Origin: Terebella lapidaria | Taxonomy: Eukaryota; Annelida; Polychaeta; Terebellida; Terebellidae | Direction: 5' to 3' | Length of the DNA: 64,000 nucleotides | Assembly (NCBI GenBank): GCA_949152475.1 | Contig: OX424560.1 | Coordinates: forward strand, 23,499,106-23,563,105 | Shown here: one piece after another, positions 1-64,000 of the stretch | Position numbering within the stretch: position 1 is the first letter of the stretch | Layout of the letters: each line of letters opens with the position of its first letter | Made by a program: the position numbers and the translations under genes | The notes under the pieces: generated by a model | What the model was told of the DNA's origin: nothing | Seen by the model: only the letters and a program-made list of their open reading frames with translations | The model's database searches: none

Positions 1-830
1 CGCGTGGGGGTTGGACATGACCAGGGCCCCACCCAGCACGAGTCCGGTTCCTTCGGCGAAACTGCTCACGGGTTGCACTATACACGGTCGACCATCGAGG
101 GGCATGCGGGGACGACGCGGCCTCGCCTCAATGATCATCTCACTCATTGGCGGCACTACTACAGTGCACGCCACCTGCATTTGAAATGAATGCATCGGGC
201 CCGAGCGGAAGAGAAAGTGTATGTCCTCTCCCATCCGGAATTCGCCAGCACTAAAGTTGGCAGTCACCCGGTGGACCCGTAGAAAATTCATTCCAATAAT
301 CCCGGCCACTCCGATATCCGCAACGATTGCCTCTGTCAGATACACCTTGTCCCCAAGGGTAATAGGCAGATCGATGATGCCGTGGATACGAATGCGGTTG
401 TCTCCCGCTCCGTAGAGCTTGTACGGTCCGGATCCCGCAACTCAAGGTTGCGGAGCGCGGGCTCCTTCCTGAACGTTCCTGCGGCAACGAGGGTCACCTC
501 CAAACCAGAGTCTACGAGGAACCGGACCGGCTCCCGTCCGAATGACAGGGGCAGGTACCAGCAGGGGTCCCTCACCAGCGCGCAGGTAGGGCGATACCGT
601 TCGCACGCGCTGGGCTCATCTACGGAGTCCTCACCATCCGCCTCAGCCGCGGAGGAGCTAGACTGATCCCCAAGGACTACTTCCGGAGAAGTCATATCAA
701 CTTGAGGTTCGTCCTGCCCATCAGCGGGTGGGGCGGCATCTTTTGCCACGTAACAACTATCCCCGGACGTAGTGTTGGTCGCCACCACGTCCGGATCTAG
801 TTTCCCTGAGTTTCTCCGGCCGCCGTGTTG

Positions 831-2851
831 TTAGAGGGGGCGGCGGCCTGCGGTCTCCCCGGAACGTCCAATTCTGAGTCTGAGCACGAATCCGCGACTT
901 GCTGCACAGCCAGGATTCTTGCACTTATGACAACGGGACAGGCCGTCCGCGTTGCCGTGCAATTTACCAGCGCGATGCTCTATCTGCATGTCATACTCCT
1001 GGAGTTTGACGAGCCACCGCGCCACCAAACCATCGGCCTCACTATAGTTGAGGAGCCATCTCAGCGAACTGTGATCAGTCCGCAAGCGGAAATGGCGTCC
1101 CAACAAGTAATGCCGGAACCGCTTGGTCATCGTAACCACCACGAGCAATTCGCGATGAGTGGTACAGTAGTTCATTTGAGAGCGGCTCAAGGCCACACTC
1201 GCATAAGCTACTACCCGCTCTTGCCCGTCCACGATCTGCGAGAGGACACCGCCGAGTGCAAAGTTACTCGCGTCAGTGTCCAGGATGAGCTCGCAGTCCG
1301 GACGAGTGTGCTGCAGCACCGGGGCCGCTACCAAGGCCTGCCGGAGTCCCGAGAAGGCGTCAGCCTGCTCGGCGGACCAAACAAAATCGGCGCTCTTTTC
1401 CGTGAGGATAGTAAGGGGACACGCGATCTCCGCAAAGCCGCGAATAAACCTGCGGTGGTAGCTCGCAAAGCCCAAGAAGGACCTCACGTCCGCCACATTA
1501 CATGACGGAGGCCATTTCTGTACGGCCGCCACCTTTGCGGGGTCTGGTCTCACTCCGGTGCCCGTTACCATGAAGCCCAAGTACAGGATTTCCTGCGCGA
1601 ATAGTTCGCACTTACTTGGCTTCAATTTAAGCCCTGCTCCGCGGATGCGATGGAGCACCATCTGGAGGTTGGTGAGGGTTTCCTCGAACGACCGACCATA
1701 CACGACGACATCGTCGATGTAGACCATACATCGCTTCCAGAGGAACCCTTTAAGTACCATCTCCATGAGGCGCTCGAACGTCGCTGGTGCGTTACAGAGC
1801 CCGAACAGCATTACCTTGAATTGGTAGAGCCCGTTCTTGGTAACGAAGGCAGTCTTCGCCCGATCACTCTCCTCCATCTCCACCTGCCAATACCCGGAGG
1901 CCATATCCAAAGCACAGAAATAGTGCGACCCGGCCAGGGCATCGAAGGTATCTTCAATGTGCGGGAGAGGATATGAGTCCTTCCGCGTGGCATCGTTGAG
2001 TTTCCGATAGTCCACGCAGAACCTCCACGAGCCGTCCTTCTTCTTCACCATAACCACCGGACTGGCCCAAGGGCTGTCACTGGGTTCGATGATGTCCAAG
2101 TCGAGCATCTTTTGCACCTCCTGGTCTATGACCTCTTGGTGCACTATCGCTGCCCGACAGGACGCTGCTTGAGAGGACGTTCGTCCACGAGGTCGATGCG
2201 GTGTTTGGCGACGTCAGTCTTGCCAACCGCACCATCAGGACCCATGAACACATCCGCATACTGCCGCAGCAGTTTGCGGAGCGCTTGGCGCTGCTCTTCA
2301 TCCAACCAGTCCTTCGGAACCCGAGATTCCAAATGGTCCGGCAGGGTGAACGGGTCATCTCCGGCGGACGCCGCCGCGCACGCAGCGCGGCAGACAGGAT
2401 CGTCGGGGAGGACACGGCTCGAGGACGCGGGAGTAGCAGTAGCTGCTATGCATCCACGCCGCAGTACAATCGGAGCATCCGTAGGATTCACCACAAGGAT
2501 GGGCATCGCGTGGGGGTTGGACATGACCAGGGCCCCACCCAGCACGAGTCCGGTTCCTTCGGTGAAACTGCTCACGGGTTGCACTATACACGGTCGACCA
2601 TCGAGGGGCATGCGGGGACGACGCGGCCTCGCCTCAATGATCATCTCACTCATTGGCGGCACTACTACAGTGCACGCCACCTGCATTTGAAATGAATGCA
2701 TCGGGCCCGAGCGGAAGAGAAAGTGTATGTCCTCTCCCATCCGGAATTCGCCAGCACTAAAGTTGGCAGTCACCCGGTGGACCCGTAGAAAATTCATTCC
2801 AATAATCCCGGCCACTCCGATATCCGCAACGATTGCCTCTGTCAGATACAC
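831..2851 (-). other. Second copy of the protease/RT/RNase H block
   Basis: This is a near-identical copy of 3337-5358, one repeat unit (about 2506 bp) to the left, read here in two overlapping frames. The same RT and RNase H motifs are visible. It belongs to the tandem array of retroelement 1 and is treated as a fossil copy. Confidence 0.75.
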
Positions 2852-3336
2852 CTTGTCCCCAAGGGTAATAGGCAGATCGATGATGCCGTGGATACGAATG
2901 CGGTTGTCTCCCGCTCCGTAGAGCTTGTACGGTCCGGATCCCGCAACTCAAGGTTGCGGAGCGCGGGCTCCTTCCTGAACGTTCCTGCGGCAACGAGGGT
3001 CACCTCCAAACCAGAGTCTACGAGGAACCGGACCGGCTCCCGTCCGAATGACAGGGGCAGGTACCAGCAGGGGTCCCTCACCAGCGCGCAGGTAGGGCGA
3101 TACCGTTCGCACGCGCTGGGCTCATCTACGGAGTCCTCACCATCCGCCTCAGCCGCGGAGGAGCTAGACTGATCCCCAAGGACTACTTCCGGAGAAGTCA
3201 TATCAACTTGAGGTTCGTCCTGCCCATCAGCGGGTGGGGCGGCATCTTTTGCCACGTAACAACTATCCCCGGACGTAGTGTTGGTCGCCACCACGTCCGG
3301 ATCTAGTTTCCCTGAGTTTCTCCGGCCGCCGTGTTG

Positions 3337-5358
3337 TTAGAGGGGGCGGCGGCCTGCGGTCTCCCCGGAACGTCCAATTCTGAGTCTGAGCACGAATCCG
3401 CGACTTGCTGCACAGCCAGGATTCTTGCACTTATGACAACGGGACAGGCCGTCCGCGTTGCCGTGCAATTTACCAGCGCGATGCTCTATCTGCATGTCAT
3501 ACTCCTGGAGTTTGACGAGCCACCGCGCCACCAAACCATCGGCCTCACTATAGTTGAGGAGCCATCTCAGCGAACTGTGATCAGTCCGCAAGCGGAAATG
3601 GCGTCCCAACAAGTAATGCCGGAACCGCTTGGTCATCGTAACCACCACGAGCAATTCGCGATGAGTGGTACAGTAGTTCATTTGAGAGCGGCTCAAGGCC
3701 ACACTCGCATAAGCTACTACCCGCTCTTGCCCGTCCACGATCTGCGAGAGGACACCGCCGAGTGCAAAGTTACTCGCGTCAGTGTCCAGGATGAGCTCGC
3801 AGTCCGGACGAGTGTGCTGCAGCACCGGGGCCGCTACCAAGGCCTGCCGGAGTCCCGAGAAGGCGTCAGCCTGCTCGGCGGACCAAACAAAATCGGCGCT
3901 CTTTTCCGTGAGGATAGTAAGGGGACACGCGATCTCCGCAAAGCCGCGAATAAACCTGCGGTGGTAGCTCGCAAAGCCCAAGAAGGACCTCACGTCCGCC
4001 ACATTACATGACGGAGGCCATTTCTGTACGGCCGCCACCTTTGCGGGGTCTGGTCTCACTCCGGTGCCCGTTACCATGAAGCCCAAGTACAGGATTTCCT
4101 GCGCGAATAGTTCGCACTTACTTGGCTTCAATTTAAGCCCTGCTCCGCGGATGCGATGGAGCACCATCTGGAGGTTGGTGAGGGTTTCCTCGAACGACCG
4201 GCCATACACGACGACATCGTCGATGTAGACCATACATCGCTTCCAGAGGAACCCTTTAAGTACCATCTCCATGAGGCGCTCGAACGTCGCTGGTGCGTTA
4301 CAGAGCCCGAACAGCATTACCTTGAATTGGTAGAGCCCGTTCTTGGTAACGAAGGCAGTCTTCGCCCGATCACTCTCCTCCATCTCCACCTGCCAATACC
4401 CGGAGGCCATATCCAAAGCACAGAAATAGTGCGACCCGGCCAGGGCATCAAAGGTATCTTCAATGTGCGGGAGAGGATATGAGTCCTTCCGCGTGGCATC
4501 GTTGAGTTTCCGATAGTCCACGCAGAACCTCCACGAGCCGTCCTTCTTCTTCACCATAACCACCGGACTGGCCCAAGGGCTGTCACTGGGTTCGATGATG
4601 TCCAAGTCGAGCATCTTTTGCACCTCCTGGTCTATGACCTCTTGGTGCACTATCGCTGCCCGACGAAGACGCTGCTTGAGAGGACGTTCGTCCACGAGGT
4701 CGATGCGGTGTTTGGCGACGTCAGTCTTGCCAACCGCACCATCAGGACCCATGAACACATCCGCATACTGCCGCAGCAGTTTGCGGAGCGCTTGGCGCTG
4801 CTCTTCATCCAACCGGTCCTTCGGAACCCGAGATTCCAAATGGTCCGGCAGGGTGAACGGGTCATCTCCGGCGGACGCCGCCGCGCACGCAGCGCGGCAG
4901 ACAGGATCGTCGGGGAGGACACGGCTCGAGGACGCGGGAGTAGCAGTAGCTGCTATGCATCCACGCCGCAGTACAATCGGAGCATCCGTAGGATTCACCA
5001 CAAGGATGGGCATCGCGTGGGGGTTGGACATGACCAGGGCCCCACCCAGCACGAGTCCGGTTCCTTCGGCGAAACTGCTCACGGGTTGCACTATACACGG
5101 TCGACCATCGAGGGGCATGCGGGGACGACGCGGCCTCGCCTCAATGATCATCTCACTCATTGGCGGCACTACTACAGTGCACGCCACCTGCATTTGAAAT
5201 GAATGCATCGGGCCCGAGCGGAAGAGAAAGTGTATGTCCTCTCCCATCCGGAATTCGCCAGCACTAAAGTTGGCAGTCACCCGGTGGACCCGTAGAAAAT
5301 TCATTCCAATAATCCCGGCCACTCCGATATCCGCAACGATTGCCTCTGTCAGATACAC
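3337..5358 (-). CDS. Reverse transcriptase/RNase H of retroelement 1
   Basis: This 673-residue frame starts in the C-terminal part of the protease (IIGMNFL) and continues into reverse transcriptase. Landmarks are SPVVMVKKKDGSWRFCVDYR, the catalytic YIDDVV (about 4206-4236), then the RNase H domain with DTDASNFALGG and RTDHSSLRWLL. It ends in a short cysteine-containing tail. In the window it is followed by another copy of the protease-RT block rather than by integrase. Confidence 0.8.
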   Translation of the reverse strand: MYLTEAIVADIGVAGIIGMNFLRVHRVTANFSAGEFRMGEDIHFLFRSGPMHSFQMQVACTVVVPPMSEMIIEARPRRPRMPLDGRPCIVQPVSSFAEGTGLVLGGALVMSNPHAMPILVVNPTDAPIVLRRGCIAATATPASSSRVLPDDPVCRAACAAASAGDDPFTLPDHLESRVPKDRLDEEQRQALRKLLRQYADVFMGPDGAVGKTDVAKHRIDLVDERPLKQRLRRAAIVHQEVIDQEVQKMLDLDIIEPSDSPWASPVVMVKKKDGSWRFCVDYRKLNDATRKDSYPLPHIEDTFDALAGSHYFCALDMASGYWQVEMEESDRAKTAFVTKNGLYQFKVMLFGLCNAPATFERLMEMVLKGFLWKRCMVYIDDVVVYGRSFEETLTNLQMVLHRIRGAGLKLKPSKCELFAQEILYLGFMVTGTGVRPDPAKVAAVQKWPPSCNVADVRSFLGFASYHRRFIRGFAEIACPLTILTEKSADFVWSAEQADAFSGLRQALVAAPVLQHTRPDCELILDTDASNFALGGVLSQIVDGQERVVAYASVALSRSQMNYCTTHRELLVVVTMTKRFRHYLLGRHFRLRTDHSSLRWLLNYSEADGLVARWLVKLQEYDMQIEHRAGKLHGNADGLSRCHKCKNPGCAASRGFVLRLRIGRSGETAGRRPL

Positions 5359-5801
5359 CTTGTCCCCAAGGGTAATAGGCAGATCGATGATGCCGTGGAT
5401 ACGAATGCGGTTGTCTCCCGCTCCGTAGAGCTTGTACGGTCCGGATCCCGCAACTCAAGGTTGCGGAGCGCGGGCTCCTTCCTGAACGTTCCTGCGGCAA
5501 CGAGGGTCACCTCCAAACCAGAGTCTACGAGGAACCGGACCGGCTCCCGTCCGAATGACAGGGGCAGGTACCAGCAGGGGTCCCTCACCAGCGCGCAGGT
5601 AGGGCGATACCGTTCGCACGCGCTGGGCTCATCTACGGAGTCCTCACCATCCGCCTCAGCCGCGGAGGAGCTAGACTGATCCCCAAGGACTACTTCCGGA
5701 GAAGTCATATCAACTTGAGGTTCGTCCTGCCCATCAGCGGGTGGGGCGGCATCTTTTGCCACGTAACAACTATCCCCGGACGTAGTGTTGGTCGCCACCA
5801 C
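5349..5801 (-). CDS. Aspartic protease segment of retroelement 1
   Basis: This 150-residue frame contains the retropepsin-like motif FLVDSGLEVTLV with the active-site DSG. It lies between the gag frame (overlap with 5770-7716) and the RT frame (overlap with 3337-5358), the usual Ty3/gypsy position. Expression by frameshifting or read-through is known for the family. Copies of the same segment recur at 2842-3294 and 336-788 because of the tandem duplication. Confidence 0.65.
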   Translation of the reverse strand: MVATNTTSGDSCYVAKDAAPPADGQDEPQVDMTSPEVVLGDQSSSSAAEADGEDSVDEPSACERYRPTCALVRDPCWYLPLSFGREPVRFLVDSGLEVTLVAAGTFRKEPALRNLELRDPDRTSSTERETTAFVSTASSICLLPLGTRCI

Positions 5802-7716
5802 GTCCGGATCTAGTTTCCCTGCCGTGGGTTCCGACCTCGCTGTCCCGGAGGACCAGGCCGGAAGGAATCATCTGCGCGGCGCCGAAATCGTATTCCTCCA
5901 TGTCGCACTCGTCCGAGGACGAGCACGGCGCAGCGACTGGTGCCGCATGTGCGGGCATCCCTGTGGAGGGTGCCGGCGCACTAACCCACTGCGGGGCGGG
6001 TTCCCGGACGACCGGGTCCTGCCACAGGGTTACCTGCGACGCTTCAGCCGGAGGAGGGGTCGCCGCCTGCACGGAAACAGCCGAGGCCGGAGGCAACTGT
6101 CTAGGGCAGACAGCTACCTCGAGAGCAAGTGCGGAGTCTATCGCCTCCTCCATCGATCGCTTTTCATGGGTGGTCAGCCCGTATGCTAAGTGGTAAGGCT
6201 GGCCATCGATGAACTGATCGATCAGCATCGTTTCAAACCGTCTGGAGTCCATGTCCGGATAAGCTCTCCGGCCGAGTATGCGCAGGTTAAACGCATAGTC
6301 TGTCACGGACTCAGTCGGTTGGTGGGTACGCGCCTGGAACTCTCGTTCAGACTGCCGCCGATTGGTCGTCGGCGTGAACAGCAGGCGAAGTTGACGGGCA
6401 ACCTCGCCGAAGGTCACTGTTCCCACCGGCAGACACGGCATCACGCGGAGAGCTTTTCCTTCCAAGCTCCCCGCGAGGACATGTCCAGCTTCATGCTGGG
6501 ACCATCCTTCGTACACGGCGGTACGCCACACTTGGAGTAAGTAGTCCTCCAAGTCGGCGTTATCCCCGTTGAACCGTTTCCGCCACGAAGAGTGGTCGGG
6601 CCCGTCATCGCGTTTGTTACGCGCCCGACGTGCGGTCCCGGCTCCGGGGTCGTCCGTGTACAGCGGCAAGGTCCGCGAGCTACCCACGCCTGCGACGGAG
6701 TCTGCCGGAGCAAACATCGACGCCGCGGACATGGGAGCAGGAAAGCTCACGTTTGCCGCCGGGGTCATTCCCGCTAAAAACCCACTCTGGCTAGGTGCGG
6801 GCGGGGCTCCCATCGAACCTACTGGGTAGGCTCCAGATGGGGCGGCAAAGCTTGGGGCCGAAGCCGCCTGTTGCCACTGCCCGTCCGACACACTGTACGC
6901 GCCAGGGTAAGTAGACCACTTGGCTTGCGCTCCAACCGTCGGAACGGTTGACGCGGTCGCCAACGCGGTGCCTCCGAGCCGCGGAGCAGGCGCGGGTCCC
7001 ATTGCGGGGGCCACTGGCGCCTGCGGACTCGGCAGGACTTGGGGAGGGGCCATGGGCCCAGTCATCCCCGGACTAAATGCGGCCGACGGATCGACGCTCG
7101 GAGGCGGCTGATTCCGTTTGAACTGTACAAGCGCCTCGGATATCAGCCACCTCTCCCTCTCCGTCAAAGGCCCCGAGTTGCCTTGTGACAGCGGAGAGGG
7201 GGAACGGTTCCGCCGGTCTGATCGTCCCTGGTGGGGCGACCGGGCGCGGTCATAGCGCCCTAGAGGAGCCAGCTCACTAAGAGTGTTAGTGAGCTGGTCC
7301 ATTCCGCCTGATGCGGACCGCCTGGAGTCCCCGCCGGGAGCCCTCGCAAGAGCTCCTCCGGCCGGAGGTGGCATCCAGTAGCACTGGTCCGCTTGCCCGG
7401 AGGTACTCGCGCCACCTCCTCCGGCCGGAGGTGGCATCCAGTAGCACTGGTCCGCTTGCCCGGAGGTACTCGCGCCGGCGTCCACTCGATCCCGGACATC
7501 CGGAGATGTCCCCTGAAAGAGCGTCGCCTGCCACGACTGCCGGCCGGACTTAGGCGGGCGCCGTGTAGCGCCGTTGCCAGCTCCATCTACCGCGCCTGAC
7601 GGATCAGGGCCAGGCCCTGATCGCAACCTCGGTTGCGGCCCCTCGGGGCGCGACTCTACGTCCGGAGACGGAGCCAGGGACGCCGGAGTCGACTCTGTAG
7701 ACGGGGTTTTGTCCAC
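5770..7716 (-). CDS. Gag polyprotein of retroelement 1
   Basis: This 648-residue frame is proline/alanine/serine-rich in its first half. It then has a gag-like core (about residues 360-520) with alpha-helical capsid-type sequence around the motif SWRKRFNGDNADLEDYL. No CCHC zinc knuckle is visible. It lies directly downstream of the LTR and primer-binding site and overlaps the start of the protease segment, as expected for Gag of a Ty3/gypsy element. A 63-bp tandem duplication in the N-terminal part repeats the peptide TSGQADQCYWMPPPAGG. It is treated as a fossil of a mobile element, not a host gene. Confidence 0.7.
   Translation of the reverse strand: MDKTPSTESTPASLAPSPDVESRPEGPQPRLRSGPGPDPSGAVDGAGNGATRRPPKSGRQSWQATLFQGTSPDVRDRVDAGASTSGQADQCYWMPPPAGGGGASTSGQADQCYWMPPPAGGALARAPGGDSRRSASGGMDQLTNTLSELAPLGRYDRARSPHQGRSDRRNRSPSPLSQGNSGPLTERERWLISEALVQFKRNQPPPSVDPSAAFSPGMTGPMAPPQVLPSPQAPVAPAMGPAPAPRLGGTALATASTVPTVGAQAKWSTYPGAYSVSDGQWQQAASAPSFAAPSGAYPVGSMGAPPAPSQSGFLAGMTPAANVSFPAPMSAASMFAPADSVAGVGSSRTLPLYTDDPGAGTARRARNKRDDGPDHSSWRKRFNGDNADLEDYLLQVWRTAVYEGWSQHEAGHVLAGSLEGKALRVMPCLPVGTVTFGEVARQLRLLFTPTTNRRQSEREFQARTHQPTESVTDYAFNLRILGRRAYPDMDSRRFETMLIDQFIDGQPYHLAYGLTTHEKRSMEEAIDSALALEVAVCPRQLPPASAVSVQAATPPPAEASQVTLWQDPVVREPAPQWVSAPAPSTGMPAHAAPVAAPCSSSDECDMEEYDFGAAQMIPSGLVLRDSEVGTHGRETRSGRGGDQHYVRG
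7353..7476. repeat. 63-bp tandem duplication inside gag
   Basis: Two adjacent, essentially identical 63-bp units (7353-7415 and 7416-7476) lie in the N-terminal part of the gag frame. The period is a multiple of three, so the reading frame is kept. Confidence 0.85.
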
Positions 7717-7970
7717 GGAGGTCTCCGCACGTACCTTACTACCGCCGGAGTCATCCGAAGATTTCTCACGGCGGTCGTCGCTCGACCGGGTGCGGTCCGC
7801 GACGTTTCCACCCGTTTCCCCCCCTTGGGTTCATCGACCTTGTCTTTGTCTTTATCTCTTTCTTTCATCATCTTTCCTGAGACGTCCTTGAGGAGCGGGC
7901 GATCCCCAGGGACGAAGGAGGCTACAACACTGTGACGGTAGGCTGCGATGGAACACTGTCGGACTGATCC

Positions 7971-7984
7971 TGGTCACGGCACCA
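7971..7984 (-). other. Primer-binding site of retroelement 1
   Basis: On the minus strand the sequence TGGTGCCGTGACCA lies one base inside the LTR. Starting with TGG and sitting next to the LTR is the standard arrangement for a tRNA primer-binding site in LTR elements. The matching tRNA was not determined. Confidence 0.65.
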
Positions 7985-7985
7985 A

Positions 7986-8595
7986 TGTAAAGTTATTGAC
8001 TATCGTCCGCTCTTCGGGATCCTCGAGGATAGTCCTCTCACCACGAGTCCTTGCGGACGCGCATCCGCTATTCCGGATCCTTGTGGCGGCGCCGCTCACC
8101 GGAGGTCACTGCGGACACGGTAACCACTCTATCATTAACAGTAACCAGGTAACAGCCCACCCGACACTCCCAGGCCTACGGACACCGTTCAGAAACTGGT
8201 TCATCACCACGGTGTTAACTGGAGGGGCCTGGCGAGCCGCGGTCTGCCTCGGGGACGGAACCCCGTACAGTCCGACATGCTGGCCAGAGCCTATGTCACA
8301 TGTCCCGGGAAGGGAGAGAACTGGCGATCCACAGGGCTTGCGCCCCCGAGTCAGCAACTTGTCTCTCCCAGCCCGGGCCTCCCCATGGAAATCGTCCACA
8401 GGGCTCTAAGAGCCCACTACTCGCGACCAGGGAGCACAAAGCTCATGGTGAGCCTTGCGTGTGTCCTAGTCACTCTCTCTCGGACAATCTCCTCGATCGA
8501 GTAGCTTTCAGTGTATATATAATACACCACAAGCTGTAGGACGCACGCGAGGTATAATCAAACCATTGTTATAGTTTACTGGAACGTAAATTACA
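7986..8595 (-). repeat. 5' LTR of retroelement 1
   Basis: The 610-bp segment is bounded by perfect short inverted termini, TGTAA at 7986 and TTACA ending at 8595. Its inner edge is one base away from a primer-binding site that begins TGG on the minus strand, which fixes the boundary. The partner LTR is outside the window, so identity between the two LTRs cannot be used for dating. The next five bases (8596-8600, ATGCG) would be the target-site duplication if the other end matches. Confidence 0.75.
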
Positions 8596-8603
8596 ATGCG
8601 TTG

Positions 8604-9189
8604 TGTCACGTATCAGCAACAGGAAAACAAACACATTGTATATTAATGAACTTTAATCACACTCAAAACATCAGATACACACACATTCATGCACACAGGG
8701 AAACAGTTGAAGATATGAGTCCGCGATACACAATCGGCCGGCGTGCGGCTCGGCACGTAATCACAGTTCCAGTTTCATACACACACGCGATTCCGCTTGT
8801 TACACACGCGCGATTCCGCTTGTTTACAAATGTCCACAAAGATCACCGAATTCCGTTAACTCGGCAAGATGTCATATCCTCGGTGATTCCGGCGTAAGGT
8901 CCATCCAAAAATATGTTATAGTTTCCAAATATAATTCATCACAAATGTCCAAATAGCTTCCAGAAATATATAGCAATCCGATTTAGCAGTCCATGACTTG
9001 CCGTCTGCGCGGTCGAAGTCTCTCTCTCTAGCTCTCGGGCAGGCGGTGAAGTTTTATCCGCCCAACGCGGAATCCAGCAGCTCACACACTCAGGCACACA
9101 AAAAACATCAAAAGAAAAATTCTCGGCCGGGAAAGTTTTCTGGCCGGCTCGCGGGCCAAACACTCGCAGCTAATCACATATGCATCACA
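8604..9189 (-). repeat. 3' LTR of retroelement 2
   Basis: On the minus strand it starts TGTGATGCATATG and ends CGTGACA. It matches 14202-14787 over its whole length with one difference noticed. Confidence 0.92.
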
Positions 9190-9199
9190 CCTCCCCACC
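9190..9199 (-). other. Polypurine tract of retroelement 2
   Basis: On the minus strand GGTGGGGAGG directly abuts the start of the 3' LTR. This is the position and composition expected for the plus-strand primer of reverse transcription. Confidence 0.65.
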
Positions 9200-9292
9200 T
9201 AACGAAAAAAGTTGGAACAACTTTTTACCAAACTCCAAAAACTCTAAAAATTACAGGAGAAATATCATCATCGACACATACAAAAAAACCCA

Positions 9293-12200
9293 CTAAACAC
9301 GAGACAATGCATCAGCACACACATTATCAACACCTCGGATGTGTCTTACATCAAGGTTATATTCCTGCAAGAGCAGACTCCAATGTAACAACCTGCGATT
9401 CTTGTTCTTAAGTCTACTCAAAAATGTCAATGGATTATGATCGGTGTAAACAAGTACAGGATGATGAGGCGACGAAACATAGACATCAAAATGTTGTAAG
9501 GCAAGTATAAGAGCTAATGTTTCTTTCTCAATGGTTGAGTAATTTTTCTGATGAACATCAAACTTCTTGGAAAAGTAACAGACAGGATGTTCAACATTAT
9601 CTTTGTCAGCCTGCAACAACACTGCACCAGCACCATAATCACTGGCATCAACAGCAAGACGAAATGGAAGACCAAAATCGGGTGCTTTAAGAACAGGATT
9701 TGTACATAATATTGCCTTCACTCTCTCAAAGGCTTGTTGACATGCAGCTGACCAAACAAACTTTGCTTTCTTTTTCAGTAAGGCTGTTAGCGGTAACGCG
9801 ATGTCCGAAAAGTTTCTACAGAACTTCCTGTAGTACCCCGCCATGCCAAGGAATCTTCTCAAACTCCGTAAGTTTGTTGGAACAGAATAATGCATGATAC
9901 TCTGGATCTTCGCATCAATGGGTCGAATCTGGCCGTGACCCACAACATGACCAAGGTAAGTCACCTTCGCTTGACAAAAGTCACTCTTAGACAGATTCAC
10001 TGTAAGGTTGGCTTCTCTGAGCCGTTCAAACATTTTACACAATCGAGACAAGTGTTCTGGCCATGTGTCACTATACACAATAATGTCGTCTACATAAGTT
10101 TCGACACCTTCAAGGCCTCTGATACATTCATTCATCATTCTCTGGAATGTGGCTTGAGAGTTTTTCATGCCAAATGGCATTACACGATACTGGAACAAAC
10201 CATTCGGTGTCACAAACGCTGAAATCTCCTTCGCCCGTTCTGTCAATGGAACACACCAATAACCTTTTAGTAAATCACACTTAGTTATGTATCGGGCTTT
10301 CCCAATACGATCAATGCAATCTTCCATTCTAGGGATGGGATAAGAATCAGTCTTGGTTAACTGGTTAACTTTACGGTAGTCTGTGCAAAACCGTATTGAG
10401 CCATCTGGTTTAGGAACCATAACACAAGGTGAAGACCAACAACTTTGGCTTGGCTCAATGATGCCATTTTCTAACATGTAGGCTACTTCTTTCTGCATGA
10501 CCTCAGCTTTATAAGGACTCAGCCTGTACGGATGTTGTTTCACTGGGTCAGCATTTCCAACATCAACATCATGGTAAGTAAAAGTAGTCATTTTAGGAAC
10601 GTCAGGAAACAAAGAATCATACGACTTTATGACTCTGGAAAGTTCTTGTCTTTCTTCAATCGGTAAGTGGGCTAATTTCTCATCCAACGTAGACAAAATC
10701 TGAGAATTTGACAATTTCACACCAATGTTAGTTTTACCCATGAATTCCTCACCAAATCTATCTTCACCCAAAGGTGGACCTTTTGTCTGGACGATGTACA
10801 CTTCTTGGCCTGTATTCCTGTCAAAATATGGCTTCAACATATTAACATGGCACAACTGTGTTGGCTTCCTCCGGTCAGGCGTTTTCACCACATAGTTAAG
10901 TTCACTGACTTTTCTGACCACTTCATATGGGCCGTGGTAACGTGCTTGAAGAGGATTACCAACTATAGGCAACAACACCAACACCTTTTGTCCAATTCGA
11001 AATTTACGATGGACTGCATCCTGGTCATAATAACCCTTCATTTTTCTTTGTGCTGACTTCAAATTTTCTTGGGCCAACTCACATGCCCTAGTCAACCTTT
11101 CTCGAAAGTTAGACACATAGTCAAGCAAACTCATCGGTTCACCATTCTCTTGCAACCAGTTTTCCTTCATGAGTTTCAGTGGTCCGCGAACAGTGTGACC
11201 GAACACTAACTCAAAAGGACTGAATCCTAACGACTCCTGGACGGCCTCTCTCGCTGCAAACAACAACAAACAGATACCTTCGTCCCAATCCTTCTCATTC
11301 TCATAACAATAGGTACGGATCATATTCTTCAGGGTGGAGTGAAATCTTTCGAGAGCACCCTGTGACTCTGGGTGATATGCACTAGATCTTATCTGTTTTG
11401 CACCCATTTGACAAACTAGCTGCTGAAACAGCCCTGACATAAAATTTGAACCCTGATCTGATTGAATTTCGGAAGGCAAACCTACTAACGTGAAAAACTT
11501 GATGAGAGCCTTGGCTACTGTCCTTGATGAAATGTTACGAAGAGGTATGGCCTCTGGAAACCGTGTGGACGCACACATGACCGTCAGTAAGTACTGATTC
11601 CCAGACCTAGATTTTGGCAGTGGGCCAACGCAATCTATGATCACCCGACTGATAGGCTCCTGGAATGCTGGAATGGGCTGTAATGGGGCCACTGGAATTT
11701 TCTGGTTAGGTTTTCCTACCATCTGACAGGTATGGCAGGTCTTGCAATAATCTGCTACATCCTTTCGGATTTTAGGCCAATAGAAATGTCTAGTAATTCT
11801 GTAGTAAGTTTTGTTTATACCAAGATGTCCAGCTAATGGCAGAGTGTGAGCTAATCTCAACACTTCCGACCGGTACACTTCCGGAACTACAATTTGCTGT
11901 ACAACCGACCAATCATCTGAGGCAGGGACATCAGTGGGTCGCCACTTCCTCATTAAGACCTTGTTCTTGATAAAGTAACCCGTCGGAACCTTATCCAACT
12001 CGTCATCTGACAACACTGAATCAAACAAAGGGGCCAAACTTGGATCCTCCTTTTGTTTTTCCACAAGACTATGTCTCGACAATGACATGTCTACATCACC
12101 AGAATCAGTAACACTAGAGAAATTCTCAATGTTCATGAACGTTTGAGACAAATCAACGTTAGTGTCATCCACATTTTTGTCATCATCATCAGCCATTTTC

Positions 12201-14005
12201 TTGGCTTGAGCTCGGGTGACTGCGCAAGAGGGAAACACGTCTGGAATCTCCTCTCCAATTTTCTCTACTTCAGGCATTGTCACTGGCTCAGACGACATCC
12301 TGGGCTCAGGGATCACTTTTCCCCCGGCCAAATCATTTCCTAACAATAAGGATATGCCTGTTGCAGGCAGAGTGGGCAATATCCCCACTACTACACTCCC
12401 AGATACTAAGTCCGAAACTAGATTCACACCGTGGAGTGGAACATCAACAAATCCACTTTCAACACCACGGACAATAACTAACTCATCAGTGGATGAGTTG
12501 GAATCAAAAGGTAAAGTACTGGCCAAGAGCAAGGACTGTGTCGCTCCTGTATCACGCAAAATCTTTATTGGTACTTTCCCAGATGAGTCGTCCTCCAATG
12601 ACACGAAGCCATCTGAGACAAACGGTTTGTACTCATCTCTGATATCATTGCTCTTTGCAACAAAATGATCAGTAATCTCACTATGTACTGGACTAGTGAA
12701 ACCCATGTTGCCATGGCCACTACTGACCAAACCATCAGTCTTCACTTCAGAAGTTTCTCTACTTTCATTTTTTCTAGCCCAGCAATCAGATATGACATGT
12801 CCTGGCTTCTTACAGTAGTAACATGTCGGACCACCCGACCTCGGAGCACCTCTACCCCAACTACTGAACTGACGATAACCACGTCCTTGGGAATGAGAAC
12901 CTCGTGAACTAGGATTGTGAGAAACTGTGCTAGCCTTTTTGTCTGCACGATCACCGTGATCATCCGCAGCAGGAGACTGATCAGCTGGAACAGCCCCTGG
13001 ACTTTTGTCACTTGGACCAGGCTTGTGAGTACTGAATGACTTTTGTTTGTGATTGTTACGATGCCTGTGAGTTAGTGCATAATCATCAGCGAAGGTGGCC
13101 AATTCATGAAGATCATCAATCTTTTTCTCATCAAGGTAAGTTTTTAAGTCATCATTAACACACCTCTTAAATTCTTCAATGAGAATTGTTTGTCTTAACT
13201 TTTCAAAATCCGAATCAATATCTTTAGAATTGCACCATCTTTCAAAGAACACCTCTTTCTGTCGAGCAAATTCAACGTAAGTTTCATTGTCTTGTTTCCT
13301 GTATTTTCTGAATTTTTGTCTGTATGCCTCAGGAACCAATTCATACGCTTTGAGAATGGCTGCTTTGACACATTGATAATCAGTACAATCGGCCACTGAA
13401 AGTGCAGCGTAGGCCTCCTGGGCTCTACCTTTCAACACTGTCTGCAACAACATGGGCCACATTTTTACGGGCCAGTTCAAATTTTTGGCAACCTTCTCAA
13501 AGTGTGAAAAGTACCTGTCAATTTCAGATTCGTTGAAAGGGGGTACAAGGCGCACATGCTTAGTCAAATCGAACTGATCCCTTCTGGACTCAGCTTCAGC
13601 AAGCTTAATCTCTAATTCTTTTAAACGAGTTTCTGCATTTATTTTTTCTTGCTCTGTCTGCGCTTGTAATTCCCTTTCACGAATTTCTGTTTTTGTTTGG
13701 AGTTCTCTTTCTTGCATTTGTATTTGTGCATGTATTTCCATTTGTTTCAGTTTGATCTGTGTTTCCATCTCAAGTTGTGTCTGAGAGATATCAAGGGGAT
13801 CAGGAGGTAAGTGCTCAAACACATCCTCAGGCAAATCATCATTGTCCACCAAATAATCAACAACAAGCCGACGTAAATCAGACTTGCGCATAGATTGTTT
13901 TCCTTCTAGGTTTAACGACTTGCAAACTTCCAACAATTCAACTTTCTTGAATGATAATAAGACCTCAAGGCTTGGTGCCCGTAGAAAAGTTTCTGCTGCT
14001 GCCAT
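9293..14005 (-). CDS. Gag-Pol polyprotein of retroelement 2 (integrase before RT)
   Basis: The frame is open from 14164. The methionine at 14005 (MAAAETFLRAPSLEVL) is the likelier start and gives 1570 residues. In order: a charged coiled-coil N-terminus, a SCAN/gag-like helical region, a CCHC knuckle CYYCKKPGHVISDC (about 12786-12830), protease DTGATQSLL (about 12540-12560), integrase HHCC zinc finger (about 11715-11860) and core (about 11200-11690), reverse transcriptase with YVDDIIVY (about 10085-10100), and RNase H with DASDYGAGAVLL (about 9625-9650). The domain order is the notable feature. It is a mobile-element gene, not a host gene. Confidence 0.88.
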   Translation of the reverse strand: MAAAETFLRAPSLEVLLSFKKVELLEVCKSLNLEGKQSMRKSDLRRLVVDYLVDNDDLPEDVFEHLPPDPLDISQTQLEMETQIKLKQMEIHAQIQMQERELQTKTEIRERELQAQTEQEKINAETRLKELEIKLAEAESRRDQFDLTKHVRLVPPFNESEIDRYFSHFEKVAKNLNWPVKMWPMLLQTVLKGRAQEAYAALSVADCTDYQCVKAAILKAYELVPEAYRQKFRKYRKQDNETYVEFARQKEVFFERWCNSKDIDSDFEKLRQTILIEEFKRCVNDDLKTYLDEKKIDDLHELATFADDYALTHRHRNNHKQKSFSTHKPGPSDKSPGAVPADQSPAADDHGDRADKKASTVSHNPSSRGSHSQGRGYRQFSSWGRGAPRSGGPTCYYCKKPGHVISDCWARKNESRETSEVKTDGLVSSGHGNMGFTSPVHSEITDHFVAKSNDIRDEYKPFVSDGFVSLEDDSSGKVPIKILRDTGATQSLLLASTLPFDSNSSTDELVIVRGVESGFVDVPLHGVNLVSDLVSGSVVVGILPTLPATGISLLLGNDLAGGKVIPEPRMSSEPVTMPEVEKIGEEIPDVFPSCAVTRAQAKKMADDDDKNVDDTNVDLSQTFMNIENFSSVTDSGDVDMSLSRHSLVEKQKEDPSLAPLFDSVLSDDELDKVPTGYFIKNKVLMRKWRPTDVPASDDWSVVQQIVVPEVYRSEVLRLAHTLPLAGHLGINKTYYRITRHFYWPKIRKDVADYCKTCHTCQMVGKPNQKIPVAPLQPIPAFQEPISRVIIDCVGPLPKSRSGNQYLLTVMCASTRFPEAIPLRNISSRTVAKALIKFFTLVGLPSEIQSDQGSNFMSGLFQQLVCQMGAKQIRSSAYHPESQGALERFHSTLKNMIRTYCYENEKDWDEGICLLLFAAREAVQESLGFSPFELVFGHTVRGPLKLMKENWLQENGEPMSLLDYVSNFRERLTRACELAQENLKSAQRKMKGYYDQDAVHRKFRIGQKVLVLLPIVGNPLQARYHGPYEVVRKVSELNYVVKTPDRRKPTQLCHVNMLKPYFDRNTGQEVYIVQTKGPPLGEDRFGEEFMGKTNIGVKLSNSQILSTLDEKLAHLPIEERQELSRVIKSYDSLFPDVPKMTTFTYHDVDVGNADPVKQHPYRLSPYKAEVMQKEVAYMLENGIIEPSQSCWSSPCVMVPKPDGSIRFCTDYRKVNQLTKTDSYPIPRMEDCIDRIGKARYITKCDLLKGYWCVPLTERAKEISAFVTPNGLFQYRVMPFGMKNSQATFQRMMNECIRGLEGVETYVDDIIVYSDTWPEHLSRLCKMFERLREANLTVNLSKSDFCQAKVTYLGHVVGHGQIRPIDAKIQSIMHYSVPTNLRSLRRFLGMAGYYRKFCRNFSDIALPLTALLKKKAKFVWSAACQQAFERVKAILCTNPVLKAPDFGLPFRLAVDASDYGAGAVLLQADKDNVEHPVCYFSKKFDVHQKNYSTIEKETLALILALQHFDVYVSSPHHPVLVYTDHNPLTFLSRLKNKNRRLLHWSLLLQEYNLDVRHIRGVDNVCADALSRV

Positions 14006-14176
14006 TGTGATAACGTTTAACAGACGCCAGTGTGTTAATGTTAAATGGCCAATGTTTCTATTGCAGATGCGACACCCGTAGGCGCGTGTGCAGTCAGAAT
14101 GCACCCATGACCGAGAAAAAAAAAAAATCACCAAACAGAATACAACCGACAAACAAGAAACCAACGACAGATCGTT

Positions 14177-14194
14177 CCCGGACGCGAGCCCCCA
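14177..14194 (-). other. Primer-binding site of retroelement 2
   Basis: On the minus strand the sequence TGGGGGCTCGCGTCCGGG follows the 5' LTR after a 7-base spacer. It begins with TGG as expected for pairing to a tRNA 3' CCA end. The exact tRNA was not established. Confidence 0.6.
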
Positions 14195-14201
14195 ATTTTC
14201 C

Positions 14202-14787
14202 TGTCACGTATCAGCAACAGGAAAACAAACACATTGTATATTAATGAACTTTAATCACACTCAAAACATCAGATACACACACATTCATGCACACAGGGAA
14301 ACAGTTGAAGATATGAGTCCGCGATACACAATCGGCCGGCGTGCGGCTCGGCACGTAATCACAGTTCCAGTTTCATACACACACGCGATTCCGCTTGTTA
14401 CACACGCGCGATTCCGCTTGTTTACAAATGTCCACAAAGATCACCGAATTCCGTTAACTCGGCAAGATGTCATATCCTCGGTGATTCCGGCGTAAGGTCC
14501 ATCCAAAAATATGTTATAGTTTCCAAATATAATTCATCACAAATGTCCAAATAGCTTCCAGAAATATATAGCAATCCGATTTAGCAGTCCATGACTTGCC
14601 GTCCGCGCGGTCGAAGTCTCTCTCTCTAGCTCTCGGGCAGGCGGTGAAGTTTTATCCGCCCAACGCGGAATCCAGCAGCTCACACACTCAGGCACACAAA
14701 AAACATCAAAAGAAAAATTCTCGGCCGGGAAAGTTTTCTGGCCGGCTCGCGGGCCAAACACTCGCAGCTAATCACATATGCATCACA
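14202..14787 (-). repeat. 5' LTR of retroelement 2
   Basis: This is the 586-bp partner of 8604-9189, ending seven bases before the primer-binding site. The TG...CA ends are canonical. Confidence 0.92.
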
Positions 14788-14988
14788 GTTACCGTGGCAA
14801 CGCACGCTCGAACGGAGCGTGTCAAAACAAGGCCAAGAACGAAAAGGCCACATAAATGGCATGTATGTTTACAATCACCTGCCGCGTGCTTAGGACAAAA
14901 TCGCCACATATGATTTATTGCCATGCCACAGGAAGGGCAGGAAGAACTCATTCAATCGAAAGCCATTTCATATAATTTCTTCTAACCC
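14788..14988. other. Unannotated flank
   Basis: No gene, repeat end or motif was recognised between the end of retroelement 2 and the duplicated exon segment. Confidence 0.5.
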
Positions 14989-15523
14989 AATCACCTTGCT
15001 TACTGTCTTAGGATATATCATCTCATGATGTTAGGATCGTTTACTGATAAGAATTTGATTGCATGAAGCATTCTATGGATAATGATTACGCCCCACATGT
15101 CACACAGTAGAAAATAACACACACGTCATGTATATAAAAGAGTAATTTATTCCAAGCTGTACAGATTTTCCTAGTTTACACATTCCTCCTAGATCGCGGG
15201 CGGGGTGAAGTCGGCTCTGGGACGGGAGGGTTAGGATAGTTGGCCGGGGCGATGGGCTGTACATGAGTACCACACGGCTCCATTACGTTAGCCGGCCAGT
15301 CACACACCTGGTGCTCAATGTCGAACACCGTACCTGCAGCGGGAAAAATCACAAAAGTTACTGAGGACCCTCAGACAAATTAGGAGTTATACACGGTATT
15401 TCACATAGAGATTTAGCCAACTCATTGTGATTTCTGGATCTGTTTATAACCTACTGGCTTCAAGACCGTAATGTCCTGATCCATTTCTGGACATTTTCTA
15501 CTGGTTATCATCATGTCCCCACC
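14989..15523. repeat. Segmental copy of the 3' end of the 25-kb chitin-binding gene
   Basis: This matches 24811-25348 in the same orientation at roughly 95 percent by eye. It covers the 3' flank, the terminal coding exon and most of the preceding intron. Similarity stops abruptly after the TCCCCACC shared by both copies, just before the middle exon of the 25-kb gene. Confidence 0.88.
15176..15333 (-). pseudogene. Orphan duplicate of a CBM14 terminal exon
   Basis: This is a 158-bp copy of the last exon at 24999-25156, with the acceptor CAG, the open frame (VFDIEHQVCDWPANVMEPC) and the TAA stop kept. The last cysteine of the parent (NCPNPP) is tyrosine here, so a normally paired cysteine is lost. 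No upstream exons were found for it, because the duplication begins inside the intron. It is probably a dead exon copy. Use as an alternative last exon of some gene further right is possible but unsupported. Confidence 0.65.
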
Positions 15524-15818
15524 GGAAGGAGTTCCTCCTTAATGGCTGCAGAGCGTCAGTTGGAAGCTTCAGTTGGAGTTTACCATTTTCCACCATTCAT
15601 GATATGACGTCGGTGACTGTGCTTACATTTTTCAATCCAAAACGTACAAACTCAACTTCATCTAATATTATATCACTCACTCGAAATTTGTTCATAGAGT
15701 TACCAAATTCTTCTGATGGCATACCACTTCGATGAGCAAACAAATGATGCATGTGGTCCTCGACGCCAAAAATAAACTTACAATATCTTACCACACAGTA
15801 TATGTATATAGTACATGG

Positions 15819-16719
15819 CAGACATGGGGCAAATACTTTTAAATGTATTCGAAAACGAATACTTCATTTTTACATGAATATGAATACCTATTTTTACGAT
15901 GAATTCGTATACGAATACTTATGGAAGTATTCATGAATACATTCACAAATACTTTTGCCATAACTTTGTGCTGTGATATCACGTGCGAAAAAGATATTGA
16001 AAATATTTATTGTGAAAACATTCAATGCAAAATGACAAGCGCAGATTGCTCAGCCCTTACTTCAGAATATCCCGAAAAATAATTACGAAACACATTCAAC
16101 AAACAAGAAACAACAATGGATAACATCATAGAGTGGTGTACACAGAACTGGTGTAAAGAAAATAGGGAAATTTTGCTTGATGTAATCTATGTCATAAATG
16201 TTTCATTAGGTCATCTTAACAAAACATGACATTCAGGTAAGAATTTAACTCCAGAAATCAACTCACAGATATCAGTGGGGATCGAAGATGACATATTCAT
16301 AAATGAAAGACCATGCAAGTATAATATACCACAAACAGCATCTTCCGGTCCTGATGAGATCACACACACTATGTCTTCTATAGATTAACTGGTCTAACAA
16401 GCCAGCATGTATGGTTGATTAGTTTATTGTTGTCTGGCCAGTGGGCAGTGGAGGGGGGGATCGCAACATGTTTGTGTATGTGTTCGGAGTTGAGCTAGCG
16501 GGTGTGAATTGGTCTGTGAAAGGGGTCGAAAATGATTCTCTATGTAGTGTACTCAACAGTATTCATGAAAATACTCCAATTATGAATACTATGAGCATGT
16601 ATTCAAATACGAATACACCATGGATTTTATAGAAGTTTTTGAATATGAATATGAATACTTGAGAAAAGGTGTTCGAACATATTCGAATACAAATACCAAA
16701 TACGAATACCCCACGTCTG
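15819..16719. mobile_element. Non-autonomous hAT-type DNA element, 901 bp
   Basis: The element has imperfect terminal inverted repeats (CAGACATGGGG on the left; CAGACGTGGGG read inward from the right) and a perfect 8-bp target duplication GTACATGG at 15811-15818 and 16720-16727. An 8-bp duplication and CAG-type ends are hallmarks of the hAT superfamily. Subterminal regions are rich in GAATAC/GTATTC words, typical of hAT subterminal repeats. No transposase frame is visible. Both ends and the duplication are intact, so the insertion is not very old. Confidence 0.88.
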
Positions 16720-16727
16720 GTACATGG

Positions 16728-17675
16728 CTTAGCATAATACATGCACGATCCGGTTACAGCATTGAATGGTTACTACGACAGTCATGAAGAGCAAGTTCTT
16801 CTCAAAGATGTTGGTCACCACTAATATCAATGTGATTTTCTCAATGTTTATTAGGGTTGTTATGGTGACGCTGGGATTAGTGTTGTTCTTGACCTATTTG
16901 AAGTCTAACAAAAATTTACTAGGCACAAGAATATTTCTCTCCACTAGATGTTACTTGATGCATAAAATTTCGAATAAACTATGAAGAATATTAAAGTTGG
17001 AATCACTTTTAAAATCAGCCAAGTTTACCATTCTTTCTTGTCACGCAAACTTGAAAGTACATCTCGAGATAGACGGGAATATATAGGAAATATGCACAGT
17101 TCGACAACAGATACTCAGAAAATTGCCGTTGATTGTGCATGAAAACAGTGGATAGAGAATGATCGGCCTGCCTACATTGCCGGTTGCCACAGTATCTAGA
17201 CAAATACCAATGACGTCATCAGACTGTGTATAGAACTCGCCCAAAGGGCGGGCCGCTTTTAGGAAAAAAATGATGCAAATATTGATTTGGAAACTCAATT
17301 TAGGCACGTAATGCACATTTTCGGAACCTAATTTGTACAATTTCTCATTCTATAAACAAAATAAAGCTATCGCAGAATGAATAAATTTCGTCAATTCTAA
17401 AAGTGATTATAGCTTTAAGCATTGTACGTTCCAAATATGAAAACGAACAGGGTCACATACCAAACCCATGGCTAAACCACATGGCAGCACTGTGACAATG
17501 ATGGTCAATATTGAGGAATGTCTATGTATAACGACACTACCTCATAGATCAGTTTCGTTGCTGTCAGTCAGACTACCAAGCTTGTTCCAGACGGATAAGT
17601 CCCAACTCTGTGGCCCGAATAGCACGGTTCTTGGCCTCTGAGTTTGAACACTCCAAAGTCAGCCAAAAAATTGGA
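16728..17675. other. Intergenic, no gene recognised
   Basis: This is AT-rich sequence with only short frames. Nothing with a recognisable protein motif or clear repeat structure was found. Confidence 0.5.
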
Positions 17676-18470
17676 CTAAAGAAGTCCCCACATGATGATT
17701 TCGCGAAAACCTATGTATTTACGAAATGTACCATCACAGCGAGACTTGATATGGACAGTCATCCATTCCATCTCCACAGGCTGAACCAGGAGCGTCTCCT
17801 TGGGAACGGCGTCACAGTCACCACGTGATTGTAGATCAACTGCACATGACATTGTATACTCAAGGGTGGATCCTTCTGAAAGCTCTATCGTGGTGCCAAG
17901 TACAAGGTCACGTGTATAACCACACAGGCGATAGATATCCACTTTAACCAGTATATATGACTGGGTAAATGAGATTTTAACCCAGAGCGATGATGGGAAT
18001 GTAGCTGTGTTTGCAACCATCCACGGCCACCTGTTCATGCTGGCATACGCTCCATCATACACGTTATCACATACATAGGCATAATAGTTGTTTGCATAAC
18101 GATCTGATGCTGAACAAGATTTAGTATCAAGTCGTGTCAAGTCCATGACTCGTGGCCTCGGATCCAAGTGTGAGATGTATTTACCTCCCGGGTTTGGTTC
18201 TAGAAGATCCCTGTGAGCCGTCTGGACAGCGAGGTGTACAAACTGACATAGGTAAGTACCGTCACTTTGTGGTACGAGGTTTGCTGCTGGACACTCGTTA
18301 GGGTTCATGTAACAGAGTAGCTCACATCCTGAATGGAAGTCATCCACCGTGAAAGTTTGCAGCACAGTTACTTCAGGTGCTTTCAGAAAATGGCCTTTGT
18401 AGAACATACACGAAGACGATATTCCAATTGAGCACATGAAAATGAAGAAACTTCCGATGAATATCCGCAT
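17676..18470 (-). CDS. Secreted PAN/galactose-binding-like protein, single exon
   Basis: The start is set at 18470 because MRIFIGSFFIFMCSIGIS begins a good signal peptide; the frame is open further upstream, but that part looks unrelated. The product is 264 residues. After the signal comes a short cysteine-rich segment (GCELLCYMNPNECPAANLV, about residues 45-75) that resembles a PAN/apple-type module. It is followed by about 160 residues with DNVYDGAYASMNRWPWMV and SLWVKISFTQSYILVKVDIY, the pattern of a galactose-binding-like (discoidin-type) beta sandwich. No intron is seen and it ends at TAA. Role: probably an extracellular lectin-like or adhesive protein. The domain calls come from pattern alone. 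An AT-rich TATATA stretch lies about 20-30 bp upstream. Confidence 0.6.
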   Translation of the reverse strand: MRIFIGSFFIFMCSIGISSSCMFYKGHFLKAPEVTVLQTFTVDDFHSGCELLCYMNPNECPAANLVPQSDGTYLCQFVHLAVQTAHRDLLEPNPGGKYISHLDPRPRVMDLTRLDTKSCSASDRYANNYYAYVCDNVYDGAYASMNRWPWMVANTATFPSSLWVKISFTQSYILVKVDIYRLCGYTRDLVLGTTIELSEGSTLEYTMSCAVDLQSRGDCDAVPKETLLVQPVEMEWMTVHIKSRCDGTFRKYIGFREIIMWGLL

Positions 18471-20151
18471 GATGTAATGTTTTGGTGATATAAAAATATA
18501 TATTAGTATCTGTTCATTCCACCCTTTCTGAGTTGTCCTTCCAAACTGCTGAGCAAGTCGGGTGTGATGTATGTGACTGGTATTACATGGTATGACACAA
18601 AGAACTATCCTGGTTCTGTTTCTTGTTTTTCGAAATTGCTTTGGTGGAGGAATTCGATCAGTGTCGGTAAACAATGTCGAACCAGAGTCGATCAATATCG
18701 GCAAATCCTCTACGAAAACACCTGCAGTGATGAACATCACCAGTTATAAATTCATGAGAATGAGCACAATATAATTTACTAAAAGATAATGTAGACGTTC
18801 TTGATATGCATGGCCTGCTCTTCCTGCTTACGTTCAATTTATTGCAGTGACAATCTTTCTGTGCGTTATTAAAAACACATCACCGTTCTCCTTTGTCGAT
18901 ATACATCACGTGTATATTCCTTCATGAATCGATCGACGCTGAAAATACACTACTCAAAAGGATTTAGGGACCAGAGGATGGCTCATATTTATTTCTTCAG
19001 TTTTTTAATATAATAATGTAAATGATATGCTCTGAAAATATTATACAACTAAATATGTCTTACAAATAGAGATGTTTTAATACCATGTTGGTCGATGCAG
19101 TTAGATCATCTTTACGGATCAGAAACCTGTCTTGGTTCCTGATGAAATTTCTGACACAAAAGAATGACTCCAAAAGTTCGGATATTTTTCAGAAACAGAC
19201 AGCGTGACCAAAAAAATTGCATATTGCATTTGGGGCCAACTTTCTGGATCGTGTGAATCCGGATCAGTTTGGAATTCAGATTGATCATTCTCGAGTCAGT
19301 TATCATTGGATTTGTTTGAACATTTTTAATCTCGGATGATTGAATGAGATTGCGGAATAGATGGAAAGATTTGAATACGTGGTCAGGTGGTGTTATCATG
19401 ATAATTGCAAGTATGGTTGGTACGTAACTGTGAGATACAAGACACATGCTGGACACGCTTTTGGACCAAGATAAATCAATAATACTGTCTGGTTTATTTT
19501 GTGAGTAATTGTCTGGAAATGATTACACCAGGTACAACTACATTTAAATTATATATGAAATCGGTCCACTTTGTACTACCTAGTATTCATCTTATACTCT
19601 TCTGATTACATGTTTGTCCCTGGATCACGATGAACACAAGGCTGACTATACTGACCAGCTTGACCTGTGAGTATGGAAACTGTATTTTACATCATCAAAT
19701 ATTAATGGTATATGTTTCATATACAAGTACATTGGCAGTGGTAAGTAGCAATTTTTGCAGTATCCGTCTTTCAACCTTCCCCCTCTACATTCGACAATCG
19801 GAAATGAGGAAAGGTTTAATCGTTGTTGATAGATGATCCATTGGTATCATATATATCAGTTCATTCGTGGAGAGAAGTTTTGGACGAATAGGTTAACGAC
19901 ATTTTTTATTTTCCAATTTGCCGTCAATGCTATGTAAGTTCAAATGCTGTAATTAATCAGAAGTTACGAATTAGTGTGTTTCTGTATGGAAACCCGAGTT
20001 ATCACAGATGGATATTCTGGACACTCACAAGATAGTCAGACGTTTGTATGAGCAGATAACTAAGTTGGCCAAACTATGAATTATATTTCGCCCGGGAAAG
20101 GACATGGAAAGCAAGTACGGTATTTACAGGATGACTTCAATTGATTAGGCA
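18471..20151. other. Intergenic, no gene recognised
   Basis: Only short unconvincing frames are present. The upstream extension of the 17.7-kb frame (about 18666-18740) contains a DSG motif faintly like a retropepsin; this is not enough to call an element. Confidence 0.5.
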
Positions 20152-21995
20152 ATGTCGAATTTACCCCCACTGATCTTCAATTTGCTCAAAGTGTCGTTGT
20201 TGTTTGCAGTGGTCACGCTGTGGTTGACTCCGGCCCAAGGCCAGCAGGTGAACTGTACATCGCAGTTCGAAGGCGTGATATGTCAGCCCGACTGTGACAG
20301 TTACTTTCAATGTAACAACGGCGTCTGGGAGGACATCAACTGTACGCCTCCACAGGTCTACAACTACTTTTGGGAACGATGTACAGAGTACGTATTGATA
20401 CTTAACCATGACTAAAATTAGCTCAGTGGCTAAATACCATAAAAGTGTACAGCTTTAGCCACATTTTCATAAAATATGGTTGCTTTTCAGTTGGGATGGC
20501 CGTTTTGACCAGTCAATGTCACTTAAGGTCGAATTGAAAGTCATGGCTCAAATCGTCATATGACTTCCGATTTGAATGTGCCAAGATTGGAGCTTCATCT
20601 TGAGTCTTAAAGTATTCGTGGAGTTCACTCCGTAAAACTTATATTATGAGAGAAAAAATAGGTAAAATGTTGCTTTCAAAAATGGCTCGAAAGTCGTACA
20701 CACGTCAAAATGGGCATCCTCATACAGGGGATGTATCATCTGTATATACAGGGAGTTATATGCATAAATTAGTAGAAGAGTTATTGAACGTATTTTGATA
20801 AAAAGGCCACCGTGAAAAAAAAACACTGGCCGTTTTTTTCTATTTTGGAATTTGGCTGCAATTTTGTATTTAAAAACAACGAAAACAACCACTGTAAACG
20901 TAAAAAGATTTCTAAAACAGTGGATGATGGGCGCAACGTTTTGTTATCTGTTATCTGACCATAAGTTCGGTAACTTAAAAAATAGTATGGCGTGTACTGC
21001 ACGCATCACAACTTTTGTACACGCATATATACATAACACTCACAAATCATTGTGAATTGCGTACACGTCCAGATGGAATCGTTTTCATCGGGAATCGAAT
21101 ATTTATGGTCATGGTGACAAATTATGCCGAATTGTTACACATCCCACTTGAGATGTCCGTGTACATTATATACAGATCTATCATACACGAAGAACTGGAA
21201 CTTTCTCAGCAAACAAAATCGGTCGCTATTCATCTGCTACAATACCAGTTGATTGCCAGAGCACGAATACCACGTGTATTAAGTTATACATTTTTTCTCA
21301 CAGACAAGCACCTCCACCCTGTGGTACGAATAGCGACTGTGCTAACGTGCCTAACTATCGAGTTCCAATCATGGATGACGATTGCCGATCCTACCTCGCG
21401 TGTGCTAGTGGCTTCGAAGACGGAATTTACAACTGCAGCACAGGTATAACATGAGATGTAGAGGTTACGGTTGATGCAGCTATGACATTCATAATGATAA
21501 CGCCTTTGAATAATTTACATGTATATTAGTGATGGGGCACGTGAAATCGATCAGAATATCATCAATACGTGTATGAAAGGGTTGTCTTGAATGGCAGATC
21601 GAAGGTGCTAGACGCAACGATAACAGACCATGATAGCCTGTCATGACATGTGTTTTGTTCTCTAATGTGATGATTTCTTTGAATCAATTCGAGCGCTTAT
21701 GTTATGCTCGAGCGCTTAGCCTAATCAAAATATTTGTATTTTGCACTGTCAACCACTACTGGAAGGGGTAAACTTGCATGTGCTCAATACATCTCAATGT
21801 CCCAATTGGAAGCATGTAGATATTCCATCGCCATTTCAAACTTGACTTTGATCTTCTCCAAACTTGACCTTGACCTTCCCACCAGGTCTAGTGTTTGACA
21901 TCAAGAACCAGGTTTGTAACTGGCCCGCTGACGTCATGGAGCCGTGTGGAACCCTGACACAGCCAGCCACGCCGATACGATGTCCCCGTCCGTAA
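20152..21995 (+). CDS. Small secreted chitin-binding (CBM14-like) protein A
   Basis: There are three coding exons, 20152-20387, 21304-21443 and 21886-21995, joined by phase 2 and phase 1 GT-AG introns (486 bp, 161 aa). The signal peptide contains VSLLFAVVTLWLTPAQG. The mature protein carries two cysteine-spaced peritrophin-A/CBM14-like modules. The first is in exon 1 (CDSYFQCNNGVWEDINC, PPQVYNYFWERC). The second is split over exons 2 and 3 (CRSYLACASGFEDGIYNC, then VFDIKNQVCNWPADV, ending MEPCG). CBM14 modules bind chitin in extracellular matrices. Its introns match the minus-strand paralogue at 25 kb in position and phase. A polyadenylation signal AATAAA follows at 22038-22043. Confidence 0.85.
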
Positions 21996-22037
21996 TTGTC
22001 ATGTCAACATCAAAGACAACTTTGAAAACACGTATGA

Positions 22038-22043
22038 AATAAA
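22038..22043 (+). terminator. Polyadenylation signal of chitin-binding gene A
   Basis: AATAAA lies 43 bases after the stop codon of the plus-strand gene. Confidence 0.6.
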
Positions 22044-22241
22044 CAATCTTTCTCAGTGTTCGTTTTCGTTCAACTCAGTAGCATAATCCTACTTCTAGCC
22101 TGTTGTGCTGAGTGCTGACTATTGCTTATCGATAAGCTGGTAAAACTAGTACTGAACTCTTCTGCCGATTTGGCAGCTATATAAATATATTAGGCAGCTA
22201 TTTCATTTCCCAGCTTTTCTCAATATCCGTCTGTTTTTTTT

Positions 22242-23651
22242 AGGTTACCGGACCTTTGTTCCGATAACCTATTGCCGTGGCGTTGCGTCCGTCGTCGTCG
22301 TCCGTCATCGTCGTCGTCGTCATCGTCGTCCATCTACATTTTTATCTGTAAAGTTTATGGTCGAATCTTTCTGAAATTTTGCACGAAAATACGTAAAAAT
22401 ATTTCAAGAGGGGGATATTTTTTTTTTTTTTTTTTTCGTAATTTTTTTGCAAAATGGCGGCCATTTTTGACGAAAGTTGGCCAATTTTGGACTTTGGCAG
22501 CCATTTTCTCAAAAACTGTCAGACCACTTTTGAGATTTTTGTTTCAAAAGATTCCCCTCATATACCTCTGTGACATGTATAAGTTTGGTATATTTCGTGT
22601 GCTAGCCATTTTGATTTTTTCTACGGGTCCCAAATGGGACTTTCCCATGTTAAATTCTCCTATGTTTTATAATGGGAAATATTTTCCTGATATCTCGCTC
22701 AATATTGAGATTAGAGATTAGGAATTAATTGTGGACATATGAAAATTATATATGCCAAATATTCTCGTGACCTTGAATTTGACTTTCGACCTTATTTTCA
22801 AGGTCAGAGCACAAAATGGCTAATTTATCGCTTATTATTGACAGTTCAGGAATCAATTGTGGAACTATAGGAAGTGATACATGCTGAATATTGTCATAAC
22901 CTTGAATTTGACCTTTGACCTCATTTTCAAGGACAGAGCACTAAATGGCTAATATCTCGCTTATTATAGACTCTAAAGCTTAGGAGTCAATTGTGAACAT
23001 ATAGGAAATGATGTATGCCGAATATTTTAATGACCTTGAATTTGACATTTGATCCCAATTTCAAGGTCAGAGCACACAGTGGCGAATATCTCGCTCATTA
23101 TCGAATTTACAGCTTATGAATCAGTTTTGGACATATAGGAAATGATATAGTCCGAATATTGTGATGACCTTGAAATTGACTTTTGACCCCATTCTCAAGG
23201 TCAAAGAACAAAATGGCTAATATCTTGCTTATCATCGACTTTTCAACTTGAGAATCAATTGTGGACAGATAGGAAATGATATATGCTGAATATTGTCGTG
23301 ACCTTGAATTTGACATTTGACCTCATTTTCAATGTCTCACAGGACAACTTGGCTAATAATATCTTGTTTATCATCGAATTTACAACTTAGGATTCTATTG
23401 TGGACATACAACAAATATATATTTGCTGAATATTCTGATGACCTATAATTTGACTTTTGATTTCATTTTCGAGGTCACAGCACATAACTACTAATATATC
23501 TCTTATTACTGAATTGACAGCTTGAATTCACTGTGAACGTATAGGAAATCAAATATGCTGAATACTCTCGTGACTTTAAATCTGACTGTGACCTTATTTT
23601 CAATGCCACGGGACAAAATACATGTAGCTATGATATATAGTCCGGTAACCT
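22242..23651. mobile_element. TIR element with satellite-like core
   Basis: Perfect 12-bp inverted ends AGGTTACCGGAC (22242-22253) and GTCCGGTAACCT (23640-23651) enclose 1410 bp. After a CGTCGT microsatellite and a T-rich stretch, the interior has about seven degenerate tandem units of about 130-135 bp (22741-23600), each carrying a word like GACCTTGAATTTGAC followed by GGCTAATATCTCGCT. There is no transposase frame. It is probably a non-autonomous DNA element whose core expanded as a satellite. No clean target duplication was found, so the superfamily is unknown. Confidence 0.7.
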
Positions 23652-24810
23652 TTCTTTTGCCCTTGGGCTAATTTTTTCGTCTGAAATGACATTAAGCATA
23701 TAATATTCCATGTGTTTTATGCATGAAGATGGTTCGACTTGAATTGTTCCGGAAAACTGAATGGTGAATGATCAGAACTCACCAAATACCCTTAGCAATT
23801 ACGGGCAATAAGACCAAGAGTGTGTGTGTTATATGTATTTAATATTTTGGTGCTTTGGAACACTCTGTCTATATCTGTCAGAACAGCGCCATCTCTCGCT
23901 TTATTCAAAGAAAGCTCAAAAGCTCACCTGTGTGACATTGCTTTTCAATAATGTTATTCCATTAATGTTATTGTTGTTTTTTTCAGTGTCTTATATATCA
24001 TATATTGATTTTCACTAAATCGTTATTGTACAGCGCCATGAGTAATGAGGAACAAACCATGAAGTTCAGGTATATATTATATATAAGAATATAATCCAAC
24101 AACCAGATTCCAATGATGCCATCAACAAATCCGAAACACAACGTCCCACAACAAAGTGTTTGCAAAATCGTGTATTTTGGAAACATTACACTTGACGACA
24201 AGTCTATGCCAACTTCGTGGTCATGCCTCCAGATATTAACTTGATTTATCAGGATTGATTCATCTAACTTAATATGGTATTATTAGTGTATATGGGTTAA
24301 ACAGAAAATTTTTACCTTTTGGGATCCTAAAGTGACATTTAAAACTGTTCTTGGTCCTCTGTGCATGTGAAATCGAACAGTAACTGCCTACAAGACAGGT
24401 GAACGAATTTGAGTGACTTCGACATTGGGGGGTCACCAATCCCGCATAGGTTTGAGCATAACAGTTCCCGTGCAGTGATACCAACAACAACAGAAATATT
24501 GAACGTGATACAGCCCACTTGTTTATAGCTGATGTATGTATGTTTTATATGAACCGTGAATCTTCTCTGTTGTAAATGTTGACAAGACACGTGTCTTTGT
24601 TTATATTAGTGCAAAATGTAAACAATTTGTTCAAATTTTGCATTATTCGGACCCTTCCGAATGCTGGGTCATAAGCGCGTGTTATGACTGATACATATAT
24701 ATATCGGTGCTATATATATCATCGAAATTATGCTATCTACAATTCAATTCAACAACTTAATAAGTTCAAACTTTGAAATATGAATTTTTTGGTATGCCAA
24801 ATGCATACTA
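23652..24810. other. Intergenic, no gene recognised
   Basis: This is AT-rich DNA with short frames only, containing no recognised gene, RNA or clear repeat. Confidence 0.5.
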
Positions 24811-25348
24811 AATCACCCTGCTTATTGTCTTAGGATATATCATCTCATGATGTTAGGATCGGTTTACTGATAAGAATTTGCTTGCATGAAGCATTTTATG
24901 GATAATGATTACGCCCCACGTGTCACACAGTAGAAAATAACACACACGTCATGTATATAAAAGAGTAATTTATTCCAAGCTGTACATATTTTCCTAGTTT
25001 ACACATTCCTCCTAGATCGCGGGCGGGGTGTAGTCGGCTCTGGGACGGGAGGGTTAGGACAGTTTGCCGGGGTGATGGGCTGTACACGAGTACCACACGG
25101 CTCCATTACGTTAGCCGGCCAGTCGCACACCTGGTGCTCAGTGTCGAACACCGTACCTGCATCGGGAAAAGGTCACTGTTAGGTTAATTAAGACCCTTAA
25201 ACGAATAAGAGTTCTACACTGTATTTCACATAGAGATTTAGCCAACTCATTGTGAGTTCTGGATCTATTTATAACCTACTGGCTTCAAGACCGTAACGTC
25301 CTGATCCATTTCTGGACATTTTCTACTGGTTATCATCGTGTCCCCACC
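24811..25348. repeat. Parent segment of the duplicated terminal exon
   Basis: This is the partner of 14989-15523 (see that entry). It covers the 3' flank, last exon and most of the second intron of chitin-binding gene B. Confidence 0.88.
24969..24974 (-). terminator. Polyadenylation signal of chitin-binding gene B
   Basis: AATAAA on the minus strand, 25 bases past the TAA stop. The same signal is kept in the duplicate at 15 kb. Confidence 0.65.
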
Positions 25349-25991
25349 TCAGCCCCACCCCCGCAGAGGGCAATCATTGTATTATATATCATCCCCCACT
25401 GACCTGGATCACAGGTGTCGTTGCCGGCGTATTCGCCAAGTGCGCAGATCCAGAAGGTTTCACAGTTGAGTATCAAAGAGGGAAGACGGTAGTGCTCTAC
25501 TAGGGCGCAGTCCAGGTAACGGCCACATGGTGTCGGGGCGTTCTCGGGACTGGTGAAATGTGACATGGATGCAAGTTGAGATATACATTTATATTGACAC
25601 AACAAAAACTCGATTAACCGCGATGTGTTCTACCGAAATTTTGATCTTGTCGGAAAGAAAATCAAGCATGGAAGAGCTTTGAATAGATTTAAAATATAAC
25701 AAATTTATGTATATGAATTATTATGGTGATTAAATTAAGAATGCTCGATGTAAAACAAAATATATTCTCTTACTCGGCGCACTTCATCGAGAAATAGTTG
25801 TAGACTTGCTCCCCTTCACACTCGTGGTGTTCCCAGGATCCGTTGTTACAGACGTAGTACGACGTACAATCGGGTTCACAGTGTACACCCTCCTCGTACC
25901 ACGTACAGTTGTACGGCGTGGGCGTCACAATCTGAGCGCTCGCGGCAGCGAGTACTGCAACGTTAATCGAAACTCCTCTTTTTATCGGCAT
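24999..25991 (-). CDS. Small secreted chitin-binding (CBM14-like) protein B
   Basis: The coding exons in transcript order are 25774-25991, 25404-25549 and 24999-25156 (522 bp, 173 aa), with phase 2 and phase 1 introns exactly as in paralogue A. The product begins MPIKRGVSINVAVLAAASAQ, a signal peptide. A first cysteine module follows (CTSYYVCNNGSWEHHEC, EGEQVYNYFSMKC) and a second is split between exons 2 and 3 (NCETFWICALGEYAGNDTC, then VFDTEHQVCDWPANVMEPC). A basic tail ends PRPRSRRNV. The role is probably chitin binding in an extracellular matrix. AATAAA lies at 24969-24974 (minus strand), 25 bases after the stop. Its 3' end is duplicated at 15 kb. Confidence 0.87.
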
Positions 25992-26810
25992 TGTCCAGCT
26001 TTATTAAACACTAACGGTATTACCACATACGTGTATGTGGGGCAGGAACTCAACATTTGTTCAAATCAATATGCTACCGTTCACTCCGTAGTGGCAATAT
26101 ATGCTATTGCATTATTTCTTCAGTAAACACTCTGGAAAATCATGATTTATAATCCATAATAATTCCATGGGTTTTGTTTTTTGTTTGAAAAGCATTCGAG
26201 CCAATTGATATTGTCCATATAATTTATTCGTGAAGTCTTACCGCTGATGAAGACAAACAGGCAGATGTTCAGCATCATGTTCGGTCGTTTGTTCTGTTGT
26301 ACAAATGTTAGTGAAGAATTGGTGGCAGACTTCTGTTTGATATGTCCCTTTCCTAGTCTTTCCAGTTTTAAAACTGTTCTGCTTTGTTAGGCGGATTTTT
26401 GTGCTTATATATACGCATAGCTCATACTTTGTTTTCAGACGGGCGAAAACTTGAAGATAAGACACCATCTGGAGACATCGGTGGTTTCATTTGACATCGA
26501 TGTTATTTGTCGTATTATGTTCACATGGATTATGCTTTGATGGTATTCCCCCTTTCCACACGGTTCGGAGAAGTCAAATGCTTTCCATTTTATCATCACA
26601 GAAAAAACATGATTTTTATTCACAAGTGCGTGCATATAGGGGGATATACACGTGTAGCAATTCATGAATATGGTTACATTTTTTCAATAAAACAAACGGT
26701 ACTTTCTCACGTATTATGAACAGCGACGTGCGTACTGTTTGAAAACAGTAGATTCAATATGTCGGCGTGCAATATGTGATATATAGCAGTTAGTATGGGG
26801 AATGAAACAT
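25992..26810. other. Upstream region of chitin-binding gene B
   Basis: No further gene was found. A short palindrome (CCACATACGTGTATGTGG, about 26021-26038) lies about 30 bp upstream of the start codon. It could be part of the 5' UTR or promoter, but this is untested. Confidence 0.35.
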
Positions 26811-27345
26811 TAAAGCTGCTGCCTTCGATTGTATGCTATATTTTTTTCAAAACCAATTTTTTGTTTAAACACATCTAATGCAATATAACAAAAGGTGTGC
26901 TCAATGATTTTGACGAGTTGTCTTTTCATCCGTTTTAGTGCCCATTTTGTAACGATTTTGTAAATAAACAAACGAAGTGTATCCATCAAACCCGAATGTA
27001 AACAAATGCTCAAATCACGCTTAAAAGTCCACATCGAGTACATTTTCCAGTTCGTATGTGCATATATAGTGTAGTTGTGAGAAAATAATCAGTGATATAC
27101 CATGATGTGCGTGGAATTGTCAGTCTATCTTGCACTTCTATGCTTTGTTTACATCTGCGTGTGGTGGATAGAGTTCCTGTATTTACGCGAGAACCGCCTG
27201 TGCAAATGAGCAAAATGTCCCTGAGGACTGGTTATTTTCATTACATTTGTTGTGAGTATGTTTCATTCAGTTAGTTTAGCATGTTTAGTATGAAATATAG
27301 TTTTCAAAAAAATATTGACTGGTTCGAAGGCAGCTGCTTTAAATC
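26811..27345. mobile_element. MITE-like unit, copy 1
   Basis: The ends form an imperfect inverted repeat of about 18 bp: TAAAGCTGCTGCCTTCGA on the left and TCGAAGGCAGCTGCTTTA on the right. The inverted similarity extends weakly inward through the T-rich and A-rich arms. There is no coding capacity. A diverged direct copy lies at about 27530-28054. Confidence 0.55.
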
Positions 27346-27529
27346 ATTCACTGTCTCTCTAATTGATACTCATAGATGCACTACATACCGGTATCCTTAG
27401 TTTTGAACCAGTGATGCAGAAGCTTCAGAAAAAAAGCTTCAGAAAATTGAGAAGATATTGACAATTGTATGAAGCGAGATACTGTAGTCTATTTCAGAAC
27501 AACATATGTACACTATTTTAACTGAATTT

Positions 27530-28054
27530 TAGCCTAAACATTTTCAAAACTAAATTTTAGTGTACATCATCTAATACAATATAACAGAACATGTGCTCAT
27601 TGATTTTGACGATTACAGTCCAGCCCGTCCGAGTTGTTTTTCCATCCGTTTTATTTTATGCCATATTTTGTATAAACAAACGAAGTGTATGCATCAAACC
27701 CGAATATAAACACATGCCCAACTGCCCAAATTTCCAAATTTTCCAGTTTGTATCTGCACATCTGGTGTAGTTATGAGAAAATAATCAGTGGTATATGATG
27801 TTGTGCATGGATGGAATTTACAGTCAATTTTGCACTTTTATGCTTTGTTTACATCTGCGTGTGGATACAGTTCCTGTATTTACGCGTGAACCACCTGTTT
27901 AAATGAGGCAAAGTTCCTCTCAAAGACTGCATGGTTGTAGTCATAGCATTTGATGTGAGTACAACTCTCTCAGTTAATTTCACATGTTCGATATGAAATA
28001 TAGTTTTTAAAAAAAGTATTGCCTGTTTTCGAAGGTGGTTGCTTTAATTAGTCG
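27530..28054. repeat. MITE-like unit, copy 2 (diverged)
   Basis: This is a direct-orientation relative of 26840-27345. Shared stretches include AACAAACGAAGTGTATGCAT with CAAACCCGAAT, and TTTGTTTACATCTGCGTGTG. Its right end resembles the right terminus of copy 1; the left terminus was not found. Confidence 0.55.
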
Positions 28055-28479
28055 ATAGCACGAGGAAGCAGCCATTTTCTTTCACAAATTTTATTGTGAA
28101 TGTAATGCATGAGTTATGTAAAAAAGAACATTGAATAAGAATACTGGCAAGCATCAAAATCTATTAATCAATGTGCATAAAAGCGATGTAAATGTGATGT
28201 GAAAAACTGATATATACATCATCCAATACATTAGGAGGTCAGAGTGAGAAACTGGCCACATTGTCATCATTTCTCTCGAGACTGTTTTCGAAATACATGT
28301 ATGAATTATACAGCATTTATATGCTTGTGTCTCAATACACATATATATAAGTAAATGCTCACGTTTATAACACAGAAAGCGAAGAAAACACACAATCATT
28401 CACGCATGTATGTACATGTATAACATTCTGATATATACAAATATACAATCAAAAACATGGTCAGCACAGAAGTCTTCAA
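28055..28479. other. 3' region of gene VWA-2
   Basis: Probably contains the 3' UTR. The nearest minus-strand AATAAA noticed is near 28089-28094, about 390 bases after the stop. No other gene was found. Confidence 0.4.
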
Positions 28480-31400
28480 TCACAAACATAGCTTATCTAA
28501 TAGATCGTTTGCTGCCGATGTTACATTAGCTCTCTCCTGGATGTACACGGTGTTTTCAAATTCTGGATACGTTGCCATTCGGCTGATTTCCTGGTTATTA
28601 AAGTTCGTTCCCATGGCAACAACCATGACCCTAACGCCACTCCTAGATGCAGCCTGGGCCCTCGGTATTGTGTTTTGTTCGTCGATGTTAGAGTTGCCAT
28701 CTGTGACTACTATCATGATGTTTTCATCACCTATTAGGACAAAATAAAGAGAACATTTTCATTTTAAGATAGGGCTAATTGTACCGCGAAATATTGTACC
28801 TGCATACATTACAATCAAATAATGCATTATACTATCTTTCCGATAAACTCTATAATATAGATGAACTATCTTGTGGATACCGACTTTATCAGTCTAATTA
28901 CTCGAATCGATTTGGTTAACGTTATATACTTAAATATCATTCAGTGACGACAAACGCTGTGACTCACCAGGCCTATCCCCGTTCACTGCTGTGAATATCT
29001 CGTCCATTGTCGCGCCGATTCCCGCTGCCGTGTTCGTGTCGCCATTTTGTTCCGGAAACGCGATTGCCGTCGTCACTTCCTCTTGCGTCATGTGCTCGTT
29101 CAGCGTGAAACGCACAATTGCGTCATCGCTGAACGTCACCGCAGCGACGCGCGTGCGATCGGCGTTGAAGTTGAGACCCATGACCACTTCTTTGGCAAAC
29201 GTCTGAGAGATGTCGAACATCTTCGAGGTGCTACCAGACGCATCCAAGACGAATGCGATGTCATATCGCCGCAGACAGACTGAAATAGTGTACACATGTT
29301 CATTTAGAAGTGTACAAGTTTAAACATCATACATTTTGGTCGTATAGACTGAAAATATAAGGAACATTCATTTCAATGGCTCTAAGCCCTGCTCTACATG
29401 GTAATCAAATCCACTATATATACCCACTTAATTACACAAGCACTCCATGTAAAACTTTACAACAATATCAGGTGAAGTAGAGTACCAAAGATATACTAGT
29501 GTCCCGTATTAATCAATACCCTCAGAAATATCAGAAATCACTATCTGTCCACCATTGTACTCACATCTCTCGCAGTATCGTCCCGTGTACTCATTGGTAC
29601 ATCTACAGTAGTACTGCCCCAGCATGTCCACACACGACCCTCCATTCAGACACGGATTACTCGAGCACTCGTTCTCGTCTGCGGGGAAACATTGTAAGTA
29701 GTGGGGACTACACTTTAGGGTCAAAATGCACTGACCAGTAGAGGTCACGTGACCATTATATGGCAGTGCATAGAATCATATTTTGATGGTGTACTCAGTG
29801 CAAATTACTTTTTCGTAGACATCATGATTTCGTATTCATGTTGTATCTAATTCTGTTTCAGGCTTCAGCCTATTCTTATAACACCAACCATTGACTACTC
29901 ATGATATTAATAAAATCTGTACGTTTCATTGTACTATTATTCATGATATTCAACCAACCATTGCATAGTCCAGCGTTGACGTCATTCACCAGATTAGCTA
30001 AACCGCTGAACCTCGGTGCAGCGAATATGTTGTTGGCATCTGGATCACTCGCTATTGCCTTATACATGAGGTTTTCCGGATCAGACTCGGCCACGACAAC
30101 CATCAGCTGGATGCCGGCTATCTTGGCCTGGATCGCTTGAGGTACTGTGTCCGGGAGGTCCAAAGTCGGGACTCCATCAGACAGGATCACGCCAATATTC
30201 GGTGCCAGGAACCTATGACAAAAGAAGAAAAACCAATTTCATTCATGACTCATTGTTGAATTGTACTTTGATCCTATTCCTGTGCAGTGAATGGAAATTT
30301 CCATCCAGAAAATGTAACTAGCTGAAATGTAAAACACACTCCGAGTCCAATCATTTCGTGATTCTACTTCTACATGTGAACTTTTGATTACATACCTATC
30401 ACCATTTTCAGGTCGAAACATTCCTCGCATAACTTTCAGCGCCTGTGCGATGTTTGTACGGCCTCTCGTGTACGGTAATAGTTGCACACTCTGCAGCACA
30501 TCCTGCTTATTATCGTAGTCATTCAGGTGGAATGTGACTTCTGCGCTATCAGAGAATGTAAGAGCTCCGACTCGCGTTCGATTTCCTCGAACTTCCATAT
30601 TGTGTATGAGTTGTTGGATGAATACCTTGATCATCGGAAAGCGTTCGACTCGAATGCTCGCAGAGACATCAACAGCGAATATGATATCTAGCATAGCATC
30701 ACAACCTGCAGGTTAATTATTTATAAATATCATTATAATTATTTGTAAGCATATGATATGACGTCATTATATATGTATGTTAGGGTACTTCCGTGGGGTA
30801 AAATTTCAGTGGACTCGTCTTAAATGCTTACCTTTTTCACATCGAGATCCGGAGAATCCTTCCGGACAGATGCAGTCATAGGAGTAGATCCCATCCACGC
30901 AGTACCCGCCATTCATACAAGGCTGACTGGCGCATTCATCCACGTCTGTGTGGTAGAATAACTCTATAGTATCAACTTGGCACTGGGTTCCCTATGCATT
31001 CGAAGTGTGAACACTTCTGGATGCACCGTTAAAATGCTTATCAATTTTGTCAACGAATGAGTTTATTTTTATGAGGTTCACGGGAAAGTCATATGATTAT
31101 TGAACTTACTGTTACAAACTGCCTCCAGAAGGGTAGGCACAATAGCAGAGCTTCCATTTGTGAACAGGTCGTCCAGGGTTGGGACTTTTACGAAGTTTTC
31201 CTCATTAGGATCCGAGGCAATTCCATTCATTTCATCCACTTCGTTGGAACCCTGAGAATACAATATGATATTTTTAAAAAAAGTACTAGCATTTCATGCC
31301 CATTAATGGCATATGCTGCTTATTCTTTCAAAAAAATATTTACAACATGGACAAGCACTACTTGTCATTACAACTGACTCTATTATATAATAGATATAGT

Positions 31401-34400
31401 AGGTCATAAGTCATAATAGTGCGGAATATAGCTTGAAATTAGAAATATTGGAATCAAACAGTTACCATAATGCCGACGCCGATGACGACGATGTGAGTTC
31501 CCTGATGACGAGCTTCTATGGCGGCCCGGTAGGTGGCAGCTCTGTCGTTGGAGGGACCGTCCGTTATCACCACCGCTACATTGTGCGCAGTGGCGCGGTC
31601 GCCAGACTGACCGTTGAACACCCGCTCACTCATGTAACTATTGGAAGGAATAATAGTTCCGATGTACATTTGCAAGTATTTGTGTTTGTTAATGAATAGG
31701 AAGAACACTTAGTCAGATAGCCTTGATTCTGTTGGTTAAAAATGTTTGAGGATAAGTGAATTTATATTAGGGTATATTTCATTCAAAATCAGGAGAAAGT
31801 ATCTTCTGTACATACTTCAAAGCACCAGCAGTATTGGTTGTGCCTCCCGTGTATGAGAACATGACCATATCAGCAGCATTCGCACTGCCACGCATATCAT
31901 CTAGACCCATCCGCATCTGCACGTCATTGGAAAACGTCATAACAGACGTGCGAATGGCGTCATCTGCTATTGGCAGCTCGTTGACCAATCCGCGCACGAC
32001 ACGTAGCATCTCGTAATAGGGCCTGCGCTCCATGCTGGAGGAAGAGTCGATAAGGAAGACGACATCTGCCTGGTCTCTGCAACCTGATTAGTCACGATAT
32101 ATATAACATTTTGATCAGAGTATTCGGGGGACAGTAGCATCAGAAAAGGGACACTTAATCAAATCGTCCATTCCAGATGGATTATTCGGATTTGATTCAA
32201 CATATTGTTTTTATCACGTGAAATTATCAGGGTAGCTCAGAGGTCAGCATGTTATGATAATCTACGTACCACTCTGACAGTTGTGCCCGGCGAAGCCCCG
32301 AGGACACAAACAGACGTAACTGTCCGCTCTCTCGACACAGGTACCCCCATGTTGACAGGGACTCGAGTCACAGTGGGAGATAACTGAAACATATTATCAA
32401 AGTCAGGCGTGGTCGATTCTTTCGACAAGTACCAAACAAAAATCAGACGAGTCGATATAAAAATTTATACATGGACGTCATCACGATCGAGTTGATACTT
32501 GTTCGACAACGAAGTGTCTCCCTTTCGATGAACCCTGACGTGTATGGTGCAGGACTTGTAGAGTCGGCTACCTGGCCATGAACACCTTCCAAAAATTTGA
32601 AGAACGTACCTGTACAGATGACCTCATGGACCCGCGACATTCTTTCAGCGAGTTGGTCGAAGCTTTCCGCCCGGATGACGTTCCGCTCCACTGGTTCCGT
32701 TGCTATGGCTTCCACTTCCTCCTGGTTAACCCAGCGGGTGATTGCCACGACAACAACGTAGATATTCGACATCCTGGCCTTAACAGCTTCAGTTAGTGTG
32801 TCAGTCATGTTGTTCGAACCGCCGTCAGTGAACAAGACGATGGAGTTGCGTGCATTTTGTCGATCACCACGTTCTGCACTGAAAATTTGTGTTCGCGCAA
32901 TGCGTAGAGCCTCGGCAGTATTCGTCGTCCCCGGTCGGTACTGTAGGTCACGAACTTCCTGCGCCTGAGCAGTGACGTTGCGGGAGTCGTCCAAGTACGT
33001 GTGTACTTCCGATGACGTCGAGAACGTCATGACGGCGGCATTGTTTCCGTTGGGACGGACAGAATCCAAGATGAAATCAGCGACTGAGTTTTTGACGATC
33101 TGAAAGTTTTCATAACCAACACTTCCAGATGTGTCCAGGATGAACGCTATGTCGTTCAGCGACAAGCACTCTGGAAAACAGAGGGATTTGACATGGTACA
33201 AACGGGATAACGTCATATAGGAATTCGATACTTCGATAGAGCATGTGTATATTTATTATATCACCCCAGAATGATCATTCCTGAGGAGAAGTTTGTGCTG
33301 ACCTGAAGCCACGTCGCACGTAAGAGTAACTATCCTGCGCCTGATGGCCACAAGGTCGTCAAAGTCATCCACCCGGAACACGAAATCCTCGGTGGGTTGG
33401 TTACCGATACTCTCCAACTCATCCTGGTTCACCTGTCGAATAGACCCACTGTAATGAATTGAATCGGCTGATACGCCGATCATTCAATGGCAAACAGCGA
33501 CCTGAAGCATTCCTTTCACCTATATCTTATGGTTTGGGCAATAAGGTCGATATTCATATATATAATATCAAGCTTAAGCATCCCAATCAAACTTTGCCAG
33601 CAAATTTTACCGATCCCTAGTATCCATGTGCGAGGTAAATTGCACTGTAATCCCTACCGTGTCTCCAATGCCGACTGCAATGAGAGCTATGCCTTTGTCC
33701 CTGGCCCGGTCAGCCTCCACGCTCGTCAGGTTAAGGTCAGGGTTAGACTCTCCGTCGGTCAACACCACAGCCAGGTTATTGACGGAGGTACGTTCACCGT
33801 TCATGGGCCGAAACATATGGTCGGTTGCGTAACGGATACCTGCAAGATTTGTTTTCCAATTCATTCACTCAAATGTGTTTCTTATGGGGATCGGTTGGAG
33901 CAAAAGTCCGAGCTTATCCTAATTCACCTGCCAATTCAGCAACCAATGTGTATACATGTATAAATATGCGGAGATAAGTCAGATAACCATGAACAAGAAA
34001 GTTTAGTGAATAAATTCGGCGTACCTGCTGCTGTGTTTGTTTTCTCATCTTTCCACTCTATATTCAAAATGGCGTCCTGTAGCTCTTCTTTGCCGCTGTA
34101 CGTGTCCAGGTCGAACTGTGGGTACGCCACGTTACCATAGGTAACGACTCCCACCTATAGGTAGTTGACGAGTCAAATGCTTTCAAAACTGTATTGATTT
34201 CAGATGCAGAGATAATGAGGTTATAACTTTAGGTACGTTCTGCTCAGGATATGGAAATGAAAGTTGGTTTTCTTCTTAGATTCGTATGATATTCTTCATA
34301 ACCCACCCTGCTTCCTTTGTCGGATATCTCGAGATCCTCGACGATGAACTTGCAGAAGTCAAGGATGTTTCTCCAGTTGTCCAGGCCGATACTACCCGAG

Positions 34401-35806
34401 GAGTCCAGTATAAACACGAGATCAAGGTGTGTCCTACAGGTACTCGGCTCAACACCTGAGGATTCACGGGATGTATGGTTGGTCAGTCCGACTCATTGGT
34501 ACATTTTCAAAGAAATGATGATTCAGTCGTTGGGAACACATTTACAGATAACGTGAATGCGGATTGATATGCTCTCAGAGAATTCGTATATTGCTCTCCC
34601 CCTATGACACTTGCTTGCTCAGAAACGCCATTGGGTATATTGGACGAAGCATTAGTTCACTTTTCTTCATCATTAGAAGCAATAATTATCATTCATGAAA
34701 GGAATTATGACACTAATAACTCATTCCAGATTTACCCAAATCATCAACCACATGTCTTACATACCCGAGCAAGCAGTGGTAGCTAGGTCTTCAATCAAGT
34801 AGTCAAGATCCCTAAACTCGGCCACTGTGTAGGGTTTGCCGCTAGATGAGAGCTTCGCAAGCTGCTGTTCGTCCACTTCATCCGTGATACCCACGGAGAC
34901 AACAACTGTTCCCTCGTCCTCGAGCCGCTCTGCTGCGGGTATCGTTTCGCTTTCCTGCTCGTTAGGTACACCATCCGTTATAAGAATTACGACGTTCTTT
35001 GCGTCGCTTCGGTCGCCGTTTTCCGCGGCGAAGAGCGAAGTACGCGCCAAGTTCAAACCGCCTGCGATGTTCGTACGACCGCCGACGTATCGCATCGAGA
35101 GAATCGCACGCCGCAACGACGACGCGTTCTCGTGCTCGGGAAAAGTAAACTCCACGTTAGGAACGTTGGAGTACTTCACCGCTGCGAATCGTACGCCGTC
35201 ATTGCCAATCTGCAAGGAGCCATGGTCGACAATGTCAACCATGAACTTGAGAAGCCGATCCCAGTTCTGCGGATGGGCGTCGTTAATGCTCCCACTTGAG
35301 TCGACAACGAAAGCGACGTCAACTTTCCCACAGCCGTCTGAAAAGTATTGCGAGAGGTGCGTGGATAATGAAGATGTTTTGAGAGAGGCGTGCTGCATTT
35401 GATCGTTTAGCCAACACGTCTGTTTCACTAACATTCGTCTACAAATTCCATCTTGTTTAACGATGAAGAAAGTTTTCGGATGTCGGCAGGGTTCCATAAT
35501 GACAGTGTATGTATTTCTGATTTTCAGAACTTGAATATAATTCAAATTCCAACTGAATTTGAATCTCTAAATGATTTTGAATGGATTTTCGTACATGTAT
35601 TGGCACATCTTCCAATATCCCTGAGTTTAACTGTTTTTTTACTATGTTTGTTTTTTTTCCTGATACTTTGGATTCGTTGTCATACGAACTGTATTCGAAT
35701 ACATACCGTTTATTTCGGTAGAAATCTGTCGTTTGATTCGCTCAGTTGGGAGAGACTGTGCAGAAAAGATCAGGGTGAAGAGGCAGATTGAAGTGTACCA
35801 GCGCAT
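28480..35806 (-). CDS. Secreted multi-VWA/EGF protein, gene VWA-2 (6 VWA, 3 EGF)
   Basis: There are 17 coding exons in transcript order: 35707-35806, 34765-35337, 34307-34455, 34025-34154, 33658-33839, 33303-33432, 32610-33170, 32270-32383, 31816-32083, 31466-31637, 31110-31251, 30832-30945, 30396-30705, 29959-30212, 29565-29678, 28968-29279, 28480-28730. They total 3876 bp (1291 aa) with consistent phases. The signal peptide is [18 protein letters not shown], followed by a basic site ERIKRQ. Rough module positions: VWA 34-224, VWA 225-421, VWA 422-608, EGF 609-646, VWA 647-840, EGF 841-878, VWA 879-1066, EGF 1067-1104, VWA 1105-1291. The MIDAS motifs are DSSGS, DSSGS, DTSGS, DSSSS, DVSAS and DASGS. 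The EGFs start VISHC, NVDEC and DENEC; the last two fit the calcium-binding type. It has no transmembrane segment. VWA domains bind ligands through Mg2+ at MIDAS; a matrix role is inferred. It starts about 640 bp downstream of gene VWA-1. Confidence 0.85.
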
Positions 35807-35858
35807 CTTGACCTGGTGAAACGGTACAGAGAGGAAGTAGGCGTAAGATAAGCATTTG

Positions 35859-35868
35859 ATATATACAC
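35859..35868 (-). promoter_or_regulatory. Possible TATA box of gene VWA-2
   Basis: TGTATATATC on the minus strand lies about 55 bp upstream of the start codon of gene VWA-2. The placement fits a short 5' UTR, but the call is weak in AT-rich DNA. Confidence 0.3.
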
Positions 35869-36379
35869 GGCGTAGGCAGGTATAGGTCATAAGGCCGACA
35901 TGCAAGTCAAACGGTTGTCTGTCATTTTTGTCGTGAAATCTGAAATTGGAAGTTAGAGAGAAACGAAAAATATGAAAACGGAAGTAGGTGAAAAAAAGAG
36001 ACGGAATGAATAAGTACATTGCAAATGAGTTGTAAAATTATTTATTAAATCATATGCTTCGTTTATACAATAATATACGTGTTACAAAGCACTATGTGAA
36101 AAACACATTAGATCATGAACGAAACTAGCGTTCCTGTGGCGAATGATCGTAAAAGTACATAAGCACAACGCATACATATGAGCACCAAATCGCAACGTAA
36201 AATGTACTAACGATCTCATAAATACTGTGTAAAATACTTAAACTATAAAATGGTCACTTTTCAGTACGCTAGATTTTGAATGCTACTAGTATATAGAGAG
36301 TATACAATATAGTTTCCTTGTATAGATTGATACTTGATCATAGTTTTGCATCACGGGAAGGAATGAATGACCAGTTTTG

Positions 36380-36385
36380 TTTATT
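36380..36385 (-). terminator. Polyadenylation signal of gene VWA-1
   Basis: AATAAA on the minus strand 63 bases after the stop; a second lies at 36041-36046. Which one is used cannot be told from sequence. Confidence 0.45.
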
Positions 36386-36448
36386 CATTCTAAAACTAAC
36401 TTCATTGTTAGGTTAACTAAAAGCTTCAATAAAATTGGCAGCTTTTAA

Positions 36449-37421
36449 CTAAGCACAAAGCAGATCCAAAATGCGATCAGCCTGCGGTTCCATGTCGCTT
36501 CTAGACGCTATGTAGAAGACGTTCTCGGACGCTGGACTGTCGCCGACCGCCTCCATTTCCCCTCGGTTGACGTCACTTCCGATGCCGATGGACACGATAC
36601 GGACGCCCGCTTGTCTTGCGAGATCTGCCTCCACTCTCGTCCGATCCTGCTCGCGATTTGAGCGCCCGTCCGATACGAAAATCGCCAAGTTCTGTACCCC
36701 GATACGATCACCATTCCCCGTGGTGAAAACCTCGTTCCTCATGGCCCGCAGTGCGCTTGCGCTGTTCGTCCCGATTATGCCCATGTCATTATCGTAAGCT
36801 ATGGCATTGGTCACCTCCAGCTGGTTTGTGAAGCGGTCCAGCTGGAAGCGTACAGTCGGCTCCGTCTGGTACGTTATAACCGCCAGGCGAGTACGCCCCT
36901 GGTTAAAGTTGAGGCCCGTTGCTAGGTAACGCGCGGTCCTCTGGGCCAGTTCGTAGTCGTAATCTACGCTACCAGATGCGTCCAGAACAACGGCCACATC
37001 GTATGTGTTGGTGCATTCTACAGAGAAAATTGGATATTAATACAAATTGGAAATATACGCTTCTGAATATTTTACATGTAATCACATAAATACATGCACC
37101 AACAGGATTCGATTTTTTAATACATTTAATACTTTGAAAAAAGATTAATAATGGGATTGAATAAAAATGAATAATGGAATTGAATAAAATTGCATAATTT
37201 TTAGTACTCGCTGGTACGACTCTGATTGTACTTATCATTGTACTCACGTCTCTCACAGTTGACTCCGGTGAATGTATCCGGACAGACACACCTGTACGCG
37301 TGCAGGGTGTCCACGCACTGACCGTTCGTACACGGCTCCATCGAGCACTCGTTCACATCTGCCACCGTATCATAGGCATTGTTGAATTCATGATTGAATT
37401 GAGCATGTTATTGTTTGAGGT

Positions 37422-37456
<35 letters not shown>

Positions 37457-40400
37457 GATGTAGATGTGTGTGTACATTTAGCCACGACTTGTTCAGGGTT
37501 TTTTATCATTGATACGCACATACTCTGGAATTATTCGTATGTACATAATCATGTGATTTGTATCTTCTTACTATCACACATGGCCATGGAAAGGGCGTCG
37601 ACGATGCCCCCGAGCTCCGAGAAGCGGTTGACGTTGAAGATGTTTGACTCCGCCGGTCTGCTAGCGAGACCCTTCATTTCCAGACTCTCGGGGTCATTCT
37701 CCACGCTACCAATGATGATGTGAATTCCCGCCATACGCGCCTCCATCGCTTCCACGAGTGTATTCTCGCGCTCCATCGTCGACTCTCCATCGGAGATCAG
37801 TATAACGATATTGGCCGCGTCTTCGCGATCGCCGTTTTCGGGCGTGAACAGTTGCTCGCGGATCATGCGCAGTGCGGCGGCGATGTTCGTCTGACCTCGC
37901 GTATATGGGATGGTACGCACGGCTTGGAGTACGTCTTCCTTCAGCGTATAACGCCCGAGCGGAAATGACATCACAGCATCGTCGGCGAAAGTCACGGCTC
38001 CAACGTGAGCACGATCGGCACGTACCTCCAGCGAGTCGATGACGTCAGAGACAAACTGCAGCACGGTAGCGAACCTACTCTCTTGGATACTACCTGACGC
38101 GTCAATCGCGAATATAATATCTAGTCGCCCATCGCAAGCTGCAAGAAAACAAGAACATCATTTTCGATAACACTATTAAGAATCGATGAAATATATTGAC
38201 TTTATCAATTATTATGATTATATAAAATACATGTAGTGGCGATACTCGATATTTTAACTATCCAACAAATTGACTTATCACTGTCATGACAGCATGATCA
38301 CCTGACTGATGACGTCACTGACCTCTCTCGCAGTTCCGCCCGGATCTGCCCTCCGCACAGAGACACTCGTAGGCATTGAGTTTGTCGACACAAATGCTTC
38401 CAACTCCCTGGCATGGGTTGCTCGCGCATTCATTAACATCTAAACGTAACAATTGATAAATTTTATGGGCTTCTTAGATGTTAAGTTATTAATTTTAATT
38501 TAGTGAAAATTTGGTGATGGTGTACATGTATCAATCATCTGCAGTTGGAGTTTTGAAAGCTCGCAAACATTTGATTTTTTTACCATTGCATACAGCTCTA
38601 GTCAGTTTATCGCCCAGTCCGAATAAATCCTCGATATCCAGAACTTCCGAGAAGTTTTCATCATCTGGATCACTCGCGAATGCTCGCAGCTCTTCCCGAG
38701 CAAACTTTCCCTTGACGTCCACCCCCACGGCAAGAATGGAGATGCCCTGCGCATGCGCCCGAGCGGCCTCGGCGAAAGCGAGCTGCCTATTGGTCGACTG
38801 GCCGTCAGTGAAAACAATGGCGATGTTTCTAGCCGAAGGATCGTCGCCATTTCGAACAGTGAAGGATTCGTCGATGAGCATGCGTATTGCATCGGCACTG
38901 TTCGTAGTCGCCGGGAAAAATGGATAGCTCACAGCGTCAACCATCTTCATCACTCCATCGTATTCTCCAAGGTCAATCCTGGGGTAGAAAAGGATGAAAA
39001 CAATCAAGCATTCTCTTTTTCAAGTTTACCTGCGGTTTGAGCTACTGCGTTGGTTCAAATGAACCAGATTAGTCTTGTATATTATATCGTTGTCCAATTC
39101 TTTCTCTAGATCAAGTCAGTTTTATATCATTACATGTATACTGTATTTTGGCACTTTTACAACTGAAGCACTTCCAAGGTCCATAATTCCGTAAATCTTG
39201 ATCATCTACCTTTTGACGGCCGCGTCCCCGAAGGTGACCACGCCTACAGACTGCCCACTGGGCACGTCCATGTTGAGGTGCTTGATCAAGTACTTGGCGA
39301 AATCCTGAATTCGGTAGTAACTACTCCGACCCATGCTACTGGAGCCATCCAGGACCAGAACCACGTCAGCGGGGTTGGGGCAGGCTGGTAGGAAGATTTC
39401 CGATATTTGGGAGGAATTTCAATGTGGTTATCTACTATTATGTGGTTAATATTATCTGCTAAATATTTCAAAAGTTAGTCCATTGCTTGTGTTGATGTGT
39501 TTGTCGTATACAAAACCAATTGATGTGCCAATAGTGAACAGTTTCCAGAAAAAAGGCTGACCTATCTCGCAGTTGATCCCTGCGAATCCCTCAGGGCAAA
39601 TGCAGGTGTATGTTCCGTACTCTTTAATACACTGTCCGCCGTTTCTACATGGTTTATTTCGACACTCATTGCGATCTGAAAAGAATGGTATACCATTGAC
39701 AGTCTCAACCAATTTACTCTGCTAAGATCGAATCCATAAAAATGACAATCTATGGTAGGTGCAGTATTGACTTGTACCATTGCAAACGGCGTTTTTGACG
39801 TTGTCGAAGATGTTGAAGATTTCGTTGTAATTGTTGACCATGAAGATGTTGTTACTGTCAGGATCCGAGGCCACCTCTCGGACCTCGTTCATGTTCACCC
39901 AGTTGGAAACTGCCACCACGAAAATCTGCGGAACATAATTAACTGGTTAAGGTGTAGTTCTTGACCTCTCGTTCTGTTCTTACTCGGACTTCCTGAAATG
40001 TATCTCAGTGATATCAAGTATCTATGCCTTAAGATGACTTCGTAACGTCATAGATATTTCGCATTTACATGTTCATTTTTATTAACTGAAATAACTGTTG
40101 ATTTTAATTAACTGAATTCTCGAAACAATCAGATGTCAAGACCAGTTATATAAACTAAATTCTGCCAATTGTAAGCAATTCACCCTCCATATTCATGCTT
40201 TAGCCGCCGTCCCACATACCTTGATACCGGCTAGCCGGGTGAGTCTGGCTTCCTCCATCGTGTCCACAAACACGTCCGACCCGCCGTCCGTGAAGATGAC
40301 GATAACGTTACTCCGCTCCGGACGATCACCGTTCTCTGACGTAAACATGACGTCACGTGCCGTCCGCAGCGCCCCAGCCGTGTTCGTCGTACCGCCATTG

Positions 40401-42203
40401 TAGACAACCTGAGTTTCGGTTTCATTTCTTAAGTGTTTTTGAAACGTCCGAACCATTTCCATCGGATTGTTTTTTTATATTGAACTCTAGAACATAAACT
40501 GCCATTTTCATAGGCATACGTGTAAATGGCCTATCTTGCATTGTATTAATAATTTTGTATTTAGAGTCAGCTTACATTTTCTAAAGCGTTGACGATCTCC
40601 AGTCTAGTTGAGTACGTGTTGAGGTTCCAGAGGATGTTTGGATCGTTGCTGTACGTCATCACGCCGAGGCGGGCATCCCCTTCATCTATGCGCGCTATCT
40701 GGGTCAAATTACGCAGGAATGACGTCATCATCTTGAAGTTAGTCCCGCCCACGCTCCCAGAGGCGTCCAGGATAAACACCCAATCAGCAGACTCCGTGCA
40801 TTCTGTCCGGAATACAGGAACCGGAAGTTAACATATATTAGATTCAACGGCGACTTTGGTTCAAAATGTTTTTGTGACGAAGAAAATGTAATATTCACGA
40901 ATATTATATGTTCAGATGTGTTATGGCTATTAATGAATGTAGGCCTATGTGGATCCAAACTTTCACTTTAGAACTTGTATAGCAATGATTAGGAAGGAAA
41001 AATGAATAATTACCATACCTGCCACCACAGTACACGTGGTTTCTACGATCTCCTGTTGGATGGCACCTAGAGCCTCGAAGGAATCAGCATTGAAGACGAA
41101 CTGCTCCGAGGGATCGTCCGCTATCCCACGCAGCTCTTCTTGACTGGTCTTGTTCCCGATACCGATGGCAAACAGAATGATCCCCTCATCCCTAGCGTTA
41201 TCAGCCTCAGGGATCGTCAAGTTTTTGTCAAAAGTCGATTCGCCATCAGTGATGATGATTCCAATCCACGGGATTCCAGGCCGGGCACCTATATAAAAGA
41301 GGTTCAAAAGCTGTTTTGTATGTGTAAGAAAGCATGTTATATTTGTGTGTCTTTGTTATATTTATGAAGGCAGGAAATATGCGAGAGAAGCTTCGACATT
41401 GTATATATAGCAACTCTCCCGACTGAGCGTGTGTTTTTTTTAGTTTGGAATAATTTTTGAGAATTTTTTTGTCTGTATTTATGATAAAAATATGTTATTA
41501 TGTAGCTTTTGATTGTTGTTGTCCATTGTGTATATATATATATATCTATATTGCAACACGCCAATCCTACCATTAGCGAGAGTGAACATATCTCTGTACA
41601 TCAGGCGGATTCCTCCAGAGGTATTGGTATTCTGGTTAAGCCAGGGGATGTTACTTATCGCCGTGCTGACATTAGCGATGTTGCCATAGTCGTGCAAGTT
41701 GAAGGCCAAGGTGGCCTCATTTCCGTAGTAGTTGACCCCGATCTGGACCAGTTCTGGACCAATGGGAAACTCGCTTGCAATGCTGCGCGTGAAGTTGAGC
41801 ACGCGGTCCCAGTTCTCTTGCCCAATGGATCCAGATGAATCCAGGACGAAAATGATATCGGCGACGGCGCAACTGTCATCAGCTGTAGAAAGAGGGAATC
41901 ATCCTTGTTTTAGCTTTCTTTGTTTGATCGAATGTGCATTTTCTAACTTAAATTCCAAACCTATTTCCAAGAACGGTACAGTATGGTTCATATGGCAGGT
42001 AATTATGCAATCATTATCGTATTTTCAATGTCCCATGAATTTCTAAACAATATTCCAACATAAATTTAGGTTGTGAGTGGAATATTACTTTGACGTCTCA
42101 CGCGTTTGAGTATCTCGTCGGCTGAGTGTTCCTGTGCCGAGGCTATGGTGCTGACACTGGCCAACAACAGCAGGAACATTGCAATTACACCCATCTGCTT
42201 CAT
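36449..42203 (-). CDS. Secreted multi-VWA/EGF protein, gene VWA-1 (5 VWA, 3 EGF)
   Basis: There are 13 coding exons in transcript order: 42089-42203, 41571-41882, 41019-41288, 40576-40802, 40220-40408, 39778-39925, 39562-39675, 39210-39384, 38584-38978, 38323-38439, 37572-38138, 37248-37358, 36449-37017. They total 3309 bp (1102 aa) with consistent phases. The signal peptide is [20 protein letters not shown], then a furin-like site KRVRRQ. Rough module positions: VWA 39-232, VWA 233-420, EGF 421-458, VWA 459-648, EGF 649-687, VWA 688-876, EGF 877-913, VWA 914-1102. The MIDAS motifs are DSSGS, DASGS, DGSSS, DASGS and DASGS. The EGFs begin DRNEC, DVNEC and NVNEC. The order resembles matrilin- and collagen VI-like matrix proteins, though no collagen repeat or coiled coil is present. 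It is the middle gene of the tandem array. No membrane anchor is seen, so it is probably secreted. Confidence 0.87.
37424..37455. repeat. (TG)n microsatellite
   Basis: A pure TG dinucleotide run of about 30 bases inside an intron of gene VWA-1, between the last EGF exon and the preceding VWA exon. Confidence 0.9.
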
Positions 42204-44143
42204 TGTGGCTTGCCTCGTGTTGTCCTTAAGCCTGACATGTAATGAAATTTTTACGTGAAAAAATAGGTCATTTTTTAAGGTAATAGATAACAATAATAAT
42301 GCAGCAAAAACATTAGTTTTATAAATACTACATGTATATGTAATTTATCAAGTAGAATCAAGGCAGTAGCGAATGGAAGTAACAGGCTTGAAAAGTTTTA
42401 GAAGTATCGGAAAATTAGTAGTGAAATTATGTACATGTATTATCAACGTTGAACAAATGAAAGGATACATAGATACCTTGAGCAGCCAAGTATCAGGATT
42501 TGGAGAAGTATGCGGTTTCTTAGCATTCGAGAAATAAAACCTCTGGGAAGATTCGTACTTTAATCGCAAGCCAATGACGTGTGAAAATCATGAAACAAAA
42601 TTTGCGCGATGGAACCGCGAGTGCGCATTATTTTCAGTGACGCGCATGCTTTATTTCCAAGTATATTGCTTGTTTGTTGAAACAACATTCGGTCACGAGT
42701 TTGAAAGTGCATTCAAACATAGACCACGTACAAGGGGAAGAAAAATCCTATGTAATTTATATAAAAAAAACAAAATGTATATTACGTTTTCAAATATATA
42801 CTTATGTAACGGTCAGTGCAATTGCAAATATTTGGAATACAGCGTGCGTGAGAGTATGTAGCGAGATCTCGCCAAAAATCTCGAATTTAGGACCGATTTT
42901 CTGTTCATTTTGTGCGTGAAATGGATATTTTTGATCACTTTCACCCCCTCGTATCGTCGGAGACATCGATATTGATTATCTGTCAATGCGATTAATAGAC
43001 ACACGCTGTGGTCGGTGAAGTTACTAAATGCACAATGTAGTGAGTTCGTGTGTTTGATTTTCGTGTTAAATATCTGTCATTTTGAAGATTTTCTGCAAAC
43101 AAAGAACCGATTCGGCGCATCCCTGAAAAACCTGAAAGTCGGGTTCCACGCGCGGTTAACATCGGCCCCAATGAGATTAGATATGGTCGGATGCCGTCTG
43201 TGCAAATGAATACCTTGAACATCTTCGACGGTATTGAAGGCACCAAGTTCACTTTAAGGCGTGGTACGTCTGTGTTCCATGAAACGTATCGCGCAAAGTT
43301 TTTATTGCAATAAGTTTGTCATGTAGCTTTTAAATGTAAATGTAAATAATGAAGTTTAGTGATTTGTACGCGCTTAATTTGTAAGTTATTTTTGTTTACA
43401 AATAATTTAAATTTGTGTTCAGATCTTTTCGTCCTACTAATCGACCTTTTTGGGGCAGTTTCATGGTTTTATATGAAGCATGTAAATACAGTTACATATA
43501 CTCGTTGTGGCATAAACGTAATGCAGTAAGTTATAATTGCAGTAATGAGTTTTGCATACATCTTGCTGAAAAATTTGCTGTCTTCAAAGCAGAAATGTCC
43601 TGGGCTGGAGTTGAATGCACTGCTGCCAGAAATGCCCATAATATGAATAAAAATATTATTCCATGTCAGTGGGCAATAAAAACTGAAAAGATTCAGGCAA
43701 AAACTGGCAGCAGTAAATGAAATGTAGAAGCACGCAGCAAGGTCATTCCTTTAAGTTTGAAATTCTAGAATTATTAACATGCATTGTTAGCATGCATTAA
43801 TAGTATTGCTGGTAAAAAAAAATAACATTAATAAAAAAAGTATATTGTCTTTATATGTGTAATATGCATATGGAAGTTGGAGATCAGTTCGTGACATGAA
43901 TCAGCAGTATGAAAATTGAAACGAGCAGAATTTGTTCAATAAAATGAGAAGGAAATGAAAGTCCGTATTAGTAATTGCTTAAAGAAATTAATATACAGTC
44001 GTTGACATATAACAGTCATGGAAATACTAAATTTAATAAAGTAACAATCTTGTGATTTTGACCAAATATTCTAGAATCCAATGAAAAGAATCGACGCTGG
44101 AAATATGATTTGGAAATTTAGTATTTCATGAATGAGCACTTAC
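42204..44143. other. Upstream region of gene VWA-1, probable first intron
   Basis: No coding region is recognisable. If the proposed leader exon is right, most of this is intron 1. Confidence 0.4.
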
Positions 44144-44436
44144 CTTTACAACTGCTTCAGTCGTGAACGAAATCAATCTTTATCCGTTCTTAAATTTATG
44201 CACAAATTTTCCTAAGTATCCATAAGTTACATGTATAATCCACGTGGAAAATGTGACAAAAAGGCACCGAAACCCGCAAAAATGCAGCGATAGTTCGGTG
44301 ATGGTCCAAATATTTCCTAGTGGATAAAAAATGCACGACAAGTCACGAGTCTCTGACAGTGACAATGAGATGTCCTAATTAGGTCCAGGGAGCTGCAGCA
44401 TGATGTCCCTGATGAAAAATTACACGCCTTTATATA
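44144..44436 (-). promoter_or_regulatory. Possible promoter and 5' UTR exon of gene VWA-1
   Basis: On the minus strand a TATATAAA box (44429-44436) is followed about 285 bases later by a consensus donor, AAAG|GTAAGT, with its last exon base at 44144. A plausible acceptor, TGTCAG|GC, lies about 25 bases upstream of the start codon at 42203. Together they suggest a leader exon spliced over an intron of about 1.9 kb. This is inference from splice and core-promoter consensus only. Confidence 0.4.
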
Positions 44437-45614
44437 GTTATTGAAACAAGGGCCCTGTTTCACGCGTCAATGGTCTCTTCCATTCAGTGCATACACAGCT
44501 TGTACCGCCCCGCGGTGGGCAAGGCTAAATAACGTTACGGATGTTCGCTTGAATGAGGATCGCGCTTCTTTGAATCCTCTATGTCTTGTGTTTTACAATT
44601 GACTTTCTACTAGGGTAGCACCTACTGAAAATAGAGACTGATAATTCTTTGGGCCTATTGGCAAAGCCAATATTTATTTACTTCGGAGAACAATGCGAGT
44701 TCGTTGGAGTGAGATATTATCTGCATGGGTACATATATATATAAGGACATGTTTATGGGGGAGATGAAAAAAAAATCCGATATCTTGTCCGTTTTGAAAT
44801 CGGCCTCTGATTTTGAGATTTTACAAATATTTAACCACGGCTTAAGTGAATAAGTAGACAAGTAAAACGAAGAATTCTTTATTTTGTCCACAATAGACTA
44901 CACTGAGACCGCCTACAACACGTTTACTATTTCTTGATAGTTGTTTTCTTAATACCGGTCTTTTCCTCGAAATTTCCGGGAAGCCTTTCTCTCCATGTTT
45001 CTCGCATTTCTTTCTCTGTATTTTGGGTAATAAAATTGTTTTCTATTGGTGACTGTTTAGTTCTCTTTGCTAAGTAAACCTCGCTAATTTCTAGAACAAA
45101 AAGAAACAAAACCATGCAGCAGCCGTTTTCTAGTGACATTGTCAAACGCCTGCCGTGGGTCGACAATAGTCTGAATTATGACGCTGAATCGGTAATTATC
45201 AAACAATAATTCCCGCCGGGTGGTGTCCAATGACAGTATGAACAACAATTAATTGTGATGGGGAAGTGTAACAAACAGAGGAACTACAGCTGAATGATGA
45301 GAAAGGAATTCATAGATCTAACAGTTCATTTGCAGTTCTTTTAAACCATTGAACATTGCACAATGTCTATTCGTTTTCGCTTTTGTTGGAAAGTATATGT
45401 AATTTGGGTAATTTTAGCATGTTATATAACAGTAATACGGCACCAGGTACTATATTTATATACACATATGGCATCATTTATTCAATTTCACATAGATATA
45501 TGAGAGTTATAATAGAAATATCGCTTGAATAGAGCTCATTGGAATAATGCTCGTGGTATGGGATGGCACGATGGCGCTTGTATTGTACATTGTGTAGGAT
45601 ACTCTGACTTTTCT

Positions 45615-46016
45615 TTGCGGTGCTAAATGGTATCGTATTATGAATTGGCATACATCACCTGGGAGTCAAATTGCAATTTTATACCAAATTTCAGACTTTT
45701 ATAGCGAAAATTGAAAAAGTTGGCAACCTCAAGGCTAAATTTCAGTTCAAGACGGGATCTAAGAGGTCTAATCATATTCCTGTGTTAGGGAGTGTTTACA
45801 TCAACCTCGCATGCAAGTATCATTATAACTTTGGACCAGAATACACATTGGATTGTGTTTTACGATGGGACTAAATTTAACACTGGGGTAGGCCTAGATT
45901 GCCAACTATGCGAGTTTTCGATGTAAATATATGAAACCTTGTAGGAAATTGTCCTCTGAGTCCCAGTTGAAGTATGCTAAGTTATACATGTAATACGATA
46001 CCATTTAGCATCGCAA
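45615..46016. mobile_element. MITE-like 402-bp inverted-repeat unit
   Basis: A 26-bp terminal inverted repeat with one mismatch: 45615-45640 contains TGCTAAATGGTATCGTATTA and 45991-46016 contains its complement. The interior has no coding capacity. No target duplication was established, so the family is unknown. Confidence 0.6.
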
Positions 46017-46966
46017 ATAATACCGCAGAAAAAATGTGTAAACGAGTTAGAAACATCAAATTTATAAACGAGGTTTATAGTTGAAAGGATGAAATTGTCG
46101 TTCAAATTTCGGAATTTTCACAAGTGGATGGCGTCGGAGTCTCGTAAAACAAGGGTTTTGGGTTCAAATCTCCGGCTAGATTACTGGTATATCACTGGTG
46201 CTCTTAGGCAAGACATTTACTACAGAACACTTTTAAAGTGTCTATCTTCACCTGGGATTTATTGGGTACCGGTTGTATACTGAGTGATATTATAGTGCTC
46301 TGAGTGTGGCTGCTGAGTTCGGAGTTAACGTGTAGAGCGCCTTTGAAAGAAATATAACCAAACTGAAAAGACCGTTAGATTAAATGCAATAACTTTGGCA
46401 ATGATACGACTGCAACTTAATAATATGAAACAAGTTTATATTTTGTGCTAAATCGTCTTTCAAGGGCATTATTATCACCTTTTCATAATACACACCGTGT
46501 GCAGTGTAATCTACTTAGGATTTTCAGATGTCAATGAGCCATTATTCAGGGCGTCCATATATCATCAAAAATTCACTTTGGTGCGCGCTAGTGAAAACTC
46601 CGAGCAGATATACAAACAGCATTAGCATATTATTCATTTGCATGTTGCCTATTTTTTGTCGGGCTTAAGGGGTCATGTGTTTTGAAGAGCGGGTGTGAAT
46701 TTCAGTGTCAACAGGGAAAGTTTATCATAAAAATGTGGTCGGATCGTGGTTTTAATGTTTACTTTGTCAAGTGGTTTTTCAAGGTCCATTTCTGGTACTT
46801 ATATGTGTGGGTAGGGGATGTTTTTAATTACATGCACAAGCATTCAACAGCAATATTTTAATTCGCGTTCGTGGAACCTCATTTTACTTTATTGAAAGTA
46901 TAAAAAAAAATGCGTCAAACGAAAATGGCTCAAACAACGCATTATACATTTATTTATACAGAATAT

Positions 46967-46972
46967 TTTATT
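46967..46972 (-). terminator. Candidate polyadenylation signal of gene VWA-3
   Basis: AATAAA on the minus strand about 240 bases downstream of the stop codon at 47213; a second copy lies at 46949-46954. Confidence 0.4.
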
Positions 46973-47212
46973 TACTAACTAATATCCTAAAATTAGAACA
47001 ATGATAGAAAAGTAAAATAACGAAGGTGTAATGTCTATATTGATACATTTTTTCTATACTCGATTACCGCTACAACTACAAATAAACTATCTATAATAGC
47101 TTTTTTTAAAAGTACTATAATGATTTGGCAAGATGATACGCAGAATGTATGGTAAAAACCTGCTGCATTCATCACAGAATTTCAATTTTCACCCCTCAAT
47201 ATCACAAATAAC

Positions 47213-50200
47213 TTAAAGCGAGCATAACTTCTCGGCAATCTGTGTGGCAACTACGATCAACTCCGCCTCGTTCGGCAAGTAATACGAGTTTGCATCCCGA
47301 TCAGCCAATCCGCGCACTTCAGCAGTATTGACGTCGTTTCCGATTCCTACGGCGATGATGCCCACGCCCTCCCCATGCGCACGCGTCGCGTCCGCCTCCG
47401 ACATCGTATTTTCCCTCTCCAAGTTGGAATAGCCGTCCGTCAAGAAGACCACCGTGTTACTCTGTCCAAGTCGGTCTCCGTTACCCACTGTAAAGAATTC
47501 GCTCCGCAGCAGGCGCAGAGCAGCGGCCGAGTTGGTCCCGTGGATTGACAGGTCCCTGGTGAAGCCGAGGTTGTTAAGGAATGATCGCAGGGACATGTGC
47601 CTGTCCAGGGGGATCGCCACGCGTGCGGTGTCCTGGTAGAGTATGACCCCAGCGCGCATGCCCGGCGGGTTGAACGACATGCGCTCCGCGATAGCGTAGA
47701 CGAGGTCTTGGGCAAGGTCGAACATCTCTACGCTACCAGAGGCGTCCACCACGAAAGCGATGTCGCCAGTGTTTGAAGGACAGTCTGAAATACGGAAATT
47801 ATCGAGCTAACATGACAGATAAATCGATGAACTCGACTCCAACAAAATCATAAATGGGCGACTTTTATTTCTATGAACATCTATACACTGAACGCAGTTT
47901 TTGAAAAATATTTCGAGAATTTGAAGTCATACTGAGTTCGCAGTTGGGTCCGGATCGGCTGGTCACACAGCTGCACCAGCTGTCGTGGATCAGATCCGTG
48001 CACTGGCCGAATCTGCTACAGGCGGTAATCTCCGGACACTGGTTGGTTCCTGGAATAGTTAATTTGTGAGTTACCATTTTGACCTTAGTCTGAAAATTGG
48101 TTAGAAAAGATTTCTCAGCTCCAGATCTCTGCTCGAACTTTTAACTCAGCACAGTACAACAGTACAACTGCTAACTCATGGATCTATCTACGAGAGATGA
48201 AATAACTTGATATTTGGTAAGTGGCTTATACTGCAATGAATAAATCTGCGACTAACCATCACAAACGGCGTCGAGAATGGTACTGACGACTCCAAGTAGA
48301 TCCCCGTACATATCGACATTGACGATGTTTCGACTGTGTGGGCGGCTGGCGATACCTTCCAGCTCCAAGCTAGTGGCATCGTTCTCCACACTCCCCACCA
48401 CGATGTGAATGCCCTGCTCGCGAGTGGCCACCGCCTCGGGCAGTGTCTGGTCCACCTTCTCGTTAGCCTTCCCGTCCGTGACAGCGAGGAGCAGGTCCTG
48501 GATTCCAGCTCGGTTCCCGGGCCCGCCGAAGAGGTTCTCTCGCGCCACGCGGAGTCCGTCAGCGATATTCGTGCGTCCGCCGTAGTATGGTAGCCTCCTC
48601 ATGGCATGCTTGATGTCTTCCTTGCAGAGGAACTCGCCAATTTGGAACTGGACAGCCGTGCGGTCCGTCCCTGTGTTGTCATCCCAGTCGAAGGTCACTA
48701 GGCCCACTCGGGTCTTCTCGGCACGGATCTCGAGGTGGTCCACGATGGACGCGAGGAAGGGGATGACGTCATCATGGAAGCGGTCCTCCCGCACACTGCC
48801 AGAGACGTCCACGAGGATGCCGATGTCTAGGACGCCCTCACAGGCTAAGAGAAGATACTCGGACATAGATAACGACGTGGGATTTTATACGATTACATCC
48901 CAAATTAAGCGTCTTAATTTAGAAATGACTTCATATTGAAAACAAAAACCTTGAAATTTTATTAAATTCGCCACATTTCTAGCACACAAAAGCAGCAGCT
49001 TTCAATGCAAAATCCAAATTTTCACATGAAATGTGATTCACTCTTTGCAAGGACCGTACCTAAAGTGCAGTTGACGCCCGTCCAGTCGGAGTCACACAAG
49101 CACTCGTAGCTGTTGATGTTGTCCACACATACTCCACCGTTCTCACACGGATTCGGGTTACAGTTGTCCTCGGCTGTAAGGGAGTCATTCATAGGTTACT
49201 ACTAGTAATAAGGTTGACAAACTTGTACAGGTAGCCTATACTTTTCACATATTCAATCAGAGTTGATTTATCATCAGATTTGCATGTATTACATGATGCA
49301 GACATAACGCATCTTTAGGCGAGGTATGTTACGTGATATGTCAAATATGTAATTTTGGCTTGCAGTCAGGGCCGGATTAGCCACCAAGCCAAATAAGCCA
49401 TGGCTTAGGGCCCCCATAGTTTTGGGGGCCCCATGAGGCCCCCAAAATCACGCGCTTGTTCCTCGAACGCGCTGCAAAATCGGGCTTCACGATGCATTGC
49501 GTGCAGTGGGCCATGGCACATACTGGATACACAGGTGTTTGGGCTGGACGTGTGCAGTTTTGGGGCCCCACAGCTGTGAAGATCCAACTTGGGGGCCCAG
49601 GACCAGCACTCTTTGGGCGCCACATTTTTGAGTCCTGACAAATCCAAGGCTCGCACACTTCCGGGGCATTTAGTGTGGGCCCCTGCATTTTTGGGGCCCC
49701 GCAACGCAATTCCATGCCCCTACAATCCCTGGGGCCCCAAAGTTCCAGGGAAGCTGCAGTTTTATTCCCCCCCCCCCCCCATTCAGTTTCACGGCCTCCA
49801 CAGATTTAGGAAAACTCTGGCATATGGTGATAATAGAAAAACAGGCTTTCCTGTGTTAAGAAATAGATATCTAGATTAATGTCCTGCCTACAAGGGGACA
49901 CGCTCAAGGTAACAGAGCGTTGCTTGGAAACAACGCACATGGAACGTGTCTCTATAACGTAATTACATGAACAGCCCCAAATATATACCTCAGAAAGCTC
50001 CTACAAACTTCAATTCAGCAAAATTTTCTCGGGGGCCTTACGGCACCCCCCGAACCCCCAGACCACAAGGTTCCCTCGCTTCGCTCGGTCACATAGCCTA
50101 CCTTATATATAAAAGGCCCCCACTACTAATTTGGCTTAGGGCCTCATTACATCCTAATCCGGCCCTGCTTGCAGTTGTTGCTGTTCGCCAGTTGTCGCTG

Positions 50201-53200
50201 ATTGTTTGTTGTCTTCGGGCTCGCATATGGGAAAGTGTTTCTACAGAATAAACTCTGATCAAAGTTGACGCCCGTCCAGTCGGAGTCACACACGCACTCG
50301 TAGCTGTTGATGTTGTCCACACAGACACGAAACATGGTGGCAGCGGTGGGATAAACTGTTTTTGGAATCTAGCCCTAACTTTGTGTTTCCGGTGAGGACT
50401 ATGCGTTTTTTTTTATGCCCTGTGGTAAAAATCGGATGCTGAAGAATTTTCTGGATGTATGGAACGCCGATGTCTGACAGGTCTAATATTGTGACATTCT
50501 GATTCTCTGACTACACTGGTGATAAAAATGCCTGTTGCTGCTGCTCCACTGTCGGTACATGGCATCAAAATCCTGAAAGGGGATATTTCCCGGATTATGA
50601 CATCACACCCATCATCAGCTGATTGCATGATGCTCCCTGATTGGCTGATTCCAGTGGTGGCTTTGTAGCATGGCAAAACTGCACCATGATGAAAATGTAA
50701 ACAAGCAGCTGTCAAGAGACAAAGTATGGAAATAACTCAAAATTAAGGGACATAAATCGTTGGAAACAACTGAGAGGGATAGAAAATGATACACAGTGTG
50801 TATTTCATGCATTCAAAACATGTTTTGTTCTGAAATAAGTTCACAAATCCTGACCCACTGTGACAGGGTGTCAGGCAAAACCGTTGTCGGCTCAGGAAGG
50901 AACCAACACTTAACTCTGTTATTGGGCTGAACTAAACTATGCTATCATAACGAACCTGAATGGGCAAACACGTGAATACAGAGTGGCACTGTTTCTGCAT
51001 ACACTCGGTGATCAAGCTCTAGAAATCTACAATCGTTCCAATTTTGCCACACATGACAATGCACGAACTGTCGATGAGTTTGCTGTGGGCAAAATAAATG
51101 AATCATATGAGAGATTCATCTTCAACAGCCGTGATCAACACGAGGGTGAAAGTTTCGAGACTTTCCTCGCCACAATACGATCTCTAATCAAAACCTTCAA
51201 CTATTGTCAGAACTGTGTAGAGTCCATTCTACGTGATTTGATATGGTATTAGAGTGTCCACTACACAAGAAGCCCTGCTTCGAGGAGAAACACTGACTCT
51301 TGAAAAATGCATATCAATATGTAAAGCTGCTGAAAATGCTACAGTGCAGGCACAGGTTCTCAGACGTGCCTCGGTGAACAAAATTGGAACAAACTCCTCT
51401 GCCAAACAAGAGAATCGCTCTCAAAATGCACCAAATGAGAGATTCACTCCCAAACAAAAGCCTACGAGGAAGTGTAAGTTATGTGGCTATCAACACCCAA
51501 TGGAGAAGAAAAGCTGTCCTTTGGGTAAAACATGCTCTGTGTGTCGTGAGCAGAATTACTTTGCAACCAAGTGCCCCAAGAAATATCATCGACACACAAA
51601 CACTAACCACGTGGAGACTCTGTCGTCATCTGACGATGAGTGAGTCAATTCTGTGAATGGCTCACAACACTCTGGACATTTAGATATCAAGTGATATCAA
51701 GTCACATGCATGTGGGAAAGCATGATGTCATCTTCCAGATTGATACAGGAGCTTCTGTGAATATTCTTCCATCAGAGTATGCTACGTACATCACCCCGAT
51801 GTAATCGCCCTGATCAAAATGTGGAATCACACAGAACTGACACCTCTAGGGGTATGACACCTCTAAGAACTATGTTGAATTTCTAGTGGTCAAGAGCATC
51901 TCACACCTCTCATTGGACTTTGGGCTGCTGAACAGATGCGACTAATCTCCGTCAATGACCACAATATCGACCGAATTGCCTCAATATCTGTGGAGGACAA
52001 ATATAATGACGTGTTCCAACCTGGCCTAGGGACACTACCTGGTCGAGTACATCTTCGGACGGATGAGAAAGTGCATCCAGTGATAATGCCAATGTGCAGA
52101 ATTCCAATCTCAATGCGGGAACCTCTCAAAGTTGAGATAGACAGGATGACTGAAGAGGGCATAATAACTCCAGTTCAGCAGCCAACACCTTGGTTGAGTC
52201 AACTCGTGGTCACTCTTAAGAAGTCTGGTTGACTTCGTGTGTGTATAGACCCTAGAGAACTAAAAAAAAAGCCCTTCAGAGGGAACACTACATCATGCCA
52301 GTGTTAGAAGACACACTGCATGAGTTGAGAGAATCTCGGGTATTCTCAAAAGCCGATCTAGCTTTGGGCTACTGGCATATACAACTTGACGAAGAGTCCA
52401 GTCTGCTTACAACTTTCCAAACCTGTTTTGGTCGCTACAGATGGCTTCGACTCCCTTTCGGAAATAATGTGTCCATAGAAATCTTCCAGAAGAAGCTGCT
52501 GGAAGCCTTGGAAGAACTTCCAGGAGTCGTGTGTATAGCTGATGATGTGGTTATACACGGAAAAACTACTGAATATCATGACCAAAACCTACAAAAATTC
52601 CTGGACAGATGTCAAGAACTAGGTATCAAACTCAACAAGGAATTGCGAATATCTGCAATAACATTCATGGGTCACCAAATCTCCAAAGATGGTCTACAAT
52701 CTGACCCTGAAAAAGTCAAGGCCGTCAGAAATATGTCTTCTCCAAAGAATCTCGAGGAACTACGCCGGTGTCTGCTGTCCGGTATTTCGACCATAGAGAT
52801 GAACTATCTGTTCAAGATGCCGTGATAGTATGTGAGGAACTGATAGTGATTCCCACTTCTCTTCGGCAAGACGTCAAGCACAAGATCCACGCTGGACATC
52901 TCGGAATAAATGCCTGTCTCAGAAGAGCGAGAGACATTGTTTTCTGGCCTGGTATGTCAGCTTAGATTCGCCAGTACATCGAGACTTGTGATATCTGTGC
53001 GACGCCTGAGAATCTAATCATGCACCCTGTACCAAACAGGCCATGGGAAAGAGTTGGGACGGACATGTGCACCATAGCAGATGGAGACTGTTTGGTAACA
53101 GTGGATTACCTGAGCAGCTACTTCGAGGTGGACCCGAACACATCGTCGGAAATGGTGATTTCCAAGCTGAAGCAACACTTCAAGGCATCCAGCCAAGCAG

Positions 53201-56200
53201 GGGGTTTCACACACCAAACTAGTTCCCCTGGAAATAGTAGAGCATATGGTGCTGCAAAAGCTGCAGTGAAAACTGCTAAGAGGATGATGAAGAAATGTCA
53301 TGCTGCAAAGGAAGATCCATATCTTGGGTTTCCAAACTGGAGAAACACCCCGACGGAAGGCCTGGAAACCAGCCCTGCTCAGAGGCTACTGGGTAGAAAA
53401 CTTAAGACTCCCTCCCGGTGACCACAACTGTAGTCAGTGGGAGAAAACGTGTCCTGGGTTATTGTTTGACAAGCACATAGGGGAGGCACGGAAAAATATG
53501 AGACATCTGCATGTGGGAGACACAGTGCGCATGCAACCCATCAGACCTCATCAATAAGCAGGCCTGAGTAACCGCACAACTGAAGAACCGGACATACGAA
53601 GTTGCCACTGACCAAGGAGGCCGGTACAGCAGAAACAGACAGTTTCTGCTGAAGTCATCTGACTCAAGACGACCTATCCTCCATGAACCTAGAGTGTACT
53701 TTCCTGCTCCATCTACAGCTCCCGAGATAGCACCTGTTCCTCAGGTCACAGGAACTTCACCACATCAGCATGCCGTACCCAACTCGCCAGATGGACCTCC
53801 TGAGAGAACAGCAGTAGATGACCTCTATCGAACGAGGTCTGGTCGCTGCGTGAGGCCAGTGCCTCGTCTTGACCTGTGACTTTTTACTTTATCGTAATGG
53901 TGATTATCATGTCATGTGTATATTCACATTTTGTTTGCTGCTGTAATAGTGTACATACTAAATACATGTACATGGGTATCAAAAAATCCTCCTAACCGTT
54001 GCAGATTTCCTGGATTATCTGCTCCACATAGAGACAGGACTCGTCGTGCATCCAGCGGTTTTCATCATCTGGATCCGAAGCTATCCCGTCCAGCTCCATG
54101 TCACTGAACTTGCTCTTGATATCGACCCCCACCCCCAGGATCGTGATGTCCGCCTCGTGGGCACGCGCGGCACCTTCAAAGGCCTTGACCTGGTCGGGGA
54201 AAAGTGGGGACTCAATGTCACTACCAGCTATAGGGGCTCCTCACCACGCCAAAAAATATCGCAAACCCACCCAAAATTCGTACGTACATGATAGTTAGGA
54301 CCAAGGCTTTATATAAACAAAGGTTAAATGATTTGATTCGATTTTAATGAACATTTTGAATTCAATCAAGAATTAGATAAATTCCTAATGTAGTTCAAAG
54401 AGACCGAGATCGAGTCCCTCACGCGGTCGGATGAGTGGCCGTCACTCGCGTACGCCGCGACCTTGCGCACGTCTCCATCTGTGATGTCATTGAACGTCTC
54501 CAATCGGGTCATCATGAGCGCAGCCCCCGCATTAGTCGAGCCGCCCATGTACGGGTAACTGGTGGCGTCGACCACCTGCTTAGATGTGTTGTACGCCAAG
54601 AGGCCGAACCGCTCGTACGTGGTATCGTTGAAGTTTATCAGAGCCACGCGGTGGTTGGCGTCGATGTTGAGGCTGCGGGCTAGGAGTTTGTAGCAATTTT
54701 GTATGCTGTAGTAGTCATCAGCGTGAATACTGCCAGAGGCGTCGATTATGAAGGCGACATCACTGGTAGTGGGACAATAGGGTGGTCCTTATAATAGGGT
54801 ATTTTTTCAAAGTGTGATTTTCAAAGCTCTCACCCCTCAAAGTTGTTTGACTATCATTAACAACTCATTTGATGAAATATGAGTGTTTTATTACGACTTT
54901 TAGAGGTAGCTCAACACATTTGAAATATTGGTCAATGACCATTTGAGGACTCGCAGCGCAGCCATGCACGGCGAACATACAGGACGATGATGTAATATCA
55001 ATATCATCATAAATATGTGGAGGATGAAGATTTCTTTATGGCAGTGTGGTTTTCAAGGAGATACACATACATCCAAGAAATTATCTAAATAGCAACATAA
55101 CTACTGGTAGCATTGCAGCATCAGATTTAGAGGACCAGCAGCGACCATGGTAGAGATACATACATGTATGAAGTACACGACTATGATCATGGCATGCTGT
55201 CCTCGTAATATAGTGGAACAAGACTTGATTACTTCTGGCATCAAGGAGATATTCATGCAACAAGAAAACTAACTTATCTACTCAGTGACAGACAAAAACT
55301 GGGGAGATACTACTTTACTAGTAGTCATAAACTCTGACATATGTCTATTGTCTATCACTGTTCAACATTCGAATCCTTTCAACAGAGTGGACTATTTGCT
55401 GTTTGGGAACCGACGCCGATGATTCTGAACAACTTGAAGCAGGAATTACTTCTACTCCTAATCTTTTGTGATATAAGTATTGTTCTTCATTGAGAGCACG
55501 AATTAGTTATGCTGTGTCGTTATTGACATTCAGTCCTTTCACCACATTGAGTGCGTCTTGAAATCCTCTCTTGTGCCATGATTTGAACAGATTTCTTGAG
55601 TTTCTTGAGTTTAAGCACTTAAGCACAGATTTCTTGAGTTTGGGTAAACAAAGTCTGTCAGCATCTTTTGTATTGCCTCCAGGCTTTCTGTGTCTTCTTT
55701 TGACTTTCCCCATATCACATTTTGTAACAATTGGAACAACGGGGTCGAAGAAAGTCAAACCAAGCAGCTCTTCATTGACATACCACAAGTGTCTAGCAAA
55801 TTTGCTCAAAGCTGTCTTGGATATGGATTGGTTGATCTTTTCCAAAACCCCTTACATGTTGGAGGAGACTGAGGTGACTTTGGGATGCGGAAATGGCATC
55901 AGGAGCAGAAAACCACGCCTGAACATAGATTTTTGTTATGAACACAGAAACATAGAGGATGCCTCCCGCCTCACGTGATGTGAGCTTGAACTGGTCTCTG
56001 AACATGTATTTCTGGAGTGCACAGATAGCTTGCCTTCCATCGGCTATAGTGTATGACACCTAGTTCCAGTAATTGCACACCACAGGCAGGATTTTCACCA
56101 ACAAGTATTATAATGAGCTCCAGCATCATTCTCCCTATCGTCATTCCTGGATTGGGACTGGAGCTGGGTCAGGTCAAAACCAGAGCATTGTTTGACATCA

Positions 56201-59200
56201 GCTAGGGACCTTTTCATTTTTGTCGTCATCAGCAGCAGTTTGGAAATTTGAATGAGCGATGAATCCCCAGCGCCGCGGAAATCTTTTGAATATCAGCACA
56301 TCTGGTCCTGAAGTTGGGTTCATGCAAGTGTCAAATGCACTTGCTAGAAACAGCTTCAGCAGGTGTTGATGGTATACCAAATACAGAAAATTGCGACTGA
56401 GCTTTCCCTTAAACAAAATACAAGAACCGCTTATTTGAACTGAGTTTGTGGACGTGCTGTCGGAGCACATTGCTTTGACGTGACCACCTTCCTGCCAAAT
56501 TTCTAACGGGTTCAAGACAGCGGTAGCCCGAGCTCCACAGGTAGCCACCTTCCCAACAGCTGGTAGATGTCCACTCCTGACATAATTGTGCACTGTTGAA
56601 TGGTATATATTAGATTCTCCACCGAAGAAATCACCAAGGAAAAACAAACTACTGGTAAACTAAGCAATGTATGGAGAAAAACCATATCTTGAACAAGAAC
56701 AAATGTAAATACTAGTAAATGTATATTAATTCAGATGTGCCATTGGTCAGACTATTGGTATGTACTACATGTCACAGACAGACAACCAAATTACCAACTT
56801 ATCAACATCAAAATACAAAAAACCTCCATAAAAACAAATTCAGCATCTATTTACTATTCACATTACCTCATAGTTGTCTTTTGTAGGTCCCCGTTTATCA
56901 ACCAGGTAGTATCCTACATAGAACTTCTCATTACAAGGTCAGCGCAGAGGAAAACAAGTCAGATAAAAACAACAACACTGCAGTATATCCATATTTTTGT
57001 ATTACAGTCTAATATGAAATGAATGGTTCAATGGTAGTCCCGAAATAGAGTCAGGAGTGACAATCACACCAATAATAGTGTGGTCTCGTAATGCCCAAAA
57101 ATCAGCGAAATATGATTAAACAGGCCAAATTTGAAAGCCCTTGAGCTACCTCTAAATATCCAAGTATTTTCCTGTAATTTTGTCTAGCATGTTTTATTAA
57201 CTATTCCAACACATTGGTAGGGTGAGAGTGTGGAAAATAAAAAGTTGACAAATAAGGACCACCCTATGGGACAAGCTGTGGAACAGCGGACATACACGAT
57301 GATATGCAAATATGCTGTAATGATGGGATGCGATCAACACGATGGAGGTCGTCTGCTCATATGTACTCACCATATTGGCAGTTTTCGCCAGCAAAGCCAG
57401 GCGGACAAATACAATAGTAAGTGTTGATCTCGTCCTGGCATGTTCCTCCATTCCGACATGGGTCCAGTAGACAATTGTTCTCATCTGAAAATGATAATAA
57501 CTTATCATGTAAATGACTTATCTCCTCCTATGCAAATTGATAACATTTGCAACGTTTTATTAACGTTGTGTTCGTTCAACACACGTTCTATTAGCTGCAT
57601 TATGATTTCATTGTTGAAATAATTCATCATGACAACCATCGTTTGGAACCTATCCTGGTCACGTCTACCAGAAGTAGCAGACCCTCTCTCACTCACCATT
57701 ACAAGCAGCAGCGCGGACTCCAGCAAACGCCTCCTCGAACATGGAGTCGAACGACCCGGCTCTGAATGTGTTCTTATCGTCGGGATCGGAAGCTATCTCG
57801 TACACCTCACGCCAGTAGACCCAGTCCGTCACGGCCACTACCAGGATAGTGATGCCGTCGAGGCGGGCCAGGCGGGCCTCCTCCAGGGCTGACGGCCCGA
57901 TGTTTGACCCACCGTCTGTTGAAAGAGGAGTAAAGTGCAATAATCATGATTACTCAGCTTGTACTGCAATATTTGGCTCTGATGCCAATAGTGAAACGAT
58001 CCTGATTCTAGAAACTTACCATTAGATTCTAGAAAAATACCATTAGTAATACATGATTTCTTGAAAAATTAGTAATACATGATTTCTTGAGGGCTGCATA
58101 TACATGTACCAATATATATAGCCCTGCCTCTAGGAGAGAAACTACTAAAATGGAGGACATTTATTCATTATTGAAGCTGCAGAGCTAGTATTTGCACGTG
58201 TATGTAATGGTTTGAGTATCGCTAAAGCCTACCAGTAAAGATGATGATGACGTTGCGTTCCTCTGGTCTGTCTCCCTCCGCTTCTACAAACATCTCCGTC
58301 CGCGCCCGGTGGATTGCATCCCCCGTGTTAGTCTTACCCCCAGTGTACACTACCCGCTGTCATGGAAACCAGAGTATGACTGTTCAGGTTTTCCTAATTG
58401 TGTGCAACAAAGCGCCAAAAGTAATGCTGTCTTTGATATAACTTTTTGGGGATCTATATGGTCAATGATTAGCTCTATCATTCGCTGACAACGTTCTGAG
58501 GAGGTCAGTTTCCATTCTGGAAAATCTGTCGCTTCCAGACTTTTCGATGGGATCATTATGGTAATAGTTGAGAAGCTTTACCGTTCGCTGGCAAGGGCCA
58601 GGATCAGTTTTCTGTTACTCTCTGAAGTACTCAAATATCGACCATACCGTCAAAGCTAGAAGCAGTTCTGTTCTGCTTAAGTAGTCGTTCAGATGCCACT
58701 GAATGTCACCCACGTCCCCAAATTTCATGAGTCCCAGTCTAGCGGCTCCCGTGTCTATGGGCATCGTCTCAATCAGCCGCTCCACAAAGTACTTCTCGTG
58801 AGCAAAGCTCTCCTTCCCCACACTGCCCGAGGTGTCCATGATCACCACCCAGTCACCCGGGCTCGAGCAATTGGCTGGTAAATGGAGGAAGCCATTAGAA
58901 TCATTATTAGCTCATAATTACATTTAATTTCTGTAGAAATAGCCCTATCTTGAATGTAACACTTCTATTTTAAACAACGATTTTCAAATATTTGAAGTTA
59001 TATGTGAAAATATCACTGGGATCAACGATGCTCAATCGCTCATGTGCCAAAAAGCAGAAGAATTGGCTGCACATAGATTTCTTTAATTAATTATTATTCT
59101 GTAAAATGACTTGAGGACATTTCTACTCTACGAAACCAATCCGGATGATAAAAATAAAATGCTTCTATAAAAGACACTTGTGTTGAACGTATACATGACT

Positions 59201-62200
59201 ACTCACGGCATACGTCGGCGATGAGCGGATCAAGGACCTCGAGGAGCCCATCGAAGTTGTCAATTTTGAGCAGACGTGCGGGGTCATTTGTGATGTTCGT
59301 CAGCTCCTTCAAGTCGATTTCCTCGCCGACACCGACGGCAAACAGTTCTATCCCACTGTCCCGGGCCTCCTCCGCCTCCATTGGCGTCTGCAAGCGGTCC
59401 ACTTTTGACTGTCCATCAGTGATCAGGACTCCGACCTTAGGGGCGACTCTGTCCGTGTCTTGACGCGAGGCGAAGTAAAGTATATATGACAATTACATCT
59501 AATATACATGTATTCGAGAACTTGACACATAGTCCAGTGGCTCAGGGGGTGTATGTGTGCATGAGATGTCTCCTAAATCAGATTTCAGAAGTGTAATTTG
59601 GGGCTATTCAGGGAACATATTAATCAGGGTAGACATTTGGTACCCAGGCACTAAGCGAGAAAATTGACATTTTATACGGGTCCCCTCGACGTCATTTTTT
59701 TGTTGTTTTCGTGGCAAATTATTTAGAGGGGTATAGTTAGTATTTCAGCCATTGCATAGGATGCAATGGATCAATCATCATATGTCACATATCAAATGAA
59801 AGGTAATTGAATTATCTTTCAAATATTCGCTTATATGTCGGTTGCAATAAAAATTCATCATTCTGTAACTAGTTAAGAATAACTTTTGTCGCCAACTCTG
59901 AACGAACTCTGCAGAAGACCCCTATGGTGGCAGGGTTGAGTTATCCCCTGAAACTTCTCAAATATTCGTCACCCACTAGTATATTTTTTCCACTGGGGCT
60001 GGATTGGAAAAAGTCAATAAAGGAACAATATAGCCACAAACTTCATGGTAACATTTTCTAAACATGTGTAACCCTGAATTGACATTTCACGTTTTCATTT
60101 AAATTATTTAAGGGGGTATACTTGGTTTCTGGGCCACTACATCTGTTTCAATACTTTGATAACGCTATGTTATACGGCGCATAACAGGGAATTAAATTAT
60201 CTGTTAAATGATGTGTTCATATTTCAGTTGCTATAAAAATTCAGCTCTCTATAACTAGCTAAATGTAGTTTTTGTCTACATCTCTGAAGAAACTCTGTCG
60301 AAGCCCCTCATGGTACATCGGTTGGGTTTTGCTTTAATATGTCGCTCACCTAAATTCTTATTTGTGTGCACTGAGCTTACTTAGTTATCAGGAAAGGCAT
60401 GACAGAAGCAATATAGTCCGAAATTCGATGGTAACACTTTGTACCAATGGATAATTCTGAATTGACTTTTCACAATTAGTACTCAATGGGCTATACTTTG
60501 TTTCTGTGCCACGCAAGTTCTGAATAAATGCATTATTTAATGCGAAATTGTGGAATACCATTAGAAAGGCAATCGATTCAACTATCAAATGCTGTGTTAT
60601 TACTTCCTCTGCAATCTTTCTGTAACCAACTATGCATAGTTTTTTCATCATCTCTGTTGGTGGTATTCTTTTGTGGCCTTCAGAGAGGATTCTGACATAT
60701 ATCATTGTGGACACCATTTGATTCGTTGATATATCAAATCTATATAAATCATATGCTTTTTTACACGCAGTATGATGAAACCAACCTAGATATAAAATAC
60801 TAAACAGTGAAATAGTGCATTCGTTAACATGTTAAGACATAGGTCACTGCTAGTCTATTGGTTAGTTCTTCTTGTAGCTTTCGGATAGAGTTTTGATTTA
60901 TAGTTGCAAAATACACGACAGGAGAACGCATTCTCTAGGCTTGACTGTCTGATAATAGGACCTTTTCACAAGAGTTCACGATTTTTGGGGCAGCTGTTGG
61001 ATTGTTTTGTTCCTGCCGTAGTTGTATTGTCATAAGTGGAGGTCATCCGTTCCCTGTTTCAATACATTCACCAAATAAACTTATGCTTTAGTCACAACAA
61101 GAAGTGGGATATATCGAGAAGTGTCACCTACTAGTATTCCACCCTCTATTCACTAAGTTCTTTCAATCTAATCAATCAATCAATCAATCAATTTATTCAG
61201 AAATGTATGGAAAATGTACACTACAACGCTTTTATACAAATCAGTCAGATACAGTCCAAAGCAATGAAATTGATGCTTATTTTACACAATAATTTAATGA
61301 TTACGAGGTATTACAAACTTCGATAAACAGAAAAAAAAATTATATACATAAATACACATGTCCAAAACATATTACATATTCCCATTTTGATTGTATATTC
61401 ATGGTCTGGTCAATCTCGTGTGCGTCTCCCGCAGTCGTGACCATAGCCCGCCCACCCCGCCCGCTCCAAGAAGCCTAGCGAGGGTGGAACTCCCAATAAA
61501 CATAGGATAAGTACGTCTGTGTCTCATGAAAGATAACAATTAATGTCGTTCCTTTCCTGGTTGCATGCATGCTGAGGCGTGCTTCTGCTTCTACAATCTT
61601 TATATCCAGGTGACTGGATGAGGCGAAAGTTACACCAACATCTTGGAGAACACATCATCACTTTGCCTTCAGATCGACATCTAGTAGAGATGGTATTCAA
61701 TAGAGTAGGTGGCGTCAATCCTGAGCCCTGACAGTCTGCCCAGAATGGGAATGTCACCACCTATACCAACCATGGTAGAGAAGAAGCAGAAACGACACCA
61801 ATAGTTATACTGTCATCAAGCACATGGGTCCTTGTCCTGGGTCTTCTACTGGAAGCTGCTCCACTCTGATGCCTGGTTGCGAGCTGGAATACTTCACAAA
61901 AAGTTCACCACTCGATAATAACACTTCACAATCCTGGGGAAAACATCCTGAGCTATGTGGTTCAACCGGTAGCACAGCAAGGTTGGACCAAAACATTCAG
62001 CGATCAAGGCAGATACAGTACATCAATCATATCGGGAAAGAGGGGAACCAAAGGTAGTTGAATCTTTCCGATGCAAAAGCAGAAGATTTTTTGTTGAATG
62101 TCTTGAAATAGGGAAGAGTGTGTACAATTAAAAGGACGTAATTTTATGGTAATACCACTGCAGCAAAAGACAAAACAATCCAGCAGCTGCCACCAACTTC

Positions 62201-63871
62201 TTGGGAAACTCATGTCTACATACATGTATTACTATCATTATACGCAATTCATACACAAGTGCTACCATCAGAAGGCCAGCCAACAAATTGCGAACCATTG
62301 CACAAATTTTGTTATTTTGTATGTACATGTATATTTCAGTAGTTTTCCAGTAAATGGTTTCATCACAACAAAAATGTCTTATCGCCATAATGCAAGTGAA
62401 AGTATATGTGTTCTGGATATATTAGACAATCAATACCTCCCATTTGATATGCTGATTGCCAAAGATCAAGAAAGCAGTAATCAAGTTGACCTAATATAGA
62501 CATTTCAACACGTCATTTGATAGGCACATCAACCGCTTTTCTATTGTTATGTCACGTTTTCACATTAATTAATCGATTATTCAGATCTTATGAGGCATAG
62601 AAACCAAGTATAGCCCAATAGAAAATTGTGAAACCCCAATTCAGAGTTACTCATTGATACAAATTATTAGCCTTTTTGATGACTAGAAAACCTCATTGGA
62701 CACAATTCTGCCTCTAGGTGAGCGATATATCAAAGGAAAACTCAACTGATATACGATGCGGTTCTTCGACAGAGTTTCTTCAGTTGTAGACAACAGTTAC
62801 ATTCAACCAGTTATAAAGAGATGAATTTAAGTAAATAATTTAAGTGAAATCGTGAAATGTCTATTCAGAGTTACACATGTTTACAAAATGTTACCATGAA
62901 GTTTGTGGCTATATTGTTTCTTTTATTGACTTTTTCCAATCTAGAAGCCCCCAGTGGACAAAAGTATACTAGCGGGTGAAGAATATTTCCGAGATTTTAG
63001 GGGATAACTCAACCCTGCCACCATAGGGGTCTTCGGCAGAGTTTGTTCAGAGTTGCCCACAAAATTTATTTTTAACTAATTACAGATAGATGAATTTTCA
63101 TTGCAACCGCCAAAATTAGCATAGTTTTGGACAGACAATTCAAATACCTTTCATTTGAAATATGATATATGATGATTGATCTATTGAAACTCATGCAATG
63201 GACGAAAACCCAACTATAACCCTTTAAATAATTTGCGTGAAAACAGCAAAAAATGACTTCGGGGGGACCTGTATAAAATATCAATTTTCTAACTTAGTGC
63301 CGGGGTCCCAAATGTCTACCCTGATTAATATGTTCCCTGAATAGTCCCGAATAACATATCTGAAGTCAAATTTAGGGGACATCTCATGCACACATACACC
63401 CCCTGAGCCACTGGACTAACAACCAATATACAATAATATACGATATAATTATTTTGTGGTTCCCTCTGGTATTTACAGAGTGTGTTGTACCGTTTAAATT
63501 ACTAATATGTATGTACTATCAGAGAAGAAGACATAAGAACAACAATATTCTATTTTGAAGGTACGTACTAAAGTACATATCAGTCCTCAACAGTCGCAGT
63601 GCTGCGGCAATGTTTGTGTCACCTCCAGGTGGTACATCGTTCAGTTCGTCGATCTTGTTCAAGATGTCCGCTTTGATATCAAACTCCGAGACGTTGAAGA
63701 GCATGTGAGCTTCGTTCTTGAAGTAAATCAAGCCGAAGTTGAGGAACTCAGCTCCGACTCTGAAGTTCCGCACGAAGGACTTGGAGAACTCAATGACGCG
63801 GTCCCAGTTCTCCGTGCCGCTGATGCTACCAGAGGCGTCGAGGACAAGGCCAACGTCCAAGAACTGGCACA
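47213..63871 (-). CDS. Secreted multi-VWA/EGF protein, gene VWA-3, 5' end outside window
   Basis: Visible coding exons in transcript order: 63569-63871, 59207-59458, 58648-58874, 58233-58356, 57697-57915, 57371-57484, a split exon (57268-57275 plus 54423-54776), 53997-54189, 49060-49173, 48257-48844, 47933-48049, 47213-47784. The modules are VWA, VWA, EGF, VWA, EGF, VWA, EGF, VWA: the same order as gene VWA-1, so only the signal-peptide exon should be missing. The MIDAS motifs are DASGS, DTSGS, DASGS, DVSGS and DASGS. The third EGF-like module ([13 protein letters not shown]) is atypical. The third VWA exon is interrupted near its 5' edge by a DNA transposon flanked by TGTCCC; without it the exon is 356 bp and in phase. 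Three other mobile elements sit in introns. The gene may therefore be damaged, or rescued by splicing. Confidence 0.78.
49069..49132 (-). repeat. Parent of the duplicated half EGF exon
   Basis: This 64-bp part of the EGF exon of gene VWA-3 (encoding [19 protein letters not shown]) matches 50263-50326 with two mismatches. Confidence 0.9.
49367..50167. mobile_element. Non-autonomous hAT-type element, 801 bp
   Basis: The terminal inverted repeat CAGGGCCGGATTAG (start) and CTAATCCGGCCCTG (end) is perfect over 14 bp. An exact 8-bp target duplication CTTGCAGT lies at 49359-49366 and 50168-50175. Both are diagnostic of the hAT superfamily. The interior is rich in GGGGCCCC-type words and has a poly-C run, but no transposase. 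It sits in an intron of gene VWA-3. Confidence 0.92.
50176..53990 (+). mobile_element. Old, broken Ty3/gypsy LTR-element relic in an intron
   Basis: The plus-strand relic lies in the intron between exons 53997-54189 and 49060-49173 of gene VWA-3, opposite to the gene. Recognisable parts in order: a primer-binding-site-like TGGTGGCAGCGGTGGGAT (50334-50351), gag with a cysteine-rich zinc-knuckle region (about 50983-51650), reverse transcriptase (about 51936-52790), integrase (about 52800-53420) and a C-terminal tail ending in a basic RPVPRLDL-type motif (about 53879). It is broken in several places and looks old. Its outer limits are uncertain because no LTR pair could be matched. Confidence 0.7.
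50263..50326 (-). pseudogene. Duplicated half of an EGF exon of gene VWA-3
   Basis: This 64-bp segment matches 49069-49132 with two mismatches. On the minus strand it still reads [19 protein letters not shown], but it lacks both ends of the EGF exon and its splice sites. It lies just before the primer-binding-site-like sequence of the LTR-element relic, 1.2 kb from its source. Confidence 0.85.
54777..57267 (-). mobile_element. 2.5-kb DNA transposon inserted in a coding exon of gene VWA-3
   Basis: The terminal inverted repeats ATAGGGTGGTCCTTAT (left) and ATAAGGACCACCCTAT (right) are perfect over 16 bp. They are flanked by a 6-bp target duplication GGGACA at 54771-54776 and 57268-57273. Inside, minus-strand frames at 55507-56647 resemble a transposase family seen in many invertebrate genomes, with motifs such as [21 protein letters not shown] and [16 protein letters not shown]. 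The frames are interrupted, so this copy is probably not autonomous. The superfamily was not assigned. The insertion point is eight bases into a VWA exon. Confidence 0.85.
55507..56647 (-). pseudogene. Degenerate transposase of the exon-inserted DNA transposon
   Basis: Frames at 56198-56647, 55793-56059 and 55507-55845 together look like one transposase. The first carries a possible catalytic aspartate region ([16 protein letters not shown]). The last contains [16 protein letters not shown] and ends VNNDTA at an in-frame stop, after which LIRALNEEQ continues the same frame. The NDxAERGxxLI pattern I recall for this family suggests the stop is a loss-of-function change. The family name is uncertain. 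Confidence 0.55.
59532..63416. mobile_element. 3.9-kb foldback-like element with long inverted arms
   Basis: The outer ends GTCCAGTGGCTCAGGGGGTG (left) and its complement (right) start long, diverged inverted arms of roughly 800-900 bp (59532-60400 and about 62520-63416). Both ends are flanked by TA, consistent with a TA target. Each arm contains imperfect tandem subrepeats of about 350 bp with phrases like AACTCTGCAGAAGACCCCTATGG changed to varying degrees. The centre (about 60800-62500) has only short frames, one cysteine-rich (61524-61760, minus). It lies in an intron of gene VWA-3 between exons 63569-63871 and 59207-59458. No transposase was recognised. Confidence 0.75.
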
Positions 63872-64000
63872 CTGCCAAGATTCAAGAGGTTCCGCTTTTC
63901 ATTGCGTTATAGCCTACTGTTGCATTGACACTAAAAAAACGGTTTACATGTTCCTACCAATGCCTTGAACAATTGGAGATGCTTTTGATTTCAAAGTGCA

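Follow-up and report, generated by a model that had tools for sequence, protein, structure and literature searches.

P elements are described as generating 8-bp target duplications and as having terminal repeats of 13-31 bp and subterminal inverted repeats of 11-12 bp, with a size of 2.9 kb for Drosophila P (PMC7776569). The P-type transposase contains a THAP domain and an RNase H domain with a GTP-binding insert. hAT elements are described as 2.5-5 kb long, with an 8-bp duplication and 5-27 bp terminal repeats (PMC2874221). Introners are a further point of reference. In the account of PMC9860276, their transposon ends supply a 3' splice site, and residues are added to the protein by bases that are left over; the Aureococcus introners add 12 bp.

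Here, we describe a transposon located within a coding exon of a VWA/EGF gene, gene A, on the minus strand of the 64-kb stretch of DNA that was analysed (hereafter, the window). Insertions of this type are known, and the present one is a good and clear example: the transposon lies within a coding exon, the empty site is readable and paralogues are adjacent. In the part of the literature covered (titles and abstract openings on the exonisation of repeats, the splicing of Ds, insertions into exons and the splicing-out of insertions), no entry concerned this case. If the splice acceptor carried by its terminal repeat were used in RNA, the locus would offer a compact natural test of an exonic insertion turned into an intron. 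Most likely, however, the allele is simply truncating or null, an ordinary outcome.

Structure and affinities of the element

The element (54778-57266, minus strand; 2,489 bp) interrupts the VWA3a exon of gene A after its first nine bases. Read on the minus strand, the order is acceptor, one exon base, TTGTCCCA, TAGGGTGGTCCTTAT, about 2.5 kb, ATAAGGACCACCCTA, TTGTCCCA and the remaining VWA exon (Table 1). The ends are thus inverted and enclosed within a direct target duplication, as in cut-and-paste DNA transposons. An earlier note on this DNA had proposed a transposon within a VWA coding exon, and the terminal repeats, the duplication and the frame of the empty site all bear this out. It had given the duplication as TGTCCC. 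That motif is indeed repeated, but it is only the inner part of an 8-bp duplication, which sets the limits of the element proper at the positions given above. As the note had stated, removal of the element with one repeat leaves the exon in phase: the joined flanks read CT TGT CCC ACT ACC AGT GAT.

Table 1. Positions of the element, its repeats and the surrounding gene A features in the window.
Feature	Positions	Strand	Details or basis
Gene A, as far as in the window	47213-63871	-	12 exons, five VWA and three EGF domains, 1,063 residues; start outside the window
EGF1 exon, gene A	57371-57484	-	donor GTGAGT, leaves phase 1; Pfam EGF 1.3e-10
First base of VWA3a exon at old acceptor	57275	-	acceptor TTCCACAG, first exon base C
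Target duplication TTGTCCCA, upstream copy in host sense	57267-57274	-	sequence
Terminal inverted repeat TAGGGTGGTCCTTAT	57252-57266	-	15 bp, perfect
AATAAA	57193-57198	-	starts 12 bases before the read-through stop
Subterminal inverted repeat TTTAGAGGTAGCTCAA	57141-57156	-	16 exact bases
Broken transposase-like coding remnant	55345-56659	- (host strand)	position and motifs
Subterminal inverted repeat, other end	54899-54914	-	16 exact bases
Terminal inverted repeat, other end, ATAAGGACCACCCTA	54778-54792	-	bears the in-phase AG, after which the exon could start at 54787
Target duplication TTGTCCCA, downstream copy in host sense	54770-54777	-	sequence
Rest of VWA3a exon, gene A	54423-54769	-	donor GTGAGG (at 54422); Pfam VWA 1.3e-14 on open stretch 54366-54788
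VWA3b exon, gene A	53997-54189	-	enters phase 0

This combination of transposon-type flanks and inverted repeats exceeds chance. Identical 8-bp outer flanks were found for 2 of the 196 pairs of 12-bp inverted repeats lying 200-6000 bp apart in the window. The subterminal repeats, located 111-126 bases from one transposon end and 122-137 from the other, match over 16 bp, compared with a longest match of 13 in 300 shuffles. Using blastn, no second copy of the element was found in the 64-kb window, where matches were short (at most 23 bases). The second flanked pair of inverted repeats belongs to an 801-bp element at 49367-50167.

It may be asked whether the normal gene is uninterrupted and the present copy reflects an error of assembly or a rare haplotype. 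In favor of such a view, the window contains, at 1-7.5 kb, three nearly exact copies of a 2.5-kb unit in tandem, possibly an assembly fault. However, real transposition leaves just such a mark, with perfect terminal repeats enclosed by a perfect 8-bp duplication, and a rare allele would also fit truncation or loss of the gene product. We therefore hold this explanation to be very improbable.

With its 8-bp duplication, 15-bp terminal repeats, 16-bp subterminal repeats and size of 2.5 kb, the element is like P elements such as Drosophila P and the zebrafish THAP9 transposon, and it has the three end features described for the P superfamily, namely the 8-bp duplication and both terminal and subterminal inverted repeats (PMC7776569). 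Unlike P elements, it contains a broken remnant that has no P-transposase or THAP match, and the likeness is drawn from structural features. The 31-bp Drosophila P end presumably contains GGTGGTCC, as does the terminal repeat here; we give this no weight. Duplication, repeat length and size also agree with hAT elements as described, 2,489 bp being at the lower edge (PMC2874221), whereas the remnant has no hAT or BED-finger match. The Ac/Ds ends are given as C/TAGGGATGAAA (PMC3260210), compared with TAGGGTGGTCC here, and only the first five bases are in common. Finally, the TA..TA ends are reminiscent of IS3EU elements, for which the duplication is, however, usually reported as 6 bp (PMC10045372) instead of 8 bp. 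An IS3EU element with a six-base duplication was ruled out, since the ends TAGGG..CCCTA give an 8-bp duplication. Overall, the ends resemble those of P or hAT elements. The element is filed in neither superfamily, because transposase searches with the broken remnant decide for neither.

This remnant is split over three frames with many stops. Its longest open stretch, 153 aa (56198-56659), was attained in 5 of 300 shuffles. It can be called transposase-like from its position and from HLWYLSEEL- and FLLQVV-like motifs, which we take to be those of unnamed invertebrate transposase-like proteins. When nine open stretches, seven of them from the element, were compared with Pfam, nothing in the element exceeded the curated cut-off; HTH_17 (E 0.076) and DUF2545 (E 0.0062) were weak matches below it. 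No Pfam family was returned for the stitched remnant, nor for two element pieces, one of which was among the nine stretches. In PDB, one search gave two matches at the level of chance (E 1.5 and 2) and another gave none. Protein scans of IMG/VR with element sequences found no relatives. In the same collection, the terminal repeat hit six loci and a degenerate motif hit six; when the stitched remnant was compared with these 12 loci by tblastn, no match had an E value below 0.32.

The paired sites of the duplication (8), the terminal repeats (15) and the subterminal repeats (16) are identical at 39 of 39 positions. The probability of such identity is 0.039 if each copy diverged by 4% and 0.007 if by 6%. 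Judging from these repeats, the element is probably a fairly young insertion. Since the coding part is broken while all 39 paired sites are identical, most of the decay would have preceded the last jump, assuming that the repeats were initially identical, and the element was probably moved in trans by the enzyme of another copy.

The host gene and its paralogues

Gene A was modelled by eye from the sequence and verified by script, with the terminal-repeat acceptor used for the interrupted exon. In this model, the 12 exons form a single frame whose sole stop is terminal; the EGF1-VWA3a reading is also open with the empty site, and no other disabling change was seen in the modelled exons. VWA and EGF domains are found in phase-consistent exons, as expected for the gene of a VWA/EGF extracellular protein. 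The domains were called with Pfam for VWA3a and EGF1 and by alignment and motif for the remainder.

Two paralogues are located in the window. Paralogue B (41882-36449) encodes five VWA and three EGF domains in the same order as gene A and shares 38-48% of residues with it. Paralogue C (about 28.4-35.4 kb) contains VWA and EGF exons, apparently in the same order. Among 15 VWA domains placed in a tree, the third domain of A pairs with that of B (support 0.96), followed by that of C (0.77). The signal-like start of paralogue B suggests that the product of gene A is secreted.

Splicing of the interrupted exon

From the old acceptor, translation reads 30 residues and then meets a stop at 57186-57184, inside the element and close to an AATAAA, in agreement with the earlier note. 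Other routes were considered. Skipping of the VWA3a exon was rejected, as phase 1 would be joined to phase 0 and the frame lost. Between the old acceptor and 57100, there are nine GT sites, seven of which precede the stop. Splicing of the element as its own intron was also rejected, because, of these seven, the two in the phase that suits the terminal-repeat acceptor (57272 and 57212) end in T and, with the following GA, would create TGA.

A further route uses an AG that lies within the inner terminal repeat. Splicing at this AG gives G/GA CCA CCC TAT TGT CCC (the slash marks the junction), which is in phase, with a net gain of 9 nt and Ala replaced by Gly-Pro-Pro-Tyr; this had been correctly read in the note. 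Between the old acceptor and the donor, 4 of the 156 AGs keep the frame. Three are within the exon and would delete VWA sequence, so that the terminal-repeat site is the sole frame-keeping AG inside the element. This raises the possibility of a tolerated insertion, in which the EGF1 donor (57371) joins mainly the terminal-repeat acceptor (54787), the element becoming intron and three residues being added to the pre-VWA linker. Phase and open frame are as such a scheme would have them, the rest of gene A is open, its VWA3 branch is ordinary, and introners provide precedents for 3' splice sites that are carried by a transposon and add to the protein (PMC9860276). Like these, the transposon end here has a potential 3' splice site and would add residues. 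Unlike introners, which occur in many copies, each its own intron, the element is present as one copy in the window, has a weak acceptor and a left end without a fitting donor, and would merely extend an existing intron.

However, the match in phase has little weight, since comparable ends have it often. When the presence of at least one AG keeping the exon frame open was scored per 300-nt end, such an AG occurred in 39% of dinucleotide-preserving shuffles of the transposon end (1945 of 5000) and in 61% of stretches of the minus strand of the window (990 of 1622). An in-phase AG alone is therefore no more than the chance expectation.

The strength of the site was estimated with acceptor models built on 23-29 sites picked by eye. 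The first drew on 23 acceptors from genes A and B and excluded the old VWA3a site; among 3483 AGs, it placed the terminal-repeat site at the 56th percentile (score -0.84) and the old acceptor at the 97th (6.67). The leave-one-out values for the 24 listed sites ranged from -6.26 to 11.25, and a single one (B_VWA2b) was under the terminal-repeat site. In the second model (29 local acceptors), B_VWA2b was dropped, its exon start being doubted, and seven gene C sites chosen by eye were added. The terminal-repeat site then scored -2.01, lower than all 29 leave-one-out scores and at the 45th percentile of 3476 AGs; it ranked 13th of the 21 AGs between 54900 and 54423. The tract before this AG had been called pyrimidine-poor, and rightly so: 8 of its 17 bases are pyrimidines, a count that one of the 24 listed acceptors equals and that only one other (5) falls below.

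By these models, the terminal-repeat AG looks like an incidental weak site. The suggestion in the note that the insertion is tolerated through an exonised terminal repeat thus keeps its argument from phase and loses ground on the score of the site and on the frequency of frame-keeping AGs. Moreover, the strong old acceptor comes first, and an open gene A with an ordinary VWA3 branch is equally predicted by a young insertion. All in all, we regard tolerance as unlikely.

Stronger AGs exist within the exon itself. Those at 54672 and 54762 rank as the best two of the 21 near the donor, and both are out of frame. Their use, or that of similar cryptic sites, would yield nonsense transcripts, so that the allele would be simply null and no truncated product would be made. 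The old acceptor precedes both, however, and scores similarly in the second model (5.59, compared with 6.98 and 4.52), which makes frame loss by this route a distinctly improbable main outcome.

A wider proposal can be made for the family of the element. Because the terminal repeats are inverted, the same AG would stand at the downstream border of every copy. Thus, all copies, in either orientation, might end in ATAAG/GACCACCCTA, and hits behind an acceptor might be absorbed into the upstream intron, the terminal repeat softening the damage to a near-neutral intron extension. If true, an exonic hit in an animal gene would cost a few extra residues, as in the exchange of Ala for four residues here. 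We consider this quite unlikely.

Probable consequence for gene A

Taken together, the sequence features make a truncating or strong-loss (strongly hypomorphic) insertion in gene A the probable explanation; truncation is likelier than removal by splicing because the terminal-repeat splice site is weak and chance alone would be expected to supply sites like it. It can be proposed that a cut-and-paste transposon whose transposase was already broken inserted in the VWA3a exon just behind its acceptor. The strong and untouched old acceptor would then be used, and the 30 additional residues would be read up to the stop in the element. The transcript may end at the AATAAA and give a shorter VWA1-VWA2-EGF protein, or be lost as a nonsense transcript. 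The terminal-repeat AG would provide a minor rescued product at most. The loss might be covered by an uninterrupted allele or by the neighbouring paralogues.

Against truncation or loss stand the 12 open exons of gene A, not expected of a long-dead gene, and the ordinary VWA3 branch; tolerated and young insertions both predict them. The VWA3 branch of gene A is 0.91, compared with 0.76-1.08 for its other four VWA domains, and relaxed constraint on this domain was rejected since its value falls inside that range. For all five VWA domains, the branch is longer in gene A than in gene B.

Repeats and retroelement-like sequence at the start of the window

At the very start of the window, repeats recur at a spacing of 2,506-2,507 bp, embedded in retroelement-like sequence. 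A comparison covering 300 bases gave 100% identity among three copies, and either an assembly fault or tandem amplification could account for them. Further on, two identical 300-base repeats, spaced 5,598 bp apart, flank an open stretch; this segment looks like a young LTR retroelement.

Features in the window
Feature	Position	Strand	Remark
Spaced repeats	1-7500		
Segment with 300-base repeats	8604-14501		
Open stretch	9296-14203	minus	1,636 aa, between identical 300-base repeats
EGF2 exon portion	49069-49132		source of copy
Second element	49367-50167		801 bp
EGF2 exon copy	50263-50326		64 bp
Retroelement remnant	50914-53418	plus	
Reverse transcriptase match	52256-52819		E 2.8e-17
VWA3b exon	53997-54189		
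Inverted repeat	59530-63418		

Introns of the multi-VWA/EGF gene

The first visible intron of this gene (gene A) contains a large inverted repeat whose arms match in blocks at 72-93%, perhaps a foldback element or two copies in opposed orientation. A retroelement remnant with a reverse transcriptase match lies within another stretch of intron sequence. A second element, also intronic, has perfect terminal repeats of 14 bp (CAGGGCCGGATTAG) and an 8-bp duplication (CTTGCAGT); on opposite sides of it are found part of the EGF2 exon and a copy of that part, with 97% identity.

The VWA3b exon

The exon following VWA3a in gene A carries one additional cysteine, in SCLYV, and is shorter near its end than in paralogue B (36449-41882).
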